NCBI GenBank assembly: GCA_028691985.1
Contig: JAQUYG010000006.1
Span: forward strand, 7,824-56,935
Direction: 5' to 3'
Length of the DNA: 49,112 bases
Source of the DNA: Minisyncoccota bacterium
GTDB taxonomy: Bacteria; Patescibacteriota; Minisyncoccia; JAHIHE01; JAGLIN01
Positions 1 to 49,112 of this stretch are shown here, piece after piece. A program made the translations under genes and the position numbers. The notes below the pieces were generated by a model that saw only the letters and a list, made by a program, of their open reading frames with translations, was not told where the DNA came from and made no database searches. The stretch's first letter is position 1, and every line of letters starts with the position of its first letter.

Positions 1-26
1 AGATTCCGGATCAAGTCCGGAATGAC
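1..26. repeat. Intergenic palindrome at window edge
   Basis: An inverted repeat TTCCGGA-TCAAG-TCCGGAA lies just before the first gene. It has no T-tract, so it is not an obvious terminator. Very similar short palindromes are dispersed between genes in many bacterial genomes; that it is dispersed here is an inference, because I see only one copy in the window. Confidence 0.5.
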
Positions 27-51
27 AAAAATATAATAATAAAGATAAGAT

Positions 52-681
52 ATGGAAAATGCAGAACTGTTTTACGAGATAACATGTGGGGAAAAGAGGG
101 CAAGGAATGGTGCGATATTAAAAATATTCCTATTCTTGCTACCCGCTGGTGCCGTATCGGGTTTTATCTATGCTATAGCGGATGGAAAATTTGATCCGAG
201 CCTCATGGGTCAATATTTGTCTTTTTGGGTAGTGCTGGCTGCAGGAGTAGTTTTGGCGATGGCGGTTAATAAATTTTTTCCTTACGCGAGAAGAAGTTAT
301 CTAATGGACGCTTCCGGTATTACTATATCAAAGGGAAATAGGAATAAGAAATATTTTTGGGAGGAGTTTTCCAGTTTCTTTGTCTATGGTTATCCTATTG
401 AAGAAAATAATCATGCTAATCTTGATGCCAGAGGAAGGCGATATAAAGGCGCCGTTTCTCTGACGCGCAACTTCGGCAAGAAAGCATCCGGCATGGAAGG
501 GACGCTTTTCTATCTTGCAAAGAAGACTTCAGGAATAGGAAAACTTAGGAAGGTCTTCGTTTTGGTTTATGGCGAGCCTGACAATTCCGATGAGGTGAAG
601 AGAGTGCTGTCTCTGTATATTCCTCTTAGGAACATGAACGGCAACGATCAGGTCGGGATGATTTCTTACGATTTCAAATAA
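52..681 (+). CDS. Two-span membrane protein with PH-like cytosolic domain
   Basis: 209 residues. Two hydrophobic spans are visible (about residues 22-43 and 56-75) followed by a soluble, basic C-terminal domain of about 130 residues. The segment after the second span (LMDASGITISKG, then KKYFWEEFSSF) has the pattern of bacterial PH-like domains (YcxB/bPH type), in which a beta strand with a G-I-x-I turn precedes a W-x-x-F/I motif. I infer a membrane-associated protein of unknown role. A TATAAT box at 32-37 about 15 bases before the ATG suggests its own promoter and a very short leader. There is no clear Shine-Dalgarno site. Family assignment is tentative. Confidence 0.7.
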   Translation: MENAELFYEITCGEKRARNGAILKIFLFLLPAGAVSGFIYAIADGKFDPSLMGQYLSFWVVLAAGVVLAMAVNKFFPYARRSYLMDASGITISKGNRNKKYFWEEFSSFFVYGYPIEENNHANLDARGRRYKGAVSLTRNFGKKASGMEGTLFYLAKKTSGIGKLRKVFVLVYGEPDNSDEVKRVLSLYIPLRNMNGNDQVGMISYDFK

Positions 682-708
682 GAATATTTAATCAATTCTT
701 TTTTGTGT

Positions 709-1539
709 ATGAACCTAAAAACTATTTATCTCAAAAGGGGGAAATGGGCACATAAGGGTGATTTCGGGAATGTGCTGATCGTGGCGGGAAGCCGGATGTA
801 TTCTGGTTCGCCGATCTTTAATGCGATGTCGGCGCTCAGGTGCGGTGCGGATCTGATATCTGTCGTGGGACACAGGCGGGCAATGGATATTGTCGCGAAT
901 TTTTTGCCGGATATGATCACGCATCCGTTGGAAGATGGACTTCTAAAAAATAATGCGGATGAAGTTTTTGGACTCTCTTCGAAATTCCATTCATTGGTGA
1001 TTGGTGGGGGACTGGATAGGTCTGAAGAATCGCATCGGGCGATCCGGGCAGTGATCTCCAAAATAGAATTGCCGATGATAATCGACGCGGAAGCAGTCCG
1101 AGCTGTTGCGGGGTACGAGGAAATCTTGAAAGGTAAGAAAGTAGTCCTAACTCCGAATGTTCCAGAACTTGAAGCTTTGACCGGAGAGAAAGTTGGGAAC
1201 AGCGTCGAGGAGCGGGAAGAAAAAGTGAGGGCGTGCGCTGAAAAGTTTGGGGCGGTCGTAGTCTTGAAAGGCAATGTTGATGTGATTTCCGACGGTGAAA
1301 AAACAATTCTTAATCGCACAGGGAATCCTTTCATGAGCAAAGGCGGGTTTGGCGATACTCTTGCGGGAGTATGCGGGGCTCTTTTGGCACGCGGTGTCGA
1401 ACCTTTGGAAGCGGCGCGCTGGGCGTGTTTCATAAACGGAACGGCTGGCGACCTGGCGGCGAAGAAGTTCGGCGAGTCTCTCATCGCGAGCGATATATTT
1501 GATTTTTTTCCTAAGGCTATAAAAGGAGATAAAAAATAA
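709..1539 (+). CDS. nnrD: ADP/ATP-dependent NAD(P)H-hydrate dehydratase (CARKD/YjeF C-domain)
   Basis: 276 residues from ATG 709; a TTG two codons upstream is in frame but less likely. It removes water from damaged NAD(P)H hydrates, a metabolite-repair reaction in the cytoplasm. Ribokinase-like family marks are visible: HKGDFGNVLIVAGS near the N-terminus, LTPNVPELEALTG in the middle, VVLKGNVDVI, and the nucleotide/catalytic loop GNPFMSKGGFGDTLAGV near the C-terminus. The protein corresponds to the dehydratase half only; the NnrE epimerase half that is fused in many bacteria is absent, so an epimerase would have to be elsewhere or missing. It follows the PH-like gene by 27 bases and could share its transcript. 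Confidence 0.9.
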   Translation: MNLKTIYLKRGKWAHKGDFGNVLIVAGSRMYSGSPIFNAMSALRCGADLISVVGHRRAMDIVANFLPDMITHPLEDGLLKNNADEVFGLSSKFHSLVIGGGLDRSEESHRAIRAVISKIELPMIIDAEAVRAVAGYEEILKGKKVVLTPNVPELEALTGEKVGNSVEEREEKVRACAEKFGAVVVLKGNVDVISDGEKTILNRTGNPFMSKGGFGDTLAGVCGALLARGVEPLEAARWACFINGTAGDLAAKKFGESLIASDIFDFFPKAIKGDKK

Positions 1540-1581
1540 ATCTTTCACTCCAGATATCTTTATAAAAAGTAATAAATAAAA

Positions 1582-3090
1582 ATGAAAAAATATCCTGTGC
1601 TATCTGACACTTTAGTCCTGATTGTGGAACTTATCTTTATCGTTGGAATAGGAACGGTATTGGGAATCAATCTTTTTGCCGTGAAAAATTCAGAGGTTGA
1701 TACTGCTGACATTGCCTCTGAAGAGTTGATGAGTAGTCTGCCGGAGGTTGAAAAAGCATCTGATGAAAAATCAATCGTGAATACTAAGACCAAGGAGGTA
1801 ATTCTTACCATCGATGAAGTTCAAGCTTATTTGGAGCAATCCGGTCTGGCATATGATTCCGAGACTTTCATGACAACTGATGCGAAATATGTGGGCAATA
1901 GTTTTAACCAAATTGCCGTGTCAAACGATAGACAGAAGATGGTTTTTTCGACTTATGGACTTGCAGGCGATATACCTCAGCCTTGGATCGGTATATATGA
2001 GCTGGTAATCACAGATTCTTTTTGTGCTTCTGAGGATAGGGCGGGCATAATCCCTTCTGCATCTGCTTGTATCGGAGAAGAACCAGAATGGCAAGTTCGT
2101 TTTTTGACTGGTGGCGGGGGCATGAATTTTGTTTGGTCGCAGGATGATAAGACGATAAGTTACGAGGCGGATTTCAGGGCTGAATCTGGATTGGATAAGA
2201 CGATCAATATAAGTACGGGAGAAGTTACGATTACGGAGAATTGCGAAGAGTACAACGAAAAATTTTTTACTAGCAAAGATGACTGTTATGAATGGATAGC
2301 ACGAGCGAATGAAGATGGGAGTTCATATAATGACTTAACAGATAAGACATTGCAGCTAGCAGACTGGAGGACTTATCAGGATAAGGAATATGGTTTTGAA
2401 TTCAAATATCCGGAAGAATGGGAGGCAACCTCTAATGTATTTACTCCTGCAATATCTGGGGGAGATAACTTTTATGTTGGCGCAGAAATAATACAAGAAG
2501 TACTTTTATTTAAAACTGATGTTCAGGGAGCAGTTTTTGTCTTACAGATATCAAATAAGCAGATAGATGATCTGATAGATTTTGATAAGAGTTCATTTGG
2601 TTTACGAACGGGTGAAGTTGTTGAAATAGCGGGTATGAAAGGAGAAAGACTCGACGGCGCTTTTTATGGAATGCAGTATTTCTATAAAGACGGTAAGACT
2701 TATATATTTCATCAAGTCAATTCCGTGTCGGAAGATGACCAGAAGGACTATGATAGCGTCATAAACAGTTTTGATTTTCCTGATCAGATGATAGAAATAA
2801 TTTTTCCTAATGGCAAGCAGAAGCTTTTTGTCTGTGGCAGAAATTATCAAATAACATGGACTCCGATCAATTCCGAGAACCTTGTTGATATAAAAATCTA
2901 TAATAATTGCAAAAGCTGTACTTCGAGAGGGATCGTTTGGCAGAAGCTAGGAGTGGAGAATAGCGGATCCTATGATTTCTATGTTCCTTTTAGTGTATCT
3001 ACCGGCGGCAGTCATCAAATTGAAATTACTGAGTCTTCTGACGATGGTGTGTATACAGGTCAGAGCGTAGAATTCGTGATAGCTGATTAG
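1582..3090 (+). CDS. Membrane-anchored exported protein with C-terminal Kre9/KNH-type Ig-like domain
   Basis: 502 residues. One N-terminal hydrophobic segment (about residues 11-32) with few positive charges before it would act as a signal anchor, leaving the rest outside the cell. The middle part includes an acidic beta-rich domain and, from about residue 255, a segment YGFEFKYPEEWEA that is typical of PsbP-like/lipoprotein-type domains in Gram-positive and CPR proteins. The last ~105 residues start with IIFPNGKQKLFVCGRNYQITW, matching the Kre9/KNH-like pattern (PNG-x-W/L-x-x-G-x-x-x-x-I-x-W) common in secreted CPR proteins. Paired cysteines suggest extracellular disulfides. Function is unknown; cell-surface role is inferred. 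Confidence 0.75.
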   Translation: MKKYPVLSDTLVLIVELIFIVGIGTVLGINLFAVKNSEVDTADIASEELMSSLPEVEKASDEKSIVNTKTKEVILTIDEVQAYLEQSGLAYDSETFMTTDAKYVGNSFNQIAVSNDRQKMVFSTYGLAGDIPQPWIGIYELVITDSFCASEDRAGIIPSASACIGEEPEWQVRFLTGGGGMNFVWSQDDKTISYEADFRAESGLDKTINISTGEVTITENCEEYNEKFFTSKDDCYEWIARANEDGSSYNDLTDKTLQLADWRTYQDKEYGFEFKYPEEWEATSNVFTPAISGGDNFYVGAEIIQEVLLFKTDVQGAVFVLQISNKQIDDLIDFDKSSFGLRTGEVVEIAGMKGERLDGAFYGMQYFYKDGKTYIFHQVNSVSEDDQKDYDSVINSFDFPDQMIEIIFPNGKQKLFVCGRNYQITWTPINSENLVDIKIYNNCKSCTSRGIVWQKLGVENSGSYDFYVPFSVSTGGSHQIEITESSDDGVYTGQSVEFVIAD

Positions 3091-3110
3091 TATAAGAATC
3101 TTATCTATGA

Positions 3111-3139
3111 TTGACAAGCTGGCTTTTTATTGTTATTCA
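3111..3139 (+). promoter_or_regulatory. Candidate sigma70 promoter
   Basis: TTGACA (3111-3116), 17 bases, TATTCA (3134-3139). The -35 box is perfect, the -10 box is weak. It would give a leader of about 45 bases for the gene at 3192. Confidence 0.45.
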
Positions 3140-3191
3140 TTTATATATATAGGCTCATTAATAAAAAATAGGAAATAGGAGATGATAGGAT

Positions 3192-3995
3192 ATGGCATAT
3201 ATATCTTTAGTTGAGCTGATGCAAGATGAGAGATTTGTCACTATTCTGACATGCTCTCTATCAATTGCTACCACTGTATATTTCTTTATGGTTCTGTCTT
3301 TTGTCGTTTTTATGATCTGGGTATATAAGGGTAAACCGGAACCAAATGCTCTTTTGCTTGGAAGACAGAAATACTTAGCTCTTTTTGAAGTAGATATGGA
3401 CATCCTGGCGAAGGAGGCAGGTAAAAATGAAACGAAAAAGATAAGGAGGTGTAATAAGGAGGCGATTCCTTTATTAATCAATAGATTTGATGAGTTAAGA
3501 GGTAAAGACTTCTTCAGTGAGGAAAGTAAGGTTATTCTCAAGAGAAGAGAGAAAAGCGTAGAATTTCTTCGGGGGTTTATCCTTGATCTTCAAAAACCAA
3601 GTACCCTGAGAGAAGATCTGTTTATGGTTTTTTCTATCATAAAAGAAACCATAGCTAAATTCTTTGTGTTAATCAAAGAAACCCCTGTAAGGCTAAACCT
3701 ATATTTCTTGGATATTAGAAAAATTCCCTCCGATATTTATGGATATGCAAGAGATGGAGATAGGAAAATCTTCTTTTCTTGGTTTTTGAGTATCTTGAGG
3801 AGGATATTGAACAAAAAAGAGGACCGGAATACCTTTTCTCAAATAACTTCTTTTAACTTTATCTTAAAAGAGGTTATAAAGGATAAAAAAATAAAAGAGG
3901 AAGGTATTTTTACAAAAAAACCCCTTATTTTCATAATAAAGGAGGCGATAAAGACAATAAGAAAGAAAAGAAAAGGTAATATGGGGATAGGATGA
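3192..3995 (+). CDS. Single-span membrane protein of unknown function, Lys-rich
   Basis: 267 residues. One strong hydrophobic segment (about residues 18-42, ending FMIWVYKG) is followed by a soluble, highly lysine-rich region of about 220 residues predicted from composition to be mostly helical. No family is recognised. The start is supported by AGGA-rich sequence (3176-3188) just before ATG 3192 and by a possible promoter about 55-80 bases upstream. Base composition is more AT-rich and the codon choice (AAA, ATA, AGA) more extreme than in the flanking recG and nnrD genes, which may point to recent acquisition or relaxed selection. It ends in TGA. Confidence 0.65.
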   Translation: MAYISLVELMQDERFVTILTCSLSIATTVYFFMVLSFVVFMIWVYKGKPEPNALLLGRQKYLALFEVDMDILAKEAGKNETKKIRRCNKEAIPLLINRFDELRGKDFFSEESKVILKRREKSVEFLRGFILDLQKPSTLREDLFMVFSIIKETIAKFFVLIKETPVRLNLYFLDIRKIPSDIYGYARDGDRKIFFSWFLSILRRILNKKEDRNTFSQITSFNFILKEVIKDKKIKEEGIFTKKPLIFIIKEAIKTIRKKRKGNMGIG

Positions 3996-4089
3996 CGGTT
4001 GTCGATTTCGAAATGGGGTCGGCGATTTTTTATTTGTGGGCAGGCGGCGGTTTTGCTACAATTAATAACAAATGATAGATTTCACATAG

Positions 4090-4098
4090 TGATATAAT
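4090..4098 (+). promoter_or_regulatory. Extended -10 promoter of recG
   Basis: TG-A-TATAAT (4090-4098) with transcription expected around 4105, only about 7 bases before the recG ATG. A second TG-C-TACAAT box lies at 4054-4062. Either would give a short or nearly leaderless mRNA. Confidence 0.5.
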
Positions 4099-4111
4099 AG
4101 CATCTTAAATT

Positions 4112-6214
4112 ATGACGACTCTCAAAACTTCAATTGAAAAACTTCCGCATATAGGTCCGAGGTATGTCTTGTGTCTTAAGAAATTAGGAATCAAGACGGC
4201 AGGGGATCTGATTTTTCATTTTCCTTTCCGATATGACGACTTTTCCGATTTTCGCAATATCAGTGATGTCGGAGTGGGCGAAGTGGTGAGCGTGAAAGGG
4301 GAGATCGTGGAGATTAGGAATGTGAGGACGAGGCGGAGACGGATGACGCTGACGGAGGCGGTGGTCGAGGATGATTCGGGAGCGATACAAGTGATATGGT
4401 TCAATCAGCCTTTTATAACTAATAATCTCAAGGCAGGGATGAGTGTCAGTCTGAGTGGGAAAGTAGCTTTTGCCAAGGAGGGGTTGCAGCTTTCCAGCCC
4501 GGCTTACGAAGTATTGGGCAAGAGCGGACTGCATACGGGGCGGTTAGTGCCGGTCTATCACGAGACAGAGGGGGTATCCTCGAAGTGGCTCAGGGCGCAT
4601 ATAAAACCGCTTATGTGGCTGACGGACAGTATAGAAGAATTTTTGCCTGCGGAGGTTTTGGAAAAACAGGATCTGCTTGATATGCACGAGGCGATCCGTC
4701 AGATTCATTTTCCGGAAGATACGACAGGGGCAAAGCTTGCTAAACGGAGGCTCGCTTTTGATGAGCTTTTTTTGGTGCAACTTTATATGCAGAGACAGAG
4801 GCAGAAGTGGCAGGGACAAAAAGCGGTGGAAATAAAATATAGCAAAGGGTTGGAAGCGGAGATCAAATATTTTTTAGAAAAGCTGCCGTTCAAGCTGACA
4901 GATGGACAAAAGATTGCAATCTGGAAAATTATCAAAGATATGGAAAAAGACAGCCCGATGAATCGCCTTCTGGAGGGCGATGTAGGTTCGGGAAAAACTT
5001 TGGTGGCGCTTTTGGCGGTCTTGGCGGTGGTCCGTTCCGGATATCAGGCGCTTATTATGGCGCCGACGGAAATCTTGGCGAGACAGCACTTTGCGGAGAG
5101 CATTAAAAGATTCAGTGGAACTAATATCAGAATTGCGCTGCTTACCGGAAGTGAGAGCAGATTTTTTGACGGTAGAGAAGAGAATGACCTGACTAAAGAA
5201 AAAATATTATCCATCATAAAGAAAGGTGAGGTTGACCTGGTTATCGGTACGCATGCGCTTATTCAGGAAAAGGTGAGTTTTAAAAATCTTGCGCTTTCGG
5301 TGGTGGACGAACAGCACCGTTTCGGTATTGAGCAGCGGGCGCAGACACAAAATGAGATTGCAGATGTAGAGGACGTGCTCAAGATGACGGTGCCACATCT
5401 GTTGTCGATGACAGCAACGCCGATTCCGCGGACTTTGGCACTCACTGTTTATGGCGATCTGGATTTGTCAGTCTTGAATGAGATGCCGAAGGGCAGACAA
5501 AAAATTATCACTAAACTGGTAGCATCGGGCAATCGTGATAATACTTATGATTTTATCCGGGATGAAATCAAATCGGGCAGGCAGGTGTTTGTGATTTGTC
5601 CTCTCATTGAGGAGTCGGATATTTTGGAAGTGAAATCGGCGACGGAGGAATTCGAAAGGTTGAGCAAAGAAATATATCCAGATTTTCAGATCGGACTTCT
5701 GCACGGCAAGATGAAGCCGAAGGAAAAGGAGGATATGATGAAAAAATTCGCAGAAAATCGAATTAATATTTTAGTTTCCACTTCGGTAGTGGAAGTTGGT
5801 ATTGATATTCCTAATGCGACCGTGATGCTTATCGAGGGGGCGGATCGTTTCGGGCTGGCACAGCTTCATCAATTTCGCGGTCGTGTCGGTCGGGGCGAAT
5901 ATCAGTCATATTGTTTTCTTTTCACGGATTCGACTTCCAGCAAGACACATAGAAGATTGAAAGCTCTCATAGAAAGTGATAATGGTTTTGATCTTGCTCA
6001 AAAAGATCTCGAGCTTCGCGGTCCGGGGGAGTTAGTGGGTGTCCGTCAGTCGGGGCTGCCGGATCTTGCAATGGCCTCGCTTTCCGATTCTGAACTTATC
6101 CAAGCAACGCGGGAAGAGGCGCAAATAGTCTTAGAAAAAGATCCGGACTTGAAAAAATATCCGAAACTACTAAAGAAGATAGAAAGCTTTGAGAAGGATG
6201 TGCATTTGGAATAA
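4112..6214 (+). CDS. recG: ATP-dependent DNA helicase RecG
   Basis: 700 residues, close to the ~690 of other RecG proteins. It remodels stalled replication forks and branched DNA by fork reversal. The N-terminal part contains the wedge/OB domain (about residues 50-150, with GEIVEIRNVRTRRRRM). Helicase motif I (Walker A) LEGDVGSGKT lies near residue 290, motif Ia APTEILARQH follows, motif II is DEQH near residue 400 with FGIEQR after it, motif III is MTATPIPRTLAL, and the C-terminal half has STSVVEVGIDIPNA and QFRGRVGRG (motifs V and VI). All key residues look intact. It is followed by a terminator at 6306 and by a decayed region, so it appears to be transcribed alone or with nothing downstream. 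Confidence 0.97.
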   Translation: MTTLKTSIEKLPHIGPRYVLCLKKLGIKTAGDLIFHFPFRYDDFSDFRNISDVGVGEVVSVKGEIVEIRNVRTRRRRMTLTEAVVEDDSGAIQVIWFNQPFITNNLKAGMSVSLSGKVAFAKEGLQLSSPAYEVLGKSGLHTGRLVPVYHETEGVSSKWLRAHIKPLMWLTDSIEEFLPAEVLEKQDLLDMHEAIRQIHFPEDTTGAKLAKRRLAFDELFLVQLYMQRQRQKWQGQKAVEIKYSKGLEAEIKYFLEKLPFKLTDGQKIAIWKIIKDMEKDSPMNRLLEGDVGSGKTLVALLAVLAVVRSGYQALIMAPTEILARQHFAESIKRFSGTNIRIALLTGSESRFFDGREENDLTKEKILSIIKKGEVDLVIGTHALIQEKVSFKNLALSVVDEQHRFGIEQRAQTQNEIADVEDVLKMTVPHLLSMTATPIPRTLALTVYGDLDLSVLNEMPKGRQKIITKLVASGNRDNTYDFIRDEIKSGRQVFVICPLIEESDILEVKSATEEFERLSKEIYPDFQIGLLHGKMKPKEKEDMMKKFAENRINILVSTSVVEVGIDIPNATVMLIEGADRFGLAQLHQFRGRVGRGEYQSYCFLFTDSTSSKTHRRLKALIESDNGFDLAQKDLELRGPGELVGVRQSGLPDLAMASLSDSELIQATREEAQIVLEKDPDLKKYPKLLKKIESFEKDVHLE

Positions 6215-6302
6215 CTCATGTGCAGTAAGGACCGTTTTTTATTTTTATTGAGATCCGGCTTTAAGTATCTGAAAGGTAATACTTCCATACTGAATCTTTA
6301 TA

Positions 6303-6450
6303 CAGGAACCGTGTTTCCATCGGTTCTTTTTGGTTCGATTTCAGGATGAAAAAGTTTCTATAATAAAAGAATATTGTGATGAGAGTTTTTGTTTCGTGAG
6401 ACTTAAAAACTATCAGGACCGGGCCTTAAGACCACACTCTCAATTCTCGG
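6303..6450 (+). repeat. Dispersed ~140-bp intergenic element, copy 1
   Basis: The stretch contains GTGTTTC, CGGTTC, GGTTCGATTTCAG and, about 80 bases on, GGACCGGG followed by a GACC-containing hairpin arm and CTCTCA. The same blocks in the same order occur at 18446-18606. The first block forms the recG terminator hairpin. Between genes with no coding potential that I trust. Confidence 0.55.
6306..6331 (+). terminator. Rho-independent terminator after recG
   Basis: GAACCG (6306-6311), 9-base loop, CGGTTC (6321-6326), then TTTTT. Six perfect pairs. Confidence 0.75.
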
Positions 6451-6562
6451 AGACGCGCTATATTTTCCCTGAGGATCGTCTTTGCTTCTTTTTTTTAGGG
6501 TGTTTACAAATTTATATGTTAGCAAGATAGATTATTGATTATTTCGAGGTCAGTTCTTTTAA

Positions 6563-6985
6563 ATGATTAAGATTAACCCTCGGTTTGTTGGTGGTAAAAT
6601 AAATATAGTAGATAGAAGAACTGTCATATAAGACAACGGGGGTGGTGTTAATGCCTATGTGGTTAAATATGCGAATTGCAAGAGATTCAAGAGGTTGATT
6701 CTCAGTCTTTCGATATTCAGAAGCTGTGGACATCTGAAATGGGAAGATATTGTCGATGTTGATTAAAAAACCTTAGATTCTTTTGCTACTTCAAGCTACA
6801 TTCGCGTTCTCAGGGAAAATGCCTGTTGGGAATTGGAGTCTTGGGGCGATAACGGAGTTGGAGGGAAGATAATGAATCTACTCTGTTGGGACGAGAAGGT
6901 TTCCGATTGGACTTATATTTTGGATCCGGATAGTGTCTATAAAATCAACAAACAGGGGTAGCCATTCGGAAGTGGAATAGTACAT
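6563..6985 (+). pseudogene. Decayed gene of unknown family
   Basis: From ATG 6563 a frame reads MIKINPRFVGGKINIVDRR, then hits TAA, and continues in the same frame as DNGGGVNAYVVKYANCK. After further stops and frame changes another long coherent stretch appears around 6797-6958: SYIRVLRENACWELESWG, then GKIMNLLCWDEKVSDWTYI and LDPDSVYKINKQ. These segments have protein-like composition (conserved-looking W, C, G) but need at least two frameshifts and several stops to join. I read this as the remains of one gene of roughly 140 residues. The family is not recognised. The adjacent broken genes support general decay here. Confidence 0.5.
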
Positions 6986-7105
6986 TTTAGTCTGCACATA
7001 TTTTACATTGGATGGCAGCGCGTGATAAATTGTACCACTCCAAGATGGATGCAGACTATGTATCAAGAATAAAATGTATTGTTTTAGGGTGATAATATTT
7101 CTCGT

Positions 7106-7144
7106 AAAATAAAAAGAACCCCAAGAGCGAACTCTTAGGGGGTT
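7106..7144 (-). terminator. Rho-independent terminator of minus-strand mini unit
   Basis: On the minus strand AACCCC, a bulge, AAGAG, TTCG loop, CTCTT, GGGGTT, then TTCTTTTTATTTT. The GC-rich stem with a UUCG-type loop and a T-tract only on the minus side fix its direction. Confidence 0.75.
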
Positions 7145-7312
7145 TGTTCGGACCAATTTTGGACCATCTGTCTGATTGAGATTTCCTATTGATAATATCC
7201 CCTCTCCGCCTTTTATGGCGGCATATCCTAATATTAGGAATATTATCGCTAGCATCACTACTAAGAATATGTAAAAATGTTTAGAAGCGATGGTGCTTAT
7301 TATATCTTTAAT
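7145..7312 (-). pseudogene. Small membrane-peptide gene, probably damaged
   Basis: A perfect GGAGG (7324-7320) is followed at ideal spacing by the codon ATT at 7312, not ATG. The frame from there encodes a Lys/Thr-rich start, a hydrophobic segment (VVMLAIIFLILGYAAIK) and a short tail, and it runs without a stop into the terminator hairpin at 7144. A GTG-ATG pair further in (7258, 7255) is the only standard start, but it would cut into the membrane span. With a good promoter upstream and a terminator downstream this looks like a real small gene that lost its start codon and its stop, or one that truly uses ATT. The alternative is a leader RNA. Confidence 0.4.
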
Positions 7313-7357
7313 CTTTTCACCTCCGTCGTTTTTTGTTTATTTTTATTATAACTTTGC

Positions 7358-7386
7358 ATTATGGCATTTTATCTTAAAGCAGTCAA
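7358..7386 (-). promoter_or_regulatory. Sigma70 promoter, minus strand
   Basis: On the minus strand TTGACT (7386-7381), 17 bases, CATAAT (7363-7358); a second TATAAT lies at 7350-7345. Start of transcription near 7351, about 27 bases before the GGAGG of the mini unit. Confidence 0.65.
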
Positions 7387-7464
7387 GTATTTTGGGCTGT
7401 TTTTAAAATCGTTCTATAAACCTCTTTTCTAAGTAGAAAGTGTGTGTTAGGATGAATTTAGCTA

Positions 7465-8244
7465 ATGTTTATATATCAAAACAAAAATATGGAGTTCAAG
7501 ACCGGTATCGATGAACAAAAACAGGCTGAAAATAAGCTAGATTTTAGCTCTAATATCGCCAGAAGAGACAATGAGAAAAATGCCACTCTCATCTTAATTC
7601 CTCTGTTGTTACGCAGAAAAAGGATAGCTCGCTTTATGAGGAAATTAGTACTGCTGAAACAAAAGTAACTTGTTATTTAAATCTTGCTTTATCAAAAAAT
7701 GATTCTGAAATTTGTCAGAAGATTGATTATGATTATTTCGGGGAGTGGTGCTCAAATGATTTCACAAAGGAATTCTCAGCGTGTCGTCAAATCGAGAAAG
7801 GCGAATTTTTTTGGGATGAGACTGACCTTGATAATATAAAAAATAAATGCCCCGGTGCTGTTACTGGCGATATAAGCTACTGTGAGGAATCAATTGAAAA
7901 AAATATAGAAATTCTCGTTATATCGTGTAGCTTCCAGGACAGACGATTTGTCTGTATGTGACAAAATTGAAGACAGCGGCGCTTATGACAAAGATGATTG
8001 TTATTTATGCATAGTTATCCAAAGAAAAGATGTCTCTTTTTGTAATGAACTAAGTGAAAAATCAAAAATAAATTGTAGCTATCAAATGGCCCTACAAAAT
8101 GCAGATTTTTCTTCCTGCAATGGACTTTCAGGGGCCGAACAATATCAGTATTATTATCCTGCTATGTCGCTTATACCAAATTATTTCGAGATTAATAGGG
8201 ATATAAAGAAGACCTGTCTTTTTTGCGAGACTTTTGATAAATAG
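7465..8244 (+). pseudogene. Frameshifted Cys-repeat protein gene
   Basis: The reading frame starting at 7465 is good for about 45 residues, then the coherent protein continues two bases over (about 7600-7930: SSVVTQKKDSSLYEEI, then CYLNLALSKNDSEICQKI), and it returns to the first frame from about 7930 to the stop at 8244 (VCDKIEDSGAYDKDDCYLC, KDVSFCNELSEKSKINC). The pattern C-x-x-I/L ... C-Y/S-x-x-A-x-x-x-x-D-x-S-x-C repeats several times, as in Cys-repeat proteins often seen in CPR and archaeal genomes. Two compensating indels are needed, so it is either a pseudogene or contains two sequence errors. No function is known to me. Confidence 0.6.
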
Positions 8245-8261
8245 ATATTAAAAATAGATTA

Positions 8262-11009
8262 ATGAAAAAAGAAATTCCGAAAGCGTATGACGCTAGAGAA
8301 GTAGAAGATAAAGTTTATAAAATTTGGGAGGATTCCGGATTTTTTAATCCTGATAATCTGCCGTGCGCGGGGGAGGGGAAAACGCCTGATAAATTTGTGA
8401 TTTCTATGCCGCCGCCAAATGCGACGGGGATTTTGCATCTGGGGCATGCTTCGATGTTGGCTTATCAGGACCTGATGGTTCGATTTAATCGATTGAAGCA
8501 AAAACAGACCTTATGGTTGCCGGGGACTGATCATGCTTCTATCGCTACACAGACAAAAGTAGAAAAGATTATCGCAGAGGAAGGCAAGACTAAATATGAT
8601 TTGGGGCGGGAGAAATTTTTGGAGAGGGTCCATGAGTATGTTGAGGGGTCGCAGGATACGATTCGTAACCAAGTGCGCAAGATGGGGTCATCCTGTGATT
8701 GGTCGCGCGAGAGATATACACTGGATGAAGGGCTGTCAGAAGTTGTGAAAGAGGTTTTTGAGATGATGTATAAAGATGGCCTTATCTATCGCGGGGATAG
8801 AATTGTTAATTGGTGCCCGAGGTGCGAATCGACACTTGCCGATGATGAGGTGGAGCATCAGGAAACTAAAGGAAAATTCTATTTTTTCCGATATAGTAAA
8901 GATTTTCCAATCACAATTGCAACCACTAGACCGGAAACGAAATTGGGGGATGTGGCGGTGGCGGTGAATCCGAAAGATGAGAAATATAAGGAATTTGTCG
9001 GTAAAATATATAAAATCAATTTGGGAAACGGTGAGCATGAAATTAAAATTATTGCCGACAGGAATGTCGATATGACTTTTGGAACGGGCGCGCTTGGTGT
9101 GACTCCTGCACATAGCATGGTTGATTTTCAGATGGCGCATGAAAATGATCTGCCTGTCATAAAAGTGATTGGTGAGGATGGCAGAATGACGGCGGAGGCG
9201 GGTGAAGATTACGAAGGACTTACGACGGTCGAGGCAAGAGAGAAAATTGCACAGTATTTCCGCGACAACGGACTTATGGAAAAAGAGGAAGAAGTCGATC
9301 AGAACTTGAGTATCTGTTATCGTTGCGATGCGACCATTGAGCCATTGCCTTCGCTTCAGTGGTTTATTGATGTGAATAAAAAAATAACTAAGGAAGGCAA
9401 TAAATATTTTCAAGACAAGTCTCTCAAAGAGGTGATGCTTCAGGTTGTTCGAGAAAGGGAAGTAAAAATAATTCCAGAGAGGTTTGAGAAAGCATATTTC
9501 AGTTGGGTGGAAAATTTGCGGGATTGGTGTATTTCTCGTCAGCTTTGGTTCGGGCACAGGGTTCCGGTTTGGTATTGCGAGGATTGCGGAGAAATAATAT
9601 TGAATAAAAAAGATGAAGAAGCTTGTCCAAAGTGTAAAAGTGAAAACATAAAACAAGATTCCGATACCTTCGACACTTGGTTTTCTTCGGGGATGTGGAC
9701 CTTTTCTACTTTAATGGACAAGGATTTTACGAAATATAATACTTTTGAGGAGTGGATGAAAAGCAGTCCGGATCTTGCGAAGTTTCATCCGACCAGCGTG
9801 ATGGAGACGGGGTATGATATTTTGCCTTTGTGGGTAGCAAGAATGATTTTGATGACGACCTATGTAGTTGGCGAGATTCCTTTTGAAAATGTCTATTTGC
9901 ATGGAATGCTTCGTGACAAAGAAGGTCGCAAGATGAGCAAATCGCTCGGGAATGGAATTGATCCTTTGGAAATGATTGAGAAATACGGCACGGATGCGCT
10001 TCGTTTGAGTCTCATCGTCGGTTCGGCACCTGGGAATGATTTGAAGGTCTATGAAGAGAAAATCGAGAACTATCGTAATTTTGTGAACAAATTATGGAAT
10101 ATTTCGAGATATATTTTGATGAGTGTGAAAGAAGTGGGACAGATAGAAAAGCGACCGGAGGCTAAAACTTTGGCGGATGAGTGGATATTGGGTGAGATAG
10201 ATATTCTTGTCGCGAGTGTTGGTAACAACCTTGAAAATTTCAGGTTCTCTTTGGCAGGGGAGGATATATATGATTTTGCCTGGAGCAAGTTGGCGGACTG
10301 GTATCTTGAAATTGCCAAAGTAGAAGGCGATAAGGATGAGATATTGCTTTACGCATTAGAAAGACTGCTTATAGTTTTGCATCCGTTTGCGCCGTTTGTT
10401 ACTGAGGAGATTTGGAAGAATTTTGGTTTTGACAATCTGATAATGATAGAAAAATGGCCGGAAAGTAGTGTGTCTGTGAAAATGAACATCGATGAGTATA
10501 GAACAGTAAGGATAGTTGGATGTTCAGAAGAGGATGCAGCAATCAGGGGAGATTTTGAACTCATAAAAAACATGATTACTTCAATCCGTAACATCCGTGC
10601 GGAATATAAAATAGAGCCGGTGAAAAAATTGAAGGCGGTGATTGTGTCGATAGACAAAAAGGATTTGATCGAATCGCAAGCGGAGATTATCAAATTTTTA
10701 GGAAGAATAGAAGAATTGGAGATGGTGGATAAATTTGAAAAAAGTGATGACATGGCGATGGCGGTTTTGCCAGGCGTAGAGATTTTTGTTTCTCTCGAGG
10801 GATTAGTTGATAGGGAAAAAGAAAGGCAAAATCTTTTGAAAGAAAAAGAAAATCTGGAAAAATTCGTAAAAAATCTGGAAGCAAAACTGGAGAATGAGAC
10901 TTTCGTGGCGAAGGCGCCTGCAAAAATCATTGAACAGGAAAAAACCAAACTCACAGATAGCAAGGACAGGCTCGGGAAGGTGGAAGAAAAAATAAAATCC
11001 TTGTTGTAA
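8262..11009 (+). CDS. valS: Valyl-tRNA synthetase
   Basis: 915 residues, in the normal range for class I ValRS. It charges tRNA-Val and edits threonine. The HIGH motif is HLGH (residues 59-62, in PPPNATGILHLGHA), the KMSKS motif is intact (RKMSKSLGN near residue 558), and GTDHASIATQ marks the active-site region. The editing (CP1) insertion lies between, with ATTRPETKLGD near residue 224. The last ~70 residues form a Lys/Glu-rich coiled coil, the tRNA-binding arm typical of ValRS. A Cys cluster (CEDCGE, CPKCKSE) near residue 440 probably binds zinc, as in some bacterial and archaeal ValRS. ATG 8262 follows the broken gene by 17 bases. Confidence 0.97.
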   Translation: MKKEIPKAYDAREVEDKVYKIWEDSGFFNPDNLPCAGEGKTPDKFVISMPPPNATGILHLGHASMLAYQDLMVRFNRLKQKQTLWLPGTDHASIATQTKVEKIIAEEGKTKYDLGREKFLERVHEYVEGSQDTIRNQVRKMGSSCDWSRERYTLDEGLSEVVKEVFEMMYKDGLIYRGDRIVNWCPRCESTLADDEVEHQETKGKFYFFRYSKDFPITIATTRPETKLGDVAVAVNPKDEKYKEFVGKIYKINLGNGEHEIKIIADRNVDMTFGTGALGVTPAHSMVDFQMAHENDLPVIKVIGEDGRMTAEAGEDYEGLTTVEAREKIAQYFRDNGLMEKEEEVDQNLSICYRCDATIEPLPSLQWFIDVNKKITKEGNKYFQDKSLKEVMLQVVREREVKIIPERFEKAYFSWVENLRDWCISRQLWFGHRVPVWYCEDCGEIILNKKDEEACPKCKSENIKQDSDTFDTWFSSGMWTFSTLMDKDFTKYNTFEEWMKSSPDLAKFHPTSVMETGYDILPLWVARMILMTTYVVGEIPFENVYLHGMLRDKEGRKMSKSLGNGIDPLEMIEKYGTDALRLSLIVGSAPGNDLKVYEEKIENYRNFVNKLWNISRYILMSVKEVGQIEKRPEAKTLADEWILGEIDILVASVGNNLENFRFSLAGEDIYDFAWSKLADWYLEIAKVEGDKDEILLYALERLLIVLHPFAPFVTEEIWKNFGFDNLIMIEKWPESSVSVKMNIDEYRTVRIVGCSEEDAAIRGDFELIKNMITSIRNIRAEYKIEPVKKLKAVIVSIDKKDLIESQAEIIKFLGRIEELEMVDKFEKSDDMAMAVLPGVEIFVSLEGLVDREKERQNLLKEKENLEKFVKNLEAKLENETFVAKAPAKIIEQEKTKLTDSKDRLGKVEEKIKSLL

Positions 11010-11028
11010 TTTTTAAAGATGTTATAAT
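11001..11028 (+). promoter_or_regulatory. Promoter of the hsp20-pil unit
   Basis: TTGTTG (11001-11006), 16 bases, TATAAT (11023-11028), with an extended TG at 11020-11021. It overlaps the end of valS. Expected start near 11035. Confidence 0.6.
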
Positions 11029-11034
11029 ATACGA

Positions 11035-11163
11035 GTAGCAAGTTCGGAAAAATAAATATAACTGAAATTCATAATGCTTTCCATAGTGATACAAACTTCA
11101 TAGGCGAACCTTTCTTAGGTTTGTCTTTGTGTTTTTGATAATTCATTAAATAAAAAGAAAAAT
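11035..11163 (+). promoter_or_regulatory. Long 5' leader of hsp20
   Basis: About 129 untranslated bases precede the hsp20 ATG. They contain ACAAAC (11092) pairing with GTTTGT (11118) around an inner AACC...GGTT hairpin, followed by a T-rich run. No CIRCE operator is visible and no clear Shine-Dalgarno site precedes the ATG. A folded leader upstream of a small heat-shock gene could be an RNA thermometer or attenuator; this is inference only. Confidence 0.35.
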
Positions 11164-11682
11164 ATGATGAAACAAAAAAAATCTTTCCTTGACAAGATAG
11201 TAGGCGGCAGCGAGGAGGATCAGTTGAAAGAATCAGAAGGTCGTGAAGAAGCGAAGCCGATCGGTATCGAGAATGTCGAACGGGACGAGTCTGTCGGCAT
11301 GACAGAAGAAGGTGTTCAGGAAGAATGGATGGACGAAGGCGTAGCTGAAGACGATGGTCAGTTGGCAATCGATGTCTATCAGACCGAGGATGCAATAGTC
11401 GTGAAATCAATCATCGGCGGTATAAGGCCGGAAGATCTGGATTTGACGGTTACTAACGATATGGTGACTATCAAAGGGGTCAGGCAGAACAGTGAGGAAA
11501 TCGTGGATGACAATTATTATTATCAAGAATGTTTTTGGGGAAGTTTTTCAAGGTCGGTTATTTTGCCGTGTGATATCAGAACGGACGGAGTGGAGGCTTC
11601 AATGAAGAACGGAATACTCACAATCAGGATGCCTAAGATTGAAAAAGGTTCCTCTACTAAGGTTGAAGTTAGAGAAGAATAA
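11164..11682 (+). CDS. Small heat-shock protein (Hsp20/alpha-crystallin family)
   Basis: 172 residues. An ATP-independent holdase that keeps unfolding proteins soluble in the cytoplasm. The alpha-crystallin domain covers about residues 62-165: QLAIDVYQTEDAIVVKS, GIRPEDLDLTVTNDMVTIKG, the W-x-x-F-x-R-S segment CFWGSFSRSVILP and the hallmark MKNGILTIRMPK (A-x-x-x-N-G-v-L form). The first ~60 residues are acidic and low in complexity and differ from most Hsp20 proteins, which have an aromatic-rich N-terminus. Position directly upstream of pilM on the same strand, 31 bases apart, suggests co-transcription with the pilus operon; this hsp20-pilM neighbourhood is unusual in well-studied bacteria. 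Confidence 0.93.
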   Translation: MMKQKKSFLDKIVGGSEEDQLKESEGREEAKPIGIENVERDESVGMTEEGVQEEWMDEGVAEDDGQLAIDVYQTEDAIVVKSIIGGIRPEDLDLTVTNDMVTIKGVRQNSEEIVDDNYYYQECFWGSFSRSVILPCDIRTDGVEASMKNGILTIRMPKIEKGSSTKVEVREE

Positions 11683-11713
11683 GACAAAAGGAGCAAAAAA
11701 TAAAATTAAAACA

Positions 11714-12856
11714 ATGTTTCAATTGAGTAAAAAATCCGCTTCTTTCTTTGGAATAGACTTGGGAACTACTGGTATCAAGGTGGTCCATCTTGCATATGAA
11801 AATGACCGTGTGACACTCAAAAATTATGTCTCCTTAGAGGCAGAGAAAAAAATCAATCCTGACGGTTCTATTACAAAGAGGAATATCCAGGCGCTTGATC
11901 AGGATACGACGGAAAGTATGCAGACTATAATCGAAAGTGCCGGTGTGGCAAACAACAAGGTGGCTATGTCAGTTCCGGCATCCTCTACTTTTTCTTCAAT
12001 AATCACGCTTCCTAAAATGCCGGAAGATCAGATTGAGAATGCTGTGAATTATGAGGCAAGGCAATACATTCCCATCTCTGTTGATGAGGTTGTTTTTGGG
12101 TGGAGTGTTATTTCTGGAAGTGGTAAAGATAAAATTGTCCTAAAAAGCGGCAAGCACGCTGGCAAGAAAGAGGAAAGAAAAGCTGCGCCGATGTCGTCGA
12201 GTGGGGGTGAAAAGACGAGAGTTCTTTTGATTGCTATTCCGAAAGAGATTTCCGCAAAATATATGAAGATTGCGAATGAGTTCAATCTTGATTTGATAGC
12301 TCTTGAGACAGAGTCTTTTTCTCTTGCCAGGTCTTTGGTTGGGAAAAAAGAGGGAGTTTTTGTGGTTATTGACCTCGGTTATAAGATGACCAGTATAACT
12401 ATAATCGATGACGGACTCGTAACCGAAAGTCATAGTATTTCCAGTGTCGGGGGGGAGGAATTTACAAAAGTCATCAGTCACAGTTTTGGAGTTAATGAAA
12501 AGAGAGCGGATGTTCTCAAAAAAGAAATCGGAATCAGTCCTTCGGCTACCGACAAGAAAGTCTATGAGGTTATATCGCCGATTTTGAGCATTGTCGTTTC
12601 CGAGGTGAAGAAGAATGAAGAGGCTTATATGAGGACTAACGGTAAAAAAATTAATGGTGTAGTTCTGACCGGAGGATCATCTCTTATGCCGGGACTCGGC
12701 GAATATATTGCCAATGAGCTTAAGATTCCGGTAGAGATGGGAAATCCTTTTAAGATGATTTCTTATAATAAAATACTCGATGATAAGCTAGAGAAGATAG
12801 CTCCTCATTACGCAGTAGCTGTCGGATTGGCTCTCTACGGGTTTGAGGATAAATAA
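11714..12856 (+). CDS. pilM: Type IV pilus assembly protein PilM
   Basis: 380 residues from ATG 11714; an upstream in-frame extension into hsp20 is unlikely because family members start with the segment FGIDLGTTGIKVV. PilM is an actin/FtsA-like cytoplasmic ATP-binding protein that joins PilN at the membrane and connects the motor to the platform. Visible ATPase-fold motifs: FFGIDLGTTGIKVVHL (phosphate 1), VFVVIDLGYKMTSITI (phosphate 2) and VVLTGGSSLMPGLGEYI (adenosine). AMSVPASSTFSSIITLP matches the PilM 1A region. It starts the pilM-pilB-receiver-pilT-pilin order. pilN and pilO are not adjacent but lie about 10 kb downstream, after ligA and gatCA. Confidence 0.94.
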   Translation: MFQLSKKSASFFGIDLGTTGIKVVHLAYENDRVTLKNYVSLEAEKKINPDGSITKRNIQALDQDTTESMQTIIESAGVANNKVAMSVPASSTFSSIITLPKMPEDQIENAVNYEARQYIPISVDEVVFGWSVISGSGKDKIVLKSGKHAGKKEERKAAPMSSSGGEKTRVLLIAIPKEISAKYMKIANEFNLDLIALETESFSLARSLVGKKEGVFVVIDLGYKMTSITIIDDGLVTESHSISSVGGEEFTKVISHSFGVNEKRADVLKKEIGISPSATDKKVYEVISPILSIVVSEVKKNEEAYMRTNGKKINGVVLTGGSSLMPGLGEYIANELKIPVEMGNPFKMISYNKILDDKLEKIAPHYAVAVGLALYGFEDK

Positions 12857-12880
12857 TTCATTTGATTTTTTTTAAAGCTT

Positions 12881-14638
12881 ATGGATGATCAGGAACTGAA
12901 AAAGGTATATGATTATCTTTTGTCTTGTTCTATAGATAAAAAGCAGAATATCGATGCCGCTTATGAGAAGGCGCAAAAAACCAAGGCGAATATTTTTGAA
13001 ATTCTGGTGAACGACAAGATACTGAAGGAAGAGGAGGCCACGAAAATCAAGGCCGATTTTTTGCGTATTCCTTATGTGTCTTTGAAAGAAAAGGTTATAG
13101 ACGAAGCGGTACTTAGAGTTATTCCTGAAAAGGCCGTCATGTTTTATAAATTCGTCCCTTTCGAATATGACAACAATCTTTTAAAAGTTGGAATGGTGAA
13201 TCCTGATAATTTTGACGCCTTAGATGCTCTTAAATTTATTTCCATAAGGCACGGCATTAGTACTAAGATATACCTCATCTCGAAGGGAAGTTTTAATACG
13301 ATTACCAAACAATATAAAACTTTCGGAGATGAACTTAAAAATGTATTGGAAACAGTAGATAAGAGGATCGAGCACAAAGAGGAAAGAGGGGATAAAGACA
13401 AGGATAAAGAAACACAAAGGATAACCGAGGAGGCGCCGGTCAGTAAGGTTGTTGATATCATTATTTCTCACGCAGTTGAGGGAAAGGCGAGTGATATACA
13501 TATCGAATCTTCTGAGAAGGATTTAAGGGTGCGGTATCGTCTGGATGGTGAGCTGCATGACAGTCTTATTTTGCCTAAGAAACTTGGTCCGGCAGTTGTC
13601 TCTAGAATTAAAATCCTTTCCAATTTAAAGATAGATGAGACTCGCAAACCTCAGGATGGTAGATTCCGTTTTAATCTTTCTGATCATAGTGGATTGGGAA
13701 AAAGTGTTGATCTTCGTGTTTCTACTTTTCCCACCGTGAATGGTGAGAAGGTGGTTATGAGAATCTTGGACACATCCTCTGAAATTGCCAACTTGGAAAG
13801 TTTGGGGATAAGGCTTAAAGCGCTCAATATCGTTAAAGAAAATATAAAAAAACCTTTCGGAATAATTTTAATTACAGGACCTACGGGAAGTGGAAAATCA
13901 ACCACTCTTTATGCTATTCTGAAATTGTTAAACAAGGAGGGAGTCAATGTTGTGACTCTTGAGGACCCGGTGGAATATTATCTGGAAGGGATAAATCAGA
14001 GTCAGGTCAAGCCGGAAATCGGATATACCTTCGCGTCCGGGCTAAGGTCAATATTGAGACAGGATCCGGATATTGTGATGGTGGGTGAGATCCGTGATAA
14101 AGAGACAGCGGAATTGGCGATGCATGCCGCTCTCACGGGACATCTTGTGCTTTCAACTTTGCACACAAACAATTCCGTGGGTGTCATCCCTCGGTTGGTT
14201 GATATGGGAATCGAGTCTTTTCTTATCGGTTCCGCGCTCAATATCGCTATCGCACAGAGGCTTGTTAGAAGAATCTGTCCTTATTGTAAGGAGGAAATTC
14301 AGGTTCCACCGGAAATCCTTGCAAGCGTAGAAGAAGAAATAAAGTTTATCCCAGAAGAGCAGCGAAACGATGTGGATATCAGTAAAGGGCTCAAATTTTA
14401 TAGAGGCAAGGGTTGTAAAGAATGTAAAAATTCTGGATCAATCGGAAGAGTTGGAATATACGAGGTTCTTTCGATGACGCCGGAAATGGAAAAGGTAATC
14501 CACGCGAAAGTGACAGACAATGACATAGAAGAAGAAACAAAGAGACAGGGCATGATTACGATGAAGCAGGATGGAATTATTAAGGCCTTGCTGGGAATGA
14601 CCTCGATTGAAGAAGTTATGAGAGTTACTGAAGAATAA
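12881..14638 (+). CDS. pilB: Type IV pilus extension ATPase PilB (GspE/PulE family)
   Basis: 585 residues. A hexameric ATPase that drives pilin polymerisation. The N-terminal MshEN-type domain (about 1-150) includes IPYVSLKEKVIDEAVLRVIPE. The catalytic part has Walker A GPTGSGKST near residue 333, the Asp box VTLEDPVEYYLEG, Walker B-type DIVMVGEIRD, and the His box TGHLVLSTLHTN. A four-Cys zinc site (CPYC ... CKEC) lies near residues 467-510, as in PilB/GspE and not in PilT. A highly charged linker (HKEERGDKDKDKETQR) near residue 165 separates the domains. It is followed 22 bases on by a receiver-domain gene and then by pilT. Confidence 0.96.
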   Translation: MDDQELKKVYDYLLSCSIDKKQNIDAAYEKAQKTKANIFEILVNDKILKEEEATKIKADFLRIPYVSLKEKVIDEAVLRVIPEKAVMFYKFVPFEYDNNLLKVGMVNPDNFDALDALKFISIRHGISTKIYLISKGSFNTITKQYKTFGDELKNVLETVDKRIEHKEERGDKDKDKETQRITEEAPVSKVVDIIISHAVEGKASDIHIESSEKDLRVRYRLDGELHDSLILPKKLGPAVVSRIKILSNLKIDETRKPQDGRFRFNLSDHSGLGKSVDLRVSTFPTVNGEKVVMRILDTSSEIANLESLGIRLKALNIVKENIKKPFGIILITGPTGSGKSTTLYAILKLLNKEGVNVVTLEDPVEYYLEGINQSQVKPEIGYTFASGLRSILRQDPDIVMVGEIRDKETAELAMHAALTGHLVLSTLHTNNSVGVIPRLVDMGIESFLIGSALNIAIAQRLVRRICPYCKEEIQVPPEILASVEEEIKFIPEEQRNDVDISKGLKFYRGKGCKECKNSGSIGRVGIYEVLSMTPEMEKVIHAKVTDNDIEEETKRQGMITMKQDGIIKALLGMTSIEEVMRVTEE

Positions 14639-14660
14639 TTTTATAAGCTAATTTATAAAA

Positions 14661-15041
14661 ATGGATCCAAAGAAAAATAAAATATTGATAGTTGAGGATG
14701 ATTCATATATTTCGGATATGTATAAGATCAAGCTGGAGGAGGAGGGGTGTTCTGTGCATGTCGCTCCAGATGGGGAGAATGGTCTTGAGCTCGCTGATAA
14801 GGTCATGCCGGACATCATTCTTTTGGATGTTGTTATGCCGAAGATGGACGGTTTTGCAGTTTTGCAGAATCTCAGAGGTAATGAAAAATTTAACAACACT
14901 CCTATAGTAATGCTTACTAATTTGGGGCAGAAAGAAAGCGTGGAGAGGGGGTTAAAATCTGGAGCTGACGATTATATCGTCAAGGCACACTTTACACCTT
15001 CAGAGGTTGTTAGCAAGATTGAGGATATTTTGAACAAGTAA
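14661..15041 (+). CDS. Stand-alone response-regulator receiver protein (CheY-like)
   Basis: 126 residues, a receiver domain only. The phosphoacceptor is D56 (IILLDVVMPKMDGF); the acidic pair D13-D14, the switch threonine (VMLTNLG) and the conserved lysine (DDYIVKAHF) are all present, so it should be phosphorylatable. There is no DNA-binding output domain. Its place between the extension and retraction ATPase genes (22 bases after pilB, 10 before pilT) suggests control of pilus dynamics, comparable in principle with PilG/PilH. No histidine kinase lies in the window, so the partner is unknown. Confidence 0.93.
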   Translation: MDPKKNKILIVEDDSYISDMYKIKLEEEGCSVHVAPDGENGLELADKVMPDIILLDVVMPKMDGFAVLQNLRGNEKFNNTPIVMLTNLGQKESVERGLKSGADDYIVKAHFTPSEVVSKIEDILNK

Positions 15042-15051
15042 GAATAAAATT

Positions 15052-16128
15052 ATGTCCGGTATAAACTCTAAGCAGGAAATGGAAGGGCTTCTATCTACCA
15101 CGGCAGAAGAAAATGCTTCGGACCTTCATATCTCGGTGGGAAGATATCCGACCTTGAGGATTGATGGCCGGCTGGTTCCTTTGAATGGAAAAAGTATTTT
15201 GTCTGCAAAGGACACTGAAGAATTGATCACTTCAATTTTAAACGAGAAAAGGAAGCAGCAGTTTTATGAAGAGCAAGAGCTGGATCTTTCGTATGAGTTG
15301 GAAAGTGGAACCAGATTCAGAGTCAATATGTTTTTTCAAAGGGGTAATGTGAGTGCAGCTTTCAGGCTTATTTCTTCAAGAATAAAGACGCTGGAGGAGC
15401 TCGGAATGCCTAGCTCTATTTATGACTTTACGAAACCTTCTCAAGGTTTCGTCCTTGTTACCGGCCCTTCCGGGCATGGAAAGTCTACGACACTTGCGGC
15501 CCTTATAGACAGGATTAATTCTGAGAAATATCAGCATATTATTACGATTGAAGATCCTATCGAGTATATATATACACAGAACCGTTGCATTGTTGATCAG
15601 AGAGAAGTTTGTACGGATACGAAGTCTTTTCAGCACGCACTTCGGGCAATCTTTCGAGAAGATGCGGATGTGATTTTGGTAGGTGAGCTTCGTGATTGGG
15701 AGACAATCAGCACGGCGATAACCGCGGCAGAAACGGGGCATCTGGTGTTTGCGACTTTGCATACTAACAGTGCAGCGCAGACAATCGATCGTATTATCGA
15801 CAGTTTTCCCGCTAGTCAGCAGAATCAGATCAGGGCGCAGCTTTCAGGAAATTTGCTCGGTGTAATTTCTCAAAGGCTTATTCCTCGTATCGGGGGAGGT
15901 CGGGTTCCGTCGGTGGAAATTATGAAAGCTAATTCGGCAGTCAGAAATTTGATTAGGGAGAATAAGATACATCAGCTGGATCTGGTTATCAATACCAGCG
16001 CCGATGAGGGAATGGTATCTCTTAACAATTCTTTGGCAAAATTGGTTAAAGAAGGGGAGGTTTCCGTTGAGGATGCTAACACTTATTCAACCAATACTAA
16101 TGACCTGAAAATGCTCCTTACGAGGTAA
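15052..16128 (+). CDS. pilT: Type IV pilus retraction ATPase PilT
   Basis: 358 residues. A hexameric ATPase that depolymerises the pilus for retraction and twitching. Walker A is GPSGHGKST near residue 140, the Asp box ITIEDPIEYIY, the Walker B region DVILVGELRDWET, and the His box TGHLVFATLHTNSA. The PilT-specific C-terminal AIRNLIRE motif is present as AVRNLIRENKIHQ. It lacks the PilB zinc site. No PilU paralogue is seen. The presence of PilT means the pilus is likely retractile rather than a secretion pseudopilus only. Confidence 0.96.
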   Translation: MSGINSKQEMEGLLSTTAEENASDLHISVGRYPTLRIDGRLVPLNGKSILSAKDTEELITSILNEKRKQQFYEEQELDLSYELESGTRFRVNMFFQRGNVSAAFRLISSRIKTLEELGMPSSIYDFTKPSQGFVLVTGPSGHGKSTTLAALIDRINSEKYQHIITIEDPIEYIYTQNRCIVDQREVCTDTKSFQHALRAIFREDADVILVGELRDWETISTAITAAETGHLVFATLHTNSAAQTIDRIIDSFPASQQNQIRAQLSGNLLGVISQRLIPRIGGGRVPSVEIMKANSAVRNLIRENKIHQLDLVINTSADEGMVSLNNSLAKLVKEGEVSVEDANTYSTNTNDLKMLLTR

Positions 16129-16151
16129 GTATGTTCAAATTAAAATAAGTG

Positions 16152-16160
16152 TGTTAGAAT
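16152..16160 (+). promoter_or_regulatory. Extended -10 promoter of first pilin
   Basis: TG-T-TAGAAT, with the ATG of the pilin about 70 bases downstream. No good -35 box, as expected for extended -10 promoters. It would let the pilin be made in excess over pilT. Confidence 0.4.
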
Positions 16161-16230
16161 GATATAAAAGATTATAAGCTTTCAAAATATATATTAAAAT
16201 TCAAATAATTATTGAAGGGAGGTGAAGAAA

Positions 16231-16611
16231 ATGAAAATGAATTCTAAAGGTTTTACCCTTATCGAACTCTTGGTCGTTATCGCTATCATTGGTATTTTGT
16301 CAACGATTGCCATGACTTCACTTAACAGTGCCAGGAAAAAGGCTAACGATGCTTCTTTCCAGAGCAGTGCTTCTAGTGTAGTTTCTTCAATGGTAATTTG
16401 CTGTAGTGATTCGACTGCTTCCATATCAACTACTATACCTGGCGATGTCTGTGATTCAGGAACGGCTGGAGCTTGGCCAGCGGATGTATTCGGAACTATA
16501 ACCGTAAACACTGATTGTACTGATGGATTGTTTGATGTTGATATAGCTAATGCTAATTCTAACAGTAATATCGCTTCTGCTAATTGTACTGAAGGTGGAT
16601 GTACATTCTAG
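16231..16611 (+). CDS. Type IV pilin (class III signal), probable major pilin
   Basis: 126 residues from ATG 16231, chosen because GGAGG (16218-16222) sits 8 bases before it; it is the best Shine-Dalgarno site in the pilus locus and fits high expression. The prepilin peptide MKMNSKG is cut before F in G-FTLIELLVVIAIIGIL; the glutamate at position 5 of the mature protein is present. The globular domain is small and has a vicinal Cys pair (VICCSDS), then single Cys residues and a C-terminal C-x5-C (NCTEGGCTF). A terminator follows directly. Strong ribosome site, own promoter and terminator make it my first candidate for the major subunit. Confidence 0.92.
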   Translation: MKMNSKGFTLIELLVVIAIIGILSTIAMTSLNSARKKANDASFQSSASSVVSSMVICCSDSTASISTTIPGDVCDSGTAGAWPADVFGTITVNTDCTDGLFDVDIANANSNSNIASANCTEGGCTF

Positions 16612-16635
16612 TGTCTTAGATATTATGAAGAAATG

Positions 16636-16660
16636 GGCGATGAAATTCGCCTGTTTTTTT
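16636..16660 (+). terminator. Terminator after first pilin
   Basis: GGCGA, 6-base loop, TCGCC (16647-16651), then TGTTTTTTTATTTT. Confidence 0.75.
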
Positions 16661-16676
16661 ATTTTCCCTCATTTTG

Positions 16677-16685
16677 TGTTATATT
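16677..16685 (+). promoter_or_regulatory. Extended -10 promoter of second pilin
   Basis: TG-T-TATATT about 30 bases before ATG 16714. Same layout as upstream of the first pilin. Confidence 0.4.
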
Positions 16686-16713
16686 TAGATTGTAATTTTT
16701 AAATGCAATCCGT

Positions 16714-17112
16714 ATGTCTGCACAGAGAAATAAAGGGTTTGTTTTAATCAATATGTTAGTTGCAATCCCGGTTGTCAGTACTATGTTTTATGTCTTTGCG
16801 ATGTCATCGCTCGACGGGGCAAGATCAAGGGCCAGCGATGCCTCTTTCGCCTCATCTGCGGCCGCTTCTGTGGGCTCAATGCTACTTTGCTGCGAGGATG
16901 GAGGGATGTTACAAAATACTCCAGGAGAAAGTGTTTGTAGTACTGGGGGGTATGGCAATTATCCGAGTAGTGATTATGTCAAAAGTATAGAAGTTGTTGA
17001 TGCTTGTGGAGGACAATACGGATTTGATTTTAAAGTGATTATGACTTCGCCGTATATCACAGGAAAATTTTCTCGGGCGATATGCACGGCAGAAGGGTGT
17101 GATTTTGAATAG
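16714..17112 (+). CDS. Divergent pilin-like protein lacking Glu5
   Basis: 132 residues. It is clearly related to its two neighbours (SSLDGARSRASDASFASSA, a vicinal Cys pair LLCCEDG, and a C-terminal C-x5-C), but the conserved FTLIE stretch reads G-FVLINMLVAIPVVSTMF. The peptidase Gly is kept, while Glu5 of the mature pilin is Asn and a Pro appears in the N-terminal helix. Glu5 normally pairs with the N-terminal amine of the next subunit during assembly. It may be a minor or capping pilin, or a pilin gene under relaxed selection. No frameshift is seen. Confidence 0.85.
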   Translation: MSAQRNKGFVLINMLVAIPVVSTMFYVFAMSSLDGARSRASDASFASSAAASVGSMLLCCEDGGMLQNTPGESVCSTGGYGNYPSSDYVKSIEVVDACGGQYGFDFKVIMTSPYITGKFSRAICTAEGCDFE

Positions 17113-17178
17113 AGTCGTTCCTAGTGAGTAGTATAGTTTTTAGGAAATATTTTTAATATAATAACATTGTCAGGTAAT

Positions 17179-17592
17179 ATGAGATTAATGATTTCGGAAA
17201 ATAATGGTTTTACTTTGATTGAACTTTTAGTGGTTATTGCCATCATAGGTGTTTTGTCGACGATCGCGCTTACTTCGATGAACGAGTCTCGAAGAAAAGC
17301 GAGCGATGCGGCTTTTAAATCAACGGCCAGAAGCATCCAGGCGACTGCATCGGTTTGTTGTGCAGGTTCGGCTGCTAATTTTCTCGAGAATGTGTTAGAG
17401 GCTGATGTTTGCTATCCCACCATGGGCAGTAGCTATCCCGGAAGTGAGAGTATCAGTTCAGTGGAAATAGTCAGGGACTGTGGCAATACTGACGGATTTC
17501 AGCTAAGACTTGTTCCTGGCAGCGATAATGATTCTGGCTCGGTAAGCTATGCACTATGTGACGGATCGGGTTGTAGTTTTATTGAATCTTAA
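17179..17592 (+). CDS. Type IV pilin, Cys-rich
   Basis: 137 residues from ATG 17179; a TTG at 17167 is also in frame. Prepilin motif G-FTLIELLVVIAIIGVL with Glu5 present. After the helix it keeps the family's SLN/SMN-x-S/A-R-R/K-K-A segment (TSMNESRRKASDAAF), a vicinal Cys pair (VCCAGS), a central single Cys and a C-terminal C-x5-C (LCDGSGCSF). The spacing to the pilD start is only 10 bases, so the two genes are probably co-transcribed. Compared with the first pilin it has a weaker ribosome site. Confidence 0.9.
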   Translation: MRLMISENNGFTLIELLVVIAIIGVLSTIALTSMNESRRKASDAAFKSTARSIQATASVCCAGSAANFLENVLEADVCYPTMGSSYPGSESISSVEIVRDCGNTDGFQLRLVPGSDNDSGSVSYALCDGSGCSFIES

Positions 17593-17602
17593 ATTTATTA
17601 AA

Positions 17603-18412
17603 ATGGATTATCTCGCCTTATTTTTCATATTTATTTTGGGTTCTGTGGTGGGAAGTTTTTTGAATGTGGTCATTTTTCGTCTTGGAACGGATGATAAGAT
17701 TGTAAATTCCAGGTCGAAGTGTCTGGCTTGCTCTCATCAGCTTGCCTGGTATGACCTTTTTCCGGTTTTCAGCTTTTTGTCTCTGGGCGGCAAATGCCGT
17801 TATTGCAAGGCAAAAATTTCCTGGCAATATCCGTTGGTGGAAATCGCGACAGGGATTCTCTTTGCAACGCTATTTTTTCAAATTTTTCAAAATTATGATT
17901 TTATTTTTTCAAATTTTATCAGTTACTTCTTTTTGATATTTATTTTTTCCGCACTGATTGTTATTTTTGTATTTGATTTGAGACATTATATTATTCCCGA
18001 CGAGGTGATTTATCCGGCAATCATAATTTCGTTTTTGTTGGTTTTGCTGAAGTCTTTTTTAGCTGGCGGCACTTTTAACTATTTATTTTTTATGAATTTT
18101 TTGGCTTCGGCTTTTTTGGCAGGGGGATTTTTTATGTTTTTGGTTATTATAACTAAAGGCAAAGGAATGGGGGGAGGGGATATTAAACTTGGCTTTTTGA
18201 TGGGACTTGTTTTGGGACTTCCGAATATTCTGCTTGCTCTTTTTTTGGCATTTATCTCGGGAGCTTTGGTCGGAGTTTTCCTAATAGCGTTGGGTAGAAA
18301 AAAGATGAAAAGCATGCTGCCGTTCGGTCCGTTTTTGATATTTGGTTTTTCAGTGAGTTATTTCTGGGGCAGTAAAATAATCGGTTGGTATTGGGGAAGT
18401 TTCTTGTTTTAG
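17603..18412 (+). CDS. pilD: Prepilin peptidase / N-methyltransferase PilD
   Basis: 269 residues from ATG 17603. A membrane aspartic protease that cuts prepilins after Gly and methylates the new N-terminus. The N-terminal domain begins with GSVVGSFLNVVIFRL and holds the four zinc cysteines C40, C43, C65 and C68 in CxxC pairs. About seven membrane spans follow. The catalytic aspartates are in FDLRHYIIPDEV and in the GxGD motif GMGGGDIKLG. Immediately downstream of the pilins, which are its substrates. The next 230 bases hold no gene but a copy of the dispersed element. Confidence 0.95.
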   Translation: MDYLALFFIFILGSVVGSFLNVVIFRLGTDDKIVNSRSKCLACSHQLAWYDLFPVFSFLSLGGKCRYCKAKISWQYPLVEIATGILFATLFFQIFQNYDFIFSNFISYFFLIFIFSALIVIFVFDLRHYIIPDEVIYPAIIISFLLVLLKSFLAGGTFNYLFFMNFLASAFLAGGFFMFLVIITKGKGMGGGDIKLGFLMGLVLGLPNILLALFLAFISGALVGVFLIALGRKKMKSMLPFGPFLIFGFSVSYFWGSKIIGWYWGSFLF

Positions 18413-18445
18413 ATCTTGTAATCTTGGAATTGCAACATTGTTGGA

Positions 18446-18606
18446 ATAGTGTTTCTAAACCGGTTCCGTAACGGTTCGATTCCAGTATAGAATAGGATTG
18501 GTAAAAAAGACATATCTTACGGTATTTATAGCGTCAGGCGATAAAAATATTTTCCATTTGATATTTAAAAACCTGCGGACCGGGTCAGCGACCGCGCTCC
18601 CACATC
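18446..18606 (+). repeat. Dispersed ~140-bp intergenic element, copy 2
   Basis: It holds GTGTTTC, CGGTTC, CGGTTCGATTCCAG and, about 100 bases on, GGACCGGG followed by GACCGCGCTCCCA. The order matches 6303-6450. AACCG...CGGTT forms a hairpin in the first block, and GGTC-GCT-GACC (minus strand) one in the second. The rest of 18413-18642 holds the ligA -10 box TATAAT at 18622-18627, which gives a leader of about 10 bases. Confidence 0.55.
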
Positions 18607-18621
18607 GTTGTATTGTCGTAA

Positions 18622-20649
<2,028 letters not shown>

Positions 20650-20946
20650 TTTCCACGGACTTTATATTCATAGAAGTTAGCGCAGGTTCCTGGACAGGTT
20701 CAAAATATCAGAGATAGTAGTGTATAAAAACAAATACAATAGACTTCTTTACTGTCTGACCTTGAGGTGTCTGAAAGTTTAGATATTAAAATATGCAAGG
20801 CTGGACCTTTTAGTGATATTATCGGGATAAGTGAAGTGGATTAAAGGGTTATGTCATAATTGTAGTGGCATATTTTGCCTTTTATTATTGTAAAAAGCAT
20901 AAAACTGTGGTATTTTATTAATGTGATTAAAAAGTAAGATTTTTAT
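20650..20946 (+). other. Gene-free gap with possible third element copy and gene remnant
   Basis: No intact gene. GCAGGTTCCTGGACAGGTTC near 20680 resembles the first block of the dispersed element. Around 20746-20843 a short frame reads SDLEVSESLDIKICKAG and ends FSDIIGISEVD-stop, without a start, and may be the tail of a lost gene. Both readings are weak. Confidence 0.3.
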
Positions 20947-21249
20947 ATGGCGGAGAATAATAAAGTTTCACAGGAGGAAGTGAAGCATATTGCGGAGTTG
21001 GCTAGAATTGAGCTTAGTGGAGAGGAAACTCAAAAATTTGCCAGGGAAATTTCGGATATTCTTGGTTATGTCGAACAACTTGGGGAGGTGAATACGGACA
21101 GCGTTGAGCCGATTTCTCAGGTAACTGGAAAAGTGAATGTGTTCCGCGAGGATGTTGCGGTGGATGCAAGCGAGGAAACGAAAAATATTATGGCGAAAAA
21201 TTATCCCGACAGTCAAGACGGATATATAAAAGTGAAGCAGATAATGTAA
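20947..21249 (+). CDS. gatC: Aspartyl/glutamyl-tRNA amidotransferase subunit C
   Basis: 100 residues, normal size. GatC is the small scaffold of the GatCAB complex that amidates Glu-tRNA-Gln and/or Asp-tRNA-Asn. The family pattern is clear: EEVKHIAELARIELSGEE at the start, then ILGYVEQLGEVNTDSVEPISQV, and FREDV near the C-terminus. It is followed 32 bases on by gatA. gatB is not in the window, so the third subunit must be encoded elsewhere. Confidence 0.95.
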   Translation: MAENNKVSQEEVKHIAELARIELSGEETQKFAREISDILGYVEQLGEVNTDSVEPISQVTGKVNVFREDVAVDASEETKNIMAKNYPDSQDGYIKVKQIM

Positions 21250-21281
21250 TTTTTGACACAAACAATAAGATTTGAAAAAAT

Positions 21282-22772
21282 ATGGAAATTATTGATTTAG
21301 ATATACAAAAGGCAGCAAAGGGGCTCGCGGACAAGGAATTCTCTTCGGTTGAGCTCACACAATCCTGTTTGGAAAAAATTAAGAAAACTGATAACGAGCT
21401 AAAATCTTTTATAACCGTTACTGATGGCTTGGCTCTTAAGGAGGCGGCAAGGGCGGATGAAAGAATTAAAAGCGGCGAGAATAATCCGCTTTTGGGAATC
21501 CCTTCGTCTATCAAAGATGTGATACTGACGAAAAATATTTTAACAACCGCTTCTTCCAATATTCTTAAAAATTATATTCCTGCTGAGAGTGCGACGCTGA
21601 TGGATAAGCTGGACGCAAAGGGGATGGTGATGTTGGGAAAGGTAAATTGTGATGCTTTTGCGCACGGGTCTTCTACGGAAAATTCTGATTTCTTTACCAG
21701 CCATAATCCGTGGGACTTGGATCGTGTGCCGGGAGGATCTTCTGGAGGTTCGGCTTCTTCTGTTGCAGGAGGGGAGTGCTTCTATTCTATCGGGACCGAT
21801 ACTGGTGGGTCAATCCGTCAGCCGGCTTCTTTTTGTGGTTTGGTCGGACTTAAGCCGACCTATGGCAGAGTTTCCCGTTATGGTCTTATCTCAATGACTT
21901 CTTCGACCGATTGTCCGAGTATTATGGCAAAAACCGCGGGGGATGCTGCTATAATTTTGGAAGCGATTGCAGGTGAAGATAAAAAAGATGCTACGACTTC
22001 TTCCAAGCCGGTGGATAAATATTTGGAATATTTACAAAATTTTAATATAAAAGGTCTCCGTATCGGAATTCCTAAAGAGTATTTCATTGAGGGGCTTAAC
22101 AAGGATATCGAAGAGAGTGTCAGGGGTGCAATCGTGAAGCTGCAGGGGTTGGGGGCTGAGGTCGTTGAAATAAGTTTGCCGCATACGAAATACGCTGTGC
22201 CGACTTATTATATCATTACTCCCTCGGAAGTCAGTTCTAACTTGGCGAAATTCGATGGTATCCGTTTTGGCTATTCATCGGAAAGCGATTCAGAAACGGA
22301 AGTGAAAAATCTTATGGATGTCTATATCAAGTCGAAAGGAAAGGGGTTTGGTAGTGAGGCAAAACGAAGAATCATGATCGGTACTTATGCTCTCAGTAGC
22401 GGATACTACGATGCTTATTATTTGAAAGCTCAGAAGGTGCGTGCGCTTATTAAGAAAGATTTTGATGAGGTGTTTGAAAAAGTAGATATCATTATTGCGC
22501 CGACCGCGCCTAGCGTCGCTTTTAAGATCGGGGAGCATAGCGACAACCCGCTGGAAATGTATCTAGGGGATATATTCTTGAGCGCAGTCAGCCTGGCAGG
22601 ACTTCCGGCAGTTTCCGCTCCGTGCGGTTTTGTAAAACCGGAAGACGGAGAAAAAGAGATGCCAGTCGGTATGCAAATTATCGGAAAGCCGTTTGACGAA
22701 AAGACGGTGCTCGCTGTCGCGGATATCTACGAAAAGGATTCTGGGTGGACTAAAAAACATCCGCAAATATAA
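21282..22772 (+). CDS. gatA: Aspartyl/glutamyl-tRNA amidotransferase subunit A
   Basis: 496 residues, as usual. GatA is the glutaminase subunit of the GatCAB complex: it releases ammonia from glutamine and channels it to GatB. The amidase-signature Ser-cisSer-Lys triad is intact: K78 (SSIKDV), S153 (GGSSGGSAS) and nucleophile S177 (GTDTGGSIRQP). PASFCGLVGLKPTYGRVSRYG follows as in the family. It probably forms one transcript with gatC. The tRNA-Asn gene at the far end of the window fits an organism that may need Asp-tRNA-Asn amidation, but which substrate is used cannot be told from here. Confidence 0.97.
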   Translation: MEIIDLDIQKAAKGLADKEFSSVELTQSCLEKIKKTDNELKSFITVTDGLALKEAARADERIKSGENNPLLGIPSSIKDVILTKNILTTASSNILKNYIPAESATLMDKLDAKGMVMLGKVNCDAFAHGSSTENSDFFTSHNPWDLDRVPGGSSGGSASSVAGGECFYSIGTDTGGSIRQPASFCGLVGLKPTYGRVSRYGLISMTSSTDCPSIMAKTAGDAAIILEAIAGEDKKDATTSSKPVDKYLEYLQNFNIKGLRIGIPKEYFIEGLNKDIEESVRGAIVKLQGLGAEVVEISLPHTKYAVPTYYIITPSEVSSNLAKFDGIRFGYSSESDSETEVKNLMDVYIKSKGKGFGSEAKRRIMIGTYALSSGYYDAYYLKAQKVRALIKKDFDEVFEKVDIIIAPTAPSVAFKIGEHSDNPLEMYLGDIFLSAVSLAGLPAVSAPCGFVKPEDGEKEMPVGMQIIGKPFDEKTVLAVADIYEKDSGWTKKHPQI

Positions 22773-22782
22773 CATATAAAAT

Positions 22783-23337
22783 ATGCCGTTTGAATATTTT
22801 CTCATCCAGGCCACTTCTCAGCTGGTGCTGGAGGTGGGTAATGCTGAAATAAATCTTTGGTGGTGGCCGATTGTTTTTGCTCTCGTTAGAGACACTCTAA
22901 TCCTGATAACCATCGTGCTTTTTGTGGCGACTGTGATGGTTTTTTCTCGTTTTCAGAGTCTTAGGACTAGGATCTATAATGCAATTGAGGAGGCCTTGGA
23001 GTCGGGAAAACTTTCTAAAGGAAAGACGCAGAGAAAGTGGGATGAAATCAGAGAGTATGCAGAGTCTGATAATAAAGAAGAAAACGAAAAAGCACTTCTC
23101 GAATCGGGAAAACTGCTTGACGACGCTCTGAAGACGGCAAACTTTTCGGGTGATAATTTGGAAATGCGAATAAAAAAAATACCTGACAATCAGATAGATT
23201 TTAAGGAAGATATTATCTGGGCTTACAGGCTTGGAGAAAAAATAAAAGCGGGCGAGAGCGCTCAAATAGATAGAGAAGAAATTAAGAGAGGCATCCATAT
23301 CTTCGAAAGAACGCTGAAAGATTTAAATATTTTGTAG
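22783..23337 (+). CDS. Single-span membrane protein with charged cytosolic tail
   Basis: 184 residues. An amphipathic N-terminus (ending EINLWWWPIVFALVRD) leads into one strong membrane span (about residues 36-56, ILITIVLFVATVMVFS), followed by a helical, highly charged tail of about 125 residues. No catalytic motif and no recognised domain. It starts 10 bases after gatA and ends before a promoter for pilN, so it belongs to the gatCA transcript. I know similar proteins only as conserved hypotheticals in CPR genomes. Confidence 0.75.
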   Translation: MPFEYFLIQATSQLVLEVGNAEINLWWWPIVFALVRDTLILITIVLFVATVMVFSRFQSLRTRIYNAIEEALESGKLSKGKTQRKWDEIREYAESDNKEENEKALLESGKLLDDALKTANFSGDNLEMRIKKIPDNQIDFKEDIIWAYRLGEKIKAGESAQIDREEIKRGIHIFERTLKDLNIL

Positions 23338-23350
23338 AAAAATATTATTG

Positions 23351-23359
23351 TGTTATAAT
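23351..23359 (+). promoter_or_regulatory. Extended -10 promoter of the pilN unit
   Basis: TG-T-TATAAT, 29 bases before the pilN ATG. Identical to the box upstream of hsp20-pilM, so the two halves of the pilus locus may be switched on alike. Confidence 0.5.
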
Positions 23360-23387
23360 ATAAAAAATATCATATCCTTATACTCCC

Positions 23388-24233
23388 ATGCCTTCAATAA
23401 ATTTGCTTCCGGAAGATTTTACAATCGATTCCTATAAAAAGAAAGAAAAAATTGCTGTCTTGTCTTTGGCGATTTTCTTTTTAGTCGTTTCTGGTTTTGT
23501 TTACGCCGGGTCTGAATTTGGCAAGAGGGCTAATCAAAAAAATCTTGACACTGTCAATGAGCAGTTGACTGAAGTTGATAAAAAAATTGATGAGGAAATT
23601 AAGAGCAACGAAATATTTTCTTCTGAATTCAAGAAAGAGGATATCGAAGGTGCATTAAATAATCATGTTTATTTCTCGAAAGTTTTAGTTTTCTTAAAAA
23701 CAATATTTACTGAAGATGTGGCTTTGGCGGAAGTAGATTTCAAATATGATGTGGCGACAGGGTATTCTGCGGAGATTATTGCCAACGCTAAAAGCTATTC
23801 CGCAGCAATTGATCAGATTGCAATTCTTAAGGATTCTTATTGGACGAAAGATGCGGTTTTTTCTGAAATAACCGCCGAACAGGAAGGGTTTGTAGAAATG
23901 ACGGGCACTGTCTATCTCAGGGACGATCTCTTGTCTTATCATGAAGAATACTGGGAATATGGAATCGGAATTATGAAGGGCGAACTCAACAGATATATAA
24001 AGCTCGACAGTTTTTCGGCTTCCCTAAGGGATGAGAAGGGCGAGGATGGAGAGAAGGAGAAAGTGGTTCTGGTAAAGTTTGGCGGAGTTTGTTATGAGGA
24101 GAGTGAACTCAAGAGAATGGAGACAAATTTTAGTAAGAATAGTCTTGTAAAAGAAATAAAAATAGACCGTAAGGTTACAGATACTCCCGGGGTTGTTAAG
24201 TTTTCTGGCAGTATGACTTTAAGGGGGTTTTAG
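23388..24233 (+). CDS. pilN: PilN-like pilus platform protein
   Basis: 281 residues. The first residues MPSINLLPEDF carry the INLLP motif that in PilN docks into PilM. One membrane span follows (about residues 23-44), then a coiled-coil stretch and an extracellular ferredoxin-like domain. PilN, with PilO, forms the ring that links the cytoplasmic PilM/motor with the pilus base. Longer than the ~180-200 residues of proteobacterial PilN; the extra C-terminal ~90 residues (from LLSYHEEYWEYG) look like a second small domain. pilO follows after 25 bases. Confidence 0.85.
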   Translation: MPSINLLPEDFTIDSYKKKEKIAVLSLAIFFLVVSGFVYAGSEFGKRANQKNLDTVNEQLTEVDKKIDEEIKSNEIFSSEFKKEDIEGALNNHVYFSKVLVFLKTIFTEDVALAEVDFKYDVATGYSAEIIANAKSYSAAIDQIAILKDSYWTKDAVFSEITAEQEGFVEMTGTVYLRDDLLSYHEEYWEYGIGIMKGELNRYIKLDSFSASLRDEKGEDGEKEKVVLVKFGGVCYEESELKRMETNFSKNSLVKEIKIDRKVTDTPGVVKFSGSMTLRGF

Positions 24234-24258
24234 CTCAGGGGTTTAATTTTTTTAAACT

Positions 24259-24903
24259 ATGAAGAAATACAATATAGATTCTGGCATAAAATTCAAGGTA
24301 GGCGATAATAAAGATATCGTATTCTTGTTTTTCTCTTTGGTGGTTTCTGGTTTGTTCTTGTACTTTATCGTAGGCGCTTCTTATCGAGAGTCTTTGATTG
24401 TCGTTAAAGAGACTGAACTCAAGCAGGCTAACCTTGAGACTAAAAAAAGTTTACTTAACGATATAGAAGATTTTAATGAGGAGAGCAAGGATTCCGATAT
24501 GGATGTTAACAAACTGAGTAGTTTTATCTCTAATAGGAGCAATTATGAAGATTTTTTTGCTCATATCAATGGTCTTGCTGCGAGGGAAAATGTGGAAATT
24601 TCTGAAATAGTTTTGGAGGATGTTAAAAAAGCAGTTTCGGATAAAGAGAAAGACAACGGCGGGTTTAATGAAAAAGCAGTTTCTTTTTCATTGAGCGGTG
24701 ATTATTCCCATTTTTTGGGATTCATGGAATCTATGGAAAATAGCGCTCCTTTTGTTCAAGAGATAGCTATGAGCATTAAAGCACAGGAAAGTAATGACAA
24801 AACTTCAGAAAAAGAAGATGAGGAAGGCGAGGAGGAGGTCAGGGAGGCAAATCTATATCCTACTCTTGAGTATAGCGTATCATTTAAATTCCTTTATTAT
24901 TAG
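24259..24903 (+). CDS. pilO: PilO-like pilus platform protein
   Basis: 214 residues. A short cytosolic N-terminus, one membrane span (about residues 21-43), a coiled coil, and a ferredoxin-like domain that includes the PilO-type sequence VSFSLSGDYSHFLGFMESMENSAPFVQ. It is expected to pair with PilN. A Glu-rich linker (EKEDEEGEEEVRE) interrupts the last beta strands. The next gene starts 4 bases after the stop, so translation is probably coupled. Confidence 0.83.
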   Translation: MKKYNIDSGIKFKVGDNKDIVFLFFSLVVSGLFLYFIVGASYRESLIVVKETELKQANLETKKSLLNDIEDFNEESKDSDMDVNKLSSFISNRSNYEDFFAHINGLAARENVEISEIVLEDVKKAVSDKEKDNGGFNEKAVSFSLSGDYSHFLGFMESMENSAPFVQEIAMSIKAQESNDKTSEKEDEEGEEEVREANLYPTLEYSVSFKFLYY

Positions 24904-24906
24904 AGA

Positions 24907-25236
24907 ATGAAAAAAATGATTTCAAAGAGGAGTCTTCTTAAATTAAAGAGGCTAAAGAGAGTCTTCTCTGTTTTTGTGTCGATCACTCTCTTTTTTGGGA
25001 TGTTCTACTATGTTTTTCTAATGACGGAAATCAGAGACGAAGATGTGGACGGTTATGAGAACCTTAAAGCGGATAGTCATCAAAAATATAAGGATGACAT
25101 AAGCGACACTAAAAGCGGAATCAATAATCTTTTGGAAAATACTCAAATTGAAAAAATAACTGTCTTTGACGGATTTTTCGATGATATGGATTATGAAGGC
25201 AAGGAAAATCCTTTTGTAAATCTTTTTAATTTCTAG
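24907..25236 (+). CDS. Small membrane protein of the pilus operon
   Basis: 109 residues. A very basic N-terminus (about 11 Lys/Arg in the first 21 residues), one membrane span (about 22-43) and an acidic external tail that ends GKENPFVNLFNF. A terminal G-x-x-NPF motif is common in proteins encoded next to pilO in CPR pilus loci; by position it could replace PilP, but there is no lipoprotein box and no PilP fold visible. Function is not known. Confidence 0.7.
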   Translation: MKKMISKRSLLKLKRLKRVFSVFVSITLFFGMFYYVFLMTEIRDEDVDGYENLKADSHQKYKDDISDTKSGINNLLENTQIEKITVFDGFFDDMDYEGKENPFVNLFNF

Positions 25237-25267
25237 TGCAATATTAAAAACAAAATAATATAAAAAG

Positions 25268-25918
25268 ATGGAAAATAAAATTATGTTAGGGGAGCCGGAA
25301 GATAAAAAAAAATCGACAGCGATCGTGCTTTATCTGATTTTTTTGTTTTTGGTTATGTCTCTTATCTATCGCGCGATTATTTTGTTTTATTTGCCCAATG
25401 AGACATCTCAACCTGTGGAGCAGGCAGAAGTAGTGGACCCGGATAAATATTTTGAAGGCTGCGATCTGAAGTTTGAAAACTGTTCAGATGCAGACACAAA
25501 TTGTAATCTTCATCTTTTTTGTAATGATCAGAAATACGAAACTTGTAGAATTTATGACTGCGGAGACTATTACGGCGTAGCTAAGAGAGTTGCTGGGGCT
25601 GAGATGGTTTTTGTTGAGGAAACAAAACCTGATGCTGCAAGAGTTTTGGAAAAGAAAACTGAATGCAAGGGTACTTTGGAAATTTTGGAGAACGATTGCG
25701 TGAATGGCAAAACAGAAATATTAAGCAGCGTTGTGACCAATGGGGAATGTAAGGTTAACAATTTTATGGTATATTTTAAGGAAGTGGGGCTGAGGCCGAT
25801 AGAGTTTTCTTCTGTGGAGAACGAGCAATATCTGATAACTGCCAATTATTGCGGAGATTTGGATAAAGTTGTCGCAGTGGGTCGCGGCGGAGTCTCTATA
25901 GACAGGAAACGATTCTGA
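25268..25918 (+). CDS. Membrane-anchored Cys-rich protein, paralogue A
   Basis: 216 residues. One N-terminal membrane span (about residues 17-40) and an external domain with 13 or so cysteines. Landmarks shared with the next gene: D-x-Y/K-Y/F-F-x-G-C, E-x-C-x-D-x-x-C-N, L-x-C-x-D, C-R/K-x-Y-DCGD, a T/A-x-x-C-x-G-x-L-x-I-LE segment, and N/DYCG near the C-terminus. The cysteine content implies disulfides outside the membrane. No known family is recognised. It lies between the platform genes and the large exported proteins, so a role in pilus biogenesis, secretion of the tip proteins or disulfide handling is possible but unproven. Confidence 0.8.
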   Translation: MENKIMLGEPEDKKKSTAIVLYLIFLFLVMSLIYRAIILFYLPNETSQPVEQAEVVDPDKYFEGCDLKFENCSDADTNCNLHLFCNDQKYETCRIYDCGDYYGVAKRVAGAEMVFVEETKPDAARVLEKKTECKGTLEILENDCVNGKTEILSSVVTNGECKVNNFMVYFKEVGLRPIEFSSVENEQYLITANYCGDLDKVVAVGRGGVSIDRKRF

Positions 25919-25977
25919 TTGTGTAACATTTTGCAAGGTTGTTATTTTTATGTAAATTTATAATTAATCTAATAAAA

Positions 25978-26631
25978 ATGAAAAACAAAAAGGGGGTTAA
26001 AAAAAATATATCAATAGATGGTATCTATATCGCGAGAACGCTTATGCTCGCGGTTTGTGTAATTTTTATCTTGTTATTAGTTTATATAGTAGGCGGACTT
26101 TTTTTGGTCAGGGAAAATATTGTGGGTCCCGATAATTCATCGTATCAAAAAGATGCTTACTTCTCAGGGTGTGTTCTTCTAGAAGAAAATTGTTTGGATG
26201 GGGATTGTAATTTTTATACTTTATGCGGAGACGGTAATTATAAGGTATGCAAAGTTTATGATTGCGGGGATTCTCATGGAGTGTTTACCGAAGATGTAGA
26301 TGGTGCTGTGGATCGGAAGAAGAGAAACAAACCCGACCTTAAAGCTCTTGATGCCAAAAAAGAAGCTTGTCAGGGTAGTTTGGCTATTCTAGAAGATAAA
26401 TGTATTCAGGGCGAAGAAGAAAACCTTAAAGTGAAAATTGTAACAGAAGGGGAGTGTACGATAACAGCCTTTACCCTTATTTATGATATATATGGGGCCA
26501 GGGCGACTACTTTTGAAGATCTGGGGGGTGGGGAATATATGATCCTCTCTGATTATTGCGGGGTTGTATCAGAAATCGTTCCTGCTACGGGGGAAGGGAT
26601 ATCTTTAGAATTAGAATATCTAAACAATTAA
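25978..26631 (+). CDS. Membrane-anchored Cys-rich protein, paralogue B
   Basis: 217 residues from ATG 25978; the frame is open upstream but lacks a better start. Same build as the preceding gene: one membrane span (about residues 17-43), then a Cys-rich external domain with the common landmarks FSGC, EENC, DCGDSHGVF, CQGSLAILEDKC and SDYCGVV. I estimate roughly one third identity by eye, so the duplication is old and both copies have been kept. It ends 13 bases before the 625-residue exported protein, which suggests joint expression. Confidence 0.8.
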   Translation: MKNKKGVKKNISIDGIYIARTLMLAVCVIFILLLVYIVGGLFLVRENIVGPDNSSYQKDAYFSGCVLLEENCLDGDCNFYTLCGDGNYKVCKVYDCGDSHGVFTEDVDGAVDRKKRNKPDLKALDAKKEACQGSLAILEDKCIQGEEENLKVKIVTEGECTITAFTLIYDIYGARATTFEDLGGGEYMILSDYCGVVSEIVPATGEGISLELEYLNN

Positions 26632-26644
26632 AAAAAATAAAAAT

Positions 26645-28522
26645 ATGATTCCTTTTATTAGAATAACTAAAGCGAGGGGGGTAATAGCTGTATTTTTTGT
26701 AGTTCTATCTTTTTCAGTCTTTTCTCCTCTTTGTCAGGCCGCTACGGATTGCAATACGATCGCCGATCCTGACAAAAAGAGCCTTTGTCAGTTAAAAAGA
26801 AACACTACTGTTAATGTGACCACTGTGGATCACAATTGGTATGACCCAACGGATGCTGCCTTGCATGATTTTGCTGTATGTGACTTGCCGGCAGATATAA
26901 CAGATTGTCCAAGTCCCCAGCCTTCAACTTCACCTTCTCATTGTTCATACTCTAATTATACTTACACCTATCCTACCTATTGTAATGACCCCGACATCGC
27001 TAGCCCTAAGCATACTTTGCATAGAGAATTCTATTCTTCTGATGATCTTGATGATGAGACTAATATAAATAGACTGGATAAGAACTTCAAGATTGAAGTA
27101 ACCACGAGTTCAAATGTCTATAGTGGTATAAATTCTATTCAAATACAATGGAAAAGTACTACTGGGGTATGGCCCCCAGCCTCCTGGACGGATGTGGATC
27201 CTTTAAAGGCAGGATCTGTTACTTGTTGGAATACTGACAGTTGCTCAATATGCAGAGAAAGTGGAAATTGCGATAATCCTACTATTCCTGTTTCAGCACT
27301 TAGTACAAACAGTGACGGAACTCAGAATGTTCTTTGGATAAGAGCTATTATTACGGATAATAATTTCAATGTTATGTGGATTGGAGAGGACGAAGATGTT
27401 ACAAAAACTCCAGTCTTAGATAAATACTACAGATTTCCAATTTGTAGTGATGCGGGGTGTGCAAATAGCTGCTTAGATGCCTCGGAGAACCCTTTAAACG
27501 AAGCACCAGAAATTCAGGCGGCTGGCTTTGTTAATAACTGCGCTTTGGATGAATCTTTTACTTTAAATTGGTCATTCACTGATAATGAAAATAATGGACA
27601 GTCTGAATTTTATTTAGAGGTGTACAATAAAGATACTAACGAAGGTGTCTATTCCACAACTCAGCTGTCTAATATTCTTTCGTGGTCAGCTCCGGAATTG
27701 AAATTACAAAGCGCGGGCGGAGTCCTCGTCTCTGGGCAAGATTATGGTTGGAGGCTGAGAATCAGGGACGATTATTCAGTGAATACAAGATGTCGACAAT
27801 GGTCCGATTGGTTCGAGGGCGATGTTTTTACAGCGTGTTCTTCATGCGCGGGGAATGTTAATGCGCCAAGTCTCAGCGATCTTTCTGTTACGGCTCCAAT
27901 TAACTTTTGCGCGCCGAGTCTTTCTTATGTGCTTTCTTGGATTACTACTAGCGATGATGGGCAAGGGTCGGTTGAAATCAATCTTTGGAATGTATCCGAT
28001 GGGACGGGTCCTATCTCCTATATTTACGACGATGATAGGCAGTCTTTCAGCGCTTTTCTCCCTGGCGACTTGGAATATGGTAAAACTTATAGATGGGAGT
28101 TGGAAGTATGGGATGATTATTTCGATTTGGCTTGTCGAAAGAAAATATGGGTGGATGGCGGTAGCTTTACGGTAGAAGATCGGCATCCAACTGTAAACTT
28201 CTCCGTATATGATAGTGAAGGCACAAATTGTTTAGAGGAAGCTTGTAATTTTTTGGATACTTTGGATTTTATTGACGAGTCTGATGTTTCTTATTTTGCA
28301 GGAGGTAGCTTGGCAACATATGAATGGGGTATAGAGGGCTCTGTCTTTAGCTCAGAGCAGGACACTTCACGGGTTTTTGCTATAAGTGAAGGGGGAAGCC
28401 ATAATATAACACTAACTGTTGATGACGGAAATGGATGTGTTTGTTCAAAAAATGAAACTTTGTTATTAGGGGTGGGTTCTCCTGTTTGGACTGAGATTGC
28501 TCCAGGTTCTGGCACTGAATAA
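26645..28522 (+). CDS. Exported multidomain protein, probable pilus-associated
   Basis: 625 residues. Signal peptide to about residue 32 (hydrophobic core VIAVFFVVLSFSVF, cut after CQA). The first ~280 residues include a Ser/Thr/Pro-rich stretch and a beta domain with IQIQWKS. From about 285 there are two fibronectin-III-like domains (second one begins APSLSDLSVTAPINFC near 406), then a PKD-like domain (about 514-625, with ISEGGSHNITLTVDDGNG) and the tail PVWTEIAPGSG. The C-terminal ~220 residues match the end of the giant neighbour. No C-terminal anchor or sortase signal. I infer a secreted or pilus-borne binding protein. Confidence 0.8.
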   Translation: MIPFIRITKARGVIAVFFVVLSFSVFSPLCQAATDCNTIADPDKKSLCQLKRNTTVNVTTVDHNWYDPTDAALHDFAVCDLPADITDCPSPQPSTSPSHCSYSNYTYTYPTYCNDPDIASPKHTLHREFYSSDDLDDETNINRLDKNFKIEVTTSSNVYSGINSIQIQWKSTTGVWPPASWTDVDPLKAGSVTCWNTDSCSICRESGNCDNPTIPVSALSTNSDGTQNVLWIRAIITDNNFNVMWIGEDEDVTKTPVLDKYYRFPICSDAGCANSCLDASENPLNEAPEIQAAGFVNNCALDESFTLNWSFTDNENNGQSEFYLEVYNKDTNEGVYSTTQLSNILSWSAPELKLQSAGGVLVSGQDYGWRLRIRDDYSVNTRCRQWSDWFEGDVFTACSSCAGNVNAPSLSDLSVTAPINFCAPSLSYVLSWITTSDDGQGSVEINLWNVSDGTGPISYIYDDDRQSFSAFLPGDLEYGKTYRWELEVWDDYFDLACRKKIWVDGGSFTVEDRHPTVNFSVYDSEGTNCLEEACNFLDTLDFIDESDVSYFAGGSLATYEWGIEGSVFSSEQDTSRVFAISEGGSHNITLTVDDGNGCVCSKNETLLLGVGSPVWTEIAPGSGTE

Positions 28523-28603
28523 TTTTGTGAGACTGTAACTGTATATGAGAAAAAATAAGCAGTTTTTGTCCGATATCAATATTGGAAATCATTAAACGCA
28601 TTT

Positions 28604-31600
28604 ATGATAAAAATTAGCAAAGTATCCTGCCTATTCCTTCTGTTTGTCGTTGTCGCAATATATTATTCTCTTTCTTTAAGGGGTAAATATATTCAGGCGG
28701 CCACGGAAGTCGAGATTGTGAAGCCCGTTGATGTTGTTTTGGCTGTGGATACTTCTGCTACTATGGGAGAAAATTCTAAATTAGCAATAACAAGATTATC
28801 CGCTTCAGCTTTTTTAGACAGTGTTATAGCTTCCTTTCCGAGTTTTGATTATTACAATACTTATGCTTACCATCAAGTTGGTCTGGTTTCTTTTAATACC
28901 AACATAGAAACAGAAAGTTTAAATAGGAACCTACAGGATGAAGATGTGACAACAAGAGATGTTAAGAGTTTGATTGATGACACTTCTGTTGATGGTATTT
29001 TTGCGGTGGCCGATGGACAGAGAAAAACTGCGACAGGAATATTTAACGCAAAGAATGTGCTTACGGATCAATATCTTTCTAATCCGTCTGCTGATAGGGT
29101 TATGATTATTGTAACCGATGGACTTCCTACTGGAACGGGGAATACCGTTGATACCGCTAAAAGCGCTGTTGACTTTGCTAAAAGTGAGGGTATAAGGGTG
29201 ATTGCGATCGGTCTTGGTATGGATATTGTTTCAGGGACTGCTACTGCTAATGTGGAAGCTGAAAACTTTATAAGATATCTTGCTTCCTCTGCCGGAGATT
29301 GTTTTTATGTTAATCAGTATTATTTTGATAATCCTGATGAGGCTTTGCTAAATTGTAATTCTATATCTTCCGAAGACCTGGGTAGCGCGATGGGGGGGAT
29401 ATTCGATACTATAAGTTCCACGATGTTTTTTGACACTCCTCCTAGTGTCAGTGCCCTTATGTCTCCGAACGGACCTCTTTTTTCGGCCGACCAATTTTAT
29501 CTGCAGTCATCAGCTAGGGATGATATAGGTTTTAAGGAGTTCTATTTAGAATGGGCTCTTGCTGAAAACTGGGATAGCGAGGATTTGAGAGAGAGGACTT
29601 ATTGTTCTAACTTGTCTGGAATAGTCGAGGAGGGCGGATATAGGAATATAAGCGTAAGTACGGGAGAGCTTGGTTCATTTAATGCCGGTACCGAGATAAA
29701 ATATCAGGCAGTTGCCAAGGATGCCAGTGACAATGAAGTTATAGAAGGGCCTGTGAGCGTTTATGTTGCCAATGTCTATCTAAGTATCCCAGAACTTAAA
29801 AGAAATAATAATAACACTATATACTTAAGTGTGTCGGATCCTAGCGGAGCGGTTTATGCAAAAAGCAGTTTTTATGTAACTATTACTTCTTTTGAAACTG
29901 GCGAGAAGATAGAAAACGCCTTGATGACCAGAATCGCTAGCTCAAGTGTTTATAATCCCACATATTATTATGTTTTTAATCCTGGATGTAGTTGGTTTTC
30001 TGATTATATTGTGGATGCGGACGAAAGTTATAGAAAATACGCCAGTGATATTTCTCTTGACATTTCAGTAAAAGCTTACGATGATGCTTTCGGGTATAGG
30101 AGTGATTATGTTGCTACTTCATATGGGAATACTCTGACCAATTATTATGAAAGTTCTTCAATGGGCAACTGTTTTAACTCTATAAATGATGATTGTGACT
30201 TTTATGTGTCGAATGGCGATGCAATCGTCGACAACGAAGAACTTCTTTGCGATATGGAAGATCCGGTGGTAAGTATTTTTAGAACCGATCCCGATGAAGA
30301 TTATTATGAAGTCTATAATGACGAGACTTCTGTTACCCTTAGATCAATGTCATATGACGATGCTCCTCTTATAAAACACACGATTTACTATACAGTTGTG
30401 GGATATTCAGGGTGGATAGTTGCTTTTGATTGTAACGATAACAATTTAGATGGAAAATGTGATGCAGATATCAGCAAGAGCATTGACGATTTTTCTGTGA
30501 ATGTAAACTCCATATTTCCTCTTGCTGCGGGAACCACTGTGAAATATTATTCTACTGCTGTAGATAGTTCGGGAAATTACAACCAAGGATCTTCTCCGGA
30601 GAAAACATTTGTAGTAAAAAGTGAGGGGTGTGAAGATAAGGCAGATTTGGAGAGCTGCACTACAGAATCTGGTGGCGTTTGTTGCGATGGTGTTTGCAAT
30701 ATCAGTGCCTCTAATCTTTATGATTACGATTCGCAGTGTGCTGCTAATTACTGTGACGGTACAACGCTTAGATTAATCCCAGATGCTACTTCGGCCGGCT
30801 CTGTCTGCGCGACAGACGAAGGCTTGGATGATGGGTGTTTCGCTTTTACTCCTTCCGATCCAGCTTATCCTTTTGAGGTGTCTGAGTTATATTATGGTAC
30901 TGAAGCATACAATCCTATGGGATGTGAGGAAAGGAGCTATACTTGTCAAACAGGCAAATGCTTATATTCTTTCAGTAATAGAAACAATGATGGTTGTGTC
31001 AATGAGGTTAATTACACGGATTATGAATGTGTGGAAGATAGTTGCGAAGCCTTTCATTCTTGGGGAGATGCCTCTTGTGATAGTTTGGGAAGTTGGACTA
31101 ATTTAATAATGGAGGATAGTGATGCTGTAATAATGACTGGTGAGCCTGAGGTTCTTGATACTAAGACTGGACCTCTTAAGATAACTGCGTCTGTTATGGA
31201 TGCGAGTGGTGTTGAAGAATATGAAATCCAATGGAGGGTTAACGGTGGTAGTTGGCAGAGTAAATCGTGTGGAACCTGCGGAGAGAATATGACTTGTAGT
31301 TGTTCACAAGAGATAGGACCTTTTGTACAAGGGGACTTTGTGAATTATTATATGTGGTCGAAGGATGCTAGTCCTAATGGGAATGAGAAATACGATGGTT
31401 ATGTCGGCGGGTTGGACTATTCTTATAATACTTATAGATACGATAGTTATGGTGATAGAAAAGGTGATTTTATCGGATCCGACATAGATACTCGTCTTTA
31501 TTATGATTGGTCTAGTTCTGTGATAAGAATCAACTCCAATAATGCCTGGGAGAATTTAGATAATGCATATATTACTTGGGATGGATTTTTTAAACCTGAT

Positions 31601-34600
31601 CCTAATATGTTAGGGGTATATACTTTTTCTATGTATAGTGACGATGGATTTGGAATTTATGTTAATGGAGAAGAAATAAAAAAATATTGGGGGTATCAGA
31701 ATATTGATCATACGGGAACTTATACCTTTGATTCCCAAAATCCCGTTCCTATAAGAATAGAATGGTTTGACGCTGGAGGTGCGGCAAGAATGAAATTTAG
31801 GTGGAAAACCCCTGACGGAGTTTATCATTATGCTCCTTCCTCAAATTTAATTGCCCCTTATACTCTAACTGTTAGGTCGGACGATTGCTATAATATAGAT
31901 CCTGGTTATAACGAGGATGTGTCCTCAAGTAATGCGGTAGATGTTACAGCTTGTGAGCTGAGCTCTGTAAGTGGCATATGTTGCGGCGGTTATTGTGACA
32001 CCGTTCCTAACTCTTCTAATATGAGCGAGGAATGTAGAGTGGATTCTTGTGATGGCGTGAATTGGGTGTATGATGATACCAATATACTTGGAGAGTCTTA
32101 TGAAGGTGAATATTGCGGTGATTTAGGAACCTGCTTTGAATATTATACAGGCTGTCAAAGTGGGAATAAGTGTATCGCCGGCTATTGTTCTCCTGATGCC
32201 TCAAGCGTTCAAGTGGATACCTGCGCAGGAAGTGTTTTTACGGATGTAGATTGCTATGGAGGGGCTTGCGGTATAAACACTAGCGGTTTGGAATGTTCAT
32301 TTTCCGGGGATAGCGATTTAGATGGTGTCGAGTGTAACTGTGATTGTGGTGGGTATGACATAGAAGAAGATACGCATTCTTCCATAAGCCTGGACGGTTC
32401 CAACGACTATATAAATATGGGAAGTTCTTCTTCTTTGAATATTGTCGGAAACTATTCCATATCGATGTGGGTTTATAATCGTGCGGGTAGCTCCAGCTAT
32501 CCAACTCTTCTGAATCGGGCTTTGCAGTCTAACACAAATGGTTATTTTTGGATTTATACTTCAGGGACAAATGAAAATACCATTAATTTTCAATATTCTT
32601 ATGGCTCCGGCTCTTCCGTAACTTCATTCCCTAATGCATTAGGTCTCAATGAATGGAATCAACTTACATTTACTTTTAATGATAACGCCAAGGAGCTGAA
32701 ACTTTTTGTCAATGGGGAGCAATTTAGCACTACCCGTACTTTGAGTGGTGCTCTTCCTGTCGATGACGGAACTCTCTATGTAGGCGATTATGCAGGGAGG
32801 GCTGGGACTGGCTACTTGTTTAAAGGATATATCGATGATTTAAAGATATATAGTAGGACACTTTATCCAGAAGAGGTCTCGGATCAATATGATGGCGTTT
32901 TTGTCAACAATTCTGATTTATTGGGATATTGGAATTTTGATGAAGTAACCGGAGGAAAAATTGCAGACAGTTCGGGTAACGGTAATGTAGGATATTTTAA
33001 TAATGCCGGAGAGGTATTGGGAGCTACCTGGACGAGTTCGGGGAAATATAATAATGCTTTAAGTTTTGATGGAAGTAATGATTATGTCAGTATTCCGGTG
33101 GATTTGGGGAATCCCAGTTCGATGTCTTTAGATTTTTGGTTTTATGTAAGTGAAAGCGATAAGGCTCGAACGCAATATCTTATGGACGATAGAACGGCTG
33201 GGAATTGGTGGTTTATTCAAAGTTATAATCCTAATGGGTCGGGTAATCTAAATTTCTTTGATAAAGTTAAGGTTAATGGTGTTGATTGGCAAGCAGGGCA
33301 ATGGAATCATCTGGTTGTCACGACCGACTCTTCTAGTTCTAAGATGTACATAAATGGGGCTTTAAAGGCAGTCGGTAGTGCTTATGACCCAACTTTGGGT
33401 AATGGTCTTAGATTTGGTATAAGATATAATACAACAGGTCCTTTTAGGGGTAAGATGGATGAAGTCCGTATCTATAATCGTGTGCTTTCTGAAAGCGAGG
33501 TCGTCCAACACTATCAAGGGGTATTTTTAGATGAAAGTAACCTTGCTGGTTATTGGAGCCTTGACGAGACTTCTGGTTCTTATGCTTATGATAGCTCCGA
33601 TAATGGTCCGCAATGGCAAACATATTATTATAACGAAGATAGTCCTGTTGGCAATGTAGTGCCGGATATTTGGAAAGTGTGTACCGATATGAATGATAAT
33701 GATTGTGATGGAGTAACTGAAGACAATGAAGCGCAATGCGACGGTGCGTTTGATGATATTTCTCTAGTCTCGTCTATTTTGGAAGAGGGGGAAAATGTTG
33801 ATGTTGTTGGTGGTTCAAATTATTATGCAAATTTGGATGATATTGATATTCAGAATTCCTTAAATAATTTTTCGATTTCCAGTTTGGCTGTAGATGCTTT
33901 TGGTGTGCAGAATACGACTATCGAATGGACGACAGATAGCTGGTGGGGAAATGTTGGTCGTAAGAGCTGCGGCTCTGGGGAAGAATGTAATATATGTATC
34001 AAAGGTGGCGAATGCTATAATGAGTCAGATGGAGTAGTAACTTCTTTCGGTGATAATTATATAGAGGATGAGGATCAAGACTGGTTGAGTGATGAATGGG
34101 CGGGAGGAACTCTGCAGATTTTGAGTGAAGCAAATGAGGTGGTGTCGGAATTTTATATAACTTCCAGCGATGCACATCAAATTTCTGTTGCCGGTTGGGG
34201 AGAATATGGCACTCCATCTATTGGAGCTTATTATAATATCAGGAAAAATGCCGATCTGATAGATTCTGACGATCTTTATGCAGAACAAATTTTACAGATG
34301 AAAGTGTGTTCTTGGGATTGGAACTATAACATGGGCTGTTCTGATACCTATTATGTCCATATTGATAATTCCAATGAAAAGCCTCAACTCAGTAATTTGA
34401 GGGTGACGGATCCTTATAACTTTTGTACTGATAGTCTTACTTATACTCTTGCATGGAATTATGATGATTATCCATATGGAGAAGTTGATGAGCTTTCGGA
34501 AAATATGCAAGCTTATTATACAATTCAGATTAAAGAGGTTGCTAGTGAGAGCGAGATTGTCGATTGGGATTCTGAAGGAGTTTTTGAAAAAACACAGGCA

Positions 34601-35533
34601 ACATCAGTCCACTTTTTTATGACTAATGACACTGATTTTAATATAGACTACGGTAAAATATATAAGTGGAGGGTAAAAGCAGCCGACAATTCACCGACAA
34701 ATTATCAGCTGGAGTCGGATTGGGTGGAATCTTCTGATAATGTCGTTGTCCTTGAATTTAGTTATCCATCTGTAGATTTCACTGTTAGCCCAGATTGCAC
34801 TAATGATATTTATTGTGAGTCAGGGGGCTGTGCAAATGTAGAATGTCATTATGGTGAAACTATAAACTTTTATTCTTCGTCTCGGATTTTTGCTGAATGT
34901 ATAGACGATGATGATTGTGAGTCTTCCGATAAGATAGATTGTAATGAAGATTCTTATCGGTGTGCTGGATGTGTTAATGATGGAAATTGCGCTAGTAAGT
35001 TTGGTGACCACTGGTTTTGTGATAGCGGTGTTTGCCAGCAGATTGAAGGTCACTCCTGTAATGGGGATAATAGTTTTTGTACAGAGAGGGACTATGCTAA
35101 GTGTGACGCTGAAAGCGGTCTGTGCATTTCTTGTGATGAAGACTCTCAATGCAAAAAATTTAACACAGGAGATACCTACTATTGTCAAGAAAGTCTTTGT
35201 GTCAGCTATGCCGATGGTTCTGTGACCGAACATTCCTGTAGTGACAATAATGACTGTAGGGGTTACAATAGTACTGGAGGCGAAGATTTTGTATGTAACG
35301 CTGGAATGTGCGAGGATTATAATTATAGGCAATGGTATTTCGGTGATACGGAGGGTGTTGTAGAAAGTACGGAGCCTAATCCAGAAAAGATATATGTCAT
35401 TTCTGAGGTGGATCGTTTTATGGTTAGGATGTATGTTCGAGATATCTTTGGTAATTCTTGCCCCGCTGAATCTTGGTTATATTTCGGTGGAAAGAAATAT
35501 CCGACATGGAACGAGGTTTCTCCAGAAGAATAG
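28604..35533 (+). CDS. Giant VWA/PA14/LamG exported protein, candidate pilus tip adhesin (PilY1-like role)
   Basis: 2309 residues with a signal peptide (to about 33). VWA domain about 41-270 with a metal site D49-x-S51-x-T53 and ITDGLPTG-like VTDGLPTG; beta domains; Cys-rich module 1 about 672-825; PA14 domain about 953-1085 (GVYTFSMYSDDGFGIYVNG); Cys-rich module 2 about 1095-1255; two LamG/ConA-like domains about 1258-1430 and 1484-1640 (both with LDGSNDY/FDGSNDYV and a Y-R-x-L-x-x-x-E-V end); a fibronectin-like domain from 1924; and a PKD-like end that contains a ~140-residue Cys-rich insertion. VWA proteins in pilus operons (PilY1) sit at the tip and bind surfaces. No PilY1 propeller is visible, so the analogy rests on VWA and location. 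Confidence 0.88.
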   Translation: MIKISKVSCLFLLFVVVAIYYSLSLRGKYIQAATEVEIVKPVDVVLAVDTSATMGENSKLAITRLSASAFLDSVIASFPSFDYYNTYAYHQVGLVSFNTNIETESLNRNLQDEDVTTRDVKSLIDDTSVDGIFAVADGQRKTATGIFNAKNVLTDQYLSNPSADRVMIIVTDGLPTGTGNTVDTAKSAVDFAKSEGIRVIAIGLGMDIVSGTATANVEAENFIRYLASSAGDCFYVNQYYFDNPDEALLNCNSISSEDLGSAMGGIFDTISSTMFFDTPPSVSALMSPNGPLFSADQFYLQSSARDDIGFKEFYLEWALAENWDSEDLRERTYCSNLSGIVEEGGYRNISVSTGELGSFNAGTEIKYQAVAKDASDNEVIEGPVSVYVANVYLSIPELKRNNNNTIYLSVSDPSGAVYAKSSFYVTITSFETGEKIENALMTRIASSSVYNPTYYYVFNPGCSWFSDYIVDADESYRKYASDISLDISVKAYDDAFGYRSDYVATSYGNTLTNYYESSSMGNCFNSINDDCDFYVSNGDAIVDNEELLCDMEDPVVSIFRTDPDEDYYEVYNDETSVTLRSMSYDDAPLIKHTIYYTVVGYSGWIVAFDCNDNNLDGKCDADISKSIDDFSVNVNSIFPLAAGTTVKYYSTAVDSSGNYNQGSSPEKTFVVKSEGCEDKADLESCTTESGGVCCDGVCNISASNLYDYDSQCAANYCDGTTLRLIPDATSAGSVCATDEGLDDGCFAFTPSDPAYPFEVSELYYGTEAYNPMGCEERSYTCQTGKCLYSFSNRNNDGCVNEVNYTDYECVEDSCEAFHSWGDASCDSLGSWTNLIMEDSDAVIMTGEPEVLDTKTGPLKITASVMDASGVEEYEIQWRVNGGSWQSKSCGTCGENMTCSCSQEIGPFVQGDFVNYYMWSKDASPNGNEKYDGYVGGLDYSYNTYRYDSYGDRKGDFIGSDIDTRLYYDWSSSVIRINSNNAWENLDNAYITWDGFFKPDPNMLGVYTFSMYSDDGFGIYVNGEEIKKYWGYQNIDHTGTYTFDSQNPVPIRIEWFDAGGAARMKFRWKTPDGVYHYAPSSNLIAPYTLTVRSDDCYNIDPGYNEDVSSSNAVDVTACELSSVSGICCGGYCDTVPNSSNMSEECRVDSCDGVNWVYDDTNILGESYEGEYCGDLGTCFEYYTGCQSGNKCIAGYCSPDASSVQVDTCAGSVFTDVDCYGGACGINTSGLECSFSGDSDLDGVECNCDCGGYDIEEDTHSSISLDGSNDYINMGSSSSLNIVGNYSISMWVYNRAGSSSYPTLLNRALQSNTNGYFWIYTSGTNENTINFQYSYGSGSSVTSFPNALGLNEWNQLTFTFNDNAKELKLFVNGEQFSTTRTLSGALPVDDGTLYVGDYAGRAGTGYLFKGYIDDLKIYSRTLYPEEVSDQYDGVFVNNSDLLGYWNFDEVTGGKIADSSGNGNVGYFNNAGEVLGATWTSSGKYNNALSFDGSNDYVSIPVDLGNPSSMSLDFWFYVSESDKARTQYLMDDRTAGNWWFIQSYNPNGSGNLNFFDKVKVNGVDWQAGQWNHLVVTTDSSSSKMYINGALKAVGSAYDPTLGNGLRFGIRYNTTGPFRGKMDEVRIYNRVLSESEVVQHYQGVFLDESNLAGYWSLDETSGSYAYDSSDNGPQWQTYYYNEDSPVGNVVPDIWKVCTDMNDNDCDGVTEDNEAQCDGAFDDISLVSSILEEGENVDVVGGSNYYANLDDIDIQNSLNNFSISSLAVDAFGVQNTTIEWTTDSWWGNVGRKSCGSGEECNICIKGGECYNESDGVVTSFGDNYIEDEDQDWLSDEWAGGTLQILSEANEVVSEFYITSSDAHQISVAGWGEYGTPSIGAYYNIRKNADLIDSDDLYAEQILQMKVCSWDWNYNMGCSDTYYVHIDNSNEKPQLSNLRVTDPYNFCTDSLTYTLAWNYDDYPYGEVDELSENMQAYYTIQIKEVASESEIVDWDSEGVFEKTQATSVHFFMTNDTDFNIDYGKIYKWRVKAADNSPTNYQLESDWVESSDNVVVLEFSYPSVDFTVSPDCTNDIYCESGGCANVECHYGETINFYSSSRIFAECIDDDDCESSDKIDCNEDSYRCAGCVNDGNCASKFGDHWFCDSGVCQQIEGHSCNGDNSFCTERDYAKCDAESGLCISCDEDSQCKKFNTGDTYYCQESLCVSYADGSVTEHSCSDNNDCRGYNSTGGEDFVCNAGMCEDYNYRQWYFGDTEGVVESTEPNPEKIYVISEVDRFMVRMYVRDIFGNSCPAESWLYFGGKKYPTWNEVSPEE

Positions 35534-35557
35534 TTGAAATATTTAAGAGCATTGGAT

Positions 35558-36763
35558 ATGAAATTTAAATATAGAGCCATAACAATAAGTGGCAACGAGC
35601 AAGTTGGAAAGATTGAAGCCAGTGGTCAAGAAAAAGCTGTAGAACTTTTGCAAAAACACAGGCTTGTCATAGTCTCCATAGACCCGATAAAGGAGTGGTT
35701 TTCTTTTGCTAAAATTTCTAGCGTCGTCAGGAGGGTAAGTTCCAAAAAAATCGTTATGTTCTCTAAAGAGCTTTCTATTTTACTTTCGTCGGGAGTTTCT
35801 TTGGTTGAGGCGTTAAGAATTCAGTATGAGCAGGAAGAAAGCGCTTTTTTTAAGGAGCAAATTTTTGCCATTGCGAGTATGGTTGATGATGGAGATTCTT
35901 TTTCCAATGCACTGTCTCACTTTCCAAAAACATTTTCAGATTTTTATATCAATATCGTGAGGTCCGGGGAGATTTCAGGAAAAATGCAGGAAGCACTGCT
36001 TCATCTTGCTGACTATGTAGAAAAAAATTATATGTTAGCTAGTAAGGTCAAGAACGCCCTTCTTTATCCGGCGGTTATTCTTATCGGTTTTGCCGGGATG
36101 GGTGCGGCGATGATGATTTTCGTGGTTCCTCAATTGACAGCCATCTTTAAAGAGAATGAAGTGGAGCTTCCTCTTGCAACTAAGGTTTTGGTTGCAGTGA
36201 GTGATTTTATGTCTAATAATTTAGTGCTTTTGTTAGTGGGTATTGTCGCTTTTGTGTATATTTTTAAAGCTTATGCAAAAACAAAATCGGGGAAGGAAAA
36301 GATTGATACGCTAATGCTTACTTTGCCTCCTTTTAGTTCTCTTTTAAAGAAGTTCTATGTGGCGCGTTTTTCTGAGAATCTTTCTATATTGGTTGGTAGC
36401 GGGGTTCCGATAATAGATGCTTTGCAAATCTCAGGAGATGTCGCTGGCAATGGAGTCTATAAAAAAGTGATTTATAGTAGTGCTGATGAGGTAAGAATCG
36501 GAGGTTCAGTCGCTTACGCATTCGAACGGAGTGATTTTGTGCCGACAATGGTTTCTAAGATGCTTAAAATCGGGGAAAAAACTGGAAAGCTGGATTCGGT
36601 GCTTAGAGATGTAGCTGATTTTTACACCAAAGAAGTGGATATTGCCGTAGATGGACTCACTGCCATTATTGAGCCTATTCTTATTTTTGTGTTGGGTGCG
36701 GGGGTTGCAGTAATAGCGCTGGCTATCATGCTACCTATTTATCAAATGTCGGAGATTATTTAA
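35558..36763 (+). CDS. pilC: Type IV pilus platform protein PilC (GspF family)
   Basis: 401 residues from ATG 35558; a TTG overlapping the end of the preceding gene region is in frame but unlikely. PilC is the polytopic membrane platform on which PilB and PilT act. Two T2SSF domains are visible: the first with FSKELSILLSSGVSLVEALRI, the second with FSENLSILVGSGVPIIDALQI. Membrane spans lie near residues 165-190, 215-238 and 370-395. VPQLTAIFKENEVELPLATKV is the conserved segment after the first span. An N-terminal region FKYRAITISGNEQVGKIEAS is typical of the family. Confidence 0.96.
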   Translation: MKFKYRAITISGNEQVGKIEASGQEKAVELLQKHRLVIVSIDPIKEWFSFAKISSVVRRVSSKKIVMFSKELSILLSSGVSLVEALRIQYEQEESAFFKEQIFAIASMVDDGDSFSNALSHFPKTFSDFYINIVRSGEISGKMQEALLHLADYVEKNYMLASKVKNALLYPAVILIGFAGMGAAMMIFVVPQLTAIFKENEVELPLATKVLVAVSDFMSNNLVLLLVGIVAFVYIFKAYAKTKSGKEKIDTLMLTLPPFSSLLKKFYVARFSENLSILVGSGVPIIDALQISGDVAGNGVYKKVIYSSADEVRIGGSVAYAFERSDFVPTMVSKMLKIGEKTGKLDSVLRDVADFYTKEVDIAVDGLTAIIEPILIFVLGAGVAVIALAIMLPIYQMSEII

Positions 36764-36766
36764 AAT

Positions 36767-37324
36767 ATGAAAAAGATTTTTAATAAAGATGGGATGAGTC
36801 TTTTAGAGATATTGACTGTTATTGCCATAATAGGCATCATGTCAGTAATTATGATGCCGCAATATTCTAAATATAAAAAGTCTAAGTCATTAGGGTTGGC
36901 AAAAACTCAGATAATGAACGATATAAGATCCGTACAGAGTTATACTATGACAACCTTTAAGTTTACAGACGGGAGTTTTCCCAGAGGTGGTTATGGAATA
37001 CATTTCTCCGCCGGAATTGGAGTTAATAGTTATATTGTTTTTGCCGACAAAGGAACCCCGGACCAGGAATATGATTCGTCGGATGAGTTTTTTGAGGAGA
37101 TAGAATTACCAGAGGGTATAGAGATAAATAGTTTGAAAGTTACTGTTGGTGGAACGACTACCGAAGTCAGTTCAGTGGATTTTGTAAGCACTCCGCCTTA
37201 CGGAATTATTTATATTGATAAACAAAACAAGGTTGGCAGCAGTTTTGTAACTTTAGAAATAGGGTATACGAATGGATCTTCTGAAGGCGCTGTCGTTCTC
37301 GTGAGCTCCGGTTCTATGAATTAG
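36767..37324 (+). CDS. Minor pilin / pseudopilin (GspH-like)
   Basis: 185 residues. Class III signal KDG-MSLLEILTVIAIIGIM with Glu5 present in the mature form. The rest is a beta-rich globular domain with VTVGGTTTEVSSVDF and a PPYGIIYID segment, the layout of GspH/FimT-type minor pilins. It starts 3 bases after pilC, so the two are translationally linked. It opens a set of four minor-pilin genes; such sets prime pilus assembly and hold tip proteins in other systems. Confidence 0.88.
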   Translation: MKKIFNKDGMSLLEILTVIAIIGIMSVIMMPQYSKYKKSKSLGLAKTQIMNDIRSVQSYTMTTFKFTDGSFPRGGYGIHFSAGIGVNSYIVFADKGTPDQEYDSSDEFFEEIELPEGIEINSLKVTVGGTTTEVSSVDFVSTPPYGIIYIDKQNKVGSSFVTLEIGYTNGSSEGAVVLVSSGSMN

Positions 37325-37337
37325 TTTATATTCTTAT

Positions 37338-37886
37338 ATGAATAGTACAAAAAATAAAGTAAGAAAAAGAGACAGTAATGGCTTTAGTATAATGGAGGTT
37401 GTTATTGCTATAGGAATTTTGTCTGTAAGTTTTGTGACGCTTATATCTCTTTTTGCGTTTAATACACGAATGGAGATCAATAGCAGAAATAAAATAATAG
37501 CCTCTTACCTGGCGCAGGAAGCAATTGAGGTTGTGCGGCAGACGAGAGACAACAATTGGTCAAATAATGCCCCAAATTGGAATGATAATATTTTTTATGG
37601 TGATGATATAATAATAGCTATGAACAATGAAAGTAATATACTCTATGGTTGGGAAATAGTAAACGGAAACGCAGCTAAGCAAAAGGTGTATCTTTATAAT
37701 GATATATATTTTCAGTCTAAAAATGCTTCTATTAACCCGGGATGGAAAGAAACTCCTTTTAGCCGGCATCTTGTTATTGAAGATGACCTTTCGGCTCCAA
37801 CTGATGTGATAAAAATAACTGCTTATGTGAGCTACGGTTCTGGGGAGGTGCGGGTCGTTTCTTATCTGTATGACGAATGGCACTAA
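37338..37886 (+). CDS. Minor pilin (PilV/GspI-like)
   Basis: 182 residues. Prepilin motif SNG-FSIMEVVIAIGILSVSF with Glu5. The segment IIASYLAQEAIEVVRQTRDNNW is the family hallmark of PilV/GspI-like proteins (A-x-x-LAQE-x-IE-x-x-R). The C-terminal domain is beta-rich and contains DVIKITAYVSYGSGE. Thirteen bases after the previous minor pilin. Confidence 0.88.
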   Translation: MNSTKNKVRKRDSNGFSIMEVVIAIGILSVSFVTLISLFAFNTRMEINSRNKIIASYLAQEAIEVVRQTRDNNWSNNAPNWNDNIFYGDDIIIAMNNESNILYGWEIVNGNAAKQKVYLYNDIYFQSKNASINPGWKETPFSRHLVIEDDLSAPTDVIKITAYVSYGSGEVRVVSYLYDEWH

Positions 37887-37913
37887 AATCTATTTTTGTA
37901 TTATATTATTCTT

Positions 37914-38432
37914 ATGAAAAATAAAGGATTTACTCTTATTGAAATGTTGGTTACACTGTCTATTTTTTCAGTAGTGGTGCTTTTGACACTGAATACTTTT
38001 TTGAGCAGTTTTGTCTCTCAAAAAAAATTGATAGAAATGCAATCTGTACAGCGTGAGGGTTCTTACCTTATGGAAACTCTTTCTAGAGAGATAAGAATGG
38101 CGACAGAGATGACAAATTATGAAAATAATGATTCCAGTATAAGATTTAAAAATCACAGTGGTGAGGATGTTATTTATTGTCGCGCGGACGAAGATGCTTC
38201 GTGTAGCGATACTGATGATGGTGACTATTTTGCGTATGGTCCTGATGTTGATAATATGGAAATTATGAATTCATCTGATATAGTAATTGATAATTTGAGA
38301 TTTTATGTGCCTTCTCTTATTTCTTCAACTAATCAGCCTATTGTTATTGTGGCTATGACAATCAGCTCGGCCAAAGATCCTAGTGTCTCTATGACGATAC
38401 AGACCAGCGTGTCCACGAGGATTTATAACTAA
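37914..38432 (+). CDS. Minor pilin (PilW/GspJ-like)
   Basis: 172 residues from ATG 37914; a slightly longer open frame upstream offers no better start. Prepilin motif KNKG-FTLIEMLVTLSIFSVV with Glu5. The following helix (SVQREGSYLMETLSREIRMAT) matches PilW/GspJ proteins, in which an R-E-I-R motif is frequent. A short Cys pair (YCRADEDASC) is present in the globular domain. Confidence 0.88.
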   Translation: MKNKGFTLIEMLVTLSIFSVVVLLTLNTFLSSFVSQKKLIEMQSVQREGSYLMETLSREIRMATEMTNYENNDSSIRFKNHSGEDVIYCRADEDASCSDTDDGDYFAYGPDVDNMEIMNSSDIVIDNLRFYVPSLISSTNQPIVIVAMTISSAKDPSVSMTIQTSVSTRIYN

Positions 38433-38466
38433 GACTTTATAATCTGTAGAAGCTATCTATAAAAAT

Positions 38467-38841
38467 ATGAATTTAAAAAAAAATGACAAAAATTCAGGAG
38501 AGATTATTTTGTTTGTAGTCTTTGTGATATTATTCTTCATGCTTTTTATCGGACTGTTTCTATCTAAGATGATTCTTCGGCAGACAAGGGTTGCAAATAA
38601 TGTTGCTAATTCTGTGCAGGCTTATTATATTGCCGATACGGGAGCGGAGGTAACCCTTTATAGCATAAGAAATGAACTTAGTTCAGGGGCTTTTACTTAT
38701 GGCAACACAATCGCTAATGTGGAAATCAGTGGCGGCAAATACATTGCAACGGTAACCAGTACTTCGTTGGATGACCTCAGTATAGAAGTAATTGGTATAT
38801 ATAATCAAACTTCAAGAGCCATAGAGCTCTCTTGGGGGTAG
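38467..38841 (+). CDS. Minor pilin (PilX/GspK-like)
   Basis: 124 residues. A short basic start, a long hydrophobic helix (about residues 13-37) and a domain with ANSVQAYYIADTGAEVTLY, the A-x-x-x-AE/TGAE pattern of PilX/GspK proteins. As in many GspK-type pilins, the FTLIE motif and Glu5 are absent (SGE-IILFVVF). It is small for the family, like the other pilins here. It ends the pilus operon; a strong terminator follows at 38897. Confidence 0.82.
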   Translation: MNLKKNDKNSGEIILFVVFVILFFMLFIGLFLSKMILRQTRVANNVANSVQAYYIADTGAEVTLYSIRNELSSGAFTYGNTIANVEISGGKYIATVTSTSLDDLSIEVIGIYNQTSRAIELSWG

Positions 38842-38896
38842 TTAACTGGACTTTATCGTATCATATTAATTGGATCATGAGATGAATATAATCTAA

Positions 38897-38930
38897 GAGG
38901 AGCCTGCAGGCTCCTCTTTTTTGTTTTTTT
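38897..38930. terminator. Strong terminator between convergent genes
   Basis: A perfect 20-base palindrome (GAGGAGCC-TGCA-GGCTCCTC) followed by TTTTTTGTTTTTTT on the plus strand. It ends the pilus operon and may also serve the minus-strand gene ending at 38944, although the T-run on that side is weak. Confidence 0.9.
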
Positions 38931-38943
38931 AGACGGCTCTTGT

Positions 38944-39909
38944 TTATTTTATTTTTATTTTATTGTTCTTTTTTCGGGGATTAGTTATAAAAATTAATGA
39001 AGAAAGAAGAACAATTCCCATCATAACTCTGGTTATCGACCAGAAGCTTGTATCTTGTGAGTCATTCCCTGATTCTTCCGAGGAGTTTGATTTTACCATT
39101 CCAATAGAGAATATAAAATCTTTTTCAATCATGTTTTCTGTGTCTGAGAGCTGATAAGTGTCGAAAACAGCGGTATATTTCCCATTATCCAGATTACTAG
39201 TAGGAATTTCTAAGGCAGGTATCTCATAAATTGAGTTAGGTATGACCGGTGGCTGGTTCTCGGGATAGGGGAATATAGCCGTATATGCAGTTTGTCCGTC
39301 TTTTTTTAATCTTACCTCTATTTGTGGGGTAATGTCGGTGTTGCCGTAGTTGTTATATATCGGCCTGATTTTAAGGTATTCTCCGCGGCTTAAATCATAT
39401 TTTTCAGGCACGAGAGAAAGGTCAAAGTCTATAATTTCCTCTCCTCCGACTTTGATGGTCACTTCTCTGTCTATCTTTTGTGAAACTATACTGCTAGATT
39501 GTTCTGTGTCATTATTGTTGTTTTTAGGTGTAGTTTTTACGCTGATAAAACCTTCATATTTTCCGTTGGGAGTGGATGGGGGGATAGAAAATTTAGCTAT
39601 AAAAATCTTTCTTTCCCTGGATTCCATTTTTATTTCGCTTATAGAATCCTCTGCTTGGATGTTGTTGTAAAATTTTACCCAGTCTGCGATATCTCCTTCG
39701 GCAATGAGGCTTATCGTATTTTTAATGTTTTCGGTATTTATGACGGTGATTTCTTGCGCATAGGAATTGCCTCTTAAAGCGTTTTCAATATTTATAGGTT
39801 CGGTAATTTGTCCGATGGCTTGGATTTTTGTGGGAAGGATACCAATGCCGATAAAGAACATTGCGATCAGCACGGTAGTTGTTAATTTGTTTCCTTCTGT
39901 TCTCTTCAT
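38944..39909 (-). CDS. Exported membrane-anchored protein, resembles DUF916/WxL-associated proteins
   Basis: 321 residues. Signal peptide (about 1-30, TTTVLIAMFFIGIGIL), two beta domains and a C-terminal membrane span (about 288-308) with a basic cytosolic tail NPRKKNNKIKIK. The first domain has SIPPSTPNGKYEGFISV, and the second IRPIYNNYGNTDITPQIEV; the same order (signal, two Ig-like domains, terminal span) and the P-x-G-x-Y-x-G-x-I-x-V motif occur in DUF916-type cell-surface proteins. It follows the secreted protein at 40017 in the same direction. The similarity is by architecture and short motifs only. Confidence 0.7.
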   Translation of the reverse strand: MKRTEGNKLTTTVLIAMFFIGIGILPTKIQAIGQITEPINIENALRGNSYAQEITVINTENIKNTISLIAEGDIADWVKFYNNIQAEDSISEIKMESRERKIFIAKFSIPPSTPNGKYEGFISVKTTPKNNNNDTEQSSSIVSQKIDREVTIKVGGEEIIDFDLSLVPEKYDLSRGEYLKIRPIYNNYGNTDITPQIEVRLKKDGQTAYTAIFPYPENQPPVIPNSIYEIPALEIPTSNLDNGKYTAVFDTYQLSDTENMIEKDFIFSIGMVKSNSSEESGNDSQDTSFWSITRVMMGIVLLSSLIFITNPRKKNNKIKIK

Positions 39910-39976
39910 ATTCTTTTTGAATTACTGATTGACAAAAGTCTGAATCTTTGGGAATCTGTCAAAGATGCAAACTTTT

Positions 39977-40000
39977 GGGGAGATTTTTGATAATCTCCCC
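39977..40000 (-). other. Hairpin between the two surface-protein genes
   Basis: GGGGAGAT, 8-base loop, ATCTCCCC: eight perfect pairs just after the stop of the 40017-41129 gene. No T-tract follows on the minus strand, so it may be an mRNA-processing or partial read-through hairpin that lets the first gene be expressed above the second. Confidence 0.5.
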
Positions 40001-40016
40001 ATCTACTTCCTTGGCC

Positions 40017-41129
40017 TTAGGGGGCAGTATTGCATGTCAAATGGCCAGTTTTGGTTGCGCTCAAGGTCATATTCCCGGTATAGGAATTGCCTCCGTGTTC
40101 TGGTGGGAACTTGAAGATATCTATGGAGAAATCCATTTCGTTCATTTCAGAGAGATCAAGCGCGTTGTTAAGCTGTCTTGTGACTTCCGGATTGTAGTTG
40201 ACAAAGCTCGCATCACTGCCAACTCTTCCGTCGTATCTGACATTCCAGTTTCCGTCGGTCTTTCCGAGCCCCATATCGTCTTGCCAGACTTTCATATAAA
40301 GTCTAGTATTACCGACATTCCTAACCGAGGCTTTGCCCTGGTTCATTGCATCCCAAGTCAAGTCTCCATTAATGATCTTGTGTGTGTTCAATTTCACGGT
40401 GCCGTAATTGACTGCAGAAAAATCGGTTTCAAAAGCGGTCATTGGAAGATACTCAAAGTAGTTATCCAATACTCCGTCTTTGCCGTAGTTGTCTTGGGCT
40501 AGAATCAATGTTCTGTAGTCGCCTGATGGGTCCTCGTAGGATAAATCTTTTTCAGTACAATAGACTGCCGCTGTTTCTTTCATAAGCTCTCCATCAGCAG
40601 CACAGATTTCGTCATAGTCATAGCCTGTGTTGAAGGTCGGAAGGTTGTTGTTTTGATTCCTTACATTGTTACAGAAGAGCGTATATCCGTCGCTCTTGGA
40701 GAGTCTTGATAAACTGTCTTCTTGCATCAGGAGCCCGCAACCCGCTCCTGCTGACCCATCTTGGTCCGAAAGCTTAACATGATGCTCACCGACGGCTATA
40801 CCTGTCGGGTAGTAAACATCGGCGTAGACTTTATTGATGTCGCTTAGTCCATCGGGGTCGGTTACTATAGCACATATAGCTATGGTTTTATTGCTTTGAT
40901 AGACTCCTGTCGGGTTGAATTGAGCCCCTGCCGCTGTCGAGTCATCAGTATATTTGTCGACATTTGCCTCCCATTTTGCCTTTACGATTGGATTTTCTCC
41001 GCTCCCTTCATCCCTAGTCAAACTGGTAGAAACAGCTCCGGTAGTCTCGGCTGTTGCCAAGACAGGAGAGAAGGCGGTAAAAGATATAGATAGAATCAGT
41101 GCCATTGCACTTATTTTTTTTATTTTCAT
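40017..41129 (-). CDS. Secreted surface protein of unknown function
   Basis: 370 residues from ATG 41129, chosen over 41147 because AAGGA lies 7 bases before it. Signal peptide MKIKKISAMALILSISF... cut near TAE-TTG. No membrane span after it. The N-terminal half has a Ca-type beta domain with CAIVTDPDGLSDINKVYADV and several cysteines; the C-terminal half has SVRNVGNTRLYMKVWQDDMGLG and WNVRYDGRVGSDA, blocks that look conserved-type, with a Trp/Asp pattern. Own promoter region and the first place in a two-gene unit with a membrane-anchored partner suggest an abundant wall or S-layer-like protein. No family name can be given safely. Confidence 0.75.
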   Translation of the reverse strand: MKIKKISAMALILSISFTAFSPVLATAETTGAVSTSLTRDEGSGENPIVKAKWEANVDKYTDDSTAAGAQFNPTGVYQSNKTIAICAIVTDPDGLSDINKVYADVYYPTGIAVGEHHVKLSDQDGSAGAGCGLLMQEDSLSRLSKSDGYTLFCNNVRNQNNNLPTFNTGYDYDEICAADGELMKETAAVYCTEKDLSYEDPSGDYRTLILAQDNYGKDGVLDNYFEYLPMTAFETDFSAVNYGTVKLNTHKIINGDLTWDAMNQGKASVRNVGNTRLYMKVWQDDMGLGKTDGNWNVRYDGRVGSDASFVNYNPEVTRQLNNALDLSEMNEMDFSIDIFKFPPEHGGNSYTGNMTLSATKTGHLTCNTAP

Positions 41130-41138
41130 ATTTTTTCC

Positions 41139-41157
41139 TTTTGCCATTTTGGCAAAA
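41139..41157 (-). promoter_or_regulatory. Inverted repeat next to the ribosome site
   Basis: TTTTGCCA-TTT-TGGCAAAA directly upstream of the AAGGA of the secreted-protein gene. It may be an operator, or an mRNA hairpin that protects the 5' end or controls translation. Confidence 0.45.
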
Positions 41158-41608
41158 TTATTTTTTTAAAGATTTTTTATAGTTACTCTCTTGAATCTTT
41201 CACCCTTTTTAACAAGACTCAAAAGAACAACTTCGACCTTTATTTGGATAACAAAAAACAACCGATATGAAACTTTAATCTTTTCTGTAAAAGCTAGAGT
41301 TCAATTTTTCAGTTGTCCTGTAATTCAGCAAAATGCCGGATTTAAATAGCAATGTTATATGCAGGGGACTTTTTTCTTGGAATGCGATCTTAACCTCACT
41401 CACACTCTTAGTCTAATCTATGTTTACCAAATGTCAAATGTATTTATCCACAAGTTGTATATAAATATTTGTTTTTTTATAAGCCTTTTTTGTAGATTGT
41501 ATTTTTTTTGTTTATATAATACTGTTTACTTATACACAGCCTGGAAGTAAATTTGTTATTTATCTGGAAAGATATTATTATTAGTATATTAAGATGTAAA
41601 AGATAAAT
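41158..41608. other. AT-rich intergenic region with two DnaA-box-like sites
   Basis: 450 bases without a gene I can support. TTATCCACA at 41444-41452 is a perfect consensus DnaA box, TTATACACA at 41530-41538 a second-rank match, both in the same orientation 77 bases apart and separated by a very T-rich tract. The left part must contain the promoter of the secreted-protein gene, but I see no convincing box. Confidence 0.4.
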
Positions 41609-41845
41609 ATGCATATAAGAGATAATGAAAATGGTTCTATCTTACTGGTTGTTCTTATCGTTATGGCAATCATCGGATATCTTCTGGTGAACGGTTATAT
41701 TGAAGAAACCAAGAAGGCGCAGCAGACGAAACAGGAGGCGGAGGAGAGTGTGCGCGAGATACAAAACAATTTGGAAAATTCCATAAAGAAACAGTTAGAT
41801 GAAAGCTTGAAAGAAAAAGCGGGTGAGTTTATAGAGTCGGAGTAA
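41609..41845 (+). CDS. Small membrane protein with coiled coil
   Basis: 78 residues. One membrane span near the N-terminus (about residues 10-28, ILLVVLIVMAIIGYLLV) preceded by charged residues, then a Lys/Glu/Gln-rich helix of about 45 residues. The N-terminal NENGSILLVVLIVMAIIGYL is distantly pilin-like (G-S-I-L-L), but Glu5 is missing. It is a monocistronic unit with a terminator right after it. Unknown function. Confidence 0.65.
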   Translation: MHIRDNENGSILLVVLIVMAIIGYLLVNGYIEETKKAQQTKQEAEESVREIQNNLENSIKKQLDESLKEKAGEFIESE

Positions 41846-41863
41846 AGAGCTTTTTTGATACAC

Positions 41864-41892
41864 AAAAAACGGACTTGATTGGTCCGTTTTTT
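41864..41892. terminator. Bidirectional terminator
   Basis: AAAAAA-CGGAC, 7-base loop, GTCCG-TTTTTT. A/T runs on both sides fit its place between two convergent genes. Confidence 0.85.
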
Positions 41893-41908
41893 AGTTTGGA
41901 TGATTTTT

Positions 41909-42640
41909 TTATTGGCTTGTCCAACCACCGTCGACATAGAGTATCGATCCTGTGACAAATTTAGATTCCTCTGACGCAAGATAGACCGCGGCATAGGCGA
42001 TGTCATCTGCTTCGCCTAATTTTCCCAGGGGGGTAAATCCCAGAATAAAGGCACGCACATCAGGGTCTTCCAGAGATTTTTTTGTCATAGCTGTTTCAAT
42101 GACGCCGGGAGCGATGGCATTTACTCTAATGCCATTTGCTGCTAGTTCCAGAGCAGCCTCACGGGTGAGCTGATTAACCCCTCCCTTGGCCGAGCAATAA
42201 GCGCTGGCAGTCCTGAATCCTACGAGCCCCATAATCGAGGACATATTTATAATCGATCCGGAAATACCAGTGTCTTTCATATATTTAGCTCCGGCACGCA
42301 GGCAATAGAAAGTGCCGGTAAGATCTACACTGATAACCTTGTTCCACATCTCGTCATCGGTGGCGGTTATTTCTGCAGTTGGTCCGATGCCGGCGTTATT
42401 AACCATGATGTCGAGCGTGCCGAATTTTTTCACCGCAAAAGCCACAAGAGCATCGACTTCTTCGGATTTTGATACATCTGTCTTGAAGAAAGCGGAGTTT
42501 TCGGACTGTTCGAAATTCTCTGGTTTATTTATATCAGAAAAAATTACCTTGGCGCCTTCGCGAAGAAACATCTCTGCGATGGCTTTGCCGATTCCGGAAG
42601 CTGCTCCGGTCACGACAGCAACTTTGTTTTTCAATCTCAT
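41909..42640 (-). CDS. Short-chain dehydrogenase/reductase (FabG-like)
   Basis: 243 residues, classical SDR. Nucleotide motif TGAASGIG (residues 11-18), NNAG (81-84), catalytic S134/S135, Y148 and K152 (YCSAK), and the ending FVTGSILYVDGGW. An Asp at the end of the second strand (IFSDINK, D36) favours NAD(H) over NADP(H). Substrate cannot be told; 3-oxoacyl-ACP reductase and sugar/alcohol dehydrogenases share this pattern. It stands alone on the minus strand, so there is no pathway context. Confidence 0.93.
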   Translation of the reverse strand: MRLKNKVAVVTGAASGIGKAIAEMFLREGAKVIFSDINKPENFEQSENSAFFKTDVSKSEEVDALVAFAVKKFGTLDIMVNNAGIGPTAEITATDDEMWNKVISVDLTGTFYCLRAGAKYMKDTGISGSIINMSSIMGLVGFRTASAYCSAKGGVNQLTREAALELAANGIRVNAIAPGVIETAMTKKSLEDPDVRAFILGFTPLGKLGEADDIAYAAVYLASEESKFVTGSILYVDGGWTSQ

Positions 42641-42774
42641 ACTTTTGAAGTTAAAGATTATATTTTTAGTCTAGCATGATTATTGATTGCGGAAAACTTT
42701 GCAGAGGAAGTATATTTTGAATAAAAAGAGAATAGTCATATACTGTTAGTAGGGGATAAATATTTTTTAAAATT

Positions 42775-43689
42775 ATGTTTTCACCGCTGGAAGAAAAGGT
42801 TATCGGGAAACTGGAGTCTTTTTTTGACACAAAAATAGTAAAGATAGTAATGCCCAGGCAGGGGATGGGCAGCTTTGTTTTCTTTGCCGTAAGCGAAGGG
42901 GGAAAGGAATATGTAATTAAAACTTCATTGGATATAAAAAACGATGTGCTCGCATACGAACTTCTAAAAAGAAATGACACAGAAATTTCTACGCCGGAGA
43001 TATTTACTTCATTCGTTTGTGATAATAAAACTTTTTTGGTAATGGAAAAAATCAAAGCTCTTATTTTGGAGGATGTGCCGGATAAGGACAAGGGGCTTTA
43101 TATAGATTCAATGCTGGAAAATCTTAGCAGGATCCATAAAATAAAATCTGAGCGGGCGGGGCTTGTTGATGGCAGGTTTTTTAGCGGTTCCTGGAAAGAA
43201 AACTTACTTTTTAAATATAGTGGGTTGCATCCATGGTTCGATTGGAAAAATATTTTGGAGCGAACGGGGGTGGATAGGGCATTGGTGGAAGATGCGCTTG
43301 TTAATATTGTTGAGCAAATTAAAAAAGTCGACCTTCCTTGTAGCGATTATTCCTTACTACATACCGATTTTAACCAACGAAATCTTTTTGTCGATCCACA
43401 GTCGTGTGAGATTGTCTCAATTGTTGATTGGAGTGAAGCTGCATTCGGTGATCCGCTTTACGATTTTGCGAGGGTGCGGATGTTTATACAACATTTTGAT
43501 TTAGGCGAAATCGTATTGAAAAAATATTATAGTTTATTGAAATTGAATAAAAAAGAAAGGGTGCGTGAAGATCTGTATTTCATAAATCAGGTGGTTGATT
43601 ACATTGCTTGGTATTCGGAAAGCGAGACTAATTTTAATATTGGGAGATTGGCATTGCATCAAAAAATTTTAAGAGAATACAAATGGTAA
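42775..43689 (+). CDS. APH-family (aminoglycoside phosphotransferase-like) kinase
   Basis: 304 residues with a kinase-like fold. The catalytic loop LLHTDFNQRNLFVD (about residue 195; H-x-D-x-x-x-x-N) and the metal-binding SIVDWSEAAFGDPLYDFA are both intact, and VIKTSLDIKND near residue 55 supplies the ATP-binding lysine. Substrates of the family range from aminoglycosides to homoserine, choline and sugars, so drug resistance must not be assumed. A short N-terminal lobe with a Gly-containing loop (MPRQGMGSFVFF) matches. Monocistronic. Confidence 0.88.
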   Translation: MFSPLEEKVIGKLESFFDTKIVKIVMPRQGMGSFVFFAVSEGGKEYVIKTSLDIKNDVLAYELLKRNDTEISTPEIFTSFVCDNKTFLVMEKIKALILEDVPDKDKGLYIDSMLENLSRIHKIKSERAGLVDGRFFSGSWKENLLFKYSGLHPWFDWKNILERTGVDRALVEDALVNIVEQIKKVDLPCSDYSLLHTDFNQRNLFVDPQSCEIVSIVDWSEAAFGDPLYDFARVRMFIQHFDLGEIVLKKYYSLLKLNKKERVREDLYFINQVVDYIAWYSESETNFNIGRLALHQKILREYKW

Positions 43690-43730
43690 GTCTAGTGCTT
43701 CAAGGGGGGGCGGTCGTTTTTAGCTCATCC

Positions 43731-43759
43731 TTGACAACAATATTATTCTATGATATAGT
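43731..43759 (+). promoter_or_regulatory. Strong promoter of the cold-shock gene
   Basis: TTGACA (43731-43736), 17 bases, TATAGT (43754-43759), with an extended TG. The best promoter in the window; start near 43766. Confidence 0.8.
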
Positions 43760-43765
43760 TGACCT

Positions 43766-43897
43766 GTTGAGCCGGATCTTGCAATTCGACGCAATCAGTC
43801 CTAATAGACTGCCGCGAGTTTATGCGGATATATTACTTGTCAAAATTAATATCTCAACATATCACTTCTCGGACTTATTTATTTAACATACAAAAAA
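43766..43897 (+). promoter_or_regulatory. Long 5' leader of the cold-shock gene
   Basis: About 130 untranslated bases, as in cspA-type mRNAs whose leaders refold at low temperature. A small hairpin CAGTC-CTAATA-GACTG is visible near 43798. There is no clear Shine-Dalgarno site before the ATG, so access to the start may depend on leader structure. Confidence 0.5.
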
Positions 43898-44095
43898 ATG
43901 CAAGGAGTTATCAAAAGACTGAACGAAAAGAAGTTCGGTTTCATCACACCGGAAAATGGGGACAAAGACCTGTTCTTCCACGCCAATGATTTGGTAGATG
44001 TCGATTTCAACGACCTCAGAGAAGGTGACACTGTCACTTTCGATGTGAAGGACACACCAAAAGGCCCAGCTGCAACTAATGTTCAGAAGGCTTAA
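43898..44095 (+). CDS. Cold-shock protein (CspA family)
   Basis: 65 residues, one cold-shock domain. A single-strand nucleic-acid-binding RNA chaperone. RNP1 reads KKFGFITP and RNP2 DLFFHANDL; the family start M-x-G-x-I/V-K and the end G-P-x-A-x-N-V are present. The usual Trp after the start (KWF) is replaced by RLN. Strong promoter, long leader and terminator show a single-gene unit under independent control. Confidence 0.95.
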   Translation: MQGVIKRLNEKKFGFITPENGDKDLFFHANDLVDVDFNDLREGDTVTFDVKDTPKGPAATNVQKA

Positions 44096-44118
44096 TATTC
44101 TGCGGAATATACAAAAAA

Positions 44119-44144
44119 CACCTTGAGAAATTGAGGTGTTTTTT
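44119..44144. terminator. Terminator of the cold-shock gene
   Basis: CACCT...AGGTG with wobble pairs extending the stem, A-run before and TTTTTT after. It can work in both directions between the convergent genes. Confidence 0.8.
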
Positions 44145-44194
44145 GTTGGGTAAGTGGGAGATTTAAAATAATCTTCTTAATACCATATTTTATA

Positions 44195-44899
44195 TCACTT
44201 AAGATGTTCGGCTGTCCTTTGATACTCGCTATACGGATATTCAATTTTCTTTTTTCTGTTGCTTTCTGATAATTCTGTTTCTAGGATTGCGATGGTGGAT
44301 ATTAAATAGTCCTTGTCTTGTTTTTTTAGTTCTTCGTCGATAATAATTTGAATATGCCAAGGTTGTAGCCCCTGTATTTGAGCAAACATATTTGGAACTA
44401 TCATTAAAATATTATGCTCGCTTTTCTTAAATTTGTGTATGGAATTTTTTATAGAATCTTCGATTGCAGCTTTTGCTGAAAACCATCCGCCCTCCCCATT
44501 TATATATTGTTTTTTATTTTTCCTTATTAGCTTCTGTTCTTTCGATAATTTATCATCCTTCAATATTTCTCCTTGCCAACTTGGAGATTTTACTTCAACA
44601 AAAAACTTCTGTCCGTTTTTCTGATACTCAAAATCTATAAGCTCTTTAATGCCTATCCTAAAATTTTCTCCTTTGAGAACTTTATGACAATAATATATAG
44701 ATTTAATTTCTCCTAGAAAAGCATCTCTTTTTTCTCTTGTTTTTATATCCGTCTTTCCAATCTCGTAATATTTCTCATTTATTTTGTGTACTAGTTCAAG
44801 CCATTTGTTAACTTCTTTATTCCAGATTGGGTTATATCCGAAGTCGTCATTGTATCTGGATTCTTTGAAGAAATCATTAAAATAATCATTATTGTTCAT
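44195..44899 (-). CDS. Possible PD-(D/E)XK-fold nuclease, orphan
   Basis: 234 residues, soluble, no signal. A candidate nuclease core is visible: E64 (FLGEIKS), D89 (ELIDFEY), and E102-V-K104 (FFVEVKSPSW), i.e. E...D-x12-E-x-K, as in restriction-endonuclease-like folds. The segment SPSWQGE after it and a Lys-rich helix follow. No methyltransferase, helicase or other defence gene lies next to it, so it is not a complete restriction system. It may be a solitary DNA-processing enzyme or a protein of unrelated fold; the call rests on spacing of four residues. Confidence 0.5.
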   Translation of the reverse strand: MNNNDYFNDFFKESRYNDDFGYNPIWNKEVNKWLELVHKINEKYYEIGKTDIKTREKRDAFLGEIKSIYYCHKVLKGENFRIGIKELIDFEYQKNGQKFFVEVKSPSWQGEILKDDKLSKEQKLIRKNKKQYINGEGGWFSAKAAIEDSIKNSIHKFKKSEHNILMIVPNMFAQIQGLQPWHIQIIIDEELKKQDKDYLISTIAILETELSESNRKKKIEYPYSEYQRTAEHLK

Positions 44900-44963
44900 A
44901 TCATTTTTATTAGTGTTTTTTGAAATATGGAGAATCGAATGAATTTTAAGGCAAGAGTTAAAA

Positions 44964-45569
44964 TTATAGATTATCCTTTTTCAAAATTACTTCTACCCAC
45001 ACTTGCCCCATTGAATTTCTTAATTCATTTTTTATAATCTCGAAACCACCAGCCAAGCTCGCAATGTCTTCTTCCGAATATAAATAATAAGTTCTTACTC
45101 CAAATTCATCTTTTTTTGTAATTTCGGTATATGTATCAGCATATTTCATTGATAGTCGGATAATACCGTTGTTGTTTAGGGCCGTTAGGGCTTCGGATAG
45201 AATGTTTTTCAATACTTTTTTCGGAGCATGGATCAAAGAAGCGAATGCGAAAACAACATCCAACTTTTCGGGAAAAATATAGTTCTCGATATCGGCAATC
45301 TGAAAATTGGCCGTCGGCACTTTTTGATGTGCCAGTTCTATCATTTTCGCTGAGATATCTATGCCGAGATAGTCGTCAGTGTGTTTAATGATTTCTTTTG
45401 CATCCCTGCCGTTGCAGCAGCCTATTTCTAGTACGCGCGGATTCTTTTTCTGCACCAAGTCAAAGATTTCTTGGATATCATCCACTCGCGCCCCCAGCCC
45501 GTAAAATTTCTCCGCCAAAGATTCGGCGCTGTCACTATAAGTATTAATGGTTTGTGTTTTTTTGTTCAT
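44964..45569 (-). CDS. SAM-dependent methyltransferase (class I)
   Basis: 201 residues from ATG 45569, which overlaps the stop of the upstream gene (ATGA), so the two are translationally coupled; a longer frame to 45620 would run through that gene and is unlikely. Motif I is VLEIGCCNGRDAKEI (the third Gly of the GxGxG form is replaced), followed by DYLGIDISAKMIELA, motif II-like FQIADIENYIFPEKLDVVFAFASL and a post-motif LNNNGIIRLSMKY. The substrate is unknown. It is the last gene of a three-gene minus-strand operon. Confidence 0.88.
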   Translation of the reverse strand: MNKKTQTINTYSDSAESLAEKFYGLGARVDDIQEIFDLVQKKNPRVLEIGCCNGRDAKEIIKHTDDYLGIDISAKMIELAHQKVPTANFQIADIENYIFPEKLDVVFAFASLIHAPKKVLKNILSEALTALNNNGIIRLSMKYADTYTEITKKDEFGVRTYYLYSEEDIASLAGGFEIIKNELRNSMGQVWVEVILKKDNL

Positions 45570-46309
45570 ATACTGAAATTGAAGCTTGTTTGAATCGGGA
45601 GGTGGTCTGAGTAGGGACACTCAAGAATTTCTGAATCAACGATGTTAATATCTTTGGAGTTGTAAATATAATCTAATCGTCGGTTGAGTTTATTTTCACA
45701 AAAACCCTCGTATTTGAAAGGTTTGGTTGTCCAGGAATTTTGGCTGTAAGCCGGTTCGGAGTGTGATAGGATTTTTTCTAGCTGGGAAACTGTGTATGAA
45801 TCTGGGAGCGAATTCAAATCTCCTGCGAATATATAGCGGCCTTTTCTTTTTTTCAGAATATCTAATAAAGTATCAATTTCGTTTTTTTTCTGGTCAGTAA
45901 TCATAAAATGATCGGAGTATGATAGATGAGTCGTGCCAACTGTTAACTTTTTATCATTAATTCTTACCATGATTTCTATATATACTCGACCCTCATGTGA
46001 GTGATCCGGGGGATTGTGCTTGGGGCTCTGCACATAAAAGTAATTAGAACTGATTATCGGATAGCGGGAAAAAATTGCATTGCCCTGAGCTTCTTTATCT
46101 GGGCGATTGCTCCAAGTGTCGCCGTCATGATAATAATATTCAAAACCTAACTCTTCAGCAATATATTTTGCAACATCAAGCCTTATCCGCGAGTCTTTTA
46201 TAATCTCCTGGGTGCAGATAATGTCGGCATCAGTTGTTTTTAGAAAGCTGGCAATGTTTTCTGGCTTTTCTTTATACTAAACATTCCATTGTATCAGTTT
46301 GATGGGCAT
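45566..46309 (-). pseudogene. Endonuclease/exonuclease/phosphatase-family gene with in-frame amber codon
   Basis: The full frame from ATG 46309 encodes 247 positions: MPIKLIQWNV, then TAG (46279-46277), then YKEKPENIASFLKTTDADII. Everything else of the EEP fold is intact: catalytic E in CTQEI, HDGDTW and AIFSRYP, GRVYIEI, TTHLSYSD, FAGDLNSLPDS, DYIY and YSDHLPI. In family members the position after N-V is often Trp (QWNVW), so a single TGG-to-TAG change explains it. A shorter product starting downstream would lack the first strand and probably the catalytic Glu. Likely a recent nonsense mutation, or a sequence error. 12 bases after the transporter gene. Confidence 0.8.
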
Positions 46310-46321
46310 ATTTTTTTATAA

Positions 46322-47182
46322 TCAATTTCCGATATTAATCATAACTAAGGCAGCGGTTGATAGCGCTCCTGCTAAGTATATTTGTTGAGAGAGAACAAGC
46401 TCTTTCTTTTTGATGTCGTAAACAGCGTAAATCAGCAAGCTTATAACTGATAACAAGATTATGATCGTTAAGGGCAGTTCCTTGAATAGAAAAGCTTCTG
46501 TAATAGTAAAAATAAAAATCAGCAAACCGAAGTCCGTGATATCTTTGCGGTTATAGAGATGCGATGAATAATCTTTTCTTAAATGTTTGTAGGCGAAAAA
46601 GGAAAATGATATGTAGACTACCAACTGAGAAATAATGCCGTGTATTACCGGGTTGGGTTGGATGGGTAGTGTGTATTTATAGATCGAATACAGGGATATG
46701 CCGAGAATACTCAGGATTAATATTATTGACAATATCAATAAAATATTCATGTCATTGGTCTTTTTATTTTTCGATAATAAGATTCCAGAAATGAATAAGA
46801 AAAATATTCCCGTCAGCATATAGAGGCTGAAATCTGTCTTGAAAAAAATGGAATCGACGGCGACGGCCAGCGCGGTAGAAAACCCTAGTTTATATATGGT
46901 CATTTCGGATAATGCTTGGAACTTCATAAGAAAAATCGAACCGAGATTGGTCACAATTACGATCGCCGACCATAAAATTATATAGAGAAAATATTCACTG
47001 GAATAAACGATGTCGAACTTATAGCTGAGTGCGATCAACGAAGTCAGCCATAGTGGAATGCCGAAACAGAACAATCCCAAGGCGCTTACTGGATGGAGCC
47101 CGTTGGTCCTAAGGCGTTTCCATTTGATTGTAATGATTGCTCCGGACAGGGTATTTATCAGTGCAAGGAGGATGATGTACAT
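46322..47182 (-). CDS. DMT/EamA-like multispan membrane transporter
   Basis: 286 residues with about nine to ten membrane spans. The start IILLALINTLSGAIITIKWK and the two-half layout with a repeat of about five spans fit the drug/metabolite transporter (EamA) fold. A mid-protein linker (SKNKKTNDMN, about residue 138) separates the halves. No substrate signature is known to me. It leads the operon with the interrupted EEP gene and the methyltransferase, and has its own promoter between it and the tRNA-Asp terminator. Confidence 0.75.
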   Translation of the reverse strand: MYIILLALINTLSGAIITIKWKRLRTNGLHPVSALGLFCFGIPLWLTSLIALSYKFDIVYSSEYFLYIILWSAIVIVTNLGSIFLMKFQALSEMTIYKLGFSTALAVAVDSIFFKTDFSLYMLTGIFFLFISGILLSKNKKTNDMNILLILSIILILSILGISLYSIYKYTLPIQPNPVIHGIISQLVVYISFSFFAYKHLRKDYSSHLYNRKDITDFGLLIFIFTITEAFLFKELPLTIIILLSVISLLIYAVYDIKKKELVLSQQIYLAGALSTAALVMINIGN

Positions 47183-47236
47183 TTTGAGCTGCTATTAGGA
47201 AATTATAACCCTTTTGTTTTTTATGTTCTATGTCCC

Positions 47237-47266
47237 ATTATACCCTGTTTTTGTAAAATAATACAA
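47237..47266 (-). promoter_or_regulatory. Promoter of the transporter operon
   Basis: On the minus strand TTGTAT (47266-47261), 18 bases, TATAAT (47242-47237). A second TATAAT-like box lies nearer to the start. Confidence 0.55.
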
Positions 47267-47296
47267 AAAATCATTCTTCTGCGAGAATGATTTTTT
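47265..47296 (-). terminator. Terminator of tRNA-Asp
   Basis: ATCATTCT, 6-base loop, AGAATGAT with T-run on the minus side; it begins right after the encoded CCA. Confidence 0.85.
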
Positions 47297-47298
47297 AT

Positions 47299-47375
47299 TG
47301 GCGGGGACGGTGGGGCTCGAACCCATGACCTTCTGCGTGACAAGCAGACGCTCTAACCAACTGAGCTACGCCCCC
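47299..47375 (-). tRNA. tRNA-Asp (GTC), CCA encoded
   Basis: Full cloverleaf on the minus strand: acceptor GGGGGCG with CGTCCCC, D-arm GCTC...GAGC, anticodon arm TCTGC-TTGTCAC-GCAGA (GTC), T-loop TTCGAGC, discriminator G and CCA (47301-47299). Confidence 0.95.
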
Positions 47376-47451
47376 AATGAATTCGACTTTTAAATAATAG
47401 CAATTCTGCGAGAAATGTCAACAAGGGGCGCAATGTCGTTTTTTTGGTGGA

Positions 47452-47539
47452 GTAGCGGGATTTATCCCGCGCAGGCTGCCTCATAAGAACAAGAGCGTAC
47501 TGTCGGTTTGGGGTAACAATGCAGATTAAAACCTGCTAC
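47452..47539. repeat. Inverted pair of GTAG-headed palindromes (REP/BIME-like)
   Basis: On the plus strand GTAG is followed by the palindrome GCGGGAT-TT-ATCCCGC (47455-47470). On the minus strand, from 47539, GTAG is followed by GCAGGTTTTAATCTGC (47536-47521). GTAG before a short hairpin, in inverted pairs, is the layout of REP elements moved by RAYT (Y1-type) transposases. No such transposase gene lies in the window. Confidence 0.6.
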
Positions 47540-47549
47540 TTCAAATATA

Positions 47550-48098
47550 TCATTTTGCCATCTTGTAGACCCAAGAAAGGGGATTGGTTTCAGACAGGGC
47601 CCGTGCTACTTCTTTGGCAGTTTTGCTTTGAAGGCCTTTTGCGCTGTTTTCGTTCCAGAGTTTTTTATCAGCTTCGGTCTTGATTGTTGCAGACTGGACT
47701 AATATTTGGTCCAACAGATCCGCGTCTTTGGCGATAATTGCTTCTTTAGTTTCGTGTGCCTCATATTCTTCTATAATTTTCATAATTTCCTCGGCAATCG
47801 GCGTATCGGAAACTTGGTCTTGCAGAGCTTTTTCCTCATCGGCTTTTACATAAAATTTGTGTATGAAGTTAGCATCACCTAAGCGCGCTTCGGCAAGGTC
47901 GTGAAAAAGACACATCTTCAAGATTTTATTTTCGTCGGCATTTTCTTCTTTAGCCAAAATCATCCCGATGATTGCCACTTCAAAAGAGTGGGAGGCGATC
48001 GTGTCAGTTGCCTCTGGAAGAATTTGGCTTTGCATTCTGCGCATATTGCGCAAGGTGCCGACCTCGAAAAGGAAATTGGCAACCTTGTTTTGATCCAT
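47550..48098 (-). CDS. HD-domain phosphohydrolase (YfbR-like)
   Basis: 182 residues, single HD domain. Metal ligands H37 (SHSFEVA), H66-D67 and D125 (KDADLLDQ) are present, with the sub-family pattern HDLAEARLGD seen in YfbR-type 5'-deoxynucleotidases and related HD hydrolases. It is likely to hydrolyse nucleoside monophosphates in the cytoplasm. It starts 15 bases after the CCA of a tRNA gene on the same strand, so it may be transcribed together with tRNA-Met/Ile2. Confidence 0.9.
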   Translation of the reverse strand: MDQNKVANFLFEVGTLRNMRRMQSQILPEATDTIASHSFEVAIIGMILAKEENADENKILKMCLFHDLAEARLGDANFIHKFYVKADEEKALQDQVSDTPIAEEIMKIIEEYEAHETKEAIIAKDADLLDQILVQSATIKTEADKKLWNENSAKGLQSKTAKEVARALSETNPLSWVYKMAK

Positions 48099-48112
48099 GG
48101 TTGTTTTTTAGT

Positions 48113-48189
48113 TGGTGTCAGGGGAGGGAGTTGAACCCTCGATCTTAGGTTTATGAGTCCTATGCTCTAACCAACTGAGCTACCCTGAC
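48113..48189 (-). tRNA. tRNA with CAT anticodon (elongator Met or Ile2), CCA encoded
   Basis: Acceptor GTCAGGG/CCCTGAC is perfect; anticodon arm TAGGA-CTCATAA-ACCTA has an A-A mismatch next to the loop; T-loop TTCAACT; discriminator A and CCA (48115-48113). The CAT anticodon fits elongator tRNA-Met or lysidine-modified tRNA-Ile2; it is not the initiator, which is the next gene. Confidence 0.88.
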
Positions 48190-48374
48190 TTGTTGTGTTT
48201 TTTACATAAAGCAATAAAACACTTCTTAATAGTAATATAAAAAAATGAAAAAGTCCAGAGTGCCTGTATCTAAGATGTCGATGTTAAAATAGCATATACT
48301 ACTTTTGATTAATGATAATTCCAAAATCCGAAAAATACGCCTTATATATTCGCTGCCTCGTGTGGGGTGGTATT

Positions 48375-48393
48375 GCGGACTGAGGTCTGCTAT
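48375..48393 (-). repeat. Single REP-like palindrome
   Basis: On the minus strand ATAG followed by GCAGAC-CTCA-GTCCGC (one wobble pair). Similar in form to the GTAG-headed palindromes at 47452-47539. Confidence 0.4.
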
Positions 48394-48414
48394 TCCGTGT
48401 ATAAATATATAAAC

Positions 48415-48444
48415 AAGAATCCCAGCCGTAAAGCTGGAATTCTT
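48415..48444 (-). terminator. Probable terminator of tRNA-fMet
   Basis: AAGAAT-x-CCAGC, 6-base loop, GCTGG-x-ATTCTT. Long stem with one mismatch, weak T-run. Confidence 0.5.
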
Positions 48445-48457
48445 ATTTTAAGTCTTG

Positions 48458-48529
48458 TTGCGGGGGAGGGATTCGAACCCCCGTCCTCGAGGTTATGGGC
48501 CTCGCGAGCTGCCACTGCTCTACCCCGCG
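48458..48529 (-). tRNA. Initiator tRNA-fMet (CAT)
   Basis: The C1:A72 mismatch of initiators is present (CGCGGGG against CCCCGCA), with A11:T24 in the D stem and the D-arm GAGCAGTGGCAGCTC. The anticodon arm is CGAGG-CCCATAA-CCTCG: position 33 is C, not the near-universal T, and the three-GC initiator stem is reduced to two GC pairs plus A29:T41. No CCA is encoded (A73 is followed by CAA). Confidence 0.9.
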
Positions 48530-48531
48530 AT

Positions 48532-48554
48532 AAAAATATCCTTTTATAAGGATA
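48532..48554 (-). terminator. Hairpin terminator upstream of tRNA-fMet
   Basis: TATCCTT-ATAA-AAGGATA followed by TTTTTA on the minus strand. It would stop transcripts coming from the tRNA-Asn side. Confidence 0.65.
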
Positions 48555-48601
48555 GGTTGATTATATATTAGAAAAAGAAAGAAGGCAAGAGGGGGGGGTA
48601 T

Positions 48602-48645
48602 GAAAAAGAACATGCGAATCCCTTATTTTGGAATATTGCATGTTC
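48602..48645 (-). terminator. Terminator of tRNA-Asn
   Basis: GAACATGC and GCATGTTC, eight perfect pairs around a 22-base loop, then TTTTTC on the minus strand. Confidence 0.7.
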
Positions 48646-48649
48646 CATA

Positions 48650-48723
48650 CACCGCTGACGGGACTCGAACCCGCGTTTTCTGGATTAACAGTCCAGCGCT
48701 AGTCCTCTCTTGGCTACAGCGGT
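48650..48723 (-). tRNA. tRNA-Asn (GTT)
   Basis: Acceptor ACCGCTG/CAGCGGT is perfect; anticodon arm CTGGA-CTGTTAA-TCCAG; T arm GCGGG-TTCGAGT-CCCGT; D stem with one mismatch; discriminator G. No CCA is encoded (TAT follows). Confidence 0.92.
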
Positions 48724-48854
48724 ATTTTGTCCGGTTGATTATTGAAATAGATACAGTGGGATTCTAATTTATAATCTCCGAGATATCAAGCTGGGGACTT
48801 ATCCTTCTTAATCAGGTATCCTGTTTCGGTTGAATATTGCTTTTTTGCGAGAAA

Positions 48855-48927
48855 TAGACCTGTGGGGATTTAAACCCTGGCGCACCGATTGTCAGTCAGC
48901 CACTCTATCAAGCTGAGCTACAGCCCC
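48855..48927 (-). tRNA. Degenerate tRNA-Val (GAC)
   Basis: GGGGCTGTAGCTCAGC and the loop CTGACAA identify tRNA-Val(GAC). The acceptor (GGGGCTG with CAGGTCT) has one mismatch and two wobbles, the T stem has two mismatches, the T loop reads TTTAAAT instead of TTCRAAT, and the D loop lacks the GG pair. No CCA. Either a tRNA pseudogene or low-quality sequence near the end. Confidence 0.55.
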
Positions 48928-48956
48928 CCCTTTTTTTATTTTTTTAAAAAATATGA

Positions 48957-49089
48957 ATACCCAGACCGAGATTTTAACCCGGGTCGTACTTCCCCTTTGA
49001 GAGAATATTATATCTATAATATCCGATTTTTCCCTAGGGCTATTAGGATAAACCGCAACTCTATCCAGGCCTTTTATTTTTAATAGGGT
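48957..49089 (-). other. tRNA-like remnant, possibly tRNA-Arg (CCT) with an inserted palindrome
   Basis: On the minus strand GGATAGAGTTGCGGTTT-ATCCTAA resembles the D and anticodon arms of tRNA-Arg(CCT); about 70 bases on, CCGGG-TTAAAAT-CTCGG is a fully paired T-arm, followed by TCTGGGT. Between them lies the perfect AT palindrome ATATTATA/TATAATAT (around 49004-49022). The two ends pair only over ACCC/GGGT. It cannot be a standard tRNA as it stands. Confidence 0.3.
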
Positions 49090-49112
49090 TCTATTCTGCA
49101 TAAAGATTAAAT

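Follow-up and report, generated by a model that had tools for sequence, protein, structure and literature searches.

How Patescibacteria recognise and hold their partner cells is largely not understood (PMC12206443). In type IV pili, effector modules are known to reach the tip on two carriers, either as parts of pilins or on the PilY1 propeller, which is held by four minor pilins (PMC8179133). The domains PF13385, PA14 and VWA are among those listed on pilins, CPR examples included (PMC8179133). The minor pilins PilX1 and PilX2 of Saccharibacteria carry jelly-roll and beta-propeller C-domains, and deletion of pilX2 lowers host binding by roughly half (PMC12206443). Here, we analyse a window of 49,112 nucleotides, the whole stretch of DNA under study, from a Minisyncoccota bacterium whose nearly complete 1.1-Mb genome comprises 50 contigs, the window being on contig 17. 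It encodes a secreted multidomain protein of 2309 aa, hereafter the giant, for which a preliminary description had proposed a role as a pilus tip adhesin.

A giant secreted protein in a type IV pilus operon

The pilus locus lies on the forward strand and includes PilM (11639–12856; TIGR01175, 1.6e-40), the PilB extension ATPase (12881–14638) and a PilT-like retraction ATPase (15052–16128), with a response-regulator domain encoded between the two ATPases. Three pilin genes follow (16222–17592; by their translations, two have a GFTLIE-type N-terminal signal and the middle one GFVLIN), together with the PilD prepilin peptidase (17549–18412). DNA ligase, GatC, GatA and a 184-aa membrane protein (18643–23337) sit inside the locus, a linkage that is kept across the class. 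Further downstream are a PilN-like inner-membrane protein (23388–24233) and a PilO-like protein (24259–24903), assigned by weak matches to PF05137 and PF04350, respectively, and by synteny. Four genes separate the pilO-like gene from the giant: a 109-aa single-span pilus-operon protein (24907–25236; synteny), a 216-aa protein with one N-terminal membrane span and a Cys-rich outer domain (25268–25918), its 230-aa paralogue (25939–26631; homology and synteny) and a 625-aa secreted PKD/Ig protein (26645–28522), a putative second tip protein. The giant itself (28604–35533) is followed by the PilC platform protein (T2SSF; 35534–36763; PF00482, 2.6e-59), which likely starts at an in-frame ATG a few codons inside the called ORF.

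Four minor pilins complete the set, namely FimT/GspH-like (36767–37324; N_methyl), PilV/GspI-like (37338–37886; TIGR02523, under the cut-off), PilW/GspJ-like (37896–38432; N_methyl, 3e-8) and PilX-like (38467–38841; PF14341, 7.4e-7), the last being small (124 aa) and without an extra module. A single operon extends to a strong intrinsic-terminator-like hairpin 3' of PilX (38895–38918). The preliminary description had set the giant between pilO-type genes and pilC with the minor pilins; the order holds, but pilO is not adjacent. The minor pilins, which it had named as the carriers of PilY1-class tip proteins, are present, and counterparts of the four that carry PilY1 lie directly downstream. 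Facing them on the reverse strand (38944–41147) are genes for two exported proteins of unknown family, of 321 and 376 aa. Both adjoin the minor pilins in the relative G013 as well, where the larger has 78% identity, far more than other proteins of the pilus locus.

The giant is encoded by one uninterrupted reading frame. Pfam matches above curated cut-offs place a VWA domain at aa 43–238 (28730–29317; PF00092, 8.8e-12, also seen in the orthologue alignment), a PA14 domain at aa 979–1074 (31538–31825; PF07691, 1.9e-10) and two LamG/ConA-like domains. The first, at about aa 1260–1430 (32381–32893), is recognised by a second stretch of Laminin_G_3 and by a Sialidase N-domain/LamG-like match at aa 1330–1427 (2.1e-7); the other lies at aa 1489–1633 (33068–33502; PF13385, 2.8e-46, in two stretches). 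Membership of the LamG parts in the TafC family was rejected at an NCBIfam score of 79.5 of 410 bits, far under the cut-off. By eye, the N-terminus resembles a Sec signal peptide, with a hydrophobic stretch and a peptidase-I-like end. Thus the signal-peptide-like N-terminus and the VWA, PA14 and two LamG domains that had been described in one protein all stand, whereas the three Cys-rich modules were if anything an undercount: the 84 Cys form four clusters, at about aa 676–900, 1095–1248, 1693–1941 and 2065–2236. Elsewhere in the genome, on contig 9 (L035, 10782–12218), a 479-aa LamG protein is encoded amid a row of medium-size genes that resembles a row in G013 (L034).

Sequence inspection of the giant found no LPxTG, no C-terminal membrane anchor and no membrane span beyond the N-terminus, and hence none of the wall or membrane anchors that would argue for anchoring independent of pilins. 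The Pfam scan gave no N_methyl match at E<=1, and the pilin signal is absent. No match to the PilY1 propeller (PF05567) was seen in the giant at E<=1 either, in agreement with the preliminary description; a survey with the same model matched 0 of 287 phylum genomes, and its positive control was equally silent, so that it is no evidence of absence from the phylum. At the search threshold applied, the giant is the sole VWA protein of its genome. When its VWA region was searched against PDB sequences, the single match was a mussel thread protein (1.7e-5). AlphaFold on shallow alignments reached a mean pLDDT of 41.7 for the VWA region (2 sequences) and 40.5 for the C-terminal region (3 sequences), which is too poor, and neither model was used.

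The VWA metal site had been called intact. This is loosely true of the giant, which has D49-T-S51-A-T53 / T142 / D172, that is, DxSxT and not DxSxS, and of some relatives, with the canonical DxSxS / T / D site in G006 and G008. However, at least three orthologues have G or S in place of D172, the Asp being gone in G012, G010 and G001 (and G009), and two have N in place of T53. The metal site is therefore not conserved, and we dropped metal-dependent VWA, the presumed working part, as a core function of the giant. PA14 was detected by Pfam in three members, the giant and its orthologues in G012 and G003, and all three have the SDDG motif (at residue 1012 in the giant). This DD calcium motif marks glycan-binding PA14 domains.

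LamG and PA14 are carbohydrate-binding folds and the minor pilins also weakly match ComG competence pilins, both of which would suit a pilus part for DNA uptake or substrate capture that binds DNA or polysaccharide as a nutrient and not a partner cell. We consider this very improbable, given that the strong acidity of the giant (361 D+E vs 124 K+R) disfavours DNA binding and that VWA, LamG and PA14 modules are typical of adhesins.

Conservation of place across the order

A similar large VWA protein at the equivalent place in relatives was the test that the preliminary description had set beforehand. Giant orthologues in equivalent position were found in 9 of the 17 other genomes of the small order, namely the family genomes G001, G003, G006–G010 and G012, and G300 from a sister family; complete ones measure about 2000–2450 aa. 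Protein matches to the giant were obtained in 10 of the 14 genomes of the family, its own among them; in G013 the match is limited to LamG parts elsewhere. The usual gene order in the family is GatA, 184-aa protein, PilN, PilO, 109-aa protein, Cys-rich protein, giant, PilC, FimT, PilV, PilW and PilX, and G300 has a corresponding order when read across a contig break. In some genomes contig breaks split the giant, and the flanks on both sides agree. In G003, pilC and the minor pilins are relocated, and the giant has stayed together with the Cys-rich gene where the pilN/pilO block ends. Of 142 genomes in a class sample, 34 gave VWA matches; comparison of contigs and coordinates with PilC positions among the matches listed places a VWA protein at pilC solely in the giant's own order. 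The interpretation thus withstood the test of absence from relatives, but the giant is a lineage-specific trait. LamG was found by Pfam in every complete member scanned, and a pentraxin-like domain in two.

This gene company is that of pilY1 with fimU-pilV-pilW-pilX (PMC8179133, PMC7541494), and the head domains differ strongly among relatives. Both points would fit a PilY1-type protein whose conserved part primes pilus assembly and whose head carries little weight for adhesion. The missing PF05567 match speaks against it, as do relatives, for example G002, that have no giant yet keep PilC and the minor pilins, and we regard this reading as improbable.

The constant C-terminal module and its Cys-rich partner

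The element most likely to matter was overlooked in the earlier reading. Among relatives, the constant part of the giant is its last 68 residues (aa 2242–2309; 35327–35530; alignment A1 and own-genome search), a module of PKD-like strands that has a single conserved Cys and closes with (Y)PxWNE(V/I). Across 10 aligned proteins, module positions W3, D39, C45, P59, W61 and E63 are invariant. In the giant the extreme tail reads YPTWNEVSPEE (35498–35530), and pattern and profile searches recognise in it a class-wide PxWxE(V/I)xP signature, for which no description was found in the open-licence literature searched. The tail is present on only two proteins of its genome, the giant and the 625-aa neighbour, which an own-genome search shows to end in the same module and tail (..SPVWTEIAPGSGTE).

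Other heads occur on an equal tail. The slot of the giant is filled by a protein with an FG-GAP propeller in G013 and with Big_7/fn3 domains in G011, and additional tail proteins have an SBBP propeller (G007) or FG-GAP (G008). Heads on the tail proteins of the slot and operon thus comprise FG-GAP and SBBP propellers, fn3/Ig and short PKD.

We then looked across the class. In 45 class loci, nearly all selected around PilC, P-x-[WF]-x-E-[IVQ] terminates 10 of 766 complete ORFs, with 0.25 expected from its frequency inside these proteins, and most of the 10 genes adjoin pilM, directly upstream. The A1 profile of the whole module was rejected for wider searches, as it matched generic PKD repeats without the tail across the phylum, and a tail profile of 37 positions (A5) was used instead. 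It matched 116 of 384 class genomes, about a third; among 380 genomes drawn from the phylum, 3 that lie outside the class were matched as well. Among 40 tail loci fetched, the motif lies 0–4 residues from the C-terminus in 38. The distribution of the tail is hence far wider than that of the VWA/PA14/LamG head. About 70% of class genomes are without a tail match, though nearly all possess PilC, and in several class loci with minor pilins no tail protein was detected.

Pilus machinery or minor pilins lie within 9 kb in 15 of the 40 tail loci outside the order, several of which have the tail gene directly 5' of a FimT-like gene. About 5% would be expected by chance, an estimate from locus and genome sizes, and the binomial value of 4e-10 is a guide only, given that the loci are related and not phylogenetically independent and that a few were chosen with PilC known on the contig. 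In the other 25 loci no recognisable pilus genes were seen within 9 kb. Three tail loci without nearby pilus genes (L206, L226 and L237) have neighbours in common, among them two small conserved Cys/His-motif proteins that are cysteine-peptidase-fold-like, and lipoprotein-like genes. The genome also has another set of type IV pilus genes (L088, contig 23, 4651–9863), with relatives in L050, L089 and L095, where its last gene encodes a PilX-like protein of 596–623 aa; these proteins end W(N/K)EIQ, which resembles the last residues of the PxWxE tail.

The 216/230-aa family of Cys-rich membrane proteins has about ten conserved Cys (alignment A4). Six of 142 class genomes encode it, comprising all 5 sampled genomes with a VWA giant and G332, from a distant family. 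In G332 the partner gene lies 6 bases upstream of a gene for a 1096-aa tail protein ending KPKWREILPW, and the two form a stand-alone unit away from pilus genes (L165, 6444–10331, reverse strand). Where the pilus locus has two tail genes, as in the window and in G007, it has two partner copies; in the stretch read from G013, a single partner gene accompanies three PKD-type genes. The pairing persists across rearrangement, which suggests a direct functional link with the tail protein, in which the partner may serve in holding, folding or disulphide maturation.

Instead, the PxWxE tail might serve exported proteins of the class in general, as a C-terminal signal for sorting or retention. The giant would then be a surface adhesin on another receptor, perhaps the Cys-rich protein, which spans the membrane and is found together with tail proteins, and would be merely co-transcribed with pilus genes. 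The 25 loci without recognisable pilus genes and the G332 pair off the pilus locus fit this reading. A general signal should, however, mark many proteins per genome, and about 101 of the 116 positive genomes have one match each; linkage to pilus genes far exceeds the estimated chance level, and the position of the giant beside the minor pilins is kept in the order. We therefore judge a general signal unlikely, although it is the alternative to which we give the most weight.

Proposed role and relation to known pilus adhesins

We favour, with moderate confidence, the explanation that the giant is a type IV pilus tip adhesin whose carrier is the C-terminal module and not a pilin or a PilY1 propeller. 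Neither known carrier is present in the giant, yet four minor pilins adjoin it, and the simplest reading is that the constant module takes the carrier's place. The giant would leave the cytoplasm via Sec and not as a pilin. The Cys-rich membrane protein would probably hold or mature it before assembly, and the PKD-like module with its YPxWNEV tail would dock on a tip complex of the four downstream FimT/PilV/PilW/PilX-like minor pilins. VWA, PA14 and the two LamG domains, which make up the N-terminal and middle parts, would then face outward and could attach to proteins or glycans of a partner cell, the presumed host, and PilT-driven retraction would draw the cell in. Docking by the tail is the least certain of these steps; the occurrence of tail genes away from pilus loci calls for caution, and the tail may signal surface attachment more broadly. 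Taken together, the earlier observation is confirmed with a correction to the metal site, and its interpretation is partly supported.

More tentatively, the PKD-like module and PxWxE(V/I)xP tail could constitute a third type of tip-adhesin carrier, one that docks exchangeable heads on minor pilins across the class and has a dedicated Cys-rich partner in this lineage; we put this at somewhat below an even chance. The class-wide signature allows candidate surface adhesins to be listed from sequence alone, roughly one for each genome. Binding modules would become predictable, and attention could be directed to one docking peptide and four small minor pilins instead of hundreds of surface proteins.

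The closest counterparts are the PilC/PilY1 tip adhesins of type IVa pili, including Pseudomonas aeruginosa PilY1 with its VWA and Myxococcus PilY1 (PMC7541494). Like these, the giant is a secreted non-pilin with variable N-terminal effector modules, VWA among them, and a constant C-terminal part, encoded near four FimU-PilV-PilW-PilX-type minor pilins in a neighbourhood that is conserved for the giant. Unlike these, it does not match the C-terminal propeller that defines the family (IPR008707/PF05567; PMC8179133) and ends in the PKD-like module and PxWxE tail instead; it is about twice as large as P. aeruginosa PilY1 and combines PA14 and LamG in one chain. The sortase-anchored wall adhesins differ in having a C-terminal LPxTG and a membrane span, both absent here.

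With the modular minor pilins PilB (VWA) and PilC (ConA-like lectin) of Streptococcus sanguinis, the giant shares effector modules, type IV pili and a monoderm setting (PMC8179133, PMC9934059). There the module is fused to the pilin, whereas the giant has no pilin signal and needs another carrier part. Fusions also occur within the class, where two other families have modular minor pilins with a C-terminal LamG, of 799 aa and 1240 aa, in PilX position and FimT-like (L126, 15859–18255; L161, 3375–7094). Together with the PilX module of Saccharibacteria, these make an adhesive role at the pilus plausible. PilX1 and PilX2 of Saccharibacteria, which are also Patescibacteria, have a large pilus-borne outer domain with a role in host binding (PMC12206443), as we propose for the giant. 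Their module is on PilX itself, whereas PilX of the window is small, with 124 aa, and a separate exported protein bears the modules.
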